Below are positions 1 through 64,000 of a DNA stretch of 64,000 nucleotides, piece by piece. Position 1 is the stretch's first letter; each line of letters starts with the position of its first letter. The translations under genes and the position numbers were made by a program. Origin of the DNA: Diphasiastrum complanatum (taxonomy: Eukaryota; Streptophyta; Lycopodiopsida; Lycopodiales; Lycopodiaceae); NCBI GenBank assembly GCA_029204225.1, contig CM055094.1, forward strand, positions 24,202,541-24,266,540, written 5' to 3'. Under the pieces are notes generated by a model, which saw only the letters and a list, made by a program, of their open reading frames with translations, was not told where the DNA came from and made no database searches.

Positions 1-893
1 GAGGGTCAACCCATCAAGGCTCACCTATGATGACAAAGGTGAACAAAGGGAAGATCTTCATTCTCTTACTTCTTACACTTTTCTTACATCCATGATTGAT
101 GAGCCGATTCACTTTGAAGATGCTATGGAGTCACATGAATGGAGAGTTGCCATGCAAAAGGAGTATGATGCTCTTATGGAGAATCATACATGGAAGCTTG
201 TGGATCTTCCTCATGGAAGAAGACCACTTGAATGCAAATGGATCTATAGATTGAAGTACAACCATGATGAAAGCATCAACAAGCATAAAGCAAGGCTAGT
301 GGAAAAAGGGTTCTTGCAAACCAAGGGAGTAGATTTTGATGAAACTTTTGCTCTTGTTGCTAAACTAGTTAGCATAAGATTGATTATTTCACTTGCAACT
401 ACTTTCGATTGGACTCTTTTTTAGCTTGATGTGACTAATGCCTTTCTAAATGGCTATTTGGAAGAGGACATCTTCATGAGGCAACCCGAGGGCTTCAAAA
501 AGGAAGATCAAGAAGAAAAAGTATGTTTGTTACAAAGAAGCCTCTATGGGCTCAAGCAAGCACCTAGAGCTTGGTACTCTAGGTTGAATGCCTTCTCAAC
601 CTCAATTAATTTTGTTGTAAGTGCTTATGAACATTCTTTGTACTTGAGATTTAATAATGGTAAAGTCATCATTCTCATTTTGTATGTAGATGACAATATC
701 CTTAGTGGTAATGATCATGATGGTATAAAGGAAGTGAAAATAGCATTGCCTAGAGAGTTCAAGATGGTAGATCTTGGTGTTCTTCATTTCATACTAGGCA
801 TAGAAGTATCAAGAGGAAAGGATTTGATTTTTATTTGTTAATCCAAATATGCATCTTCTATCTTAGAGAAATTTGAAATGAAAGATTGTATGG
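1..893 (+). pseudogene. Ty1/copia reverse transcriptase relic
   Basis: This is the RT domain of a copia polyprotein, cut at the window edge and broken near 893. One frame runs from about 92 to 841 with an in-frame TAG at 422-424, where copia RTs normally have Gln before LDVTNAFLNG, and a TAA at 839-841. Visible RT landmarks are WKLVDLP, CKWIYRLKYN, KARLVEKGF, LDVTNAFLNGYLEE, SLYGLKQAPRAWY and the catalytic LYVDDNIL. The first 60 bases resemble 5954-6010 of the copia element downstream, so both belong to one family. At about 893 the frame passes into another copia's integrase region, so this is a fragment joined to a different relic. It cannot make a working enzyme. Confidence 0.9.
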
Positions 894-2275
894 GAGCTTG
901 AGATTGATGGCGAAGCTGAAGATGGTAATAGGGTTACCGACATTGCAGGATGATCATCATGCAATATGTGAAGGATGCGTCATGGGAAAGCATCACAGGG
1001 AGACATTCAAGAAAGGTGGAGCTGCAAGAGCTAAGAAACCACTAAAACTCATTCACAGCGACCTGTGCGGCCCAATGAAGACCATGTCATTGGGAAAAGC
1101 ATATTATTTTATGACTTTCATAGATGATTACTCCAAGAGGACATGGATTTATTTCTTGAAGAAGAAATCTGACGCTTTTGCTCGCTTCAAGGAGTTCAAG
1201 ACTTTGGTAGAGAACCAACTAGATGCACGCATCAAAGTGCTAAGATCTGATAGAGGGGGCGAATACAAATCTGATGATTTTGAGGACTTTTGCGAAGAAC
1301 ACGACATCAAAAGACAATTCACATAGTCACACACGCCACATAGTAATGGTGTAGCTGAAAGGAAAAACAGGACTATTATGGAGAGTGCACGCTCCATGAT
1401 GAAGCAAATGGTCTTGATCGATTCACTTTGGTCAGAAGCCTGCAGTGCGACAATGTTCTTGCAAAACAGGAGCCCTACAGTTGCGGTTCCAAATGTGACT
1501 CCCAAAGAAGCATTTACAGGAATAAAGCCAAAAATTGACAAGTTTCGTGTCATTGGATGTAAGGCCTATGTACATCTGCCAAAGGAGGAGCGAAAGAAAC
1601 TTGATGCCAAAGCAATCAAGTGTATCTTCATCGGTTATGATGAAAGGACGAAGGCATACAGGTGTTTTGATCCTGTAATGAACAAGATTCACTTTAGCAA
1701 AGATGTGATCTTTGATGAAACGCATAGGTATGAAGATGAAGACCATGCAAGTGGTGAAAGCATCAAAAGACTTCCCACAATTTTGGAGGAAGAAGATGCT
1801 CCACAAGATGATGCACGTGAAGATGAGAGTCGAGAGGGCGAGTATGAAAGGACACCACCTATTCAAGAGCCTAGGGGGAGGTACTTGCCAATAGGAGCAA
1901 TAAAGGAGAAACCGGTTGGAAGTAAGAGACATTACTTAGACACTCATTGGGATACATACTCTCCATGTAGTGTATCACCTAAATCTAAGATACCAAAATG
2001 GTATGAAAAGATCATGAAGGACGCAAAGCTAAATCAACCAGGATTTAGCACACAAGGAGAAGTGAGAAGATCAACGCGGGAAAAGAAGTCTCCCAATCGT
2101 TATCATGTGAACTATGCCCTAATGAGTGACATTTTGAAGTGTCGAGAGCCATCAACCTTTGATGAGACAAAAGTCACAAAGAGTGGCAAAGGGCAATGGA
2201 AGAGGAGATAGAATCCATCCACAGGCATGGTACATGGGACTTGGTTGATCTACCACTTGGAAAGAAACCCATTGA
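894..2275 (+). pseudogene. Ty1/copia integrase and RT start, relic
   Basis: One reading frame from 886 to 2211, broken by TAG at 1324-1326, encodes the end of the GAG-pre-integrase zinc motif (ICEGCVMGKHHRETF), then the integrase core: HSDLCGPM, FIDDYSKRTW, LRSDRGGEY and NGVAERKNRT carry the catalytic acidic residues. A variable acidic linker follows, then a frameshift near 2180 leads into the RT start (EWQRAMEEEI, GTWDLVDLP). The relic stops at 2275, exactly where the next copia element's LTR begins. It was therefore probably interrupted by that insertion. Its other half is not found beyond 7509. Confidence 0.88.
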
Positions 2276-2887
2276 TGTCAAAATATTGGAAAAATCTATC
2301 TAATGTTGTGAGTAGGGGTCCTAAAAATGCCAAAGATGAATTAAGCTCTTTTGGCTTAGTAAAGACCCATCTTAGAATAAAATATTCAAGGTAGGTAGAA
2401 ATAGAAACTTGAGCTACCATAGGAATTGCCATTTGTACTTTGCATGCCACATTTAATGCATGAAAAGACTAGGTGGCACAATTAGACATAGTGAGGTGGC
2501 TTGAATAAGTCTAGATAGCTTGAGAGGTGGATTCATAACTCCAATTCAACTCAAAGTAAGAGGAGATTCCATGAATAATATATATGTGATGTACTCTCAT
2601 TGAGAAAATGATGAAATTTGTGTATAATGCAAATTTGGAGACAAGCTCTTTGTGCCCTCTCTCTCTACTCGAGTTTTGTACTTTCACTTTCTCTCTATAG
2701 CCGAGTTGAGGCATTTATTGTGCTTAGTTTCATGTTTTGTTAACAGATCTTGCTTGTAACACAATAATATTTCTTGTATGATCAGCTTTCCTATTGTCAA
2801 TCAATGCTAGTCTGATCTTTATGGTATTATTGGGCTTAGGAGATCAAAAGTACATGTGTAGGGTGTCCCATACATGTGAATTCAACA
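2276..2887 (+). repeat. 5' LTR of copia element
   Basis: 612 bp, starting TGT and ending ACA directly before the primer binding site. It contains a TATATAT stretch near 2578-2586 that may act as a TATA box, and a CT-rich tract near 2654-2667. The copy at 7116 matches for about 390 bp. Confidence 0.92.
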
Positions 2888-2900
2888 TGGTATTAGAGCC
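2888..2900 (+). other. Primer binding site (initiator Met tRNA)
   Basis: TGGTATTAGAGCC follows the LTR directly. The usual plant copia site is TGGTATCAGAGCC, so one base has changed (C to T). Confidence 0.88.
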
Positions 2901-3626
2901 TACCTAAGATTTACAAGCAAATCTAATCAAAAAGTTTGTAGATTTGATCAGATTTCAAGCTAGGAATTGTCTAGATTCTACTTCCTAGCTAGTTTGCAAT
3001 TTTCTGGTGATTTAGAGCTTCAAACCTCTTTGAATGGTCCAGATCAGATACCATATGGAATTTCAGGTGCTGGCACGTGTGAAATCTGCCCATTTTCAGT
3101 TTGGTGATTCTCTCTCACCTCAGATCCAAATTTCATGCAAATTAGCCCACTAGAAAGCTAGAAATGTGTAAAATCTGATGCAATTTGAATCATCACAGTT
3201 GGATAAGCCAATCAGAAGTTATAAGCTTTTGAAGAGTCGGAGGTAGGGTGCCTAGACCTATGGCAAATCGTGCGTACATGTCATTTATTGCTTGAATGAT
3301 CACAAAAATCATCCAGAGGTTGACCAATCTCATCTATATGTGATTTAGACAAAATTTATAGGTTCTAGGCAAATTGTTTCATACAAATAGATTGTATTTG
3401 AGTCAATTTGACATTTTTGGAGTATTTCACACGTGTAACTTTTGCCATACTTCATTCTTTTTGATGATTCAAATCTTGTTTTAGAGAGATTGTCAAGCTA
3501 CTGAAATCTATCTCACAGGTTTTTGCTTAGTCTTACATAGGATTTGGTTTTTTACCCTTGATTGGTTCCTATAGTGAGAAGATAAGCAATTTTTTTATCC
3601 ATCTTTTTTTATTTCCATCATTCTTT

Positions 3627-4174
3627 ATGACTTCAATGGGTGTCTTTCTATTAGAAGCAAGTGAAAGATTGTCAACCTCCAATTACTCAATTTGAAAGGT
3701 TAGGATGGAATCTGTCTTAATACTACAAGATGTGATGGATATTGTACTTGGAATTGAAGAAGAACCACAAATTCCTCAAGAAAAAAGAGAGCTAGGATGG
3801 CTCTGTATTATATTAAGATGAATGTCTCAAATGAAATCTTAAGAGAAATTGGTGCTTGTACTAATGTCAAAGATGCTTGGGATACTCTCAAGTCCATCTA
3901 TGAGGCAAAGAATACTTCTAGACTTCTAACACTAAGAAACCAAATTTTTCAAAGTGTACAGAGAAGTGATGAATGTGCTTCAGCTTATGTAATGAGAGTT
4001 AAAGACCTCCATAGAGAATTGTCATGCATAGGAGACTCCATCAACCAAAATGAACTTGTTCAAGTCATACTTAACGGGTTAAAGGAGGAATATGACAACC
4101 TTGTTCAGAGTTATGTCATTAACGAGGAGCTACCAAGTTTGGAAGCACTCCAAAGTGTGCTCATTTATGAATAA
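3627..4174 (+). pseudogene. copia gag (UBN2 domain), broken
   Basis: Capsid/nucleocapsid part of the copia polyprotein. The probable start is ATG 3627. The frame has TGA at 3693-3695, where copia gags carry Trp before KVRMES, and a frameshift near 3780. It then stays open from 3797 to TAA 4172-4174. The UBN2 fold is recognisable from KDAWDTLKSIYE, LLTLRNQIFQ, YVMRVKDLHREL and LNGLKEEYDNL. The frame resumes without shift at 4196, so gag and pol were one polyprotein. 2901-3626 is the non-coding leader, in which I see nothing else. Confidence 0.85.
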
Positions 4175-4195
4175 TCAAGACAAGAGTATAAACTC

Positions 4196-5956
4196 TTGAA
4201 AATGGAGAGACTGTCTCTCAACATTGATGGTATAGCTCTCTTTACCAAAGACAAGCACAAGACAAGAAGTAAGAATCAACACCAACTCTTTTTAAGCAAG
4301 AACAATCTTATTTCCAAGGAGAAAGGAGAAGAGAATGAGTCCTCTCAAGCTTTTACATCCAAGAAGAAGAAGAAAAACATCAAGTGTTTCTTTTGTGGCA
4401 ATAAGGGGCATTATGCCACCAATTGCTTCAAGAAGAAGAGTCAATTCAAGCAAGCCAACATTTCCAATGAAGAGAAGGAAGATGCTCATGCAAGTGATGG
4501 AGAGGGATCTCTTATGGTCTCGAGTTTTTCTTCATCACCTTTCAAGAAGGATGGTTCGTGGTATATCGACAGTGGAGCTTCCTCACATATGTGTAGCTCC
4601 AAGAATTCTTTTTCATCCATGACACCTTATGAAGGAGCCAAGAAGTCCATCTACACAACAAATGATCATGAGTGTGCTATTGAAGGCATAGGGACCATTC
4701 CCTTAAAGCTTTCATCATCAAAAGTTCTTTCTCTGTCTAAAGTACTTTTTGTTCCTAAGTTAACAAAAAATCTTATTAGTGTTGGGCAATGGTTTGATAG
4801 TGGACTAGATGTGAATTTCAATGTTGATACATGTACAATCAAGAAGCATGATGAGATCCTTGCATTTGGGTCTAGATATGGTGGAATCTACAAGCTTGAT
4901 CCCAAAGAGTATGCTAACTCTTGTGATGGTGCTTTTGCTTCTCATATGTCTTTGGAGGAACTATGGCATAGAAGGTTGGGGCATCCTAACTATAATTCTA
5001 TGGTGTCCATGGTCAAGAAAGCCAAAGCAATTGTCTTGCCTAATCTTATCTCCAAGAATTTCAAGCCATGTGAGGCTTGTGCCATATCTAAGTCTCATAA
5101 GAAGCCTTTTTCAAAGTCATCCATCAAGACTACACATCCATTAGAGCTCATACACTCGGATGTGCACTTCTCATCTTCAAAGAGCAAGGGTGGTGCTACT
5201 TGCTTTGTAACTTTCATTGATGATTTCACAAGATTTACTTGGGTATATCTTCTAGCTTCAAAGTCTATGGTGTTTGACTATTTCCTAAAGTTCAAAGCTC
5301 TAGTTGAAAAGCAATTTTCATACAAAATCAAGATTCTTAGAAGTGATGGAGGTGGTGAGTACACTTTCAATAAATTTCATGATTATTGTGAGCTTGAAGG
5401 CGTTAAAAGGAAGTTTTCTTGTGCATATACACCATCTCAAAATGGGGTGGCTGAAAGAAAGAACAGAACATTGTGTGAATGTGCCAAAACCATTAGAATT
5501 GAGGCATCCTTGCCAAAAGACTTTTGGGGTGAGGCCATCAATTGTTCAAACTATCTTTGCAATCGACTCCCGCATGTTGCACCTGGAGGAAAGTCACCAT
5601 ATGAAGCACTTTATTTGAAGAAACCTAAGGTTGATCACCTTAGAGTATTTGGATGCATATGCTTTGTCCATATTCCCTTGCAAACAAGAAAGAAGGATAA
5701 TCCTTGTGCAAGCAAAGGAGTAATGGTTGGATACTCATCCAACAAGAAAGCCTATCGAATCTACATGCTCTCTACTTCTAAAGTAATTGATAGTAGAGAT
5801 GTAGTTTTTCATGAAGAAGAAAAGTCCAATCTTGGAGGGGCCGAGATCAAGCAACCTCAAAATCTATCACCTTTTGTTATTGAAGACAATCAACATATGG
5901 AGGAGTCGAGATTTGACGTGGAAGTCCTCGGATTTTCACTCCTAGAAGATCCATGA
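4196..5956 (+). pseudogene. copia gag-pol middle: zinc knuckle, protease, integrase
   Basis: An open 586-residue stretch of the polyprotein. In order: a basic linker; the CCHC knuckle CFFCGNKGHYATNC; the aspartic protease site WYIDSGASSHM; the GAG-pre-integrase segment LWHRRLGHPNYNSM; the HHCC zinc residues ending CEAC; the integrase core with HSDVHFS, FIDDFTRFTW, LRSDGGGEY and NGVAERKNRTL; and the integrase C-terminal region (LRVFGCICFVH, GYSSNKKAYRIY, DVVFHEE). All motifs look intact, so this is the best preserved copia coding stretch in the window. The frame ends at TGA near 5954 and RT continues in other frames. As the element lacks a full RT, this piece cannot support transposition. Confidence 0.92.
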
Positions 5957-6942
5957 GGGAGAGATCCGAGCCTAAGAGGCTCACTTATGATGACAAAGGA
6001 AAGCAAGTGGATCTTGATTCCACTTATGCTTATTTTGTTTCTCACGAGGAGCCCAAAGATGTCCAAGAAGCCCTCAATACCAAGGAGTGTATGAGGCCAT
6101 GAAGATTGAATATGATGCCTTGATCACCAACCACACATGGGAGCTAGTGGATCCACCACCTAACATGCATATCATTGGATGCAAGTGGGTGTTCAAGATC
6201 AAGTACAATCATGATGGCTCCATCAACAAATACAAGGTAAGATTATGGGCTAAAGGCTTTGCACAAATATATGGCCTTGACTATGAAGAAACCTTTGTTC
6301 CTGTGGCAAAGATGGTGACAATAAGAATCATAATCTCTCTTGCCTTATTTTTTAAGTGGAAATTGTATCAACTTGATGTCTCCAACGCTTTTTTGAATGG
6401 CTATCTTGAGGAGGAGATATACATGGAACAACATCAATCTAAGGTGTGTCTGCTATTTACAAGTCTTTATGGCTTGAAGCAAGCACCTAGATTAGCACAA
6501 ATTGAGTCAATTTATGCAAGATCCTAAGATCCAACATTGGAAGATGGCCAATAGAGTTCTAAGATAAGTATCTTCTACTCAAGATTATGGTTTATTGTAC
6601 AAGCTAACCATTGTTCGCTATTCGGATTCCGATTTTGCAAGTGATAAGATGGATCGAAAGTCCATTAATGCATATACTATCTTTCTTGGAGGCAATCTTG
6701 TGTCTTGGCTTTCAAAGAAGCAAGATACCATATCTCTATCTTCTTGCGAGGCCGAGTACAAAGCACTCACTACAACAACTAAAGAGGTGCTTTGGATCAA
6801 GAGGTTAATCATGGAGCTAAAGTGTATCAAAGAGGATGATCTTCCCTTGATCACATGTGAAAACATATATGGCCAAGATCTTGCAAACAATCCTATTTTT
6901 CATGCAAGAAGCAAGCATATAGAAGTGGCACACCATTTGTAA
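5957..6942 (+). pseudogene. copia RT (palm deleted) and RNase H
   Basis: RT starts in the frame open at 6087-6527 (YDALITNHTWELVD, CKWVFKIKYNHDGSINKYK, QLDVSNAFLNGYLEE, SLYGLKQAPR). Directly after KQAPR it jumps to LAQIESIYARS, losing the palm with the catalytic YVDD. RNase H follows in a second frame, 6595-6942: YSDSDFASDKMDRKS, LSSCEAEYKAL and ARSKHIEVAHH are its typical signatures. 6943-7115 is the polyprotein end and 3' untranslated part (HVDTSSCIVDLLTKPL is still readable around 6977-7023). Confidence 0.88.
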
Positions 6943-7115
6943 GGGAAAAGCTCATTGGAGGTATAATCAACTTGGAACATGTCGACACATCTTCATGTAT
7001 TGTTGATCTTCTCACAAAGCCACTTTGCAAAAGTGCCTTCTCAAAGCATAGATATAATCTTGGTCTTATCTCAAGATCAATGCTTGATCCACATTAGATA
7101 CATTTTTAGAAGGAG

Positions 7116-7509
7116 TGTCAAAATATTGGAAAAATCTATCTAATGTTGTGAGTAGGGGTCCTAAAAATGCCAAAGATGAATTAAGCTCTTTTGGCTTAGT
7201 AAAGACCCATCTTAGAATAAAATATTCAAGGTAGGTAGAAGTAGAAACTTGAGCTACCATAGAAATTTTCATTTGTACTTTGCATTCCACATTTAATGCA
7301 TAAAAAGACTAGGTGGCACAATTAGATATAGTGAGGTGGCTTGAATAAGTCTAGATAGCTTGAGAGGTGGATTCATAACTCCAATTCAACTCAAAGTAAG
7401 AAGAGAGTCCCTGGATCTATATATATGTGATGTACTCTCATTGAGAAAATGATGAAATTTGTGTATAATGCAAATTTGGAGACAAGCTCTTTGTGCCCTC
7501 TCTCTCTCG
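7116..7509 (+). repeat. 3' LTR of copia element, truncated
   Basis: Matches the 5' LTR from its first base for 394 bases, then stops in the CT-rich tract at about 7509, where the 5' LTR goes on for about 220 more bases. The next DNA belongs to another, related copia LTR that has a CT tract at a similar place, so the break may have been made by recombination there. Confidence 0.88.
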
Positions 7510-8177
7510 TTTCTTGAAGTCTAGTTGGTCATATACAACATGCATATAGAATGTAGACATAGAAATGTCAATAATAGGCTTGTAGAAACTTGTGGCACAT
7601 CATATGCAATGATTGTAAGTGTTCCATAGTGACATGCTAGGCATGCACAAAGTGAATTGGACACATGCATGGTGATTTGTACAATTCTAGTTTAGAATTT
7701 GACACTTGGTAAAAGTAGGTAGAAATGCATGTATTTAAAGTGACAAATGTCACTAGTTTTTTAGTTTTCACTTTTAGATGTGGATGAAAGTAGGAGAGAG
7801 ATGGTTCTACCTCAAGCTACTCCAATCTCCATAAATATGTGTAGGCTCTCTCACAACTTTTGATGAAGAACCAGGCTTTGAAGCTATTCCATGTCAATTT
7901 GGATCTACCATATTGTTTGCTTGAATTCTCTCTTTCTCTCTCTAACTCGAGTAGAGGATTATGCTAATGCATTAAATTCTTGTACTTCTTCTCTTTTGTT
8001 TTTCAATGCAATCATTCTTTGATTATTAGCATGCTAGATTGTGCTTTGGTCATAAATTCTAGAACTAGATCTTGATATTCAATCTAGAATCAAATTGTGT
8101 GCTAAACACAAAGCTTAATAAGATCATTCACACTTGAGGATCATTCCTCACACGTGTGAGCTTGTAAAATTCTATCA
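7510..8177 (+). repeat. 5' LTR region of second copia element
   Basis: 7769-8177 is repeated at 9734-10148 with about a dozen differences, and it ends in CA right before a perfect copia primer site, so it is an LTR 3' part. The LTR start should lie between 7510 and 7769; TGACACTTGG near 7699 is one candidate, but I cannot fix it because the other copy lacks this part. Confidence 0.75.
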
Positions 8178-8190
8178 TGGTATCAGAGCC
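8178..8190 (+). other. Primer binding site (initiator Met tRNA)
   Basis: TGGTATCAGAGCC directly follows the LTR end, the standard plant copia initiator-Met tRNA complement. It marks the left border of the internal region of the second copia element. Confidence 0.9.
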
Positions 8191-9752
8191 AAATTAAGCT
8201 TTGCATGCTATTATCACTGTTTGTGCAAGAATTTGTGAGCCCAATTCAAACAAAAAAGTTGTTTATCGTTTTTCTTTACCTTTTCTTGAAAAGTGTTTGA
8301 ATCAAAGAGGATAGAATCAAAATTTTCAGATCAGAATTGACATTGTACAGAATTTTGAAATTCCGCACATGTGAAAATCAGAGATTTTCATACCTCTTTA
8401 TTTCCTTCATCATTGGTCCAAAGATATTGATGTTATAGCTTGATGGATTTTTCTAATTCTTCAAGCACTGCATGCAGATCCACGCAGTGCGTTGGCGTGA
8501 GAGAACATAGTTCTCCCACGAGTAAGTCTCGCTTACTAGCGGACTTGTGGATCTACAGATCCTATGCAGAATTTGTCTCGCAGCAAGTGAAGGAGAAGGA
8601 TCCCTCATGGTGTCAAGCTTTTCTTCAACACCCTTCAAGAAGGATGGAGCATGGTACATCGATAGTGGTGCCTCATCACATATGTGTTCTTCAAAGGAGT
8701 CTTTTGACTCTATTGTACCTTATAAAGGACTTAAAAGATCTATTTATACAGCAGATGATCATGAAAGCTCTATTGAAGGAATTGGCAATATTCCATTAAA
8801 ACTTGCTTCTTCTAAAGTTCTATCAATTTCCAATGTTCTTTTTGTTTCTAAGCTTACAAAGAACTTGATAAGTGTTGGAAAGTTGCTTGATTGTGATTGT
8901 GATGTGAAATTCAATGCCAATACTTGTTTTATTAAGAAAGGTGATGAGATCCTAGCTAATGGATCTAGATATGGTGGCATCTTCAAGTTATGAGAATGCA
9001 AACATTTGTGAAATTGCTTTTATGTCTAAGGAGGAGTTATGGCATAGGAGGTTGGGGCATCCCAACTATAAATCTATGATTTTTATGATCAAGAATGATA
9101 AGGCTATTGGCCTACCAAGATCACTTTCCAAAGATATCAAGCCAGGTGAGGCTTGTGCTATTGGTGCAACTTGTTTTGTTACCTTCATTGATGATTTTAT
9201 AAGATATACTTGGTTGTACCTTCTTTCTTCAAAAGCTATGGTGTTTGAACACTTCCTAGTTTTCAAAGCTTATGTAGAGACACAGTTTACTTTCAAAGTT
9301 AAAGCTTTGAGATGTGATGGAGGAGGTGAATACATCTCCAACAAGTTCTATGATTATTGTGAGGTTGAAGGGATTAAGAGAGAATTTTCTTGTGCTTATT
9401 CCCCATCTCAAAAGGGAGTTGCCGAAAGAAAAAATCGATCTCTATGTGAATGTGCTAAAGCAATTCGAGTTGAAGCTTCTTTACCTATTGAATATTGGGG
9501 AGAAGCAATTAATTGTGCAATAGATTACCTCACAATACACTTGCAAGAATATCACCATATGAAGTCTTGTTTAAGAAGAGACCTAAGGTTGATCACCTTA
9601 GAGTTTTTGGATGTGCTTGCTTTGTCCATGTACCCTTGGAAATAAGGAAAAGAGATGATCCAAATTCAGTCAAAGGGATCATGGTTGGATACTCATCCAA
9701 CAAGAAGGCATACATAATTTATGTACCCTCTATCACTTTTAGATGTGGATGA
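8191..9752 (+). pseudogene. Second copia element: protease and integrase remnant
   Basis: Gag is gone: after about 350 bases of leader the coding resumes at about 8587 with the same stretch found before the protease of the first element (EGEGSLMVSSFSS). Present are protease WYIDSGASSHM (frame 8547-8993), a frameshift, LWHRRLGHPNYKSM, then integrase FIDDFIRYTW, GGGEYISNKFYDY and GVAERKNRS (frame 8959-9645), another frameshift near 9520 and the integrase end (VDHLRVFGCACFVH). A deletion after GEACAIG removes the basic segment and the first catalytic Asp (HSD). RT and RNase H are absent: at 9734 the integrase end runs straight into the middle of the LTR. Confidence 0.88.
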
Positions 9753-10148
9753 AAGTAGGAGAGAGATGGTTCCACCTCGAGCTACTCCAATCTCCATAAA
9801 TATGTGTAGGCTCTCTCATAACTTTTGATGAAGAACCAAGCTTTGAAGCTATTCCATGTCAATTTGGACCTACCATATTGTTTGCTTGAATTTTGCTCTC
9901 TCTTTCTCTCTCTGACTCGAGTAGAGGATTATGCTAATGCATTGAATTCTTGTACTTCTTCTCTTTTGTTTTTCAATGCAATCATTCTTTGATTATTAGC
10001 ATGCTAGATTGTGCTTTGGTCATAAATTCTAGAACTAGATCTTGATATTCAATCTAGAATCAAATTATGTGCTAAACACAAAGCTTAATAAGATCATTCA
10101 CACTTGAGGATCATTCCCCACATGTGTGAGCTTGCTGGAATTTTATCA
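9734..10148 (+). repeat. 3' LTR remnant of second copia element
   Basis: Repeats 7769-8177 and ends TTTTATCA at 10148. It lacks the LTR beginning, and is fused to integrase coding, so one deletion removed RT, RNase H and the LTR start. Confidence 0.88.
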
Positions 10149-11480
10149 GGATACGCATGACAATCATTATTATATGATATATATTTGAAGCATAGCATGA
10201 ACATCAATTCGATTTTTAAGCAAAAGAACTACTCTATATACTTTATGTGCAAAGCTCTAAGATAGGCCATTTCTTCTTTGATTTTCTAGTTCATAAACAT
10301 CTTCATACTCTATGATAGCTTGTGCATTTTCATGCACTACACTAACCCAAAATAGTATTTTCTTTTTTTTCAATGCAGTTTTACTCACAAGGAACTATGA
10401 TGAATGTCCTATTTGTTGGCATTATTTTCAAGAAGGAAGATCATATATGAAAATCATGCTCAATATCTTCCAAATAATCATGCTTCACATGATGGACTCA
10501 ATAGTTAGGGATTTGATGTTTTGGAGGTCTTCCCCGCTAATGTTAATGAACAAACTTCTATGGTATAACCTTTTTTTAGCATAGTGGATTTATTGGACAA
10601 CATCATTGATGAATAAGTTGCAACTCTAGTCACGTCTATAATATGCTTATAGAAATGCTTGGAAACTTTCTACTTTTAAGGCAAGTGATTGGCTTCAAAC
10701 TTAGAGATCCAATGGTCTAGAGCACCTTCCACTTGGTATGAAAACATTGTCCATATTTCATGATTTTTTAATTGGACCGATTGGTGATAAATCATCTATT
10801 GGATCCAATGCACATTTTGATTATGGATTAGAGGTTCCATTTACATATCAATTTTTATGATCAAACTCTTGCATCAATTCAACCTATGGGGCTTTTTAAA
10901 CTCTAACATCTTTTTGATTATAAAAATATTTAAGGGGTTGGTGATCAGTGTCACTATAAGCATACTACCATACATATAATGTCTCCACGTTTTGAGTAGA
11001 AAGATTAAAGCAAATGATTATTTTTTTCTAATCTGTATATAACACAATTGAGGTCTACCAAGCATTTTGCTTTCAACCAGTATCAATCAGCCTATCAATT
11101 TGTGATAGAATTATCTCTATTGTGGTATTGCTTGTGTCAATTCATATCACATAAGTTTGGTTTGGATCTGTAATTTGCAATATGAGAGCACAAATGATCA
11201 AGCTTTTGTTTTCTCTTTCCATAAAATAGATAGACTAAATTCTCTCTTTTTTTCTTCTTGTCACAATCTCAACGTATTCTTCAATAAATCTACAAAGTCA
11301 TAGCTAGGAATATTCCAACATGAGCCATGACAAGTGGGAGCATCCATTTTTTCCAATTACAAAGTCTCTTGGGCATGGATTTTGTCCCACTATAGATTTT
11401 GTCTCCCCATTGAATCATGGATTCCTTCTCAACTATCGATTTCTTCTGAACTACCAAATTTTTTAGCCATGGATTAAAGC
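10149..11480. other. AT-rich stretch, no gene recognised
   Basis: Low-GC DNA with short chance frames on both strands. I see no domain, repeat pair or splice structure that I can support. Confidence 0.5.
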
Positions 11481-11565
11481 GTTCTCAATTGCAACTCTCG
11501 ACTACCCAAAATTTTTGGGTTGAAGCAGTTTCTACCGCTTGCTATCTACAAAATTATTCCATGGA
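11481..11565 (+). pseudogene. copia integrase scrap
   Basis: A short readable piece, LSTTQNFWVEAVSTACYLQN, equals the copia integrase segment usually reading LPKxFWAEAVSTACYLINR. Nothing on either side continues it, so it is an isolated old fragment of about 30 codons. Confidence 0.6.
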
Positions 11566-11962
11566 AACATTAGGGGAAATATGGGCTCAAAATGGGTCCT
11601 GTAAGAAGTTTGACTTTAGAGAGAGGTTATGTAGAGAGAGAATGGAAACCGACAACGTTTGGTTGCCATTTTTTGAGTTCCGATAATGCTTGCATTCTAA
11701 CTACTGTGGTTTACTAGCTCTAACTTTAGGCATTAATTAGTCTACAACAATGAGAAAAGCTCTTTCTTTCAAGCCTTACGAACACTATAATACTAACGTA
11801 CACATTTTCCCATGGATTTCCCAGGTTGACGAGCACATGAATCTATGCTCTCCCAAGACGATTTGTTTCCATGGGCTCCCCGATCAACTTCTCGCCGATC
11901 TTCTTGCCATTGGCAAAGTATTTGGAGTGAGCGTTTGTAAGCTGCCTTGGGGTGATAGATTT

Positions 11963-12254
11963 GTTAGCAAAAATAGCACAACCAGGATCTTTGGAGAAGA
12001 GAGAAAGCAAAACAAGCTCATAGTGATTATAAGCTTCTTAGTCATAATATTCTAGACCAAATGTTAGCAAAATTAGCACAACCAGGATCTTTGGAGAAGA
12101 GAGAAAGCAAAACAAGCTCACACAATGAAACAAGAGAGGAGAAGTAGAATGGGTGACCTTGTTTTGCTTTCTCTCTTCTCCAAAGATCTTGGTTGTGCTA
12201 TTTTTGCAAACATTTGGTCTAGAATATTATGACTAAGAACCTTATAATTACTTC
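11963..12254. repeat. Direct repeat plus long hairpin
   Basis: A 58-bp segment at 11963-12020 recurs at 12063-12120 with one mismatch. The second copy is part of the left arm (12022-12120) of an inverted repeat whose right arm is 12156-12254, with a loop of about 35 bases. The arms are about 99 bp with a handful of mismatches. An open frame at 11750-12055 (101 codons, no recognised domain) ends inside this repeat and is probably chance. The structure fits a foldback/MITE-like element or a small-RNA precursor. Confidence 0.8.
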
Positions 12255-12480
12255 TTAGATTTGATGTATTTTTTTATTTGCAAATGTAGAAAAGAGAGTG
12301 TTAGCGTCAAAGCCCTTTTTAAGAAGATGCGAATATGTACACTTTTTTGGAGTATGAATATAAACTTTCCTATTTCATAATCTCTATCTATCTCATTATC
12401 TATGAAATGATTGTTTATTGTTTTTGTTTTTCTATTTCATTATGTATAAATTTGTTGTAAACATATACAAACAATGAAAA

Positions 12481-12835
12481 ATAAACGAAAACATCAATTT
12501 AAGATGTAGAACATACCTCATCTATTGCTTGGATGAGACGCATTTTTTTTTTCTATAAAAGCAAACAATGAAAACCAAATAATTCATTAATTTTATTTCA
12601 AAGAATCATTGTTAGATTACTATGGAATGTAGTAATCTACATCAATTTGAGATGTAGAAATGCACTTTATGAATCAAATGTAATCTACAAAAATTTAAGA
12701 TGTATAACATACCTCTTGTATTTGCTTGCATTGTCTCATTTCCTTCAAAATTTTATCGCTTTCTTCTACAAAAGCCAACAATGAGAAACAAACCATTCAT
12801 TAATCTTGTTTTCAAAGAAACATTGTTAGTTTAGA
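12481..12835. repeat. Diverged tandem duplication of about 210 bp
   Basis: The 12490-12616 stretch (TTTAAGATGTAGAACATACC, ..., CATTCATTAA-like end) recurs at 12683-12830 in the same order with many substitutions and small insertions. No coding potential seen. Confidence 0.6.
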
Positions 12836-12855
12836 AAAACCAATAAACAAAAAAC

Positions 12856-12856
<1 letters not shown>

Positions 12857-12922
<66 letters not shown>
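12857..12922. repeat. (TC)33 microsatellite
   Basis: A pure TC dinucleotide tract of about 66 bases. Unlike the (GA)n tracts after 44 kb, it is not joined to any LINE sequence I can recognise. Confidence 0.97.
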
Positions 12923-12929
<7 letters not shown>

Positions 12930-13023
12930 CCTTCACAATTGAATTTGCTCTAATCGAGAACCAAAAAGGGTCGGGGAAACCCAATTTTTATTTCGTGGAT
13001 TTTGTTTTTGTTCCAAAATTTTT

Positions 13024-13290
13024 GCGTGGTAGTGCCACACCAAACAAAAAAAATCCTTAGAAATTTGCCACGCGTGGCAATACGTTATGTAAAATTTCCT
13101 GGAAATTTGCCACGCGTGGCAAATTTCTAGGTAGTGTGGCAGTGCCACACATATTTAAAATTCAACCTAACCTCCCATCCCCCCTTCCCAAATCTCGTCG
13201 GAGGAAGGGCCGGTGACGGAAAATTTTGTCGGCGTGGTGCGCGGCACTGCCACGCGTCCATTGCCATGCGATTGCCAAAAACATTGCCAC
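13024..13290. repeat. CACGCG-rich palindrome cluster
   Basis: A CpG-rich island in AT-rich DNA. 13102-13127 is a perfect 26-bp palindrome centred on GCCACGCGTGGC, and the same 12-bp core occurs at 13066-13077. 13134-13150 is another hairpin (GTGTGGCA/TGCCACAC). TGCCACGCG or close variants recur to about 13290. Overlapping short frames on both strands here look like composition artefacts. It may be part of a repeat or a regulatory island; I cannot tell. Confidence 0.65.
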
Positions 13291-13750
13291 GCGAGGGTCG
13301 ACGGGTCAAATTTGGTCACCGTCTTATGTGCATGGCAATGGGCTTATATTTGTAGTTGTGGGAGAGATCGGGCCAGCCCGTCCTCACATGTTCAGTAGGT
13401 CATTAATGTAGTGTCTCAAAAACAGATCTTTGGTTGCTAAACTTGTAGAAGCAAGTTCCTGGCATATTCTTTATCTTTCAACAAATAAAGAGGGTTTACA
13501 TGTGAAGAGGCCCAATGGGAGCCTATGAATAAGCTCTCTAGAAAGAGAAAGAGGATATCGAAACAAAAGAGAACAAAAATTAGTTGATTGGAAAGGAAGG
13601 CCATACATTTGGATCTTAGCAAGCCACGTTATTTTCTTGAACACTCTCTCTCCCTCCCTCCCTCTCACTCGATTGCTGCTTGTTACATGGGCGATGGCGA
13701 TGGAGTTGACGTAAAATGGAGTGCTTCTATCGCCCAGCATTCCCATTAAC

Positions 13751-13905
13751 ATGCGTGGCGTGTGCGGTTGGGGTAGTGGGATAACTGTTCTTGATGATCC
13801 TCTGCGCAATTGGCTGGCTCAGAATTTTCATAGCTGGGTTTGCTCCAAGCTCTTTTTGCGAACTAAGCATATTGGTAGCCCTCCAGCTGCAGCACGCTCG
13901 GACAA
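13751..13905 (+). other. Candidate first exon of an unknown gene
   Basis: An open frame begins at ATG 13751 (MRGVCGWGSGITVLDD) and stays open to a good donor, ACAAG|GTATTT, at about 13906. Upstream (13640-13675) is a CT-rich tract like plant 5' untranslated regions. I recognise no domain and find no matching second exon, so this is only a candidate. Confidence 0.25.
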
Positions 13906-13936
13906 GGTATTTGGTTGCGTACTGTTTTTTCTGTAT

Positions 13937-14035
13937 TAAGCTACAGTATGCGAATTAATTTTTAGTTCACAGCTAGTGAATTGGTTTTTTTTAACAAAGC
14001 TACAGTATGCGAGTTAATTTTAAGTTCACCGCTTT
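13937..14035. repeat. Short direct duplication
   Basis: AAGCTACAGTATGCGA followed by about 20 further matching bases occurs at about 13938 and again at about 13999. Confidence 0.75.
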
Positions 14036-14374
14036 TAAATTGATTGGTTACTCACTACACTTGCTTATGGATTGAGGACACACCCCAGCTGCGGTTAACA
14101 GACGTAGTAGCTCGTGCCGGGGAGCATGATTTTTTCGTTTTTAACCATTAAATTTCACGAGTTTTGAATTTTTCCTGTGGTAGAAGAAGAAATTTTAATC
14201 TTGGATTCGGCATTTTTGGTTGCGAGTAGCAGATTATGCAAAACTATTTTTGTTGTTGTTAACACATTCTGCAACTGCACGTTAATCTGGTTTAAATAAC
14301 TTACTATTAGATGTAGTTGCTGCGACATGTCATGACTCAAGTTGGCCCGGGGTCAAAACATGCGACCCCGGTGT

Positions 14375-14541
14375 ATGCTAAGTTAAAAACCAGCCTTCAT
14401 TCGTAACCAGCACTTATAGAAGGAATACAATGCAGCTGTGTATAATCTGATGAACGCAATGAGAACGCTATTAAAACGACCTTATTTTGGAATGAATTTC
14501 AGCCAGTCGTTACGAATGAAGGCTGATTTATAACTTAGCAT
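14375..14541. mobile_element. MITE-like element with 33-bp terminal inverted repeats
   Basis: The ends 14375-14407 and 14509-14541 are inverted copies with about 3 mismatches (ATGCTAAGTT ... CATTCGTAAC and its complement). The total is 167 bp with no coding sequence. The size and long terminal repeats fit a non-autonomous DNA transposon. I could not identify a clear target duplication, so the superfamily is unassigned. Confidence 0.7.
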
Positions 14542-14705
14542 CATTTGCTTGTGTGCACGAATAGCATCCCCAACTCCGCTAGTTTGTTTTGACTTTCTTC
14601 TAGCATTTGTAGATTCTTCGTCAAAACAGGGCTTTCCAGGGAAAGAGCCATTTTCCTACTTTGCACCATTCCTTGAGTCTGAAATTTTGCACTTATCATG
14701 ATGGC

Positions 14706-15330
14706 TTAATAAAAGCTTTCTTGTTTGCTTGAGACATCATTTCCTCCATAGCTACGAGATATGTTGTCTTCCAAATGTACTAGATGAATTTCCTTTTTAT
14801 GGTGTGCAAAAATGATATTTATTCTCAAATTTTCAGATTCTATCAATGAAGTATCACACTTCACGTTTAGCTCCAAAAGAATGGGATGGTGGTCTAATTT
14901 TAAAAGGAGAGGCCCAATTTTCATCTCTCATCGAATCAATTGACCCAAGAGAGGCTAGAACATTGTCAAAAACGTTCTTGCCTTTATTGGATGAGGATGG
15001 CCATCTATTCAGCCCATTGCAAATATGCTCAAACCAACTCATGTATACCACCAAGATTGAGTAGTTTCTTACCAAAATTTGAAATATCATTCTAGATGTC
15101 CATGGAGTTTCGTTGAGCATCCAAATCCATTTTGGGCTTCTCCTCCAACCAAAGAGGATTTTCATCACCTTTGTAAAAGATTACTTGAGCATTCTTGGTC
15201 CATCCATTGAAATCCCCCATCAAGATAATATGTGCTTCTTTGTATTTGACTATATCAAGGCTGTATCTCCAAATGGATCTTCACTATCCAAGTTCATGTT
15301 GCAATCAAAATTGGACTTTTGAGAAAAATA
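14706..15330 (-). pseudogene. LINE endonuclease relic
   Basis: Read on the minus strand, 15250-15190 gives IILMGDFNGWTKNAQ, the GDFN motif of the APE-type endonuclease of LINE ORF2. Downstream, NFGKKLLNLGGIHELV, NGLNRWPSSS and a SDHHPILLE-like segment (LDHHPILLELN, about 14880) follow in the same order as in the LINEs at 46-47 kb (FGEQLLRLAQAHGL, NGLLQWPSSS, ADHSLLYLSF). Several frameshifts and stops break it. It is a separate, older LINE copy from those in the 44-62 kb array. Confidence 0.7.
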
Positions 15331-16053
15331 GCAAATGCATAAAAAATTACCTGATTTTTGCCTATGATTTTCAGCCATTTGTATTGATTCTTGGTGGGTT
15401 TAATTGATCCCTTTAGAGAGTCTCGAATGAGACAAGTCATTCCAAAGTCACAATTTGTATCCCCTATAGATCATAACCTGGCAATGAGCAAGTTTTGTGC
15501 TCCCAAATTTCAGCCAAGAGTATGTTATCTTTATCTTTTGCCACTTCACCTAAACCAACACCTTCATCCCAAGGAAAATCATTGTAGTTCTACAAATTCA
15601 CGTATAGCTTTAAGCACTTTTTGCTCCCATAGACCACCTCATCCTATTTTGTTGTTGAAGCATCCTTCCAAAAGGCTTTACCCTTCCATAAGGCTGTGTA
15701 TTCACCTTTTGGTTTCTGTTGTTTGACTTTTGTCCATTAATTCTTATATCTGCTTGTTGATGAGGTGTAAGGTCTTCATCAACATAAACTTGGGTGCCCT
15801 GAAGTTTCCCATTATTTTGTAATACAAATTTTCTTGCTTAGGTATATGAAAATTTGACCAATAGGACCCTAGCATTATAGTAGAGCTCTTATGTTTGCTC
15901 GTTGATCTATGTACAAAAATACCTAAGATTAATAAAGATAGATTAGCAGAGTAAATTTTGTGTACTTACTTTAGATTTATGAGCTTGTGTGCAACAGAGA
16001 GAGTTGTCTTTTTTTATGTGTTGGATACCAAAAGGTACATAGGACCAACAATA

Positions 16054-16132
<79 letters not shown>

Positions 16133-16450
16133 TATATATGCATATATGTATGAGACACTTGAGATGTACTCTCTCTCTCTCTCTCTCTCTGAGATTTATT
16201 AGTGTCTTTAAGTGTGAAAATGGCACATAAGACATACATATCAAATGTTATTGAAGGGAGTGATATGTGTCTTAGAAAAATATAAGTAAAACTAGAGTAA
16301 GTAGAACATCTAGGATGTTGTCTACTAAATGTTCTATCAAGCTATCTAACTATATATGTATTATGTTCAGTATGAAATATGCGATGGAAATTACAACTAC
16401 TATTTTGTGTGTGGCCTATAGTAGAAAAGAGAAACATGTATAAGATGTCT
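15331..16450. other. Unassigned DNA with mixed microsatellites
   Basis: No gene recognised. 16053-16131 is a compound microsatellite: (CT)n, then interrupted (TA)n, then (CA)n; a short (CT)n lies at 16171-16190. Reading frames across these are repeat artefacts. Confidence 0.8.
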
Positions 16451-17652
16451 GTGAATGTGCAATTGTATCCTAGGACTCATCCTCGTGGATCCGTTTGAAG
16501 GGGTTTAAGGAAATACTATCACGATTGAAGAATGTGTTTTAGTAGTAGTAGTAGATTAGGTGTATGCTTGCACATTATGCCCTGAGGTAAGGAGTGTTGT
16601 GGTTGACATATGTTAGAATTCCCACTTAATTCTTCTTTTAATGAGAACATGATTCCTCCAGCAATACAATGTCGATGATCGACAAATTGGATGGAAGTGG
16701 CTACCACATGTGGAGATTCCAAATGCTTCTTGGTTTCCAAGGGGAGGCTCGAACCTGGGACCAAAGAACGGAGATTCCAAATGAGAGTCATCTTATTGTA
16801 AAGAGTTATGGGAAGTTGTAGATGGAGCAGCAAGCACTTATTAAGTGGAAAGTAAAGGATGGAAGAGCCTTTCCTTAATCTTGAATATTCAAGATTCATT
16901 GCTTGGTCATGTATGTAGAGCCCAAACTTCCAAAGAAGTATGGGACATTCTAAATACTCTATGATGTTAGAGATGCTTTTGCTGAATTATTTATGTGAAA
17001 GAAATCTTCTCACTATGAGTGTCAGAAAATGAAACGATGACTGATTATATGAATGACTTCAAAAATCTGTATGAACAAATGGCTGCAATAGGATCTGCAA
17101 TTCAAGACTTAGATGCAGTAATGACCAAGCATACCTACGCCATATGAAAGTTGGGTAATGATTGTGTCTTCAATAGCAGAAATAACTGTTACAAGAATTA
17201 TAACAATATTACTTCAAGAAGAAGCCCGAAGAAGAGATTCGGCAACTAATATCAGTTCAGAAACTCAAGCCTTATTCTCAAAGAAAGGCCTAAAGAAGTT
17301 GAAGAAAAAGAAGACTCAAAAAAGAAGAATCATTAGAATCAGCAACAAATGAATGAGCAGGCATCATTCACAGAGACCAAAAAGTTCTACAAGTACTGCA
17401 AACGAACCAACCATGATGTTCAAGATTGCGAAATCTTGAAATATATTAAGCAGTAGCAGAAGCATGTCGATCAACAACAAGTGAATGTTGTAGAGGCAAC
17501 AAAAGCAACAAAGATCGAGGATGATCAATTTGCCTTCATGGCAAAGTCAGACGAACCGATTGGAGACAAATCATGGTACCTGGACTCTAGAGCTACACAA
17601 CACATGGCCTTTCACAAGGAGTGGTTCCAACAATATTAGTCGAATGTCACCA
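16450..17652 (+). pseudogene. copia gag-protease relic
   Basis: Heavily mutated. Readable pieces in order: KLDGSGYHMWRFQMLL (about 16690), LWEVVDGAA, DSLLGHVCRAQTSKEVWD, MTDYMNDFKNLYEQMAAIG (about 17037-17093), a lysine-rich linker, a degraded zinc knuckle (YKYCKRTNHDVQDC, first Cys lost) and a protease site DSRATQHM in place of DSGATxHM (about 17582). Stops and frameshifts are frequent. At about 17653 it ends against the last exon of the hAT transposase. No LTRs recognised. Confidence 0.82.
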
Positions 17653-17690
17653 ACAATTTGCTCAACCAGGTGATGCCAGTGCTTACTGTA

Positions 17691-18265
17691 TCATCGGTGC
17701 AGGTACTCAGCTTGTGCCTGTCTGTAGAACTCTCTATGGATCTCATCATCCATCTCCTCCTGCGCGGGTGGTGCCCGAGGAGTAGCAACTACCGAATCCA
17801 CCAAGCAAGTGTCAGGGTTCACCTGCAACCAAAAACAATACATTCTTGTCAGGTAGGTATTGTGCAACTAAAGCAATTCAATTCATCAAAGCATAGCAAG
17901 AAAAAAGGGGTGATGATGTGACTCACCTCGAGCATCTGACACCCTCTCCTTGCGTGCACCTCAACATCTGGCCGTTGGTGTTCACAAACACCAACCGCCT
18001 ACAATGCTCGATGGATAACCTGTTCCTCTTTTGCGTGTGATACAAGGCCCAGGTGCTCCAATTCCGCTCGCAAGCTCCTGCTGAACAGTCCTATGCAAGG
18101 ACTCTCTCAGCCAATCGCCGCAGGTCACCTGTGCTGCGCCCGTGGATGCACCACCATGTAACGGGCCTCAGCTGATCCTCCCTCCGCCGACTCTGCTCTC
18201 CATCGAAAGGAAACTGGAAGCGCTCAAATGGAGCAGCTGGCGGGCAATGCTGGCCAGAATCGGAC
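17691..18265 (-). pseudogene. hAT transposase exons 5-6 (C-terminal dimerisation)
   Basis: Exon 5 (18265-17927), after a CCAACAG acceptor, reads LRPVTWWCIHGRSTGDLRRL, then a TAG in place of the usual Gln codon, then CSAGACERNWS and YHTQKRNRLS, which is the hAT C-terminal core. It ends at CGAG|GTGAGT. The probable exon 6 (17822-17691) follows a TTGCAG acceptor and is acidic near the end (QEEMDDEIHREFY). The strict junction gives a stop, so an indel or another acceptor is likely. Confidence 0.75.
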
Positions 18266-18334
18266 CTGTTGGCAGAAGAAAAAACATGGCACATGTAAGT
18301 CCCCTCGAATTCACACACTACCAATGAGTACAAT

Positions 18335-18813
18335 TGTCACAAGCCAGTCTCTCCAAGCTCGTGAATCCTAGAAGCCGGTGTGTAGAATGAACCTCCCAAC
18401 CATAGGCACCCCCTCTTTGAGTCCTTCTACCTGCTATTCCCGTCAGCTGGCACATGGCATCCACTTGTGGGCGATTAGTCCATATGGCATGCATGGCCCC
18501 TGTGACCTGTGAATAGTGAGTGACTCATAGGGTACCATCCCCGTGCCTCGCCAAAGACTTGTGACCCTCTTGGTCACCCCGACTACTTTCCGGCTAGCAT
18601 CTCGTCACTGACGGCTAGAGTCCCGACGGTCAAGACACACCGCATCTCTGACAACTTGTCAGGCGGCCACATCGGGTCACTGCTTGTGACGCACCGGTCC
18701 CAACTTGGGACAGATGTCCACCTCGGTCACTGGCCCTTGCCAATACTTGGCCTTAGGCCCTCTGGTGACCGGCCGTGCCAAGGTCATGATAGAGTCGTAA
18801 CTGGACTCTAACA
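18335..18813 (-). repeat. 3' LTR of gypsy element
   Basis: 479 bp, bordered by ACAAT on the outside and by the polypurine tract on the inside. It pairs with 22806-23284. Confidence 0.95.
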
Positions 18814-18828
18814 ATCCTTCCCTCCTTT

Positions 18829-19389
18829 GGCAAGTCATCGGTCCTCGATGACAAACTCTGGGTAAGACTTCTGCCTTAATAATCAACCATGGTCCACAAT
18901 ACCTAGGAGATAACTTGGCGCACTTTCCTGTGCGTAGCACCTTCGACTTCGAAGGGACTAGTAAATACACCCAATCTCCATTCTCAAATTCCCGATAGGT
19001 ATGGTTCTCACGAGCATAACTCTCTGCCCTAGCTATAGCTTTGGACAAGTTATCTCGTGCCAACTCTAGCTTCTGCTGCATCTGAGCCAAAAACTCTACA
19101 ACACTAGGTATTCTGTGTGGAATTCCTATGATTGCAGGACTCAATGGCCTGAAACCATAATTGAGCTCAAATGGACTCAATCCAGTGGACGCATGTCTCT
19201 TATCATTGTACGTGAACTCCAATAGCGGTAAATGCTTTACCTAGTCTGTTTGCGTACTACTCACATATGCTCTAAGCATATCTTCCAAGTATGATGATCT
19301 CTGTACACATAAAACTCGGTGCCATATAAATAATGTCACACCTTGAGCGCATGTATTGTTTTTCCTTAACTGGTCCGTTAAAGGAGCAG
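18829..19389 (-). pseudogene. gypsy integrase C-terminal part after a large deletion
   Basis: After a short piece of the RT-RNase H linker (near 19385-19340), the sequence jumps to the end of the integrase core (YLEDMLRAYVSS near 19280, then EFTYNDKRHASTG in the frame open from 19222). The integrase C-terminal part follows: FELNYGFRPLSP, ENGDWVYLLVPSKS, GKCAKLSPRYCGPW. Thus RNase H, the integrase zinc domain and most of its DDE core are missing. The frame runs on into the LTR. Confidence 0.88.
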
Positions 19390-21999
19390 CTATCCAGGAA
19401 TAATTCCTAAAAACTGCCGGTAGAACTTACAAAAGCCTAAGAAAGACTGTAATTGGCGTATATTGGCAGGCCTCGGCCACTTCTTAACCACAGCCACCTT
19501 GACTGGGTCAACCGAAATACCCTCAACTGTCACTACGTGACCCAAATACTCAACACGAGTCTTACACAACTCTGTCTTCTGAGCATTGGCATACAAGACA
19601 AAAGCTTGTAACTTGCCCAAAACGGTCTTGAGATGAATCTTATGCTCCTCAACCGCTTTACTAAAAACCAATATATCGTCGATAAAATTGACGACAAACT
19701 TGCCCATATAGTCTCGCAAGACATCGTTCATGAGCATCATGAACGTGGCTGGGGCATTGGTTAATCCAAATGGCATAACCAAAAATTCATAATGACCGAA
19801 ACGGGTTCAGAAGGCCGTCTTTTGGACGTCTTCATCTCGAATCCGTATTTGATGGTATCCACTTTTGAGATCTATCTTACTGAAAATGGTTGCACCTTGC
19901 AATGCATCCAATAGATCATCAATCCTGGGCATCGGATACCCGTGCTTTACAGTGATCTTATTCAATCCCCTGTAATCTACACACATCCGGAAACTACCAT
20001 CCTTTTTCTTAACAAGTAAAATAGGAGAGGCGAAAGGTGAATAACTTGGACGGATGTACCCCAGCTTGAGATACTCCAACATCTTTCTGACTTCCTCTTC
20101 CTCTTTTAGGCTCATCCTATAAGGAGGCCTACATACCGGACTTGCCCCTGGAACGAGCTCAATACGATGATCAACGTTCCAATCAGGCGGCAATCCCTCT
20201 GGCATATTACTAATTAGTACGTGTTTAAACTGCGTGCGGATGGACTTCTCCAACTCACTTGCTGGGTCACATCTAGGCTGTAATGCAAATACATGTGCAC
20301 TAGGGGATGCAAAAGTAAATGAAGCTTCTTGTGGTATATTAGTGAGTGTGCTTATCTGATTATTACCAACATAAGAATCAAAACTGGAATCAACATTCAC
20401 ATAACACAACCACAAATACTGAATCTTCATTCTCTTTATTTGCATATAGGTAACAAGAGAACCCTCAACAGATGGTCTCTCCCCCTTTAAGACATGAGAC
20501 ATACCCTTATGCCCAAACTTATACACATGTGACTTAAAATCTATGGCGGGCTGCTTACTTGCATGCCACCGCTTACCAAGTACAATATCAAACTTAGCTA
20601 GTTTAGTGATTTCAAAATCTAACTTCTCGGTATACGTCTGAATAGACAAAGACGCCCGAGAGATTCTTTCATCCCAAACCTCTGTTCCCTTACCATCTGG
20701 CATCTCAACAGTATACTGGTAATCAGATGGAACAGTAGCCAAGTGAAATCTCCTCACCACATGAGAATTGATGATATTATGCGAAGAACCGGTGTCAAAC
20801 AAGACGAGCACGTCATGACCTTCCAGTTTTCCCCTCATGCGTATCAGTTCACTATCTGGCAACTCATAAGCTTCCTGCGCCTTGGTGGATAAGTAACAAA
20901 CTGGTGCCTCTGGAACAAGCTTCTGCACCGAAATAGTCATGACACGTCGAGTGTCCTCATCATCACTTACCAACAAGTCATCCAAAATTTCCTCATCCTT
21001 GCCCTCATCTTGACGTTGCATAGTATGGAGCTTCTTGCCCGTACGTCGAGGACAATCTTTGAAAAGATGCTTGCCAAGACAGAAAAAGCATAATCCGTCT
21101 TTCTTGGCCTGTTCCTTTTGCTCAGGACTGAGGGGAGACTTGTCGTAAGCACAACGAGCCATAGGAGATCCCGCCTTGCACTTCAAAGTCTGCTGCATCT
21201 GGATAGGATCTTTTTGCAAAAAACCTTTCTGACTAGCTTGGCCAGACTTTCGCGAACCCTTCTTCTGAGGCCAGCTGGGCGCTCCAGATTCAGCCTTGGT
21301 GCGCACATTACCTTCAAAGTTGAGAGCTGTAGCAACTGCCTCTTCTAAGGTCTTGCACCCTTCATTAAGCACTGAAGGCCTCAACTCTTCACGAAGGCCA
21401 AATATGAACTTGTGGACTACCAACCACTCGGGAATCTCTTCCGGAATCTTGATAAGTGTCTCACGATACCTATCAGCATATTCCTGCACCATGTACTGCC
21501 TCTGATGATGCAAAAGCCAAGCATCCGTCGCACGCACATGCTCATGTGGAGGAATAAATTGAGCTCTGAAAGCTCGCTTAAACTCAAGCCAGGTGGATGG
21601 AGCCTGATTAGACTTCAACAACTTGCGCCACCACCTGTCAGCAAAATCAGTGAAATGGTAAGCAGCTTTGCGGACCCGCCAACCCTCATCAGTTGGGGAC
21701 CGTTTCAAAATCAAAATACTCTTCCCACTTATGCAACCACTGATCTACGATATCAGTATTTCATTGGGGAGTGTTTCCAGCGAAACGGGTAGGTTTAATA
21801 TCTTTGTCTTCTGGATAGGGTGGAGGTAACATAGGACGAACACACTATCCATGCGAGCTTGCACAGAAGGGGAAGTACCAGCAGGCGAACGGGCAGCCAC
21901 TGTAGGCGGATTATGGGCAGGACTAAGCATAGGGCTGGGTGGTGGTGATGGAAGAGCAACGGGTGGACTGAGTGGAATATCAACTCTATCATCTTCCAT
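19390..21999 (-). pseudogene. gypsy gag-protease-RT polyprotein, broken
   Basis: Probable start ATG 21999 (MEDDRVDIPL). A TGA at 21761-21763 and a frameshift near 21710 precede the long frame 21714-19807 (635 codons). In order: Retrotrans_gag ([20 protein letters not shown]), the zinc knuckle [13 protein letters not shown], the protease [12 protein letters not shown], and RT ([33 protein letters not shown]). A TGA at 19807-19809, where a sense codon follows KTAF, interrupts RT; the same frame goes on from 19782 to 19390 with VMPFGLTNAPATF, the catalytic FIDDIL and FLGFCKFYRQF. The frame ends where RNase H should begin. The 5' leader lies at 22000-22790. Confidence 0.9.
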
Positions 22000-22790
22000 T
22001 ATGAAACAAAAACAGAGACAACACGGAATCAAGCTAGAAATTGCACTTATTGAAACACAGTCAGGAAAAGGAAATGTTCAGCCTATTGACAATTTAGAAC
22101 TGAAAGAGACAAAAGGCAACTGGAAAGTAACAAATCCAAGGACAGGTAGCACTTCCCTTGCGTCCTACGCTGGTACACAAGTCGGTAAAGAACTTATTTT
22201 GGGCACCAAATCGGCTTGAAAGTCGAAAAAAAACAGGAAAAAAGCGGGCTGTTTGACGTCGAATTTCTTCCAAATGGCAAAAGCTTTTCACCAATGGTCA
22301 ATTAGCAGTAGGTCGACCTCCTACTAGGCCCAATCTGAAACTTTAACAGCAGAAATCGGAGATAAATCGGAGAAGTTATGTCCAATCCAAAAATCTGACC
22401 TATTTTTTGCTTGGAAACCGACTTTTTAGTGAAACAGAGGCAAATCTGCTCCAAAACCGGCGTATAATGGATCTATAGGATCGCTATGGATACTAGAAAC
22501 ATGCTCCCAAAATCTGGTCAGGATCTGAGAAGGCTCCGAAAAGTTATGAGCAAAAATCCTTTTGAAAAAATGCGTTGGAGCATCTGATTTCTTTTACCAA
22601 GTTTTTCCTCCCTCAAACGGGTCTTTGTGGGCTCCCTCCCTGTATGTTGGAACAGCAGCGTTGGAGGCCCACCTTTCTTCTCCAATCTGTCTCCCGCGTT
22701 TTCTCCCTCCAAAATCCTTCAAAAACAAGCAAAATATGCCAATTTCCACACTTTCTCTCTCTAGAACGACGTTTTCTCTCTCTAGAACGA

Positions 22791-22803
22791 GGCTCTGATA
22801 CCA
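22791..22803 (-). other. gypsy primer binding site (initiator Met tRNA)
   Basis: The minus strand reads TGGTATCAGAGCC two bases inside the 5' LTR. Just inside it is a near-duplicated 18-mer (TTTCTCTCTCTAGAACGA at about 22753 and 22773). Confidence 0.92.
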
Positions 22804-22805
22804 AT

Positions 22806-23284
22806 TGTCACAAGCCAGTCTCTCCAAGCTCGTGAATCCTAGAAGCCGGTGTGTAGAATGAACCTCCCAACCATAGGCACCCGCTCTTTGAGTCCTTCTA
22901 CCTGCTATTCCCGTCAGCTGGCACATGGCATCCACCTGTGGGCGATTAGTCCATATGGCATGCATGGCCCCTGTGACCTGTGAATACTGAGTGACTCATA
23001 GGGTACCACCCCCGTGCCCCGCCAAAGACCTGTGACCCTCTTGGTCACCCTGACTACTTGTCGGCTAGCATCTCCTCACTGACGACTAGAGTCCCGACGG
23101 TCAAGACACACCGCATCTCTGACAACTTGTCAGGCGGCCACACCGGGTCACTGCTCGTGACGCACCGGTCCCAACTTGGGACAGATGTCCTCCTCGGTCA
23201 CTGGCCCTTGCCAATACTTGGCCTCAGGCCCTCTGGTGACCGGCCGTGCCAAGGTCATGATAGAGTCGTAACTGGACTCTAACA
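22806..23284 (-). repeat. 5' LTR of gypsy element
   Basis: 479 bp, adjacent to the primer binding site on its inner side (two spacer bases) and to ACAAT on its outer side. It carries the element's promoter by position; I cannot point to a convincing TATA box. Confidence 0.95.
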
Positions 23285-23329
23285 ACAATACTGCAATAAC
23301 ATTGCTACCAACCGATTTCTCACACTTAC

Positions 23330-24433
23330 CTGGTCCGGGCCATATGCGCTCCGTGTACTCCACCCATCCCCGGTGCAGCTCCGGATCGTCCCTCTCTCGG
23401 GTAGAGTACCACAAGGGGTGCAACATGTGGGCTACGGCGTGGGTGGGTCGGTGGAAGTAGTCCCATCTGGACTCCCATATATGCGAGATCTCGTGCCTCC
23501 TACAATAGACAATTTACAATAATCAGTGCACCGTATCATAAAAGAAATGCATCAAACTTGAGTGAGAAACAACAAACTAGACATTGAAGAGTCATACCTG
23601 TGCTCGTCCATGGATGACGTTAGAATGTCCTCTCTGATGCGGTCCATGAACTCGTAAATGAGACCGAGAGTGCACCCCTCACGGTCTACCAGGCGCAGCA
23701 CTCTGAAAATGGGTAGAAGGATCCCAGTAATCTCCTCAGCAGCTATCCAAAACTCATCACCGAACACAGTGGACTGGAATTATGCCGCATGCGGGAGGTC
23801 TGTAAAGTCCCTGAAGGCCTCGTTGGAAACCATCTGCCGCAATGCGTCCTTCACCACCACCAATCGCTCTAGTACCAAGAAGTAAAATGCAAAGCGTGTG
23901 GGTGCTGGCTTCTTCAGGTTTAGGGTCGAGAAGGTGCAAATACTTCTTGGTGACAAAAGTGACCAGGCGCATGGCCGTAGAAGTGATCTGCAACACAGAC
24001 ATCCAGTAAAAAGTTTAGACAATAGTTGAGATGTGCTTAGCAGCATTGAAGGAAGAAAGCATAGCAAATAGAAAAAACTATACCTCTCTGATCCATGGAA
24101 GCGCACACAGGTCATGGATGAGCAAGTCTATGCAATGTGCAGCACAGGGTGTCCACACAATGCTGGGGTGCTCCCTCATCATAATCTCGCCCATTTGCTT
24201 GCAGTTCGAGATGTTGTCGGGGACAACCTGAACCACGTGCTCCACCTCAATGTCAACAATAACATCTCTAACATGCTCCCATATAAAGTCGGCCGTGATG
24301 GCTCCACCACCCACCTCGAGTGGCATCCATGCCACGTAGGAATACTGTGCCAAGCAGGCAAGAAACCAAGATATTGATGACGGATTGCCGACGAACGTCG
24401 GTCCATCCTTCACTCAATATCGTGCATCCATAC
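23330..24433 (-). pseudogene. hAT transposase exons 2-4 (DUF659 core)
   Basis: Exon 2 (24433-24084) reads YGCTILSEGWTDVRRQSVIN and, after a frameshift, VVQVVPDNISNCKQMGE and WTPCAAHCIDLLIHDL, the hallmark DUF659 motifs. Exon 3 (23987-23598) reads TSTAMRLVTFVTKKY, a frameshift, TRFAFYFLVLERL, a TAA, then DEFWIAAEEITG and VLRLVDREG. Exon 4 (23499-23330) reads HRPTHAVAHMLHPLWY and ends at a perfect CAG|GTAAGT donor. Plant hAT proteins have these in the same order. Confidence 0.82.
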
Positions 24434-24526
24434 CTGCCACAAAACACCCATTAGCCACATGCAAAAATTGCGCCACCAGTAAACCCTAAACACATGCAAA
24501 GAGAAAATAAAGGCAAGGTATTAACT

Positions 24527-25385
24527 CCTGCCAAGCTAAGCGAATGGAACTCAGCTCCCGCATGATGGTCTCCTCCTCCTGATGAAGCAACTTGCCTCGC
24601 AGTGCTTCTCGCCTGGGAGGTATCCATGTAGCATCCACGGCCACCATCTGTGCGCAGAACTCCCTGAACACCCTACTGTCAGCAACAAAAAAAGGAATGC
24701 CGCACTCGTAAAAGAACTGGCCACACAGTCGAGTGCATTGGGCCTGCTGCTCTCTCTGCCACCCGCATCGATCAAGGGTCTGCTGCCTGGGCCTAACCCC
24801 TCTTTGTTGTGTATATGGCACTCGTGGTCTAGCATGCCCAACGGATGGCTGATCTGTGGGTGTGTCACTCTTTATGGCAGCAGATGCCGAAGCATTTGGT
24901 GCATCTGCTGCCGCTGAACCAACATGCTCATCTGATGGTCGTGCTGCTGTTGCGAATGGAACTGAAGTACCATGCCTAGCCCGTGATGTACTATGCCCTA
25001 TAGCTGTACCATGCCCTGCCTGTGATGTATTGGGCCCAATACCCGTGGTAGGCCCTGCTTGCTGGCCTGTGAGCCCTACTGCCTGCCTGCCTGTAGTTGC
25101 TCCTGCTACCTGTCCCTGTCTAGAACCCTGTGATGCAGTACCGGGCCCGTACATGGTAGACAACCTTTGCTGATCCTCATCAGAAATCCTGGGGCAATCA
25201 GATATGCCCAATGTTCGCCCATGTGGCCCTCTGAGTGACCCTGGTGAGTGATCCCGTGAAGTGACCACCGCAATGCAAGCATCTCCATCTGCGGGTGCCT
25301 GAGCCATGGTGTGTAGCCACATCCCCGTCGGTAAGCTCAACCTCGGCCCAAAGGCCTCGGTCCCACACCGACATCGTATCAACAC
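24527..25385 (-). pseudogene. hAT transposase exon 1 (linker and DUF659 start)
   Basis: Open for about 286 codons from ATG 25385; a splice acceptor (TTTGTAG) just before suggests an earlier exon. The first 180 residues are low-complexity, rich in Gly, Thr, Gln and Ala. The conserved part is near the end: QCTRLCGQFFYECGIPFFV, PPRREALRGKLL and LAWQE, matching the start of plant hAT transposases. The donor at 24527/24526 and the acceptor at 24434/24433 join in phase, giving LAWQE-YGCTILSEGWTD. The opposite-strand frame here is a shadow. Confidence 0.75.
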
Positions 25386-26249
25386 GAGATTAAACCTACA
25401 AACAAAAAATAATCAAGCAAACGTTTAGTAGAAAAAAATACATTGCATTGAACAACATTACCGAGCTCAAATAGAGCTCAAAATACCAGAGCATACATCA
25501 CAACAATTCCAATTCACACATCATGGCAAGTGCCAAAAAAAACATGAGATTAGGGCGTGGGATAGAATAATTTAAGTATGAGCGATAACGGGCGACTGAC
25601 GTTAGCGTGGGAGTCCGTGCAAGCATAAAGGAGTGTAGTGTGGGCCTAAACCAAGCCCCTGGTAGATGCTTGCACGATGGTCCACGCCTAAACCCTAAAA
25701 AACATGGAATTAGGGCATGGAAATTGAACCGGCGGAACGGAGGTCACAGGAGTCTCTGCAGGCATGTGGAAATGCATTCTAGGCTCAGACATCACTTGAA
25801 TCGGTTTCCAACAAGTCATTTTGTGAAAATGGCAAAAATACACAAGCATTTGGAATGTGGTGTTCAAATCTCGCTAGGTGTGCCGTAACGGCTGAAACTG
25901 ACGCCGTAGGAACCACGGTGGGCATGAAGAAAGGTGGTCTAGAGCCAATCTACGCTCGATTTGGTTGCCTACAGCTCAATGTCAACACTTGCAAAAACTC
26001 AAGCCTACACTTACCAAATATCAAAAACTGGTCGTTTCACTCTCCACGAAGCTCAGATCCCCCCGACACCGTGCACACCACCCCCCGTATCGCCGAGTAG
26101 ATGCCTGCCGACTATTCACTTGCGAAGATCGGACGCCTACAGCTCATTAAAAAAAAATTTGTCTCCTCCACGGCTCTGTCCACGAGGAGGCCCTTTCATG
26201 CATAAATCTGATTTTTTTTTAACGATTCTTTGTAGCGAATCACGATTCG
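25386..26249. other. No gene recognised; small hairpin
   Basis: Right flank of the hAT gene. I searched for a BED zinc finger exon and found none. The two similar blocks at about 25600-25700 and 25690-25760 share TTAGGG and CCTAAACC motifs. GCGAATCACGATTCGC at 26235-26250 is a perfect short hairpin. Confidence 0.5.
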
Positions 26250-27215
26250 CTGCATCTATGTTCCTAATGTACTTCACATCCTTGGTTTGCAAAAGAATTC
26301 TACTCTCTATACGTAGGATATGCATCTTATTCTATTCATGGAATTGGAATTGTAGCCATCATTCTGCGTAATGGTGAAGAAAAGTACATTAAGAATGTGC
26401 TTTATGTTCCGGGAATCAAGAAGAATCTTCTTTCGGTTTCAACTATGTTGAAGCAAGGACTAGTTGTTGAGTTCAAAGAAGATAAGTGTCTTGTCAAGTA
26501 TCCTAAAAGATCACTCTTGATTATTGTTTCGAGAACAATGCATGCTGGCTTATTCATTATGGATACCTATGAGCGACGAATTCCCTCTACATGTCTTGTT
26601 GCTTCTACATCACAATCATTGGAGTTGGCTGAATTGTGGCACGCAAGGTTTGGGCATCTCAACTTTGCAAGTTTGAAGAAGCTGAAGACATTTAATATGG
26701 TAGAAGACATTCTTACTATTGAGCAGCCGGAAGGGCATGTATGCGAGGGGTGCATACTTGGAAAGTTTCAAAGGAAACCTTTTCCAACTAATGGAACTAT
26801 AAGGGTTCTTGATAAATTTGATTTGGTTCATAGTGATGTTTGTGGTCCAATGAGGACGGAATCCATTGGAAAGTGCATCTATTTTGTGACTTTTATTGAT
26901 GACTTTTCCCGTTTCACATGGCTCTATCCTATGAAGGCTAAATCAAAAGTTTTTCAACGTTTCAAAGATTTTCTAGCAATGGTGGAAAATCAGTTTGGGC
27001 ATTCTTTGAAGACCCTACGCACCGATCGAGGAGGGGAATACATTAAGGATATGTTCGGTGCATTTCTTCGAGAAAAGGGAATTCTACATCAAATGACAAC
27101 TCCCTATATGCCTCAACAAAATGGTGTTGCCAAGGCAAGGCTCGTTGCCAAAGGCTATGCTCAGTCATGCTTATGTATGGTTATCAACCTCGATCACCGA
27201 TTAGTATTGGCATGA
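26250..27215 (+). pseudogene. copia protease-integrase relic fused to RT scrap
   Basis: From 26397 one frame runs 272 codons: NVLYVPGIKKNLLSVS (protease end), LWHARFGHLNFASLKKL and CEGCILGK (GAG-pre-integrase and zinc residues), and integrase HSDVCGPM, FIDDFSRFTW, LRTDRGGEY and PYMPQQNGVA. Immediately after NGVA it jumps to KARLVAKGYAQ, an RT motif, so the rest of integrase and the RT start are deleted. A diverged copy of the LYVP segment (VPNVLHILGLQKN) precedes it near 26256, suggesting a local duplication. From 27170 it changes into gypsy sequence. Confidence 0.88.
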
Positions 27216-27475
27216 AGAACCTAAAGGTGCAAGCCGTAGCTGATTTCCTTGCTGATATGTAGGAAATGTTACAGTTGGCTAAAGACATCATAAGAAGTGT
27301 CCAGGACAGGGCAAGGCACTATGTTGGTCTGTCTCGGAAGCACAGGGAATTCAAGGTCCATGACATGGTGTTTTTGGGGGTTCCTACTCACTCTAGAGGC
27401 TTGAAAACTGGTAAGTGTGTAAAGTTGGCACCTAGGTATTGCGGTCCTTTTAAGGTTGTCCAATTAGGATTTTAA
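27185..27475 (+). pseudogene. Ty3/gypsy integrase C-terminal relic
   Basis: QPRSPISIG and KVQAVADFLADM, then after a TAG the frame 27266-27475 reads KDIIRSVQDRARHYVGLSRK, FKVHDMVFLGVPTHSRGLKT and LAPRYCGPFKVV. These are the end of a gypsy integrase and its C-terminal domain. It is joined directly to a copia scrap, with no LTR on either side. Confidence 0.85.
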
Positions 27476-27679
27476 AGTGTTCAGAACTTAAAAGTATTGA
27501 GTGTGCTACTTTAAATTTAAGTTATGTGAAACTTCAATTTACCCAAATATCTTGACCCTCCATAGGCATGACTATAGAGTAGCAAGGTTTCACAAATTGA
27601 GAAATCTAGGCTGCAGCTTTGATGGGTTTAGGAAACAATATCGACTTAGACTAAAGATTAGATAAATTCTTTCTCAAAA

Positions 27680-28115
27680 ATGATCAATGAGCAGTTGGAA
27701 CTTTGGGATAGGGTTGATTAATGTTCAAATTCAAATGCTGAAAAATTGATGCCAAGTGGTCAACATGAGCCACAATAATTCAACACAGAAAGGCTAAGCA
27801 AGAACTTTAAGACATTATTTATGACATTCTAGACGGTGGGTGGGCCATTGGTGACACCAAAATAGCACAATAGTCATAAAGTTTAGAAGTGTGGAAAGCA
27901 ATTTTATATTCATCACTTGGTTGTACTTGGATTCAATGGTATCTATCTTGGAAAAGTGGTAGCTTTACCTAGCCTTGTCAAAAAGTCATCCATGTGTGGA
28001 ATGAATGGCTTATAAATGGCTAACCATTCCACACTTTAGTGTTTTTTGCCATCTTTTTTATCAAAAAGTGAAACAATTGAACCAAATGGACTTTGATTGT
28101 GAGCAATCCATCTGA
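27680..28115 (-). pseudogene. Old Ty3/gypsy RT relic
   Basis: On the minus strand near 28110-27850 the pieces KSPFGSIVSLFDKKDGKK, PFIPHMDDFLTRLGKATTF and VTNGPP line up in order with gypsy RT ([41 protein letters not shown]). Stops and frameshifts are frequent and the catalytic site is not readable. Surrounding DNA (27476-27680 and 28116-28760) shows nothing I recognise. Confidence 0.55.
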
Positions 28116-28767
28116 TTCAGCAATGTCAGTTCACCCTAGATATGTAGTGTGGTGGTTGGGAGTCCTACAAGCAAATCAATGTATTGATTAACATTCTGTG
28201 GTGATTCCATAGTAGAAGCCAAAGTTTGTACTACTTTCAAGGTTATTCTACCTCACAATGTTCCAACAATAATGCACAAGCTAATGATGCACCTTGACCA
28301 CTCTGATTAGGACTTTCCTCTCACATATGCTCTAGGGTACTATGGCTCCTTTCCAAGGTTTCTTTTATGATATTTAAACATGTAAGTTTAGCATGGGTAT
28401 ATCAGGATTCAACATGGGCCTTCTAGGCATTCAATGCTTATAGCACATGATTGGTCTTAATGGGTCATATTTTCTAAGTTGCTTGTTGCTGCTATGTTCA
28501 CCTGGCACTCATGTTCTCTGTGAGTAATATGGGATCTACTTGGTTGTTGGTTCTTTGTGATTTCTTTTACTTCTAATACACCATCTAGAGGGAAGCTATG
28601 GTCTATTAGGTTGACTTGGGGTATGGTTATTGGTAAGCTTGAGTAAATGAGATTTGTTGATGTTTTATGAAATCTTATAGCTAGAGTATGATAATATTAG
28701 ACATTACTTTTATGCTGTGTTTCTTCCAACATTCTAATTCAGCTAGGTATGGAGCATAGTTCCCTGT

Positions 28768-28856
28768 GGTACCGCCATTATGGTACCGCCGGCACCATAA
28801 TGGTGGTACCGCGGTTATGGTGCCGCCCAAAAATCCGCGGTACCAGGGCGGCACCA
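28768..28856. repeat. GC-rich GGTACC palindrome cluster
   Basis: 28768-28810 is a near-perfect 43-bp palindrome centred on GCCGGC with GGTACC at both ends. It is followed by a second stem (TGGTGCCGCCC with GGGCGGCACCA, about 28818-28856). An A/T homopolymer-rich stretch follows. The base composition is unlike the AT-rich surroundings. 28860-29760 has no other feature I can support. Confidence 0.75.
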
Positions 28857-29761
28857 TTTTTTAATATTTTATTTTTTTTAATGAAAAAAAAATAAAATTT
28901 AGTGGGCAATATGGGTATCAGCTTGAAGCTTACAAGGTGATCTACATAGATAATATAAACAATCTCTGTTCTAAGCCATTTAGCATTTTTGATAGAATAA
29001 TTTCATGTTTTTGAACATAATATTGAGTCCATTTCAACCAAGAGATCCTATGGAGCTTTTTTGGTATGTAAGCGTGGGATTTCATATTTTATGTGATCTA
29101 ACAGTCGTAACAAAGAAGCTGAAATTGTGAGGTTGTGAACTCCAGTGGTGATGCTTATTTATGGTCTTGTATTCTAGTTCATGGTTTTTAATTTCTTAAG
29201 GTTTGTACTGAACATAGTTCAATTTAGAGCTATCTTGAAGGTTAGAACATGTAGTTGGCTTTAATGGACCATGGGGTCACTAGAAACATTTGATGGTCAT
29301 GGTAGTGTGGCTTAGTGTAGACTTAGCATTTGGGAAAGACTTAATTTGTGGGCTTGGGCAACGGTAATCTGTTGGTGATAACAACCTATTGTTGTGGCTG
29401 TCTAAGCTAGTTATGTCTAAGCTAGTTATGTCACTTCAAAATCATTTACTTGTAGCGACTTGAACTTTACAAATATGTCCCACTCCTATTGGTTGATATT
29501 GTTTTTGTTGGCAAGATCTTTTGATAATTGGCATTTGTGCTAGCATTCGAGTTCCTCCCCACCAAGGATCACTTCCAACATCAAACATACTCAACGTCTT
29601 ATCAAGATCTTCAAGGTTGGCTACCAATTATGTGTATGCTAAATTGTGCATGTCTACTTGGCGTTTTTCGTTGAAAGGATAGGCAAGTCCCATTAGTTTT
29701 CCATCATTTAGCTGTAACGTCATAGAAACACAAGCATCTCATTTTCTCTTCTTTTTGTTAG

Positions 29762-29883
29762 GAATTACATAGTGATAGTCACAGAGAAAGGCCTTCAACA
29801 AGCTATCGCAAGAAAAAGGCTGAGAAGATGTCTTCCCTAGACGCTATTGACCTATACGAGGAATCATCAACAGAAGAGTATTT
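29762..29883 (+). other. Candidate internal exon, unknown gene
   Basis: A 122-base stretch, open in one frame (KKKAEKMSSLDAIDLYEESS), lies between a strong acceptor (CTTCTTTTTGTTAG) and a strong donor (TATTT|GTAAGT). The encoded piece is Lys- then Glu/Ser-rich. I recognise no family. Its end phase does not match the GULLO-like exon at 30441, so they are probably not spliced to each other. Confidence 0.35.
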
Positions 29884-30104
29884 GTAAGTTCAGGGTATAT
29901 CTGCTTTATTGCACATTATGTAATGTGGATTTATGAAGATGTTACATATGATTAAAATTTTCACCGGTTGTTTGCAAACACCGTTGTGTTACAACTTTTT
30001 TCTTGAATTTGAGCTGGTTCTATGTATGGGCCCTAAGCTATCCCGTTAGAGGAATCTTGATTGTTATGCAATGAATTGGGAATTCTTTATTGGAGATTTT
30101 AAAG

Positions 30105-30108
<4 letters not shown>

Positions 30109-30160
<52 letters not shown>

Positions 30161-30240
30161 GTGAGAACCGTGAGTGAGAGAGAGAGAGAAATAGGAACCC
30201 TGAGAACCGTGAGAGAGAGAGAGAACCGTGAGGTTGTGGG
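30109..30240. repeat. (GA)n microsatellite and degenerate GAACCGTGAGA repeats
   Basis: About 50 bases of GA repeat (from about 30110) followed by spaced copies of GAACCGTGAG within GA runs up to about 30233. Confidence 0.95.
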
Positions 30241-30440
30241 CCTTAGCGGTGTCTGCGATGGGGTGAAGATAGCTGCCTGTTGCTCAATCATGTGACAAAA
30301 TAACGTGTAGTTAATAGCGATCTAATGGTATAGTATGATTCTAAATATGTAGTGTGTTGGTGCAATTGCTTTTCATATCAATTTTGGAATAGCGAATTAG
30401 CTAATGATAATTTGTAATTTGTTCTTGTTCTAAATTACAG

Positions 30441-30872
30441 AAGAATTATCTGAGGTGAAAATGAATGATGAGTTCAAATGCGAAGTTGCAGAAGTACAAA
30501 TAGCAGCACTGTTTGCAGGAGGCACTAGCCTAAAAAACATTGGCATTGCCTTCACTGGTTATCCCGTGATCGGATACAAAAATCTGATACAAACATCTGG
30601 CAACTGCCAGAATAGATTGGATGTGAATTCACTACTGCTGCTATGTCCTTGGGATCCCAAGAAGTGCTCGTCCGGGTGCGCTATCGAAGTGCTCGTCCGG
30701 ATGTGTTATGTCAAGAAATCAAATGCCTATTTAGCGAAAACAAAAGATGTCATGGATATCGATATCATAGGCAACCGTGTTGATGATGCCACCACTCCGA
30801 GGCTGAACGAAGACGTGCTGGAAGAAACAGAGCGAATGGCATTATTCAAATACCAAGGCCCGCAGATCAAAG
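30441..30872 (+). pseudogene. L-gulonolactone-oxidase-like exon, internally shortened
   Basis: The open stretch between an AATTACAG acceptor and an AAAG|GTTTGT donor encodes pieces typical of plant L-gulonolactone oxidases, FAD-linked enzymes of ascorbate synthesis: LKNIGIAFTGYPVIGYKN, LLLLCPWDPKK, YVKKSNAYLAK, MDIDI, PRLNEDVLEE and MALFKYQ. In the family, about 50 residues, including the FFHQTTF region, separate CPWDP from the NGxLxRYVK segment. Here only a few residues do, and a 15-base direct duplication (GAAGTGCTCGTCCGG) marks the join. It may be a pseudogene piece or an odd exon. No other exons of this gene seen. The assignment rests on remembered family motifs. Confidence 0.6.
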
Positions 30873-31257
30873 GTTTGTAATAAGGCAGTTATTCGGTAAG
30901 CCGCACATAACCAAAAGAGTATCCCCAGAGACACGGACTACAACCAACGGAAAGCCGCACACAATGGCCACTCCTCAACTGTGACTCTTATGAAAATATC
31001 TTTATACTACTACTCTATAATTTGCACTTAGGAGCATGATCTCGAGACCACCACATTGACAATGTGGCTAGGCCACCTCTCAGGGAGTAAATGCGGATCA
31101 ATTACATTAAAGTGAAGATATTGCTTTGGTCATGTAGTAGTGATCGGAATCAAACGAAACAGAGTTGGAAAGAATGGCTTCATCGTATCAGAACTATACA
31201 AGGTAAGAAGAGAAGAAAAATTACATTTTGCATTTAGGATTGTGGTAGACATAAGAA

Positions 31258-31377
31258 ATCAGGTCTTGTTATGGTTATTCACATTAAGGAGCCAATAAGT
31301 TGCCTAAGCTTGCAAACACTATAGCAAAGATCAGGTCTTGTTATGGTTATTCACATTAAGGAGCCAATAAGTTGCCT
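31258..31377. repeat. Exact 48-bp direct duplication, period 72
   Basis: ATCAGGTCTTGTTATGGTTA and the next 28 bases are identical at 31258-31305 and 31330-31377. The identity suggests a recent local duplication. No coding sense seen. Confidence 0.9.
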
Positions 31378-31612
31378 ATAAAGAGTGATGTCCTTGAAGG
31401 ATCTTTCATCCTCTTTATTGGATACTTTTACATCATGCACCATAGGAGTCTCTACATGCTTGCATCCATGCATGTTAAATCTATTGAGTAATGAAAAACC
31501 CTCTGACTTTTGGATATTTATCCATATTCTTTATTTTTAATATGGCTTCTCGATACTGCGAGACATACTGTATCCTAGGCTCTATCAAGTTCATTTTCCG
31601 GTAGAAACTCTC

Positions 31613-32189
31613 TTAGGAAAGCCTCTTCAAAAGCCTTCCATGACCGGGGAGTCTGCCTGGTCTCCTGGAGGTTAACCACCACTTGTAGGCCATGGGTCCT
31701 AAGGAAAGACTGGCCCTCGCTTGCAAATGGTCAGGGGTCTGTTTAAGAGCATGTATGTTCTTCCATTTGCTGAGGAAGGTATGTAAAATGTCTGCATTTC
31801 TATCCTTCTCTTCCCCAATAAAAGTAGGAGGTTTTAAGTCTTTAAAGACATTGGGATGAGACCGAAGAGGCGCACCTGATGCTGATGGAAGTGGTGAAGG
31901 GGACGATTGAGAAGTGGAAAGGAGACTTCCTTTCGCGGAGCTCAAAATTAAACCTCAGCGAACGATTCTTCCACACTGGATTGGAAATTGGCTAAAGCCA
32001 GTTTCAATTCATCCACCTCTGTTACCAAGTGAAGGTACTGCTTGGTAACCAAATCGTCGAGTTATTCGGCGAATTGTTCTTGTTCCTCCACTTCATGGGT
32101 TCTTTCCCTTTACTAAAAATCAAGGCTTCTATTTCCAATTCGTCGATGCCTCTCTCCGGGGGTTGATCAGGTCCTTGAGGAGTAGTCAT
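31613..32189 (-). pseudogene. gypsy gag, broken
   Basis: Probable start ATG 32189 (MTTPQGPDQPPERG). A frameshift and stops follow. The frame 31945-31613 carries the conserved gag part LKPPTFIGEEKDRNADILH, HALKQTPDH, ASLSLGPMAYKWW, which matches gypsy gag proteins of the KPPTFxGEEKD type. It is truncated before the zinc knuckle. Confidence 0.8.
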
Positions 32190-33017
32190 TTTCAGAACGG
32201 AAAAAGATGTACCTTAGATTCTTAAAAAGTCAGAAACACTAATTACAACTGTAAAGAGAAGGGAAAAAGCACTTAGCTCTTAATCAGGACTATTCCTTCC
32301 AAAGAAAGAGGTGAGAGATCCCTCAGCTTTCTGTAACTGACGAAACCGGCTTCCAATTTGCATGTAGGGTCTGCTTTCCCAGAATTTATAGTGATGAAGG
32401 GGAAAAATTGCTGACAAACCACCACCTGATTATTGCTTGCCACTGCCTTCACCCTTCTGCTAAAAGCTTATTCTGAGTGCTGAAACTACCGAAACAGATC
32501 TGTAGGAATTTGCAGGGCCCTTCTATGCTTTTTTCCAGCGATGGACCTGCAGCTCTGCTTCTAATCTAAATTCTTGCCAAAAAAGCACAGATGTGTGAGC
32601 TGGAATTCAGTGCTGGACCTGCATCAGTGTAGCCATGGACCTGCTGACCAAATTCGATCCAAATTCCGCTCAAACTACACGAAGTTGCACTGCAGGTATA
32701 GCGATAGATACTGATTTTACAGCGATGGACCTGTAGAAGTATGACTCCCTGTCCAGCGCTGGCTTTGCCTTCAATTTGGCCCTGGAAAACTGCTTGCAAA
32801 CGGAAATTGTAAGGCTAGATCTACAGCGATGGATCTGCTGTCTTATTTCTACTTGAATTCCGCTCAGACAGCAGTTGATTATACTGAATCTACAGTGATG
32901 GAGAGCCTAATCTGCAGCGATGGATCTCCCCTCCTATTTTCTGAAAGTTAGAAGATTGTTCTGTACACCCTGATAACTTTCTCTCTTGCTGAAAACTAAA
33001 CTCCCAAAGATGGAGAT

Positions 33018-33389
33018 GGCTCTGATACCAGTGTTAGAGATCTAAACACCACAGTAGGGCAAACACTAACTGATCCACCCAACCTTGCTTACTCCCTGAT
33101 ATGGAGTAAGCCCCTCCTAGCCCAGTGTGAGGACTGGTAGCATGCCTACTGCCAAGTGTCGGCCACGTGGCACTGATGTGGCCAACTGCACATCCTTACC
33201 CAACGTGGGGCCCTATCCTGCTGACAGGGTCCCTATGCTGTGTTAGGCCCGCCATGGCTATGGACCGTGCCGTGACACACTACTCACACTGCCTTGCCCT
33301 GTTGGACGTGTACGCTGGACATGCCCCTGACTGTGGTATCTGACCTCCTGAGTTCCCTAGAGTTTGGCACTGGTTACAGGCTCGTAACA
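33018..33389 (-). repeat. gypsy 5' LTR with primer binding site
   Basis: The primer site complement GGCTCTGATACCA (33018-33030) is followed, after one base, by TGTTAGAG...CTCGTAACA, a 358-bp LTR. I found no second LTR in the window, so its outer border is set only by the TG...CA ends. Confidence 0.7.
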
Positions 33390-33708
33390 TGTAGCAACTC
33401 CACATTGTCATGACTCTTTTTTGTTGTGTTTGAGATGATATAAGAGAATCCAACTTTTTTGTGGATAGCAAGAACAATGTATAACTAGGCTGATATTTGA
33501 TATTATTTGCGAATAAATGTGTTGCATTGTGAGGCTTATAAATGTTATATGCTGTATTCATGTTCATTTTCGAACTTGCAAAACATGTTGGCAAAACTAT
33601 AGTATGTAGATGAAACTTGTCAAACAACAAATAACACAAAAACAATCTAAAAAATGCATAAAACCAAAAAAATTTAAGAAATCAATTGCGAAAAGCGTAT
33701 GTCCATTG

Positions 33709-35065
33709 CTCTTTAGTGATGCTTTCTATTGAGAATTTGGGCAAGCTAAAGTGATGAAATGTAAGTTTTCCTTATTTATTCCAAGAAGAACTAGGGACTT
33801 CAGTTGATTGGGTTTGCCCTTTAGTGCTAGCCTTTGTCATGACCAAGTTTGCCCTTCACCTTTGAAGAAATGCTAGAAGCTTGGTTGTTCTACAAATGTA
33901 TGAAAGCTAATGTGGACATATGTTTGTGCATTTGACCTACACCTACTCTAGGATGTTGACGACGTGAGTAGGGTTTCGTAGCATTTGGCCCATGTTGTGC
34001 ATGATGAAGTTGATGGTGCAAGACTTTATTATTGGACTCCACAGGGTTAAGGTTGCACATCTCTTTTGTTATGTTGGGTATTCTCCTATAGATAATATCA
34101 ATAATTATTTTTTCCCTATTAGTTGACATGGAGTTCTTGTGAAAGATCTTCGTCTAAGCTATGACTAGTTGGTTTGTGCTAATTTTTCTATTTTTAGTGG
34201 GGCTTCTTGCCCAACATTTATGCTAAGTGGTGAAATGTAGATTTTCTTTATTTTTTCCATGAAGAAGTAGTGACTTCATTTGATTGGTTCTGCTCTTTAG
34301 TGCTAGGTTTCATCATGATTGACAACCCTTTAGCTCCAAAGAAGTGATAGAAACTTGATAGGTTGGTTATTGTACAAATGTATGAAAGCAAATTGGACTC
34401 ATGTTTGTGGATGTGACTTGCACCTCTAGGGTGTTGACGACATGAATGAGGATGTCATAGCATGTGGTCCCTGCTGTGCATGATGAAGTTCACGGTAAAA
34501 GATTTTGTGGTTGGATTCCATAGGTTCAAAGATTGCACATCTCCTTTATTATGTCAAGCATTATCCTAAACGTAAATTCGATATATTCTTTTGCTCTATT
34601 AGGGGACATGGAGTTCTCATGATAGATCTTCATGCAAGTTAAGATTAATTGGTTTATGCTGATTTCTCTATCTTCAGTAGTGCTCTTTGTCCAATGGGTA
34701 TGCCTTCTAGTTAGGTTTTGAGCAATTTGAAGTGATGAATGCAGATTTTCCTTTTTCTTTTCCATGAAGAAGTAGGTACTTTCGATTTGCTATACTATTC
34801 AGTGCTAGCCTTCGTCATGATGGAGTCTGGCCTTCACCTTTGGAGAAGTGATAGACACTTGGATTGTTGGCTGTTGTACAAATGCATGAAAGTTAATGTG
34901 GACATATGTTTGTGCATGTGACCTTCATGTACTCTAGGGTACTGACAATGGGAGTAGATATGCCTTTGCATTTGGTTATGCTATGCATGATGAAGTTTAT
35001 GGTCTAAGAGTTTGTAATTGGATTCCGTAGGGTTGAAGATTGCACGTCTCTTTTGTTATGTTGAT
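33709..35065. repeat. Tandem array, three copies of a unit of about 490 bp
   Basis: Anchors recur in order: GTGATGAAATGTA-like at 33751, 34227 and 34732; TACAAATGTATGAAAG-like at 33891, 34373 and 34877; CATGATGAAGTT near 34000, 34477 and 34987; and TTGCACATCTC near 34053, 34533 and 35040. The periods are about 476-505 bp. The third copy stops at about 35065. Copies are diverged with many small indels. No protein recognised, and no LTR or terminal repeats. It could be an old satellite or duplicated intergenic DNA. Confidence 0.8.
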
Positions 35066-36647
35066 ACCCTAGATATCACATTGATATATATCTATGTCCA
35101 TTGTGCTAAAAAAATGAGCCATTGACAACCCTAACAATAGAGGAAATTAACTATTATAGACTTTTTTGGAAAGGTAGGCAGCACATTTCAAGAGGTGGTT
35201 CAAAAGGCCAAGAGATTAACCCCTTCCATTTAGTAGTTATGTCTTTATTAAGTTGACAAGGCAACTTAGCAAAAGGGAAGATCACACCCAACATGCTAAA
35301 ATGATGACTTTAGATTGTCATGTTTCTAGATAAAAAATTTGATGAAGTTGTTAGCTAAGAGGGAGACAATTTTTTTTTTTAATAGTAAAAATGCTGCTTT
35401 GGTTATGATAATGACCTTACTTAAGATGAACTATATTATTCCCTAAGGAAATTGTATTCCCATCATGTCTACAAAAATCGATTGCTTAGGAAGTTGTTGC
35501 CAAAGCGGTGTTGTGACCTTGCCATAGGCTTATGTTGATTACCCCAATGTGTAGTCAATGGTTGGAAGCGATACCGTGAAAAGCAATAAAAAATTTCTAC
35601 CATCGCCATAAATCCTAAGCAACTTTGAAGTGTAAATGTAAGTTCACCTTAGTCATGCCAAATCAATCACTACACTAAACTGGCTTTGAGTTCCATGGAT
35701 TTTGCAAGAGCCAAGTAAGCAACAATGAATGGAGCTGTACGTCAAGGATTTATTGTTCCCTTACCTCTTTGGTAGTTGAAGTTGTGAAACTAAAGTGGGT
35801 TTGTGTCCAATAGGAATGCAACACTGCAAATTCAAGAATAGGCGAGTTTCGTTGTGCATCTAGAACTTGAAAACATTATATTGTTTGCAAGCATGCCTAG
35901 TTACTACAAGCTGATTGCCATACCTATTTGGTATTGTTGATAACCCAGCTAGTTTAAAATTCTCATGAATAAGCTATTTTTGGTCTTGTTTTAAGAAATT
36001 TAGGCTTGTACATTGCTTTTTTTGTGACAGTGGAACACCTAAGATATTTAGGTGGCATGATCTTCATAATCTTGCCAGAATTCTATTCCATGCCTTGAAC
36101 TAGTAGAAATCTGGGGAGTGTAGAATGGCTCCCAAAAAAGACAAGGGTGAGTAAGTATCGAGAACAAGAACTTGTGTAGTAGATATATATGAAATGAAGT
36201 GCTCAAAGATGTCATGTTCGCACTCAAGGGGTATGTGAAATATGAGGAAAGTATGCAAAATGTTTGAATTATTAGCTACTTAAAAATTGAAGACTTGCAA
36301 GTTTCTAAAGAGGTAACCAATGCGGTGCTCAATATTTTCAATGACATCTTTGAAAATATTGTGATGTATTGCTCTATCATCTGTGAGGTGGGGTTATCCT
36401 TGTATGAGCATTGTGTTACACTAATCTAGTCTAGTGGGCTTGAGCCATTGTGTCTTTATTTGAGTGAACTAGAGATGTTTTTATGAGTCCCTTGGACATC
36501 CTTTGTCACTTTCTCAATCCATGGCCATCATCAAGTATGAAAATACAATGGTATGGATATATAAATGGAAATTGTTCTAATGTCTTGTTGCTCAAGAGTT
36601 GTTGCTGATCTTGTCCTCACTCTCCTCCTCTCTTATCTCCTCTCTCC
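35066..36647. other. No gene recognised
   Basis: AT-rich DNA without recognisable coding, repeat pairs or splice structure. Confidence 0.5.
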
Positions 36648-36905
36648 AGCCAATCTCTAGGTCATTTTTGGATTTTCCAGCCAATCTCAAGGTCGTTTTT
36701 GGATTTTCCAGCCAATCTCTAGGTCATTTTTGGATTTCCCAGCTATTTTAGAAGTGGTTTTTGGATTTCCCAGCCAATACCTAGGTCGTTTTTGGATTTC
36801 CCAGCCATTTTCCAAGTTGTTTTTGGATTTTCCAGCCAATATCTAGGTCGTTTGGATTCCCCAGCCATTTTCCAAGTTGATTTTGGATTTTCCAGCCGAT
36901 TTTAG
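36648..36905 (-). repeat. Minisatellite, left arm
   Basis: About eight units of 30-38 bp, consensus around CCAGCCAATCTCTAGGTC then TTTTTGGATTTTC. Read on the minus strand it continues the ORF1 frame as GWKIQNQLGKWLGNP repeats. Its inverted counterpart lies at 37357-37507. Confidence 0.88.
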
Positions 36906-37200
36906 CCTGTTGGGCATCAATCTTGGCAGCCTTGGTAAGCAGATCCGCACGTAGTTCAGTAAGGTGAGAGAGAACATTTGCAAATTGCTTAGAGATGTAT
37001 TCATTCAAGGAGGAGATGTTCTCCAGAGTGGCGTGGTGAACATAGGTGTGGGCGGTGTCCCCCATATGCGTTGAGGATGAAGCAACACCCGGTGATGGCT
37101 GAGCACTTACATAAGCGTAATGATTGGTGGACGATGTCTCCGAAGTGCGAGAACGCTTTCAAGGGTTTTTTGGCATGAAACTCTTAGCCCGCTTTATGCA
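36895..37200 (-). pseudogene. LINE ORF1 first half, inverted
   Basis: The minus strand reads KRAKSFMPKNP, a stop, KRSRTSETSS, then MGDTAHTYVHH, ENISSLNEYISKQFANVL and LRADLLTKAAKIDAQQAKI, closely matching the ORF1 starts at 48.6 and 60.7 kb. It ends in the minisatellite. 37201-37356 is the 5' untranslated part. Confidence 0.85.
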
Positions 37201-37356
37201 CAAATCTAAACCTGGAGCCGTGAGATAGGAAGAATGCAACTGAGGAAGAGCAGGGTCAGCTAAAAAGCAAGGAAGGGCAAGGCCAATGATGGAGGAAGAA
37301 GAAGTGGAAGGGCAGCAAGGAGTGCTTAAGCATAAACCCTAGGCAAATGCCCTAGA

Positions 37357-37507
37357 AAATGGTTGGGAGTCCAAAAACGACTTGGAAAGTAGCTGAAAAA
37401 TCCAAAAAATGACTTGGAAATTGGCTGGGAAATGCAAAAGTGACCTAGAAATTTGCTGGGAAATCCAAAAACGACCTGGATATTGGCTGAGAAATCCAAA
37501 AACGATC
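37357..37507 (+). repeat. Minisatellite, right arm (inverted relative to left)
   Basis: About four units of the same repeat in the opposite orientation (consensus TTGGCTGGGAAATCCAAAAA then CGACCTGGAAA), leading directly into the second half of ORF1. Confidence 0.88.
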
Positions 37508-38103
37508 TAATTATCGTGCAGAGCTTGGTGCTTTGCAGGGCAACATCATCCCCAACATCACAAGTAAAGTTGAGGATGCTAAGGCTTCTATCGGTAAGAT
37601 CCACCACCTTGAGCGCCAAATTCATGACACTGCTGAGAGTGTTAGTCACATCCATGTGCTTGAACAACGTCTTCATGAAACTGTGGAACACGTCTAGAAG
37701 ATCCCTCCTCTCGAGAAAGAGGTCCGTGAGACCACATCATGGGCTTCTACATTCCACTCATCTTCTGCAGCCCCCTCCTTGGACTCCACGGTACAAGGCG
37801 TCTTGGCAGAACAACAACGTCGAGATGATAAGAAGTTAAACTTGCGATTGCGGGGTCTTCCTACCGAGGGTAACAACATTGCATTAGGTTACATCTTTGT
37901 TTACATCGCACATGGGACTATCTCTTCCAGGCATCTAGTACGCTTGGCGACTCAAGACTGATCCGGTTCTCATGTTTACGTTGATGATGATCTTACTCAT
38001 TGCCAATGGTTACATTGCAAATCCATCATTCAAGAAGCGAGGGAAAAACAACAACGGGTGGTCTTCACAAATGCCAGCCCGATCTTTTTCTCTAAGCAGC
38101 AAT
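37508..38103 (+). pseudogene. LINE ORF1 second half
   Basis: Reads LGALQGNIIPNITSKVEDAK, HHLERQIHDTAES and LEQRLHETVEHV (long helix), then GVLAEQQRRDDKKLNLRLRG, then after frame damage YVDDDLTHCQW, IIQEAREKQQRVVFTNA. This is the RRM-like and C-terminal part of the LINE ORF1 protein seen complete at 47.7-48.5 kb. Part of the RRM is missing. Confidence 0.85.
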
Positions 38104-39189
38104 AGGAAGTTGGGGTATTCGGGCATGGGAGAGGCCCGATAACCCCTGCTAGTGTCACTTTTGGTTTTTGGAACTATGGCGGCCTCTCTACCTCTTCTAC
38201 GGCAGCGGACCTAGATCAGTATCTACGTTCGGGGCACGTTTTCTTCTTTGCTGAGACACATGAATCTCCTACTCACCCACTCCCACCTATTTCTGGTTAC
38301 CAGTGGCTCTCAGTCCCCCGTCCTATGCTTTTGGGCCATCTTCTTCGTGCTTCCGGAGGTGTGGCGTGTCTGTATCAATCTCTCCATACTGCTTTTGTTC
38401 GCCTGCTTTTTTTGGACGGTTATGGTAGATTCTTGTGGCTTTCTCTCAGTGCTTGTTTTTTGGGATTGGATAAAAATTTGTATATCGCAGTCTGCTACTT
38501 TTTCTCCTCATACTTCGGTGTTTACGAATTTGGGAGGAGATCCATTTCAGACCCTTGCCGATGATATTGCTCGCCTTTCCATACGTGGTTGCATGGAGAC
38601 TTTAATGCTCGCACAAATACCAACCAAACTCACTTTTATGAGGATGTGCTTTGCCTTTGACGCTTGGATATGTCTTATGCACGCTCGTCAGCGGATTCAG
38701 CAGCCAGTGTCACCACACATGGGGATCAGTTTTTACTACTGGCATAGGCACACAGGCTCGTTTTCCTCAACGGTCTTCCCTAGTGTCCGTCTTCCTCTGG
38801 GTATACATGCCATCCTTTTGGCTGCAGACACAATGTTGTCAATTATTTTATTGCATCACCTGCTCTGCTTCCCCGCTTGCAAATCTTTCACTATTTCTCC
38901 CTCAGTTCTTTCTAACCACTCTATGTTGTACCTTTCCTTTGCCCCTCCCCTTCACCCACCTCTTGTCCCTCCATTCCGCCCCCCCAACCTCCTTCCATAA
39001 ACAACAGGACTACATTAATTGTGTCTCACGTGCACTTGCCCACTTCCCCTTTTCCTCGAATTTCTCGACCCAAGCCTCCTTTCTCACCACCTCTCTCACC
39101 ACTGTTGCTGCAGTCCTCTCCCCTCCCCCCCTCCGCAGCTCTGCTCATTGCAGGACAAATAATAAATGGTATGACAAATCTTGCTCTTG
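38104..39189 (+). pseudogene. LINE ORF2 endonuclease, broken
   Basis: Several frames together follow the ORF2 of copy A: FFFAETHESPTHPLPPISGY, RASGGVACLYQS, LGLDKNLYIAVCYF, then RTNNKWYDKSCS near 39155-39185. Frameshifts are many and the GDFN motif is not intact. Confidence 0.8.
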
Positions 39190-39685
39190 TAGGAAATAGA
39201 AGCCTAAGGATCCAGAATCTTAACTATTCAATCACACAAAGCATTCTCAAAAGAAAGAGAGAGATGGCTAGAAACCCTCTTGTAGAAACTCGTGGACAGC
39301 CAAGGAGAATAGTCAATATTGCTTACAAAAGTGTCTCATACAAATGGGATGCACACATATATATCTAGTCCAAGATGACTTGACTATTGGCTATCCAACT
39401 ACTTGACTATTGACTATCCAACTTTCTATAAGTTAGATAAAAAGAATAAGGTACCTCCAATATGTCAAATTGGGGTACTTAATGTCACAATTAGGCCTAG
39501 TGGACCCATGAGTCCCTACCAAGTTAATTTCATACTAACTTAGCTAACTCTAAGTTTAGTAGGCCTTATATAATAAATGTCCATAGTTACACAACTCTCG
39601 ACCTTTTGGGTCAAAGTAACCTATGGTAATGTAAGCAATTCCATTTACATTCCAGCAGCTCTTCCTTCCAAACCTATCTCAAGTA
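39190..39685. mobile_element. Unidentified insertion of about 500 bp in LINE ORF2
   Basis: It interrupts ORF2 between the segments matching NNKWYDxxC and KYVxF of copy A. It starts near TGTAGGAAATAG and ends near CTATCTCA, possible TG...CA borders, so a solo LTR is possible, but I found no second copy and no clear target duplication. Confidence 0.45.
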
Positions 39686-39900
39686 CGTCCGATCTGTTTC
39701 ACCTTTGCTCTCTTCCCTGGTTGAAAAACAGTATCGCACATTTCTACATCGCAAGAAAGTTGTATACAATATGACCCGCTCAGCCTGACTACTTCACAAC
39801 TTACACTCAGCCTCCTCCGTTGCTTTTTGGAGGGCTTCTCTTCCTAAGTCTCGCACCATTCCTCCCATCCCTCTCCAGTCCTGGATTGATCATGCGACCA
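39686..39900 (+). pseudogene. LINE ORF2 continued
   Basis: Reads LSSLVEKQYRTFLHRKKVVY, a stop, LHSASSVAFWRASLPKS and PIPLQSWIDHATT, matching copy A (SSAEKQLRSLLRKKKVAY, LHSASSATFWKIFLHK, PIPLQSWVDYATN). It ends where gypsy gag begins on the other strand. Confidence 0.85.
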
Positions 39901-40654
39901 CGATCACCAAAAGGTAAGAAAGCTCAGTAAACTGGTCAATATAAGCAGTCAACTCACCAGTATGGGTAAGGCTACGAAATAGATCACGTTGGCGAACTAG
40001 CCAGTGGGGGTCAATCATAGGCATACGGAGGTCATGATGAAAGGTAGGCCATATTAGCAACCCCTCGTGAGCAGGCTCAGAACGATAAACATGCCACCAA
40101 GTCTGAGCTCGACCATCTAGATGTAATGCAGCCAACTGGACCTTTTGGGTTTCAGTCTTGGGATACATAAGAAAATAGGTCTCTAATTTAGAGAACCAAT
40201 TCTCCGAAATATTCCCATCAGACAAACCAGAGTAATTGGTAAGCTGGATGCGATCACAAAAATCATGAGCAAAATGTGGCTCATGACTTCCATGAAAAGT
40301 AGGGGAGGGAAAACCTGGTGGTACTGAGGGAAATCCAGGTGGTGGTGCAGGAGACCCATAAGGAGAGCCAAAAAGACTACCACCATATGAAGACTGACCA
40401 AACGTACTACCAAAAGCACCTCCTGAAGATGAAGAGGGAGAGGTAGTAGTCGGACTCAATATGGGGAATAAAGGGGTTTTGCCAGGACGATGAAGGGTCT
40501 CTGGCAGTGTGGTATCCCCTCGAGGCAAAACGGTCTCAAGGCTAGAAAGGACACGATCGATACGACTCTCAGGACGATTCGTGCCAACATCAATGTGTGT
40601 AAAACGATCGTCGAAAGAGCTCTGTGGTGGATCGTCCGTTGAAGAAGAAGCCAT
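39890..40654 (-). pseudogene. gypsy gag, 3'-truncated
   Basis: Start ATG 40654 (MASSSTDDPPQSSFDD) is chosen because upstream sequence is repetitive leader. A Pro/Ser/Gly-rich N-terminal part precedes the Retrotrans_gag domain: ENWFSKLETYFLMYPKTE, VQLAALHLDGRAQTWW, DLFRSLTHTGELTAYIDQF. The frame is open for about 255 codons with no stop until the LINE junction. The zinc knuckle and pol are absent. Confidence 0.88.
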
Positions 40655-41303
40655 AGGTGATAAGGAAAAGACAAAACCTGAATGTGTGAGTAATGCACGA
40701 TAGTGATGGCTGAAGAGAAGTGTCCATGCCACCACGCTGAAAACTGTCACCAACATAGAAGAGGTAATGGTTGGAAAAAAAATGACCAGAAATAGGCACC
40801 AATAGAAGATGTAGATGGGTGCTGGAAATGGGCTAAAATTTGGACAACAAATGAGGGCGCTGGAAAAGAGGCAAAAAGGCTGGGGTTTTGGGACAGCAAA
40901 TGGGCCAGAATGAAGAGGTAAGCGGGTGCTGGAAAAGCGGTAAAAAGGCCGGGGTTTTGGGACAGAAATGGGCCAAAATGAGGAGGGAATAGGTGCAAAT
41001 GGGTGCTAGAAATAGTAGAAGATGGCCCCTGGAAATTGCAGTAGATAGGTGCAAAAAATGGCAGCAAATGGGTGCAAAAAGTAGGTATGAATGAGTGCTA
41101 GAAATAGTAGGAGATGGGCACTGAAAAAGGCAGCAAATGGGTGTTGAAAAATGGTAGAGAGGGCGCTGATCCTCCTCCAATTGGGAATGAAAAACCTGCA
41201 AGACAAGTAGATCCATAGGCTGAAGATCCAAACTGTAGATGGGCGCCCTCCTGAAGAGAAAAATCTGCTCTTGAACCTTACTCAAGAAAGTGCTCTGATA
41301 CCA
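39890..41303 (-). mobile_element. Ty3/gypsy 5' internal part: primer site, leader and gag
   Basis: A minus-strand gypsy element with primer site complement TGCTCTGATACCA at 41291-41303, a leader of about 640 bases and gag cut at about 39890. The leader (40815-41170) holds repeated blocks such as GGGTGCTGGAAA, GGGGTTTTGGGACAG and GCAAATGGG, with a spacing near 70 bp. On its right is the LTR at 41304-41746. Confidence 0.82.
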
Positions 41304-41746
41304 AGTTACAAGCTAAGATTCACTAGCTATGCTAGAAAGTAGGACTTAGGCTAGAAAGCATGAAAGAGAGAATATTCAATGAGGCTAAAGAAGAGCAATC
41401 ATTATCAACTAAATAAAAGACTACAATGCTACCCTATGTATACCCTACCAATGAACCCTAAAGTAGGAATTCAAAAATAGAGGGAGGCAGAAGATTTGGA
41501 GGGAAAATAGTGCGCCCCCCCCCAATAGGAGGACCCCCACTCCAAATCAATATGACCAAGTCCTAAAAGTGTGACCAAATAGGGCCCAAGGCCAGTACAT
41601 GAATAAAAAAAGGGCCCATAGGCCTGCTTATGCATAATAAAGAATAAAAGAATGGACGCAGCAAATGTAATGAGCTGAGTCCATAACTCCTTGCCATTTA
41701 CGATTTTACATTTTACAATGGAAAATGGACATAGAAAAAGATTACA
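41304..41746 (-). repeat. Single gypsy LTR between two element halves
   Basis: About 440 bp. Its left side abuts a primer binding site, so it is the 5' LTR of the element to the left. Its right side abuts a minus-strand purine tract (GAGCAGGGAAGGGA, 41747-41760), so it is the 3' LTR of the element to the right. The end at 41746 (ATTACA) is clear; the end near 41304 lacks the usual TG. Confidence 0.72.
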
Positions 41747-42420
41747 TCCCTTCCCTGCTCAAGGAACTGCAAGCACTATGCCTGCAAATTGTGCATAGTT
41801 TCCCAAGTAGCATCATTTAGAGCTCTACCATACCATGCAACCAAGTTAGGTAGCAAACCATGATGCAATCACCTTTGCCTTCGGTCCGATACTTTCGTTG
41901 ATCCATGCAGCACCTCCCATGCTCCTTAAAACAAACAAGCTCATCATTTAATAGATTATCTCCATTATGAAAGACCTACTTGAAGCATGATACATGAAGA
42001 GGAGGATGAAAATCACGATTCGGAGGCAACACTAATTTTCAAGCAACATTGTGTATCTTTTTAACCATTTTATAGGGTCCACAATAATGCAAAATTAACT
42101 TATATTAATTCCCCATATTCCAAGAAGCCGAGTCCTTTGAAATGTAGTCTCTCCTTCCTCCAACTTCCTTATTAGTATATGTCTTAGCCTAGTCCATCTG
42201 CCATTTTTCACATTTTTTTTGGCCAACTCAAGCATTGCAATCATTTGAGTTAGAACTTCAATATTTCTTGTCACGCCTATCGAGACCCAATTGGTTGGCC
42301 TAAAACCATAATCAAGCTTGAAAGGACTCGTTTTCAGAGATGAATTTTTTTATTATTATATGCAGATTTCGTGAATGGTAAGTATCGTTCCGAGCTTTTA
42401 TATAACTTATGTATGCCCTT
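41747..42420 (-). pseudogene. gypsy pol end (integrase C-terminal relic)
   Basis: The minus strand around 42340-42020 reads SPFKLDYGFRPTN, VLTQMIAMLELAKKN and, after damage, a piece like LHYCGPYKxxKKIHNVA. This is the end of a gypsy integrase. It leads to a purine tract and the LTR at 41304-41746. Catalytic domains are not present. Confidence 0.65.
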
Positions 42421-43178
42421 AGCATATATAACTTCTAAAGTTTGCTCAAGTCTAATAGCCCTATAAAGTATTATCCTCTCTGATTGTCTAATCAAAGGGT
42501 AGAATTTAGTCTAAAATAGCTCAACATAGATTGGATTCAGGCAGTTCATGCATTGACTAATTAGCTTACTTAATTGGATCATCATTCAACTGGTGTTTTA
42601 TATTGGTGTGATCAACATGGCTACATTTCTCTTGTGATTGACTTCCGATGGTAATGAAGCTTTTTGGAAAGAGACAATTTGGGTCATTGTACAAAGTCAT
42701 TTATTGTAATGAAAAGCAACAGGCACAAATGCTTTTAGGCATCCTTTTGTCAAGGTTACTAGCATTTCTTTGATTTTAATTTAAACTTTGAAAGCAACAA
42801 CAGATAATCTCTGGGCATGCCTCGGTTACCTTTGAGAAGAGGAGATGAGTAATAATTGATTCTATAAAAAGTTGCCACCAATCCCTTAAGTCTGCTTATG
42901 TTGATTGTAAGAAATAGAGTATCAAATAAATTGAACAAGTTTGGATAAAAAATATAGGCCTCAAGCTCAATGCTTGGAAAAATATGTTAGCCTAAATAGA
43001 TGTAGAAATCAGTGAACTATTATTAATTGCTCTACTTTTAATCCAAGTAATTCTCTAGCTAGTACACTGTATCAAGAATTTTGAACCAGATTGTATATAA
43101 TTTTTACAACCAAAATTCCAATGTTCAGCTTTGCTGATAATCAAACATGCCTGTTTGGTCTTCTTATGTTTCTCTCAG
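42421..43178 (+). other. No gene recognised; intron side of YacP-like gene
   Basis: AT-rich. It ends in a strong pyrimidine tract and acceptor (CTTCTTATGTTTCTCTCAG, 43160-43178), so it should be intron or upstream sequence of the next exon. Confidence 0.5.
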
Positions 43179-43339
43179 CACATTTCGAGGAAGTGAGATT
43201 GTGCAGCCAGTGTTGTTGGTAGATGGCTACAATCTATGTGGGTTTTGGCCTAAGTTGAAAAAGCATTTTTCACGTGGCAACCTTGAATTGGCACGAAAAA
43301 AGCTTGTTGATGAGCTTGCCACTTTCAGTGCAATAAAGG
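43179..43339 (+). CDS. YacP-like NYN-domain protein, exon
   Basis: 161-base exon. The encoded piece has PVLLVDGYNLCGFWPKLKKH and LELARKKLVDELATFSAIKG, the start of the plant YacP/NYN (PIN-like ribonuclease) domain, in which the Asp of LLVDGYN is a predicted metal ligand. YacP-like proteins are linked to RNA turnover in chloroplasts and bacteria; here the role is inferred from family only. The exon starts after TTTCTCTCAG and ends at AAAGG|GTACAT with one base left over, which fits the exon at 62031 exactly. Earlier exons are not found to the left. An ATG at 43147 lies in the intron-like pyrimidine tract and is probably not the start. Confidence 0.8.
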
Positions 43340-44176
43340 GTACATTCTTTTCACAGATTCTTGTTTAGTATATGAACTACTTGTAATGAGAACTTTTGTT
43401 TTGGCATTGTTTCATTTCAATAATGCATTTTTTGATTTTTCTTCCTTGAGCTTTGACCTTATTAGGTGAAATGTTTCCCCCTCCTAAAAATTATTGTGAG
43501 ATTTTTAGAGGTTAATAATACTAGAAGGTATAGGAAGAATAGGTCAGATGATGGCATGTCTCTTTTCCTCTTATAGCTAACGTGCATTGAATCATAGTTA
43601 TTTTTTCAAATCTTGGAGTCTGAGGCAAAATGTTCCATCCTCTTTTAAATTTTTACTTTGCATGTTAGTTCATTTTTCTATGTAACTTGTTACAATCTTT
43701 GATCAAGCTGAAATGACATAGTACTTGTACACATATTTCCTATGACTAATTACTAATCGTTGATGTTGATCAGCCAATATCTATTGATTGATGTACCTTG
43801 ATTCCGATTAACCGTCTATCAAAAATTTATTTAGTTCGTCATGTTTGCTTTAGACCTTTCCTCAATCAGAGATTGGCATCAAGGTGCGATCTTGGTCTTG
43901 TTAAGGGTTGAGTTCGACAGGAGGAATTGCCTTCAATGAACAGGGATATGTGGCTGAAGGACCAAATGATCTCAGATAGACCTGTGTTATAAGGGTCTTA
44001 AGCTCATCAAAAGTCAAGTGTCTACTACATTAGATCAATCTTTCAAGATGCAACTACTTGACTTAGAGCTTATTTCTATAGATATTTCCTTTTTATTCTA
44101 CAAATGAAAAGCAAGTGAACCCCTTTGAAGCTGGCCACCTATGTATACCATTGCAGATAATAAGCTCATGAAAATG

Positions 44177-44180
<4 letters not shown>

Positions 44181-44226
<46 letters not shown>
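44181..44226. repeat. (GA)n microsatellite, tail of LINE fragment
   Basis: About 46 bases of GA. On its right it is fused straight to LINE ORF2 coding, with no 3' untranslated part. Confidence 0.95.
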
Positions 44227-44231
<5 letters not shown>

Positions 44232-44833
44232 ATCAAAGAGGCTCTCAACGTAAGCATCTCTCGAAGTAAAAGGCCGACACATCTGGGATCCTGATACTCC
44301 AAAAAGGTACTGAGGGTAAGGGGGGTGTCCCGATGCAAACAGCGATATCGACCACATATCTCATAGTATGAAGATAAAATGGAACTCATCTTCCATTACT
44401 CCCAATGTGCATACCTGGTAGACCCGATGCTCTCTCGAAATGCCTGAATATCTGTTTGTCTCGATAGCCAGCTGGTGTGAAGAGACTCGTAACTGTCCTA
44501 GCGCCATAAAAGGTAAGCTTGACCCTACCATGATCAGGCTGATCCCATACTATGTGGCAATATCTACGATACAGCTGCTGTCTGATATATGCATGAATCC
44601 CCTGTGGGAGATCCAGCATCGAGAAGCCCCACGACTGAAAAAAAGCAACCACATCACCGTACCATGAAAATCTAGCCTGCTGTCTAGCTATATCCTGGGA
44701 AGAAGTAAGCTTTGCTATCACGTATCTGTGAGTATCCATGGTCTCAAGTCAATGTAGAAAGGTAACAATCTGAAACAAAGGCTCTACCACCATGGGAACC
44801 CCAAAAGAATCTCATGAGGAACTGAAATATCCC
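44227..44833 (-). pseudogene. LINE ORF2 C-terminal fragment
   Basis: The minus strand reads HEILLGFPWW, RYVIAKLTSSQDIARQQARF, IHAYIRQQLYRRY and, after frame changes, YYEICGRYRCLHRDTPLTL, CVGLLLREMLTLRASL. These match the region after the RT in copy C (51.0-51.7 kb). It is cut at both ends: at 44833 by copy A, and at 44227 by the GA tract. It belongs to the C-like subfamily. Confidence 0.85.
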
Positions 44834-44837
44834 ATGC

Positions 44838-45898
44838 ACGATCGGCCTCAATAGCAAGCTGATGAGAGGAAATGCGCAACTGCCCAAGACGATAGCGCAG
44901 GCCATGTGATAGGGGCTGTATAGAAGGATTCAGAGAGAGGAAGTGTGTCTGGTAATAGCTCAGTCGAATACGGGAAGGTGGGAGGGAGCTCCAAGTCTGT
45001 TGCATATATCGACGGAATAAATAGCCTCGGATATATGAATGCGTACTACGAGGAAGATCCATGATAGAGATGCCCAGATGTGGTAAGAGATCAGACGCCT
45101 GCTGGTACCAGGATAGCTTGGCATGGGATTCAGCTAGGACACGTGAAGAAGTAACTGCAGCAACTATGTATCTATCCGGGTGAGATGCACGAATCTCCTG
45201 AATCCACTGAAGAAAAAGAATAAGGTGGAAAAAGCCCTCAAGAATTCGGAGGAGTAGCAAACTCAGCACATAGGATATCATGAGGGGTGGTAGTCTTGGC
45301 ACGTATCATGCGACCCAACATAGTGGCCTGAATGCGGGAAATGCTTGCCCAGTCGCAGAATGGGGATGTGCAAATGAGCCAGCGGGCAACCATCTCCACC
45401 TTCTTCACGAATGAGGTGCTCCAGATCATCAATATAAAGTGCAAAGAGCGGAGGGGATAGTGGACAGCCTTGCTTGACGCCAACAGTGCTACGGATGCGA
45501 AAAGACAAATCATTACCCAGCCGAATACGTGCTAGAACTCATACAGAGCAACCACTGCCGCGAGAATAGAGTCGGAAAAGCCAAGCTGACGTAGTCTGCT
45601 GATCAAAAGATGACGGGGAACAGTATCAAAGGCCTTAGAGAGATCAACGAAACAAGCAAATACCTTCTTGCCCATATGCTTTGCCTCCTCAATGATAGTA
45701 CGTAGAGTGAGGACATGATCAAGAGTGCTATAACCCCGACGGAAGCCAGCCTGGCCAGTCGCATATAATAGTCGAGAATCAGTCTCTGGAGAATAGTGGC
45801 GTACAACTTGGCGATGGTATGACCAATCATAATAGTGCGATAGTTGTGGACATTCATGGCATCGCCTGCTTTAAGAATGGGATGACGGAGATTGGTGG
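44838..45898 (-). pseudogene. LINE ORF2 RT and C-terminal part (copy A), catalytic core deleted
   Basis: Reads RHPILKAGDAMNVHNYRTIM (RT start), ATGQAG-like damage, then GVKQGCPLSPPLFALYIDDL near 45485. After IPIL the sequence jumps over the catalytic YADD segment to a thumb-region piece (HFPHSGHYVG, out of frame). It then goes on with FLQWIQEIRASHPDRYIV, WYQQASDLLPHLGISIMDLP and GLRYRLGQLRISSHQLAIEA. With motif C gone this copy has no active polymerase. Confidence 0.87.
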
Positions 45899-46141
45899 GA
45901 GATACTCCCGAATCTAGCGAACAGGGAGAGCTTAGAAGGTCAAGCAGAAATCGAAACCCTCTTGCAAGGTTAGAGATGAATCTAGCCCTTAAGAACCAAA
46001 AATCTTTGATGAAGCAAAGGAGCACAAGGAGTGGCGTGCAACTACGGAAACAGAAATGGAGGCCATATCGAAAAATAGGACGTGGAACTTGGTTGAGCTA
46101 CCTGAAGGTAAGATGCCTATCACTTGCAAATGGATTTATAA
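45899..46141 (+). pseudogene. copia RT N-terminal fragment inside LINE ORF2
   Basis: The + strand reads GELRRSSRNRNPLARL, then in another frame EPKIFDEAKEHKEWRATTET, AISKNRTWNLVELPEGKMPI and CKWIYK. These are the copia linker and RT start. It replaces about 25 LINE codons between LASLVLDRLI and RHPILKAGD. No LTR is attached. Confidence 0.85.
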
Positions 46142-47650
46142 GGCGGTCCAGGACAAGGGAGGCGAGTTTGGCAATTGGTTTGAGGAGCATGGCTGAAAGG
46201 AGGTCAATGTCAGACGTACGATTGTTCTTGAGTTTGCAGATGGTGGCTTCAACCATGTCAGGAGAAAAGAGGTCACAGTGGGTAGGACGAGAAGAAAGAG
46301 AGATGGAAGGGTGAGCAGTTGTATATAGGTTGGTTGCATAGTCGACCCAGGATTGAAGAGGGATGGGTGCAATGGATAGGGGCTTATGAAGAAAGATCTT
46401 CCAAAAAGTAGCCGAGGAAGCAGAGTGGAGGGAGCGAAGGAGGTAGGAGGAACGGGAAGAAAAGTAGGCCACTTTCTTTTTGCGGAGAAGGGAACGAAGC
46501 TGCTTTTCTGCGGAAGAAGACAGTGTAGAATTGGAGAATTTGAGGAACTCGACATATTTCTGGAAGAAAGAACAGTCGTTGTCATACCATTTATTATGGG
46601 TACGATGATGAGAAGAGAAGCGGCGAGGGGGTGCAATGGCGTGAGCGGCAGTAGTCAGGGCGTGTGTTAAAAAGGAGGCTTGGGTAGTGACATCAGAGGA
46701 GGAAGGAAAGTGGTCCAGAAGACGAGAGACGTGGGCAACATAGGCCTGGGATTGATGAGGAGGTATACGATAGCGGGTGGGTCGAACAAAGAGGGAAGGT
46801 GGAGGAGAAGGCGGACTTGGCGCTGGGGAGAAGGAGAGGTAGAGCAGAGAGTGATCAGCGAGGACGGGGGTAGCGATGGTGAAGGATGCCAGGCGGGGCA
46901 ATAAAGCAGGATATGCAATGAAATAGTCCACTATGCTGTGACCGCCACCAAATGGGTGGCAAGTATATGCAGAGGAGGATGGCCATTGAAGAAGACCATT
47001 GAGGATAATGAGACCGTGGGCTTGAGCCAACCTCAGAAGCTGTTCCCCAAAAAGAGTAACTGTAGCAGATGAGTCCTGAGAATAACGGGCATAAGAGGTA
47101 TCCAACGGATGAAGAGAGAGTGTGTCAGCATAGAACTCAGTCTGGCGATTGGTTGTGCGTGCGTTAAAGTCCCCTGCAAGCAATATGTAACCCTGTAGAG
47201 AGAGTCTAGCAACGCCGTCATAAAGGGCCTGAAAAGGATCACCTCCCAAATCCATAAACACTGAAGTGTGGGGAGCAAAGTAACACACTGCAACAAACAA
47301 GTCCTGGTCTAGCCCCAAGAAGATGCAGTAATCTGAAACCACAAGTAACGGCCATAAGTATCCTGAGACACCAACCGGATAGAAGGAGTACCTGTACAAA
47401 CATGCAACTCCACCAGAGGCCCGAAGTATCCTGCCCTGTAGCATAGGTCGTGGAGCAGAAATCCACTGAAAACCAGAAATGTGCGGAAGAGGGTGTGTGG
47501 AAGACTCATATGTCTCTGCAAAAAGTAGAAAATCAGCCGAACATAGATAGGTGTCAAGATCAGCCGCTGTAGAAGAGGTAGAGAGGCTGCCGCAAGTCCA
47601 AAAACTGAATGTGACGCTAGCCGGGGCTATCGGGCTGCTCCCATGCCCGA
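46142..47650 (-). pseudogene. LINE ORF2 endonuclease (copy A)
   Basis: APE-type endonuclease that nicks target DNA for priming. The frame 47444-46098 is open for 448 codons. Motifs: LLFAETYES (catalytic Glu, near 47520, just upstream), YILLAGDFNARTTN, NGLLQWPSSSAYTC, GGGHSIVDYF and VLADHSLLYLSF, then the linker HNKWYDNDCS, LRSLLRKKKVAYFSS and the pre-RT region (VDYATNLYTTAHPSISLS, NRTSDIDLLSA). At 46141 ORF2 is interrupted by copia sequence. This is the best preserved endonuclease of the window. Confidence 0.9.
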
Positions 47651-47663
47651 GTACCCCAACTTC

Positions 47664-48655
47664 CTATCGACGCTTGGAGAAAAAGCAAGGGTTGCCATTT
47701 GTAAATACCACCCGCTGTTGTTTTGTCCTTGCCTCCTGAATAATAGTTTTACGCTGTAACCATTGGCAGTGAGTAAGGTCATCATCTATGTAAATCTGAG
47801 AGCGTCGGAGAGTACGACGCGCACGAAGAACTGTCTGCCGGTCGTCCATAGTTTTGAATTTGACAAATAATACCTTCGGATCATGCTGGAGGCGCCAAGC
47901 ATACTGGATAGCTGGAACTGAGAGCCCCATGCGTGAAGTAAACAAAGAGGTAACCTGGTCCAGTGCTGCGCCCTCAGTAGGAAGACCCCGGAATCTTAAG
48001 TTAAGCTTTTTGTCATCCCGACGTTGTTGTTCTGCCAAGACGCCTTGTACCGTGGTGTCTAAGGAGGGTGCTACAGAAGACGAAGAGGTGGTAGATGATC
48101 TCAGGGTAGAAGCCCATGATTTGGTCTCACGTACTTCTTGCTCGAGAGTAGGTACTTTCTGTACATGTTCCACCGTCTCATGAAGCCGCTGTTCAAGAAC
48201 GGGAATCCGGGCAGTGCTCTCAACAATGTCATGTATCTGGCGCTCAAGTAGGGGAAGCTTAGTCATGGATGCCTTAGTATCCTCAACAGCACGGGAGATA
48301 TTAGGGATGATGTCCCTCTGCAAAGCACTAAGCACAGCACAAAGAGAAGCAATTTCAGCCTGTTGAGCGTCAATCGTGGCAGTCTTAGTAAGCAAATCCG
48401 CACGAAGTTCATTGAGTTGTGAAAGAAAAGCGGCAAATTGCTTAGAAATGTACTCATTCAAGGAGGAGATGTTCTCAGGAGTGGTGTGCCGCGTCTAGGT
48501 GTGACATGTGTCTCCCATAGCAGCTGAGGATGAAGCAGCAACTTGTGGCGGTGGAGCGCTGACAGAATCGGTAGAAATGGTGGATGCAATTTCCAAGTAC
48601 GAAGACGTTTGCGAGAGCCTACAGACATAAACTTCTTAGCACGCTTTGTGTGCAA
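47664..48655 (-). pseudogene. LINE ORF1 (copy A): coiled coil plus RRM-like domain
   Basis: Start ATG 48655 (MHTKRAKKFMSVGSRKRLRT); a frameshift near 48560 and a stop near 48497; then one frame of 265 codons from 48461. In order: a long helical region with heptad-like Leu/Ile spacing (LNELRADLLTKTATIDAQQ, LPLLERQIHDIVE, VLEQRLHETVEHV), an RRM-like part (KKLNLRFRGLPTEG, KVLFVKFKTMDDRQTVLRA) and a C-terminal part (IYIDDDLTHCQW, QEARTKQQRVVFTNG). This is the L1 ORF1p (Transposase_22-like) layout: an RNA-binding chaperone of the RNP. No CCHC knuckle, the usual mark of many plant LINE ORF1s, is seen. Confidence 0.82.
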
Positions 48656-48708
48656 GACAAAGCCTGGAGGAAGGCGAAGCGAAGTCGTAGGATGATTTGC
48701 AGGAGATA

Positions 48709-48712
<4 letters not shown>

Positions 48713-48786
<74 letters not shown>
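48713..48786. repeat. (GA)n tract joining LINE B tail to LINE A 5' end
   Basis: About 74 bases of GA. On the right is the conserved 3' end of LINE B, on the left the 5' untranslated region of LINE A. An imperfect GAAAGAAAAGAAAGAAAG extension follows to about 48803. Confidence 0.96.
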
Positions 48787-48791
<5 letters not shown>

Positions 48792-48840
48792 AAAGAAAGA
48801 AAGCTTTATTAACGTGCACCCGTAGGTGCATAAGACCAAA
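48787..48840 (-). promoter_or_regulatory. Conserved LINE 3' end (copy B): hairpin and TTAATAAAG box
   Basis: On the + strand the order is GA tract, CTTTATTAACG, then the hairpin TGCACC-CGTA-GGTGCA (48815-48830), then TAAGACC. The same order with different stem bases occurs at 50595, 55747, 61268 and 61589. Confidence 0.8.
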
Positions 48841-50574
48841 AAGAAGATTAAACTGGCTACAATGAAAGTAGAACAAAGCAGAAGTGAAATAAGCCCACAA
48901 CCCTGGCTAGGTATAACAGAAGAACTACAGAAAAAGTACCAATGCTCACAACCCGGGCCAACTGGAGAATAAGTACATATTAGCAAAAGTACGTGTGAAG
49001 TGTCCGCTGAGTGGAGTGTACAATGGGCCCTGATGGAGGCAAGTGGCGACTACATCTGTGCTTTTTCCCCGATGGCACAGGGATAGGAATCTCATCATCG
49101 GAGTCATCAACATGTGCTCAAGTCCGAAAGAAGCCAGTGAGAAGCAGCTGCTGGGAGTCTAACCCCAGGTGATCTAGTACAGGCAGATGAGACTGACGGA
49201 GAGTAAGCATAAAGTGCCAAGCAACGAGCATCAAGATAGGAGACAAAACTACGAAGTGTTTGCGGGCCATCACGAAAGAGACAATAATGCCTCCCCCGTA
49301 TCTCATAATACAACGGACATCTAAGGAGGAAATGGGCTTCATCTTCCACCTCCTGCAACGAGCACAAGCGACATAGACGGGGGATATCCCATGCACGACC
49401 GGCCTGCGCAACTGTCCAAGACGATAGCGCAGGCTGTGTGATAGGGGCTATGAGAGATAGAGCGACAACAATGGCAAACTAGAAGGATCCAGAGAGAGGA
49501 AGTGTGTCTGGTACTAGCTCAGTCGAATGCGGGAAGGTAGGAGGGAGCTCCAAGTCTGCTGCATATATCGATGGAATAAATAGCCTCGGATATATGAATG
49601 CGTACTACGAGGAAGATCCATGATAGAGATGCCCAGATGTTGTAAGAGATCAGACGCCTGTTGGTGCCAGGAGAGCTTGGCATGGAAATCAACTAGGACA
49701 TGTGAAGAAGTAACCGCAACAACTATGTATTTATCCGGGTGAGATGCACAAATCTCCTGAATCCGCTGAAAAAAACGAATAAGGCGGAAAAAGCCCTATT
49801 GGAGGAGTAGCAAACTCAACACATAGGATATCATGAGGGGTGGAAGTCTTGGCACGTATCATGCGACCCAACATAGTGGCCTTAATGCGGGAAATGTCTA
49901 CCTAGTCCCGGAGAGAAGGTCTTGGCAATCAGATCTTGGAGGCATCATCACTGCTGGAACCACCCGTGTGTGAAACAACTGGCATCTAGTAGCGGGAAAT
50001 ATGATTCATTGTACAACCACGCTCGAACTGGACCAATGGTAAAAGACCGGAGGAAATGTGCACAAATGCAGCCTTATGCTTTGCTTCCTCAATGATATTA
50101 CGTAGGGTGAGGACATGATCAAGATTGCCATAACCCCGGTGCAATCTAGCCTGGCCAGTCGCATACAATAGTCTCTCATCAGCTTCTGCTGTAACGAAGT
50201 TCTGGAGAATAGTGGCGGACAACTTGGCCATGGTATGACCAATCATAATAGTGCGATAGTTGTGGATATTCATGGCATCGCCTGCTTTAAGGATGGGGTG
50301 AAGGAGATTGGTGGCCCAAGGTATGGGGAAACCATCAACGACAAAGCGGTTGAAACAGCGGGCCAGGAAAGGGGAGGCAAGTTTGGCAACTGGGTTGCTC
50401 GGCTGAGTGAATGTCAGACGTACGATTGTTCTTGAGTTTGCAGATGGTGGCTTCAACCATGTCAGGACGAGTAGAAAGAGAGATGGAAGGGTGAGCACTT
50501 GTATATAGATTGGTTGCATGGTCAACCCGGGATTGAAGAGTGATGGGTGCAATGGGTAGGGGCTTATGAAGAGA
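48787..50574 (-). mobile_element. LINE copy B, 5'-truncated and internally deleted
   Basis: 3' end with hairpin (48815-48830) and untranslated region to about 49080; ORF2 C-terminal part (EVEDEAHFLLRCPLYYEIRG and flanks, 49110-49430; 49440-49880); RT start (50030-50574: LHPILKAGDAMNIHNYRTIM, ATILQNFVTAEADERLLY). A deletion fuses RIIEEAKHK-type sequence to AAFVHISSGLLP, removing RT motifs A to D. The 5' end lies in ORF2 at LHKPLPIAPI, directly beside the GA tract of copy C. Confidence 0.88.
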
Positions 50575-50594
50575 GAGAGAGAGAATAGAATAGA
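50575..50594. repeat. Short (GA)n tract joining LINE C tail to LINE B
   Basis: About 16 bases of GA then AATAGAATAGAATA, between the truncated 5' end of copy B and the 3' end of copy C. Confidence 0.9.
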
Positions 50595-50640
50595 ATATAT
50601 TAATGTCTTTCGGTTGCCCTTGGGCACATAAGACAAAGAA
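50595..50640 (-). promoter_or_regulatory. Conserved LINE 3' end (copy C)
   Basis: Order on + strand: GA tract, ATATTAATGTC, hairpin TGCC-CTTG-GGCA (50615-50626), ACATAAGAC. Compare copies B, E, F and G. Confidence 0.75.
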
Positions 50641-50897
50641 AAAGTACATCAGAAAGGAGCGTTGTCCATGTTGGACTTATTTCTATTTGCTAAAGCTAAA
50701 AACAGAATAAACTGGAAATAAAACCAAAGCTTAACCTCCAGCTATGGTGAGGGTACAAAAGCAGTAGCTTAACCACCAGCTACGCGGAGGAGTACAACTC
50801 ACTAACCGAAAGAGAAAAACTGTGTGATTTGGTATGAGGCACACGGTGGCCTCTGATGACGAACTCGGGACGGTCAAGGAAGACGCTGGAGCTTCCG

Positions 50898-53153
50898 TCA
50901 GCGAGCTGGAATGTCAATCTCATTATCAAAAGTATCCTCCCTAACTCTTTTCTGAAAGAAAAGTGTAGTATGTGGTTGGCTGTGGTCAACATCCTGATCA
51001 CGCGACATAAGTGAGGATCTCAAGGAGAACAACTCTCGCAAAAGTAAACCAACACATCTCGCATCGGGATAGGCAAAGAAGGAACCAAGCATGAGTGGAG
51101 TGCCCCGATAAAGACAGTGGTATCTGCCTCTGATCTCATAGTAAGCTGGACATAAGAAAATAAATTGAAACTCATCCTCAACCTCCTGTAATGTACAGCA
51201 CCGACAGATCCGTAATGGTCGTGGCAGGTCTGCGTATCTGCCAGTCTCAATAGTGAGCTGATGAGAAGAGACCCGCAGCTGACCGATGCGGTAGCGCAGG
51301 CCAAGAGACGACGGCTGAGAGAGATAACTCGATCTAACGAGAAGCCCTGAAGCATCTAAGTGAAGAAAGTGAATGCGGTAGAACTGAAGCTTAACCCGTG
51401 AAGGATCAAGGTGAGACCAAACAGTATGTATGTATGCTCTGTAGGTCCGTCTACGAATGAATGCATGAGTCCCATTGGGGAGGTCAGACATAGATAATCC
51501 CGAACTATGTAGAAAGTCCGAAGCATACTGAAACCATGAAGACTTAGCCCGCAGCCCAGCCAAAGTGCGAGAGGATGTAAAAGCCGCTACCACGTATTTG
51601 GAGGAATCAAGCTCTGAGATTCTGTGAATGAATGTGATGATCCCGAAAATAGCCTCGACAAGTAGTGGAGGAGAAGCAAACTCCGCCAGAATAATCTCAT
51701 GGGGAATGGACTGCTTGGCCCGAATCATCCAGCTAAGCATGTGAATCTGTAAACGCGAGATATCACTCCAAGTATCTCTAGATAAGCCTAGGCACCATGT
51801 CTCTGCTGAGTATAGTGCCACTGGAGAAACAATCAAAGAAAAGAGGCGACATCGTGTGTCTGGATCATGCACATAATAAGTAGAGGAAAACCTCTCCATC
51901 TGAACAAGAGCAGAGCGCCCCTTGCAGAGCCTAGCCAATGCAGGTGGTCGAAACGAAAGCAATGGGCCAGAAAAGAGAACACCCAGGTATGTGTAAGACG
52001 CTACTATTTCTAGAGGCTGTCCATCAAAATAGAACATAGTATCTCTCATATGCTGCTTGTTGGTGTTAAACACCATAACCTTAGTCTTTCCAATGTTCAC
52101 CATTAGCCCCCATATCTGACAGAAAGTATACAAAGCATCCAGATGTCGCTGAAGTCTTGTAGCTGAACTAGATAATAAAACCACATCATCCGCATAAAGA
52201 AGGATGGGGATAACAATATCTGCTAAAGGACAGCCATCCCCCCCTTCTTCCCGAATAATACGCTTAAGGTCGTCAATGTATAAAGCAAAAAGGGTGGGTG
52301 ATGAAGGACATCCCTGCTTTACTCCGACCGTACTATGAACATATGAAGACCATCCATCTCCATCACGAAATCTGGCCAAAACTCTCTCAAATAATGTGAT
52401 GATAGCAGCAATGATCTCCTGTGAGAAACCAAGGGATGTCAGATGCTGGAGCAGCAAGTATCGCGGAACTGAATCAAATGCTTTGCGGAAGTCCACAAAA
52501 CAGCAATAGACTCTCTGTTTCCTGAACTTCGCGGCCTCAATGATACATCCCAGTATGAATATTTGGTCTGCTGTGGAGTAGCCAGCTCTGAAACCTGCCT
52601 GTCCCATAGCATATAACTCCTCTGTCTTTGCATGAGCGCTGATGATAGACTGCATAACAGAACCATAAAGCTTAGTCATAGTGTGGCTGATCATAATAGT
52701 ACGATAGTTTTCTACATTTAGAGGATCACCAGCCTTAAGTATAGGGTGCAAAAGGTCAGTACACCACGGTGTGGGAAGGCCAAAAATAACAGATTGGTAA
52801 AAAACGTAGGAGATGTATGGAGCAACAATATGGGCGATAGGTTTTAGAAACTCCATACTTAGAGAGTCAACATCAATGGCTTTATGGTTTTGGCCATTTT
52901 TGATGGCGTTTTCAATCATGGACGGAGTGAAAAGGGTGAATTCTGAAGGACGGGGTGAGAGAGAGATGGAAGGAGAGTCAACTGTATAAAGTTTTGCAGC
53001 ATAGTCAATCCACGATTCAATGGCAATAGGAGCTGGCCTACATGAGTTTTTAGAGAACATCTTCCAAAAGAAGGTGGAAGAAGAAGAGTCCAAAGAATCG
53101 ATGAGTTTTTGTGCGAGAGACTGAAAGTACATGGTCTTCTTCTGCAAAGTCAT
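50898..53153 (-). CDS. LINE ORF2 reverse transcriptase (copy C), open
   Basis: A 751-codon open frame, the C-terminal two thirds of ORF2. RT motifs in order: TDLLHPILKAGDPLNVENYR, MGQAGFRAGYSTADQ, motif A CCFVDFRKAFDSVPR, motif B VGVKQGCPSSPTLFALYIDD, motif C LLYADDVVLLS (catalytic YADD intact) and motif D NIGKTKVMVFN. Then come the thumb region and a C-terminal zinc-knuckle segment CRCCTLQEVEDE...FLCPAYYEIRG, in which the usual His (EVEDEAHFL in other copies) is Gln here. It copies LINE RNA at the nicked target. The ATG at 53153 is internal: the endonuclease lies upstream in broken frames, so this is not the natural start. Confidence 0.92.
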   Translation of the reverse strand: MTLQKKTMYFQSLAQKLIDSLDSSSSTFFWKMFSKNSCRPAPIAIESWIDYAAKLYTVDSPSISLSPRPSEFTLFTPSMIENAIKNGQNHKAIDVDSLSMEFLKPIAHIVAPYISYVFYQSVIFGLPTPWCTDLLHPILKAGDPLNVENYRTIMISHTMTKLYGSVMQSIISAHAKTEELYAMGQAGFRAGYSTADQIFILGCIIEAAKFRKQRVYCCFVDFRKAFDSVPRYLLLQHLTSLGFSQEIIAAIITLFERVLARFRDGDGWSSYVHSTVGVKQGCPSSPTLFALYIDDLKRIIREEGGDGCPLADIVIPILLYADDVVLLSSSATRLQRHLDALYTFCQIWGLMVNIGKTKVMVFNTNKQHMRDTMFYFDGQPLEIVASYTYLGVLFSGPLLSFRPPALARLCKGRSALVQMERFSSTYYVHDPDTRCRLFSLIVSPVALYSAETWCLGLSRDTWSDISRLQIHMLSWMIRAKQSIPHEIILAEFASPPLLVEAIFGIITFIHRISELDSSKYVVAAFTSSRTLAGLRAKSSWFQYASDFLHSSGLSMSDLPNGTHAFIRRRTYRAYIHTVWSHLDPSRVKLQFYRIHFLHLDASGLLVRSSYLSQPSSLGLRYRIGQLRVSSHQLTIETGRYADLPRPLRICRCCTLQEVEDEFQFIFLCPAYYEIRGRYHCLYRGTPLMLGSFFAYPDARCVGLLLRELFSLRSSLMSRDQDVDHSQPHTTLFFQKRVREDTFDNEIDIPAR

Positions 53154-54310
53154 CCTACGGTATTCTCTTTGTTTAGATGCTAAGTTGTCGGGAGAATGAT
53201 TTTGAGCATAAACAACCTGCTTATGTAGAGAGAGGCACTCATCATCATATCATCTATTGTAAGTGCGTTTATAAGATGAGAAAGCTTTGGAGGGATAAGC
53301 AGTATTGGCTGAGCAAAGAAGCGACTGAGATAAAAAGGCGGCTTGCTGGTCCACTGAAGATGAGAAGGGGAAATCGTCGAGCATTGTGGCCAGAGAGGAA
53401 GTGTAAGTAAGAAGACCAATTGGAGAGAAAGAAGGACATGGTGGCGTGTGGAATGTGGAGTCGTAACAGTACCAAGAGTAGCATAGCCGAGAGACAGGAG
53501 CAATAGAGAGTGATCAGAGATGGTAGGGTGCATAATATGAAAAGTATGAAGAAACGGAATTAAAGCTGGTGAGCCAATGAAGTAGTCAACAACGCTGTGT
53601 CCACGACCGTGCGGATGGCAGGTAAAAACTGATGATGATGGCCATCGAGAAAGGCCATTCAGAATGGCTAAAGAGTGAGCTTCTGCAAGTCCAATCAACT
53701 GTTCTCCAAAGTGTGTAGCTGGGGTATCAGCATCCTGAGAGGTCCTGTCCAAACCCACATCCAAAACCTGAATATGTAGGAAATCACTATCTGCATGAAA
53801 CTCTGTTTGCTGGGTGTTGGTGCGAGCGTTAAAATCGCCTGCTAATAAATAAGGCCTTGATGTGCAAAGCTGGCTATATCATCTGAAAGAGCCTGGAAGG
53901 GGTCACTACCATAATCTACAAAAGCTACAAAAGCTGATGTCTGAGGTGCAAAATAACAAACTGCTATAAAGAGATCTTGAGGTAACCCTAAGAAGTGACC
54001 ATAAAACAGTAACCAAATAAATCGTGCAAATGGATCACTTTTGAGTAGCTTAAAATGAGTACGAAAAACCTCCAGATCCATGCGTGGTTTTTCCTCTTAG
54101 GAAAGGCCTGTACGTTGAATACCATGAGTAATTCTGAATAACTGGAAGAGGTCGATATAGTGATTCATGAGTCTCCGCTAAGAGCAAAATATCACATTTG
54201 TAAAAAGGAGTGAAAATCCTCTGTCGAAGAAGATGAAAGCACATCGTTACAATTCCAGAAACCAATCCGCAATGGCTGAGGGGATCTCGGGTTGTTGTGC
54301 CCGGGATCCC
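53154..54310 (-). pseudogene. LINE ORF2 endonuclease (copy C), broken
   Basis: Spread over several frames: KCDILLLAETHESLY near 54200, LPQDLFIAVCYFAPQTS near 53970, LAGDFNARTNTQQTEF near 53850-53810, NGLSRWPSSSVFTCHPHGRG near 53650-53600 and TISDHSLLLLSL near 53510. All endonuclease landmarks are there in order but at least three frame changes separate them. Confidence 0.85.
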
Positions 54311-54317
54311 CGATTCC

Positions 54318-55202
54318 CTATTGAGAAATCTTATCGTAGAATTTAGGCTTGCCTTCAATAAAGGCCACTCTTTGATTCCTAGCATTGGCCTCTTGAATGA
54401 CCACTTTCCTCGCTTGCCATTGTGTGTGTTAGGTCGTCATCCATAAAAAGAAAAGATCCTTTGAGCTTAGCTCGAAGGCGTAAAGCAGAATTACGTTGTT
54501 CAATGGAGCGAAACTTTATGAATAGGACCTTATCATCAAATTTGCTCTGCCAAGCAGTGTCAAATCCCTCCAGATTATGTGCAAGTTTAGACACAAGAAG
54601 GTCTTTCGCCTCATCAAGTGCCTTGTTTCCATTAGGGATACCCCTAACTCGTATATTAAGAGCCTTCTTGGCTCTTCACTAACGAAGGCTGAACTTGGTT
54701 AGAGGAATTACCAGCTTGCTTAAGAACTGAAGCCCAAGTACGAGTGTCTTCCACTTCTTTTGCCAAAGATGAGATTTTATTTTCCACATCTTGCTGTGAA
54801 TGAGTGTCCTGTATCCCTTTCTCTTTCATCCTGTCAATGGTGCTTTGTAAATCTTTAGTTTGTAGACTGACCCTGGTAAGTTCTCCATGAAGTGTTTGAC
54901 TTTGTAAATGCAATTTTCCGATAAATTGGAACACTTCTTTGAATTGGTGTTGTAGGTAGCTTGAGAGATTCAAAGTCAGATAAGTTGCTAGGTTGTAATT
55001 GTTCAGCATGGATATGGTAAGCAAGGCAGGAATCTGTATGAGATAGTTGCAATGGAGAATGAGGTGGTGAGAAGGACAGACCGGCAAACGAAAGGGAAGA
55101 GCCAGCGATGGCTGACTGGCCATCAAAATGGCCATCAGAAGCCTGGTCAAGAAAAGCATGGGAAGAGTGGGGTGAAGCTCCATCAGATTTGGTAGAGGCC
55201 AT
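54318..55202 (-). pseudogene. LINE ORF1 (copy C)
   Basis: Start ATG 55202 (MASTKSDGASPHSSHAFLD), TAG at 54318-54320, with at least two frameshifts. A Ser/Pro-rich N-terminal part is followed by a helical segment (FQFIGKLHLQSQTLHGELTR, DLQSTIDRMKEKGIQDTH, ISSLAKEVEDTRTWASVLK), then the RRM-like part (DDKVLFIKFRSIEQRNSALR) and a C-terminal part (FLFMDDDLTHT, EGKPKFYDKISQ). Same layout as ORF1 of copy A. Confidence 0.8.
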
Positions 55203-55702
55203 ATTCAGACCTTCCTCTTGCTGTCAAATTTGCTCAGAGAATGAAGATCCAGCGCAATTTTGGGCTTGCTTTGTTGAATCTCCTCTATCCGTGAGGCTCC
55301 CAAGCACTCAAAAATGTAGGTAATGGTCTCTTCAGATGATACTCCACTGAAAACTGAGTGACATTCGCACTTCTCAGCTGCAGCAGTAGCGATGGAATGC
55401 CTCAAATCGAGGATAGAGAGTAACTTGTGAGTCAACACGTGTTCAGAGGTCACGTTGTTAGGTAGGATGTATCTTCAGTGATCGCGATCTGCTAAGAGGG
55501 CCGATTTCAGACAGCTGAACGGCAATCAAGCCCCCCTTTGAAGTAATGTTACAAACTGTACTTTGATGGCAATTCTATGTGACAATGTAATGGAAGGTGG
55601 AGAGGAAAAAGTACGAAGAATCGAGGGGGGCAGCAGCAGCAGCCATCGCTGGGAGGAGGCAACCATCACCATGATCATGGGAGGGAGGCCATCACCATGA
55701 CC

Positions 55703-55708
<6 letters not shown>

Positions 55709-55746
<38 letters not shown>
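55709..55746. repeat. (GA)n tract joining LINE E tail to LINE C 5' end
   Basis: About 38 bases of GA; the 5' untranslated region of copy C, with a near-duplicated CCATCACCATGA block, ends directly against it. Confidence 0.95.
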
Positions 55747-55747
<1 letters not shown>

Positions 55748-55935
55748 AAGCATTTACATAGTTCCTCTTGCTTAAGCAAGACCAAACCATTGGAAACCTT
55801 TATTCATTAGCCAAGAAGGTAAAGTATACCTGAGAAGTAGATTACAGTACAGTAAAGCACCATAAAGCAAGACTTATTTCAAGACATCAAGCTGGTACCT
55901 GCCACCAACTCACAACAGAAACCACGCAAGTTAGT
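55747..55935 (-). mobile_element. LINE copy E, 3' end only
   Basis: Contains the 3' box and hairpin TCTTGC-TTAA-GCAAGA (55766-55781) about 20 bases from the GA tract, followed by GACCAAACC. No ORF2 coding is seen, so it is a strongly 5'-truncated copy. The right border is uncertain. Confidence 0.65.
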
Positions 55936-57928
55936 ATGTGAGGAAGATAGGTGTCAACGCTGAATGTCAGTTGTTATCCATGTACAAAATAAGCATTGCT
56001 ACTTAAGAACTTAGTTAGAATAAAAAATTCTTAGTCCCATTCACTTGTGAATTTTAGCGATAGGCTAAGCTGTCATATTACTATATCAGGGCGAAAGCCA
56101 TGCTGATCAATGTAACAGGCGTTAGTCCATATCAATCATTAATCTTTAGTATATATCAAATCAATGATAGGACACTTGCAACATGTGCAAATCGTTTTCA
56201 CAAAAAGATTTTAGGTTGAGCAAGGACACACGTACAACGGTATTAGGGCAAATCCATGCCATACTAACCCGTGGACCCATGAATGAGTTGTGTAATGGTG
56301 TCAAAACCCCTTGAGCATATCCATGCTTTCCAAGGGTGTTCAAGCTCGACTACTAGTCTAATTACTAGTGTTAACTTGAAAGGGCAAGTGCAAAATTTAC
56401 AAAGTTATTTAAGCTGCCGTGTTTTAGAACAAGGGAATAAAAACCTTTGGCTTGTATAGTCTCAATCGATATGTTAGGGAAAATCCATGTCATTCTAACA
56501 TTAGAGACTATAACGACCCTTGCGCAAATCCATGCATTCCAAGAGTAGTTTAAGCCAAAAACGAGTACTATTACATGTCTTGGGTTAGTTCGATAATAGA
56601 TTGAAACTCATCGTGTAAGCAATAAGAAAGCTACGTTAATGGCAAAGCAAACTTATGGAGTTGAGGAGAATCTTGTTATTATAATGTCTTTAATTTTTTC
56701 GAGGTGGTGATACTCTTTGCTAGCAATGGTAAAGCTCATACTTGAATAGTGGTGGAAGCGTAATCCTGTGAAGATGCCATGATGTATTTGCTACTATCGA
56801 ATTACCGCTACTATCGATTCTTCATGCATTACCACAACAATACTTTATCGGTGAGTTAATTAACATAAAAGCGACAATTGAGTTGTCTGCCAAACGTCAT
56901 CAATCACAGCCAATACTATCTATCAACAACGATTTCTTCATTTGATCTATAGGAGCATAAGGTAAAGGTGTAGTACCCGTGATTGGTATATGCTTCAATG
57001 CTAATGAAAGATAAGAGTAAAGTCTCAGTAGAGTAGACTGCAAGAACCTTTCATAAAAGAGTTACATTCCATTTAATGTGTTTAAAGCTATCATTCAGTT
57101 AAGTGATGGTATCAAAGAAAGGATAAAGATGTCAGCAATTGAATGGCCGATCTAATAAACATAGGGTGGGTATAAACCACTTCACGTAACCGTACATAAC
57201 AGTAGCAATGATTAGTATGAGCAGGATTAAAAATGACTGTCAGCGTCATTTTATTACAACAAAAGAGCTTTATAAACTGGAATGGAATGTATAACTTCAA
57301 AGCGTCCGTGGTGAGACATTAAGCTATCACTATGAAGCGATAAATATGCTTGTTCCCACATTGAGTTATTGTGACCATCGCTGGTTTTCCAGCGCACTAC
57401 CACGTTTGTAGTTGTGAGCAACTCAATATACAATATGTGCATGAAGCCATACATCAAGCAACATGCTTACTTCGCTGATTATCAGCGCTGCCTTTGCTGT
57501 TTTACAGCGCACTTTTACAACTAAATGAAAACGATAGGTAAATCGTGTTCATACCTGCAAGAGCTCTTGAAGGAAGCGACAAATCATGTGGAAGATGGGT
57601 GCTGTCCAACATTCACAAACACTTTGAAAGCATTGGTAGGAAGTAGAAGAGGAGAAGAGGTGGAGAAATCACAAAGAATGGCAGTGTATCAATAGCTAAA
57701 TCGTGAGCTTACCGCGAAACTTCGTGGAAGGAACCAAACCTTCCCTTGTGTATGAAGCAAATTATAATAACCATTGGATGACACAAGGGTAAGTCGTAAC
57801 CGTTCATTGAAGAGGCTTTATTTAAAAAAAATTCCCGCTAAAAAGTTTAGACCATTTAGGGGTATGCCTTTTGAAGGTATATTGCCAACTTAAAGCAAGA
57901 GGGGGTGATATGAAATTAGATACTACCC
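55936..57928. other. Intron DNA, no gene; weak direct repeats
   Basis: Two related blocks lie at about 56236-56340 and 56469-56560, sharing TTAGGGCAAATCCATG-like and CAAATCCATGCATTCCAAG-like segments. Near 57380 and 57475 are short hairpins around CCAGCGCACT and CAGCGC. Nothing coding recognised. Confidence 0.5.

Positions 57929-57970
<42 letters not shown>
57929..57970. repeat. (GA)n tract at the tail of LINE D
   Basis: GA repeat with one GC; on the right it is fused to the last codons of LINE ORF2 with no 3' untranslated region. Confidence 0.95.
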
Positions 57971-57977
<7 letters not shown>

Positions 57978-57984
57978 GGCCGAC

Positions 57985-60180
57985 TACATCTAGGCTTTTT
58001 CCGCGGGTGCACAGCGATAGGAATCTCATCATCGGAGTCATCAGCATGTGCTCGAGTTCGAAAGAAGCCAGTGAGAAGCAGCTGCTGGGAGTCTAACCCC
58101 AGGTGATCTGGTACAGGCAGATGAGACTGACGGAGAGTAAGCATCTCACGAACAAGAAGTCCCAAGCAACGAGCATTAGGATAGGAGACAAAACTGCGAA
58201 GTGTATGCGGGCCATCGTGAAAGAGACAATAATACCTCCCCCATATCTCATAATACAACGGACATCTGAGTAGGAAATGGGCTTCATCTTCACCTCTTGC
58301 AATAAGCACAAGCGACATAGACGACGCTCCTGGGGGATATCCCATGCATGACCGGCCTCAATAGCAAGCTGATGAGAGGAAATGAGCAACTGTCCAAGAC
58401 GATAGCGCAGGTCGTGTAATAGGGGCTGTGAGAGATAGAGCGGCAACAATGGCAAACCAGAAGGATCCAGAGAGAGGAAGTGTGTCTAGTAACAGCTCAG
58501 TCGAATGCGGGAAGGTGGGAGGGAGCTCCAAGTCTGCTGCATATATCGATGGAATAAATAGCCTCAGATATATGAATGCGTACTACGAGGAAGATCCATG
58601 ATAGAGATGCCCAGATGTTGTAAGAGATCAGACGCATGTTGGTACCAAGATAGCTTGGCATGGGAATAAGCTGGACACGTGAAGAAGTAACCGCAACAAC
58701 TATGTATCTATCTGAGTGAGATGCACGAATCTCCTGAATCCGCTGAAGAAAAAGAATAAGGCGGAAAAAGCCCTCAAGGATGTTTGGAGGAGTAGCAAAC
58801 TCAGCACATAGGATATCATGAGGGGTGGTAGTCTTGGCACGTATCATGCGACCCAACATAGTGGGCTGAATGTGGGAAATGCCTGCCCAGTCCCAAAGAG
58901 AAAGCCCTGGCAACCAAATCTCGGAGGCATACATCAGTGTTGGAACCACCCGTGTGTGAAACAACTGGCATCTACTAGCGGGATGAAAAATATGATTCAT
59001 TGTACAACCACGCTCGAATTGGACCAATGCTCAAAGACCAGAGGAAATGTGCGCAAATGCAGCCTGGCGCAAACCAAGAAGGGGCTCAGTAAACAAGACT
59101 CCCAAGTAAGTATAAGAGGCAACAATGTCAACTTCCTGGCCGTCATAGAAGAATTGATAAATGTGAAGGCTTTGTCGATTGGTGTTGAAAATCATGATCT
59201 TCATCTTTTTTAAGTTAACAGAGAGATGCCAAGCAACACAAAACCGATGTAAGACCTGTAAGTGACACTGCAACCCTTCTGGTGTGGGAGAAACCTGAAC
59301 AATGTCATCATTAAAAAGCAGAATGGGGATGAGCAAATGAGCCAACGGGCAACCTTCTTCACCTTCTTCACGAATGAGGCGCTTAGGATTATCAATATAA
59401 AGTGCAAACAATGGAGGGGACATTGGACAGCCTTGCTTGACACCAACAATGCTACGGATGGGAGAAGACAAATCAGTATCCAGCCGAATACGTGCTAGAA
59501 CTCTTTCATACAGAGCAACCACTGCCGCGAGAATAGAGTCGGAAAAGCCAAGCTAACGTAGTCCATCAAACGATGACGGGGAACAGTATCAAAGGCCTTA
59601 GAGAGCAACAAAACAAGCAAATACCTTCTTTCCCATATGCTTTGCCTCCTCAATGATAGTACGTAGAGTGAGGACATGATCAAGAGTGCTATAACCATAG
59701 CGGAAGCCAGCCTGGCCAGTCGCATACAATAGTCGAGAATCAGCCTTTGCCGTAACGAAGTTCTGGAGAATAGTGGCGTACAACTTGGCCATGGTATGAC
59801 CAATCATAATAGTGCGATAGTTGTGGACATTCATGGCATCGTCTGCTTTAAGAATGGGATGAAGGAGATTGGTGGCCCAAGGTATGGGGAAACCATCAAC
59901 AACAGAGCGGTTGAAACATCGAGCTAGGAAAGGGGAGGCGAGTCTGGCAATTAGTTTGAGGAGCTCGGCTGAAAGGAGGTCAATGTCAGAGGTGCGATTG
60001 TTCTTGAGTTTGTAGATGGTGGCTTCAACCATGTCAGGAGAAAAGAGGTCACAGTGTGTAGGACGAGAAGAAAGAAAGATGGAAGGGTGAGCAGTTGTAT
60101 ATAGGTTGGTTGCATAGTCGACCCAGGATTGAAGAGGGATGGGTGCAATGGATAGGGGCTTATGAAGAAAGATCTTCCAA
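57985..60180 (-). pseudogene. LINE ORF2 RT and C-terminal part (copy D)
   Basis: Readable in order: LQSWVDYATNLYTTAHPSIF, NRTSDIDLLSAELLKLIARL, NLLHPILKADDAMNVHNYRT, ATGQAGFRYGYSTLDHV, KAFDTVPRHRLMDYVSLAF, VGVKQGCPMSPPLFALYIDN, then LLFNDDIVQVS where YADD is expected, SVNLKKMKIMIFNTNRQS, and the C-terminal knuckle CRLC...EDEAHFLLRCPLYYEIWG split by a frameshift. It ends DSDDEIPIAVHPRKKPRCSR just before the GA tract. The changed motif C and the frameshifts make it inactive. Confidence 0.9.
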
Positions 60181-60184
60181 TCTA

Positions 60185-60774
60185 AAGAGGGTGCTACAGA
60201 AGACGAACAGGTGGTAGATGATCTCAGGATAGAATGATTTGGTCTCACATACTTCTTGCTCGAGAGTAGGTACTTTCTGTACATGTTCCACCGTCTCATG
60301 AAGCCGCTGTTGAAGAACGGGAATCTGGACAGTGCACTCAACAATGTCATGTATCTGGCACTCAAGTAGGGGAAGCTTACTCATGGATGCCTTAGTATCC
60401 TCAATAGCACGGGAGATATTAGGGATGATGTCCCTCTGCAAAGCACTAAGCGCAGCACGAAGAGAAGCAATTTCAGTTTGTTGAGCGTCAATCGTGGCAG
60501 TCTTAGTAAGCAAATCCGCACGAAGTTCATTGAGTTGTGAAAGAAAAGCGGCAAATTGCTTAGAAATGTACTCATTCAACGAGGAGATGTTCTCGGGAGT
60601 GTTGTGCCGTGTGTAGATGTGGCATGTGTCTCCCATAGCAACTGAGGACGAAGCAGCGACCTGTGGCAGTGGAGGGCTGACAGAATCGGTAGGCATGGTG
60701 GATGCACTTTCCAAAGTACGAAGACGTTTGCGAGAGCCTGTAGACATAAACTTCTTAGCACGCTTTGTGCGCAA
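60185..60774 (-). pseudogene. LINE ORF1 N-terminal half (copy D)
   Basis: Open from ATG 60774 (MRTKRAKKFMSTGSRKRLRT) for about 190 codons: MGDTCHIYTRHNTPENISSL, FLSQLNELRADLLTKTATID, NISRAIEDTKASMSKLPLLE, VLQQRLHETVEHVQKVPTLE. It is the intact form of the helical region damaged in copy A. A frame change near 60230 and the deletion at 60180 end it before the RRM-like part. Confidence 0.88.
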
Positions 60775-61212
60775 GACAAAGCCTGGAGGAAGGCGAAGCG
60801 AAGCCGTAGGATGATTTGCAGGAGATAGATGAGAGAGGAAGCAAAACCCTAATCAAGCAGTTTTAAGAAAATGAGCGTAACTTTGTCATACGAAGTCCGA
60901 TTGACCCGAAAATTGATTCAGATCGAAGGTAAGACAGAGCACTACGAAGTTGTCAAACTGTACTTGCATTACGGTACGGATCAGTACGGACTGTACGGAT
61001 TTTACAGACGGAGAAAATTTTGAGATCAAGAAAATCCAATTTTCAAAACTCAAATTGCTGAGGATCTATTGCAAAAGGATAGCAGCAATGAAATCTTGAG
61101 AAACAAGCTTAGAATAGCTAAAAGTGATGCAAGAAAGTGTCATGCACAAAAAAGGTAGATCTAGCCACAAAGAAAGCTAGAAAGAAGTGAGAGTTGCATG
61201 GAGATGGAAACG

Positions 61213-61213
<1 letters not shown>

Positions 61214-61267
<54 letters not shown>
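61214..61267. repeat. (GA)n tract joining LINE F tail to LINE D 5' end
   Basis: About 54 bases of GA between the 5' end of D and the 3' end of F. Confidence 0.96.
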
Positions 61268-61272
<5 letters not shown>

Positions 61273-61542
61273 GTAATGTCTTAGAGGTACCCGAGGGTAC
61301 AAAAGATAGAGTAAATGTACATCTCAAGTGTGTATGACACTCTAGAAACGTGTAATGATCCGATAAGTAGCCTCGACCTGTAATGGAGTAACTAAAAACT
61401 TTGCAAGTATAGTCTGGTGAAAAATAGAAGGTTTCGCTCGAATCATACGTGAAAGCATAGTAATTTGCAGGCGAGATATATCAGCTCACTCAAAGGAGGT
61501 GAGACTTGTACACCAAGTCATGCTGCATACAAGACGACATTG

Positions 61543-61545
<3 letters not shown>
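61268..61545 (-). mobile_element. LINE copy F, 3' end plus ORF2 fragment
   Basis: Hairpin GTACC-CGAG-GGTAC at 61287-61300, 20 bases from the GA tract, then GTAATGTC-box neighbours. From about 61330 the minus strand gives pieces of ORF2 (DISRLQITMLSRMIRAK, in other frames FHQTILAKF), matching copy C after the RT. The zinc-knuckle region between them is deleted. The 5' truncation abuts the next GA tract. Confidence 0.8.

Positions 61546-61588
<43 letters not shown>
61546..61588. repeat. (GA)n tract joining LINE G tail to LINE F
   Basis: About 43 bases of GA. Confidence 0.96.
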
Positions 61589-61591
<3 letters not shown>

Positions 61592-61815
61592 TATTAATGT
61601 CTTTTCCATGCCATAAGGCATAAAAGACCAAAAGGAGTACATGTCCAATATGTGAAAACCATGGGAGCGTATATAAACGTCTCCTAGAAAAAACTATGCA
61701 TAAAAAGATGAGTAATAGAGCTGTAAATTACAAACTGCCAATTGTCCATAAATGGGAGCAAAATAGCTGCCAGGAGTAGAGTAATATCATCTAGCGCTGC
61801 TGCTGAAACACCTTA
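61589..61815 (-). mobile_element. LINE copy G, 3' end only
   Basis: Box CTTTATTAATGTC and hairpin ATGCC-ATAA-GGCAT (61608-61621), followed by AAAAGACC. About 200 bases of 3' untranslated sequence without coding. The border on the right is approximate. Confidence 0.7.
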
Positions 61816-62030
61816 GATACTTGGTGTTCTTTGCTATTTTATTAAAAGTTTAGGAGCTTGATTGATACTCGTGATGTAACCTAGAACAACTAAAAAGTTT
61901 AGAACTCATGTTTTATTCTCACTAGAAGGCTTGGTTTATGTGAAAGAGTTTGTTTTGCTTATTAGTTGGCTAGTGACATGTTGTTTACAATTCTTGTGTG
62001 ATGAAGTTGCAAAGGTGAATTGGATCGCAG

Positions 62031-62100
62031 GTGTGAAAGTGGTGACTGTGTTCGATGCCATCCAATCTGGTTTGCCTAATAGCATGGAAACATTTGCCAG
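62031..62100 (+). CDS. YacP-like NYN-domain protein, next exon
   Basis: 70-base exon between GATCGCAG and GCCAG|GTTTAG. Joined to 43339 it continues the domain in phase: SAIK-GVKVVTVFDAIQSGLP, then NSMETFA. The family motif here is GVKVVVVFDAMMSGLP, with the second predicted catalytic Asp in VFDA. The next conserved segment (usually with SCADxWIEKEV) is not seen before 64000, so the gene goes on past the window. The join implies an intron of 18,691 bp. Confidence 0.8.
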
Positions 62101-64000
62101 GTTTAGTAATAAGTTTGCATGGATTGTGATCTTTTAATGATTAATATAGGAAACGTTGTTGTGAGATCATCAACAGTCGCACCAAAATGAGGATTGACGT
62201 TTTTGTATGGCAAAGGAATAATATTGGTATAACCAAGATTAAGATTGGCACCTAGTTTTTGTGAAATATTAGTAAATGCAGAATTTTAAGCTTGACATCA
62301 TCAACAACATCACGTCTTTGAATTGTCGCAATGTTTGCACCTTTTGTTAGGTACTTTGATGTATGGCAGATAAAACGTTGTCCGAATTGCTTAAAATTTA
62401 TTTAAGATTTTCTCCATTCCAATGTTCACCTCATTGGTAGGCCCGATATTTTAGAGGCCATATCATTTGTTGGCTTGAGCTGAATAGTTTAGCTTTTTAC
62501 AGTTCTGAAATCCGAGCTCAAACGAAAGATACGGGAGTTCAAAAAATTGGTGAAGTAAAACAAAAATATCACAAATTATTAAAAGAAAAGGGGTCCTAAG
62601 GGCTGGTAGAGTGAGTAATGATTACACAAGTAATGATAGTTGCAAAATACTGTGCTAGTTGAACTAATTGAGTACTTATGCTTTGACTGCACTGAAATCA
62701 ACATTCAAACAAGAAAGATATAAAAATGAGTAAACTTAGAAAAGGGGCTATAAAAAATCTATGAACTATATTTGATAAACTTTCGATTCCTTAAAACATG
62801 GGCTCGTGAAAGAAAAATGTTGCTATTGATGAGAACATTATAGGGAATGTTATTCCTACATATGAAATAACCAAAATTCGTAACAACTGCCGAGGGGACT
62901 CAAGGAGCATGTAATTATCCCATGTGCTCAATAACGGTAATGCTAAGTATAGCCGTGGTGTTAAATTAGAATAGAATCAATCAATAAGATAGTTAATAAC
63001 TTGGCTTGAACAACCACACTATATTTTGTGAATAGCGGGACTTGTAGTAATGGTTGTAAGGCCCAATTTGGCAAAATAAGGACCCAAACTCATATAAGAG
63101 GTACAAAGGACCACTATAAATAGCTGAGATCATGCTAAATTCGGAGGCTATTCTACTTTTGTCTGGTTTTGAAATTTGGCTTTTGAGAGCTATGGATTTT
63201 GCCAATGGATGGTTCATGTATCTACAATCACATGGGGGTTTATCATGCCCTAGTTTTAGACTTGATGTATTGGACGATCAATAATAATGAAGTATCTTAT
63301 CTTGCTTTGCCTAATTTGGTGAATTTTTTTCTAATCTGTCTAGTTTTTTTGATTTCTTGCTGTTTTCTCGATTTCTTGCTTATCATGCTAATTTGATGTT
63401 TAAGAATGGATCGTATGTTAGGATGCTATGATTGGCACATGACATCTTAAGTGTTGATGTTCCGTATAATTTTGATGCCATTGATGTTTCAGCTGCACAG
63501 TGCATATCCTCAAAATACGAGGACATCTTTAATTGGAGAGTTTACGGAACATACAACTTGCAATATATTCTGGTTAGATGAACTAGATAATTAGTTTTCA
63601 GATTGCGGACATACCTTTGGATGTATTTGAAGAGTGCATTAGTGGCTTTCACTGTGATTTTAGGGCGGTGACATGGTGGAGGACTATGTTATCTGATATT
63701 GTAGGGCATGTGTTACACATTGGATTTAGACAGGTTGTGATAGGTATGCAATGCATTACATAATAACTGGATATATTTGTAGTTTATAGTAGGTTGGCAC
63801 TACTTCAACCTATTGGTACAAGTTCTTCGAGTTTTCTTATTTACTTATTGATTTGAAGACCGATGAAATTGTACCGCAGTGGGTAGTTAGATTGAGAGGG
63901 CTAGTTGGGTACAAAGTTGCTCCCTTTAGGGAACCACCCTTGTCATTGTGCTTTAGCTTCTACATTGCCGTATAGATACCCACATTAATACTTGATTTTG
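62101..64000 (+). other. Unassigned, probably intron of the YacP-like gene
   Basis: No family motif of the expected next YacP exon. 63602-63746 is open (ADIPLDVFEECISGFHCDF) between TTTTCAG and ATAG|GTATGC and could be an exon of unknown nature. 63113-63124 holds a CTATAAATAGCT TATA-like site in a block that might be an old LTR. None is well supported. Confidence 0.35.

Follow-up and report, generated by a model that had tools for sequence, protein, structure and literature searches.

A LINE protein has to choose both an RNA to copy and a place to land, and the 64,000-nucleotide stretch of Diphasiastrum complanatum contig CM055094.1 analysed here (the window) raises the question of how it does so in concrete form: LINE copies stand in one orientation, on the minus strand, and are separated by (TC)n. 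A preliminary description of this DNA proposed that five of the copies end with a covarying hairpin that is needed to start copying, followed by (TC)n in place of poly(A). The source genome holds thousands of copies in several related families, in which the stem varies while its position, the box and the tail type are kept, and truncated copies mark landing sites. This variety of stems and truncated copies makes tail recognition and repeat-primed insertion testable.

A LINE array interspersed with (TC)n

The array is described here in the 5' to 3' direction of its elements, all on the minus strand. It begins with tail G (61589..61652), a member of the ATGCC/GGCAT family with outer GTCTTTT/AAAAGAC arms, an inner ATGCC-TTAT-GGCAT stem-loop and the box ATTAATAAAG; no LINE coding was seen upstream of it within the window. 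A (TC)n tract (61546..61588) separates G from F (61269..61545), a truncated LINE fragment with a GTACC/GGTAC hairpin tail, whose homology corresponds to the region of ORF2 residues 479-539 (at 61533-61351). After (TC)27 (61215..61268) follows copy E (57979..61214), which retains fragments of both ORF1 and ORF2, has lost an internal part, stops at the end of ORF2 (about 57979) without a hairpin and gives way to (TC)n (57931..57978). Next come D (55746..57930), a separate high-copy, TC-tailed repeat with the palindromic hairpin TCTTGCTTAAGCAAGA, then (TC)20 (55705..55745), and C (50586..55704), the most complete LINE copy, with an ORF1 region, endonuclease and reverse transcriptase. The ORF2 part of C (50898..53249) contains the reverse transcriptase domain (RVT_1, E 9.2e-32), and its tail, GTGCC-CAAG-GGCAA, runs from 50634. 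(TC)7 preceded by (TATTC)3 (50570..50584) leads to B (48786..50569), a 5'-truncated copy with the tail TGCACC-TACG-GGTGCA from 48836, which has no AAAGAC outer arm. A further (TC)n (48703..48787) precedes A (44228..48702), which has ORF1 (48494-47664) and ORF2, starts where CTCTCTC is native to the related copy E and stops inside ORF2 (44228) without a hairpin, and the array closes at its 3' end with (TC)24 (44180..44227). The 5' limits of E and C were set by the TC border and not by homology. LINE coding in the window accompanies just three of the five hairpins first reported, at 48.8, 50.6 and 61.3 kb.

The elements belong to the non-LTR retrotransposons (LINEs) and combine ORF1 with an AP-type endonuclease and a reverse transcriptase. 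The endonuclease lies upstream of the reverse transcriptase and was detected above the cut-off in A (Exo_endo_phos, E 3.2e-7), while the Exo_endo_phos_2 match in C, at 26.2 bits, falls just under its cut-off of 27.4. In the PDB the best relatives are R2, at 77.2 bits, and L1, at 67.7 bits. LINE and tail are linked outside the window as well, since in five loci (L032, L038, L039, L043, L049) ORF2 homology stops 275-354 bases before a GCACC tail. Searches for relatives beyond the source genome found none in viral contigs (pattern and protein) or in genome contigs (protein). There was no Rfam match at the gathering score, and no tRNA was found.

A shared tail layout and one foreign repeat

All five stems of the preliminary description are present close to where they had been placed, on the minus strand and each followed by (TC)n, but only four of them share one layout. 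In these four, the first base of GTCTT/ATCTT lies at 61628, 61307, 50634 and 48836, the tetraloop begins at the 13th base from there, and the stem has 5, 5, 4 and 6 Watson-Crick pairs, respectively, followed by a ATTAATAAAG-like box. The chance of finding at least four such pairs at this fixed offset, calculated over all window positions, is 0.0056. The tail, of about 55 nt, consists of conserved GTCTT and AAGAC outer arms, an inner stem of 4-6 bp with a tetraloop, the ATTAATAAAG box and a pyrimidine end made of CTTT repeats and/or (TC)n.

Two further tails were located in the window on the same strand. Tail Y (15998..16069, at 16045) has the stem GTACC-TTTT-GGTAT and a short (TC) end, and tail X (16195..16257, at 16233) keeps the box, has a broken inner stem and continues into (AG)n. 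A covariance model built from five tails, with 16045 in its training set, scores 16233 at E 0.054. Single-tail folding energy is below that of shuffled sequences at p < 0.05 for 61628, 50634 and 16233 only (48836, p 0.059; 61307, p 0.13; 55782, p 0.17; 16045, p 0.20).

The fifth supposed LINE copy, at 55.78 kb, turned out to be something else. Its hairpin at 55782, TCTTGC/GCAAGA, is in another register and has no ATTAATAAAG box, and upstream of it the element has no match to the LINE's proteins. It is another high-copy TC-tailed repeat family, with its own palindrome. The 266-residue frame of locus L143 had no Pfam match above cut-off.

The tail across the genome

The hairpin, the box and the pyrimidine or (TC)n end together mark these elements genome-wide, in thousands of copies. 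The source genome contains 5,411 copies of the box AAAGACATTAATAAA, compared with 15 of its reversed control, and the ATGCC/GGCAT family pattern has 1,716 matches. Forward boxes number 2,656, and 928 forward matches have (TC)4 within 6 bases. Among 60 box+TC sites picked regardless of hairpin, 46 have at least five Watson-Crick stem pairs (3.2% in shuffles; 0/60 in an upstream control window). At 32 consecutive box sites, likewise picked regardless of hairpin, at least five pairs are found in 24, a TC run in 24 and a pyrimidine-rich tail start in all 32. Chance hairpins are rejected by these stems, measured against shuffles and control, and by the fixed-offset pairing in the window. The early claim of a hairpin at the ends of the LINEs thus holds genome-wide, but copies A and E carry (TC)n without it.

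The tails end in pyrimidines and not in adenines. No box genome-wide is followed by A8 within 6 bases, which rejects poly(A) elements. In 37 tails from loci picked regardless of tail, a TC run of at least 10 is found in 25, and the other 12 comprise CTTT-type tails, short ones and two (L019, L024) that are not rich in pyrimidines; no A run of 6 within 40 bases and no (TTG)n or (GTT)n end was found among the 37. At one of the 32 box sites an A run of 6 is present, outside the pyrimidine tail. The suggestion that (TC)n takes the place of poly(A) is incomplete, as the same repeat also appears to be a favoured insertion site (see below).

The hairpin and the AATAAA-like box could alternatively serve RNA 3'-end formation or stability, and not recognition by reverse transcriptase. 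AATAAA does lie within the box just before the end, and the loops vary (TTTT, TTAT, CACG, CAAG, TTTG, CTCG), with none conserved as in ZfL2, unlike the loop-specific recognition described for ZfL2 elements (PMC4176376). However, the lack of any box site with A8 within 6 bases, together with accounts of 3' stem-loops as common in stringent-type LINEs and in SINEs (PMC3747384, PMC4176376), makes this role in RNA processing quite improbable.

Pairing of the stem and tests for covariation

The tails fall into five families, with stems ATGCC/GGCAT, GTGCC/GGCAT, GTGCC/GGCAC, GTACC/GGTAC and GCACC/GGTGC, all paired and sharing a single offset of the tetraloop. Pairing is kept although the families differ at three of the five pairs, and G-U forms occur at each of these; tested at the family level, compensatory change gave 4 of 120 orders. 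Over 68 distinct arm combinations, 193 of 340 pairs are Watson-Crick, compared with 158 when arms are swapped (sd 6.9; maximum 186 in 20,000 swaps; p 5e-5 for Watson-Crick pairs only). The excess is less clear when G-U is counted (231 observed; mean 218.5, maximum 237).

A tree-aware covariation test, run with our own script after the idea of R-scape and not with R-scape itself, gave no significant pair in either of two versions. In the 39-column version, for which tails deviating in length or register were dropped (11 of 60 and 22 of 100), the best inner pair ranked 2 of 741 column pairs (E 3.7). In the 22-column version, based on 114 distinct strings from 128 tails and leaving out pattern-derived strings whose arms were fixed by the pattern, it ranked 2 of 231 (E about 5). 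The top rank in both belongs to a pair outside the stem. Traced on the tree, single changes at the five inner pairs kept pairing 16 times and broke it 17 times. Stem changes that break pairing as often as they keep it had been named beforehand as evidence against selection on the structure, and these counts go against the claim. Intact tails make up 9/12 of multi-copy and 17/35 of single-copy tails (p 0.10). The compensatory change reported at first thus survives as pairing of the family stems and as a Watson-Crick excess over swapped arms; given that the tree-aware test is not significant, it is suggestive, not proven.

TC repeats as probable landing sites

We then considered the 5' ends of the copies. 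All three window copies whose 5' ends are defined by homology (A, B and F) begin no more than 12 bases from (TC)n. In 6 of 97 loci TC was flagged by an automatic finder of 5' ends, the output of which was too noisy for use, since the 3' UTRs of the families cannot be aligned and many rows reach the edge of the fetched piece; TC at 5' ends was counted by eye instead. Among 20 seven-kb loci, 14 are of the GCACC type, of which 9 are clearly truncated to a short length. Two of these, L044 and L045, duplicate a single site and were counted once, leaving 8 short copies. The five loci with ORF2 homology listed above were omitted, their 5' ends being far off or unclear, and four TGCC/CGCC-type loci (L033, L037, L041, L042), without TC at the listed point, were set aside because the alignment between families breaks off there. 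Five of the 8 independent short copies (L031, L034, L044, L046, L050) begin no more than 6 bases from (TC)n, and three (L036, L047, L048) lack TC at that end. Genome-wide, 20 sites have (TC)5 in the 30 bases ahead of the commonest tail (ATATGCC), and none has (GA)5 or (TA)5 there; the 20 include duplicates and reduce to 15 distinct strings. TC on the same strand thus stands at many 5' ends. A good part of the examined copies lie within TC repeats, the tails of other copies among them, which suggests that (TC)n serves at once as the terminus of the element and as a favoured landing site. The targeting is a preference at most, in view of the copies without TC at the 5' end, the 6/97 finder result, the non-TC tails and the duplicate sites.

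The model first put forward, in which the hairpin starts copying, (TC)n is just a tail instead of poly(A) and insertion otherwise shows no selectivity, missed this role of TC. It accords with the genome-wide conservation of hairpin and tail, with the three short copies that lack TC at the 5' end, and with tail G, upstream of which no TC tract of at least 5 units occurs up to the window end. The array set in TC and of one orientation, the 3/3 homology-defined ends at TC and the 20 sites against 0 and 0 before truncated tails make it rather improbable. Conversely, (TC)n could come solely from the target, with insertion into existing TC repeats of an RNA that ends at AATAAAG or in CTTT repeats. 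Many tails indeed read AATAAAG-CTTTCTTTC ahead of any TC, and L044 lies inside a TC/AC compound repeat. L036, L047 and L048, however, have TC at the 3' end and none at the 5' end, and we regard a purely target-derived (TC)n as unlikely.

The array might instead be the product of a single episode of template jumping from RNA to RNA, or TC repeats, as natural exchange points, might have given rise to it through unequal exchange or local duplication; the single orientation throughout would fit. Local duplication does happen, as shown by L098 and L099, which lie 189 bases apart and have the same rare tail variant, and by two C17 sites among the 20, which are near-identical and 175 bases apart. Window neighbours, however, differ widely and are truncated at differing points: C and E share 48% amino acid identity over residues 30-562, while A and E have 89-96% DNA identity. 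Moreover, TC borders the 5' end of L031, L034, L044 and L046, and the 110 bases before it contain no neighbour's tail. Tandem duplication is thus rejected as the source of the window array, the neighbours being too diverged, though not for pairs like L098/L099, and we give an origin of the array by jumping or exchange little credence.

A proposed model of tail docking and TC-primed insertion

The best explanation, to which we assign a probability of roughly 0.65, combines tail docking, priming on the TC/GA repeat and TC-seeded arrays. The element protein would dock on the RNA tail, recognising its structure and the flanking box, and the endonuclease would nick the GA strand within a TC/GA repeat. 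The 3' end of (GA)n released in this way could then anneal to the pyrimidine end of the RNA, and reverse transcription would begin there. Each new copy would carry (TC)n or sit in it and so offer the next landing site, giving same-orientation head-to-tail arrays. The hairpin may be required for these steps, with the reverse transcriptase as its probable reader.

A wider reading, which we put forward tentatively and consider doubtful as a whole, is that these LINEs would form a lineage of land plants separate from the L1 and RTE groups described so far, in which one simple repeat would serve as RNA end, primer match and landing site, and the LINE's own tails would breed further insertions. The same machinery might also move at least one other repeat family, that at 55.78 kb, whose tail shares only its shape (a hairpin of other sequence, a short spacer and TC), so that recognition would be by structure and position and not by sequence.

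Comparison with known systems

The tail resembles those of the stringent-type LINEs UnaL2, ZfL2-1 and ZfL2-2 (L2 clade, fish), in which a 3'-terminal stem-loop is followed by short repeats and, in ZfL2, the stem-loop is recognised by the ORF2 protein (PMC4176376). It differs from them in its variable loop, its conserved flanks GTCTTATG and AAAGACATTAATAAA, its (TC)n or CTTT-repeat end and its plant host, and its recognition by the LINE protein is putative. Plant LINEs with a conserved 3' hairpin are also known, namely the maize and sorghum L1 'monocot 1a' elements of Ohshima, with compensatory stem changes and a hairpin common to SINEs (PMC3747384). Their conserved CGAG flank and UCU in the loop set them apart from the motif, loop and (TC)n/CTTT end found here (PMC3747384). 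The LINEs of 23 plant genomes comprise seven L1 lineages and one RTE lineage, with (A)n at the end of the described L1 and (GTT)n or (TTG)n at that of RTE, and the TC/CTTT tail type is absent from the available text of these reviews (PMC9033089, PMC3747384). Among the literature matches listed, there was no plant LINE with a TC tail or a microsatellite target. Our elements share endonuclease and reverse transcriptase coding and frequent 5' truncation with plant L1 and RTE LINEs, but neither poly(A) nor (GTT)n/(TTG)n tails were found.

Insertion within a simple repeat likens them to the microsatellite-targeting LINEs Togen, Kibi and Koshi, and clustering likens them to Zepp of Chlorella and Coccomyxa, for which we know of no TC tail. 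Togen is a fish LINE inserted in (TG)n (PMC4640811). Its group has a restriction-like endonuclease, whereas the elements described here have an AP-type enzyme and a TC preference that is not strict; among AP-type LINEs, site-specific members are said, in the available text of one report, to occur only in the Tx1 and R1 clades (PMC13295347). Zepp likewise forms clusters of nested LINE copies, but one per chromosome, whereas the copies here are spread over many contigs (PMC3446292).

LINE array in the window

The window (C3:24202541-24266540 of a 1.745 Gb genome), plant-like by eye from its Copia- and Gypsy-type frames, carries a head-to-tail array of LINE copies on the minus strand, at 44.18-61.65 kb. 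Its elements, lettered A to G here, follow in the order tail G (61652-61589), F, E, D, C, B and A, each succeeded by (TC)n, with (TC)24 behind A. LINE protein matches were obtained for A, B, C, E and F, and the Pfam search placed an AP-type endonuclease in A; C contains a reverse transcriptase plus an endonuclease match of that type below the threshold. The array starts about 0.8 kb downstream of a partial exon from a YacP-like NYN-domain gene (43207-43341, plus strand) and may be located in an intron of that gene. In the interval from ORF1 to ORF2, element E is shorter than A by about 1.65 kb (junction at 60180-60181, minus strand), through either deletion or copying from an RNA that had been spliced. 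In a diverged LINE copy on the plus strand (36645-39905), the 5' part (36899-37217) is inverted with respect to the remainder, with 31-bp tandem repeats close to both breakpoints in the ORF1 region; on its sequence, this looks like a 5' inversion.

The preliminary description had attributed a hairpin, an AATAAAG-type box and a (TC)n tail to five copies. Four share one ungapped layout consisting of GTCTT (or ATCTT), seven bases ending in the 5' arm, a tetraloop, the 3' arm, AAGAC (absent in B), ATTAATAAAG or a near variant, and (TC)n, while the fifth hairpin, at 55782 in D, is in another register and has no such box. Arms pair better with their own partners than when swapped (p 0.017 for five tails, p 0.042 for four), and the covariation score was reached by 17/500 shuffles for five tails and 20/500 for seven rows. 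Two tails outside the array, at 16233 (X) and 16045 (Y), are additional family members. In X the stem is broken, and (AG)n on the element strand (16165-16195, minus) stands in place of (TC)n. Immediately downstream of Y lies a weak ORF1-like match (33% identity; 15703-15885, minus strand), with which Y possibly forms a second head-to-tail pair.

Hairpin and tail genome-wide

The pattern GTCTTATG-N10..24-box has 124 matches in the genome and none in the reversed control; the box alone has 5,411, against 15 for its control. A box with (TC)4 within 6 bases is matched 928 times in the forward direction and 2,320 times in reverse, the latter figure being inflated because a single site matches several times. 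One hundred listed matches, corresponding to 60 sites, were all fetched regardless of hairpin. Among these listed matches, a stem of at least 5 Watson-Crick pairs enclosing a 3- to 5-base loop is present at 46 of the 60 sites, 40 of the 46 having the same hairpin distance, compared with 3.2% in shuffles and 0/60 in an upstream window; the sites hold 32 distinct pre-box strings and are thus not 60 independent cases. The first 32 box sites on contig C1, taken regardless of hairpin or tail, include 24 with a stem and 24 with a TC run of at least 10 within 40 bases, and at all 32 the first 20 bases are 75% pyrimidine or more. We conclude that the hairpin is real, conserved and set at a defined position.

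Poly(A) is not the usual 3' end, as the preliminary description had proposed. No box is followed by A8 within 6 bases anywhere in the genome, a run of six A occurs at one of the 32 C1 sites, past the tail, and none was found in the tails of 37 loci drawn from the 124 pattern matches regardless of tail. A TC run is present in 25 of these loci, the other 12 being CTTT-type, short, or (two) not pyrimidine-rich. Many tails are a composite of AATAAAG, (CTTT)n and (TC)n in that order, a hint that the CTTT repeats could be copied from the RNA and the TC derived from the target.

Likely compensatory change in the stem

Fully paired inner arms characterize five families: ATGCC/GGCAT (1,716 matches to a pattern with the arms fixed), GTGCC/GGCAT, GTGCC/GGCAC, GTACC/GGTAC and GCACC/GGTGC. 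Both sides change between families at three of the five pairs, with G-U forms at each, and the five stems are fully paired in 4 of 120 arm orders. Over 68 distinct arm combinations, 193 Watson-Crick pairs are formed, as opposed to a mean of 158 for swapped arms, which never gave 193 in 20,000 tries; with G-U counted, the excess is smaller (231 versus a mean of 218.5, maximum 237). A tree-aware null leaves the best inner pair at E 3.7 in one test and about 5 in another, so that the few families supply too few independent changes. Compensatory change, as claimed initially, is suggested by the arm swap and not significant in the tree-aware test, and we consider it likely, not proven. On the tree, changes at the five inner pairs kept pairing 16 times and broke it 17 times, which counts against the claim by the criterion set initially, although the majority of copies are presumably inactive and degenerating. 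Intact stems in 9 of 12 multi-copy and 17 of 35 single-copy tails do not differ significantly (p 0.10). The outer arms GTCTT/AAGAC show no both-sided change, their sequence itself being conserved.

TC repeats as proposed landing sites

Element A starts where its relative E carries a native CTCTCTC run, and homology of B and F to their relatives begins at, or at most 12 bases from, (TC)n, which also precedes C and E, although homology does not define where these two begin. From 20 seven-kb loci, eight independent copies of the GCACC/GGTGC family with a clear short truncation were retained. TC lies at most 6 bases from the 5' border in five (L031, L034, L044, L046, L050) and is absent there in three (L036, L047, L048); L044 is flanked by (TC)8 and a compound (TC)16(AC)n repeat. 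At L098, a tail of about 45 bases sits directly between two TC repeats, and since it shares a rare variant with its neighbor L099, local duplication is as likely for this locus. A rough automatic finder placed TC at the 5' end in only 6 of 97 loci, so that either the preference for TC is far from strict or most 5' ends were missed.

Oriented by tail, the seven-kb loci contain 50 TC tracts versus one GA tract. In the largest family (ATGCC/GGCAT), (TC)5 occurs within 30 bases before the tail at 20 sites (15 distinct strings), and neither (GA)5 nor (TA)5 was found in that interval. This strand bias is compatible with a proposed step in which (GA)n DNA would act as primer on (UC)n RNA.

A second TC-tailed family

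Element D (55746-57930, minus strand; 2.2 kb in the window) is a high-copy TC-tailed repeat and carries a conserved palindrome of its own close to the 3' end. Its 55746-55985 stretch has at least 39 other relatives at 89-92% identity in the scored set (3,330 first-look candidates); among 12 fetched, 10 retain an intact palindrome TCTTGCTTAAGCAAGA, and 10 enter TC at the same end. D starts right after the TC of E, and L143, a relative of about 5.4 kb, right behind a different LINE copy's TC tail. Neither matches any protein of this LINE, and the longest frame of L143 has no Pfam match above cut-off. The D family may be moved by the same machinery as the LINE.

Comparison with known LINEs

Our literature search did not find the combination seen in these LINEs; for plant L1 and RTE, the reviews consulted mention no ends besides (A)n and (GTT)n or (TTG)n (PMC9033089, PMC3747384). 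Its components have precedents. The stem-loop tail is shared with L2-type fish LINEs (PMC4176376) and with one grass L1 lineage, in which it shows compensatory changes (PMC3747384). Nested copies are shared with the LINE clusters of Zepp (PMC3446292). Insertion into microsatellites is known from microsatellite-specific LINEs such as Togen (PMC4640811); the preference proposed here is not strict.
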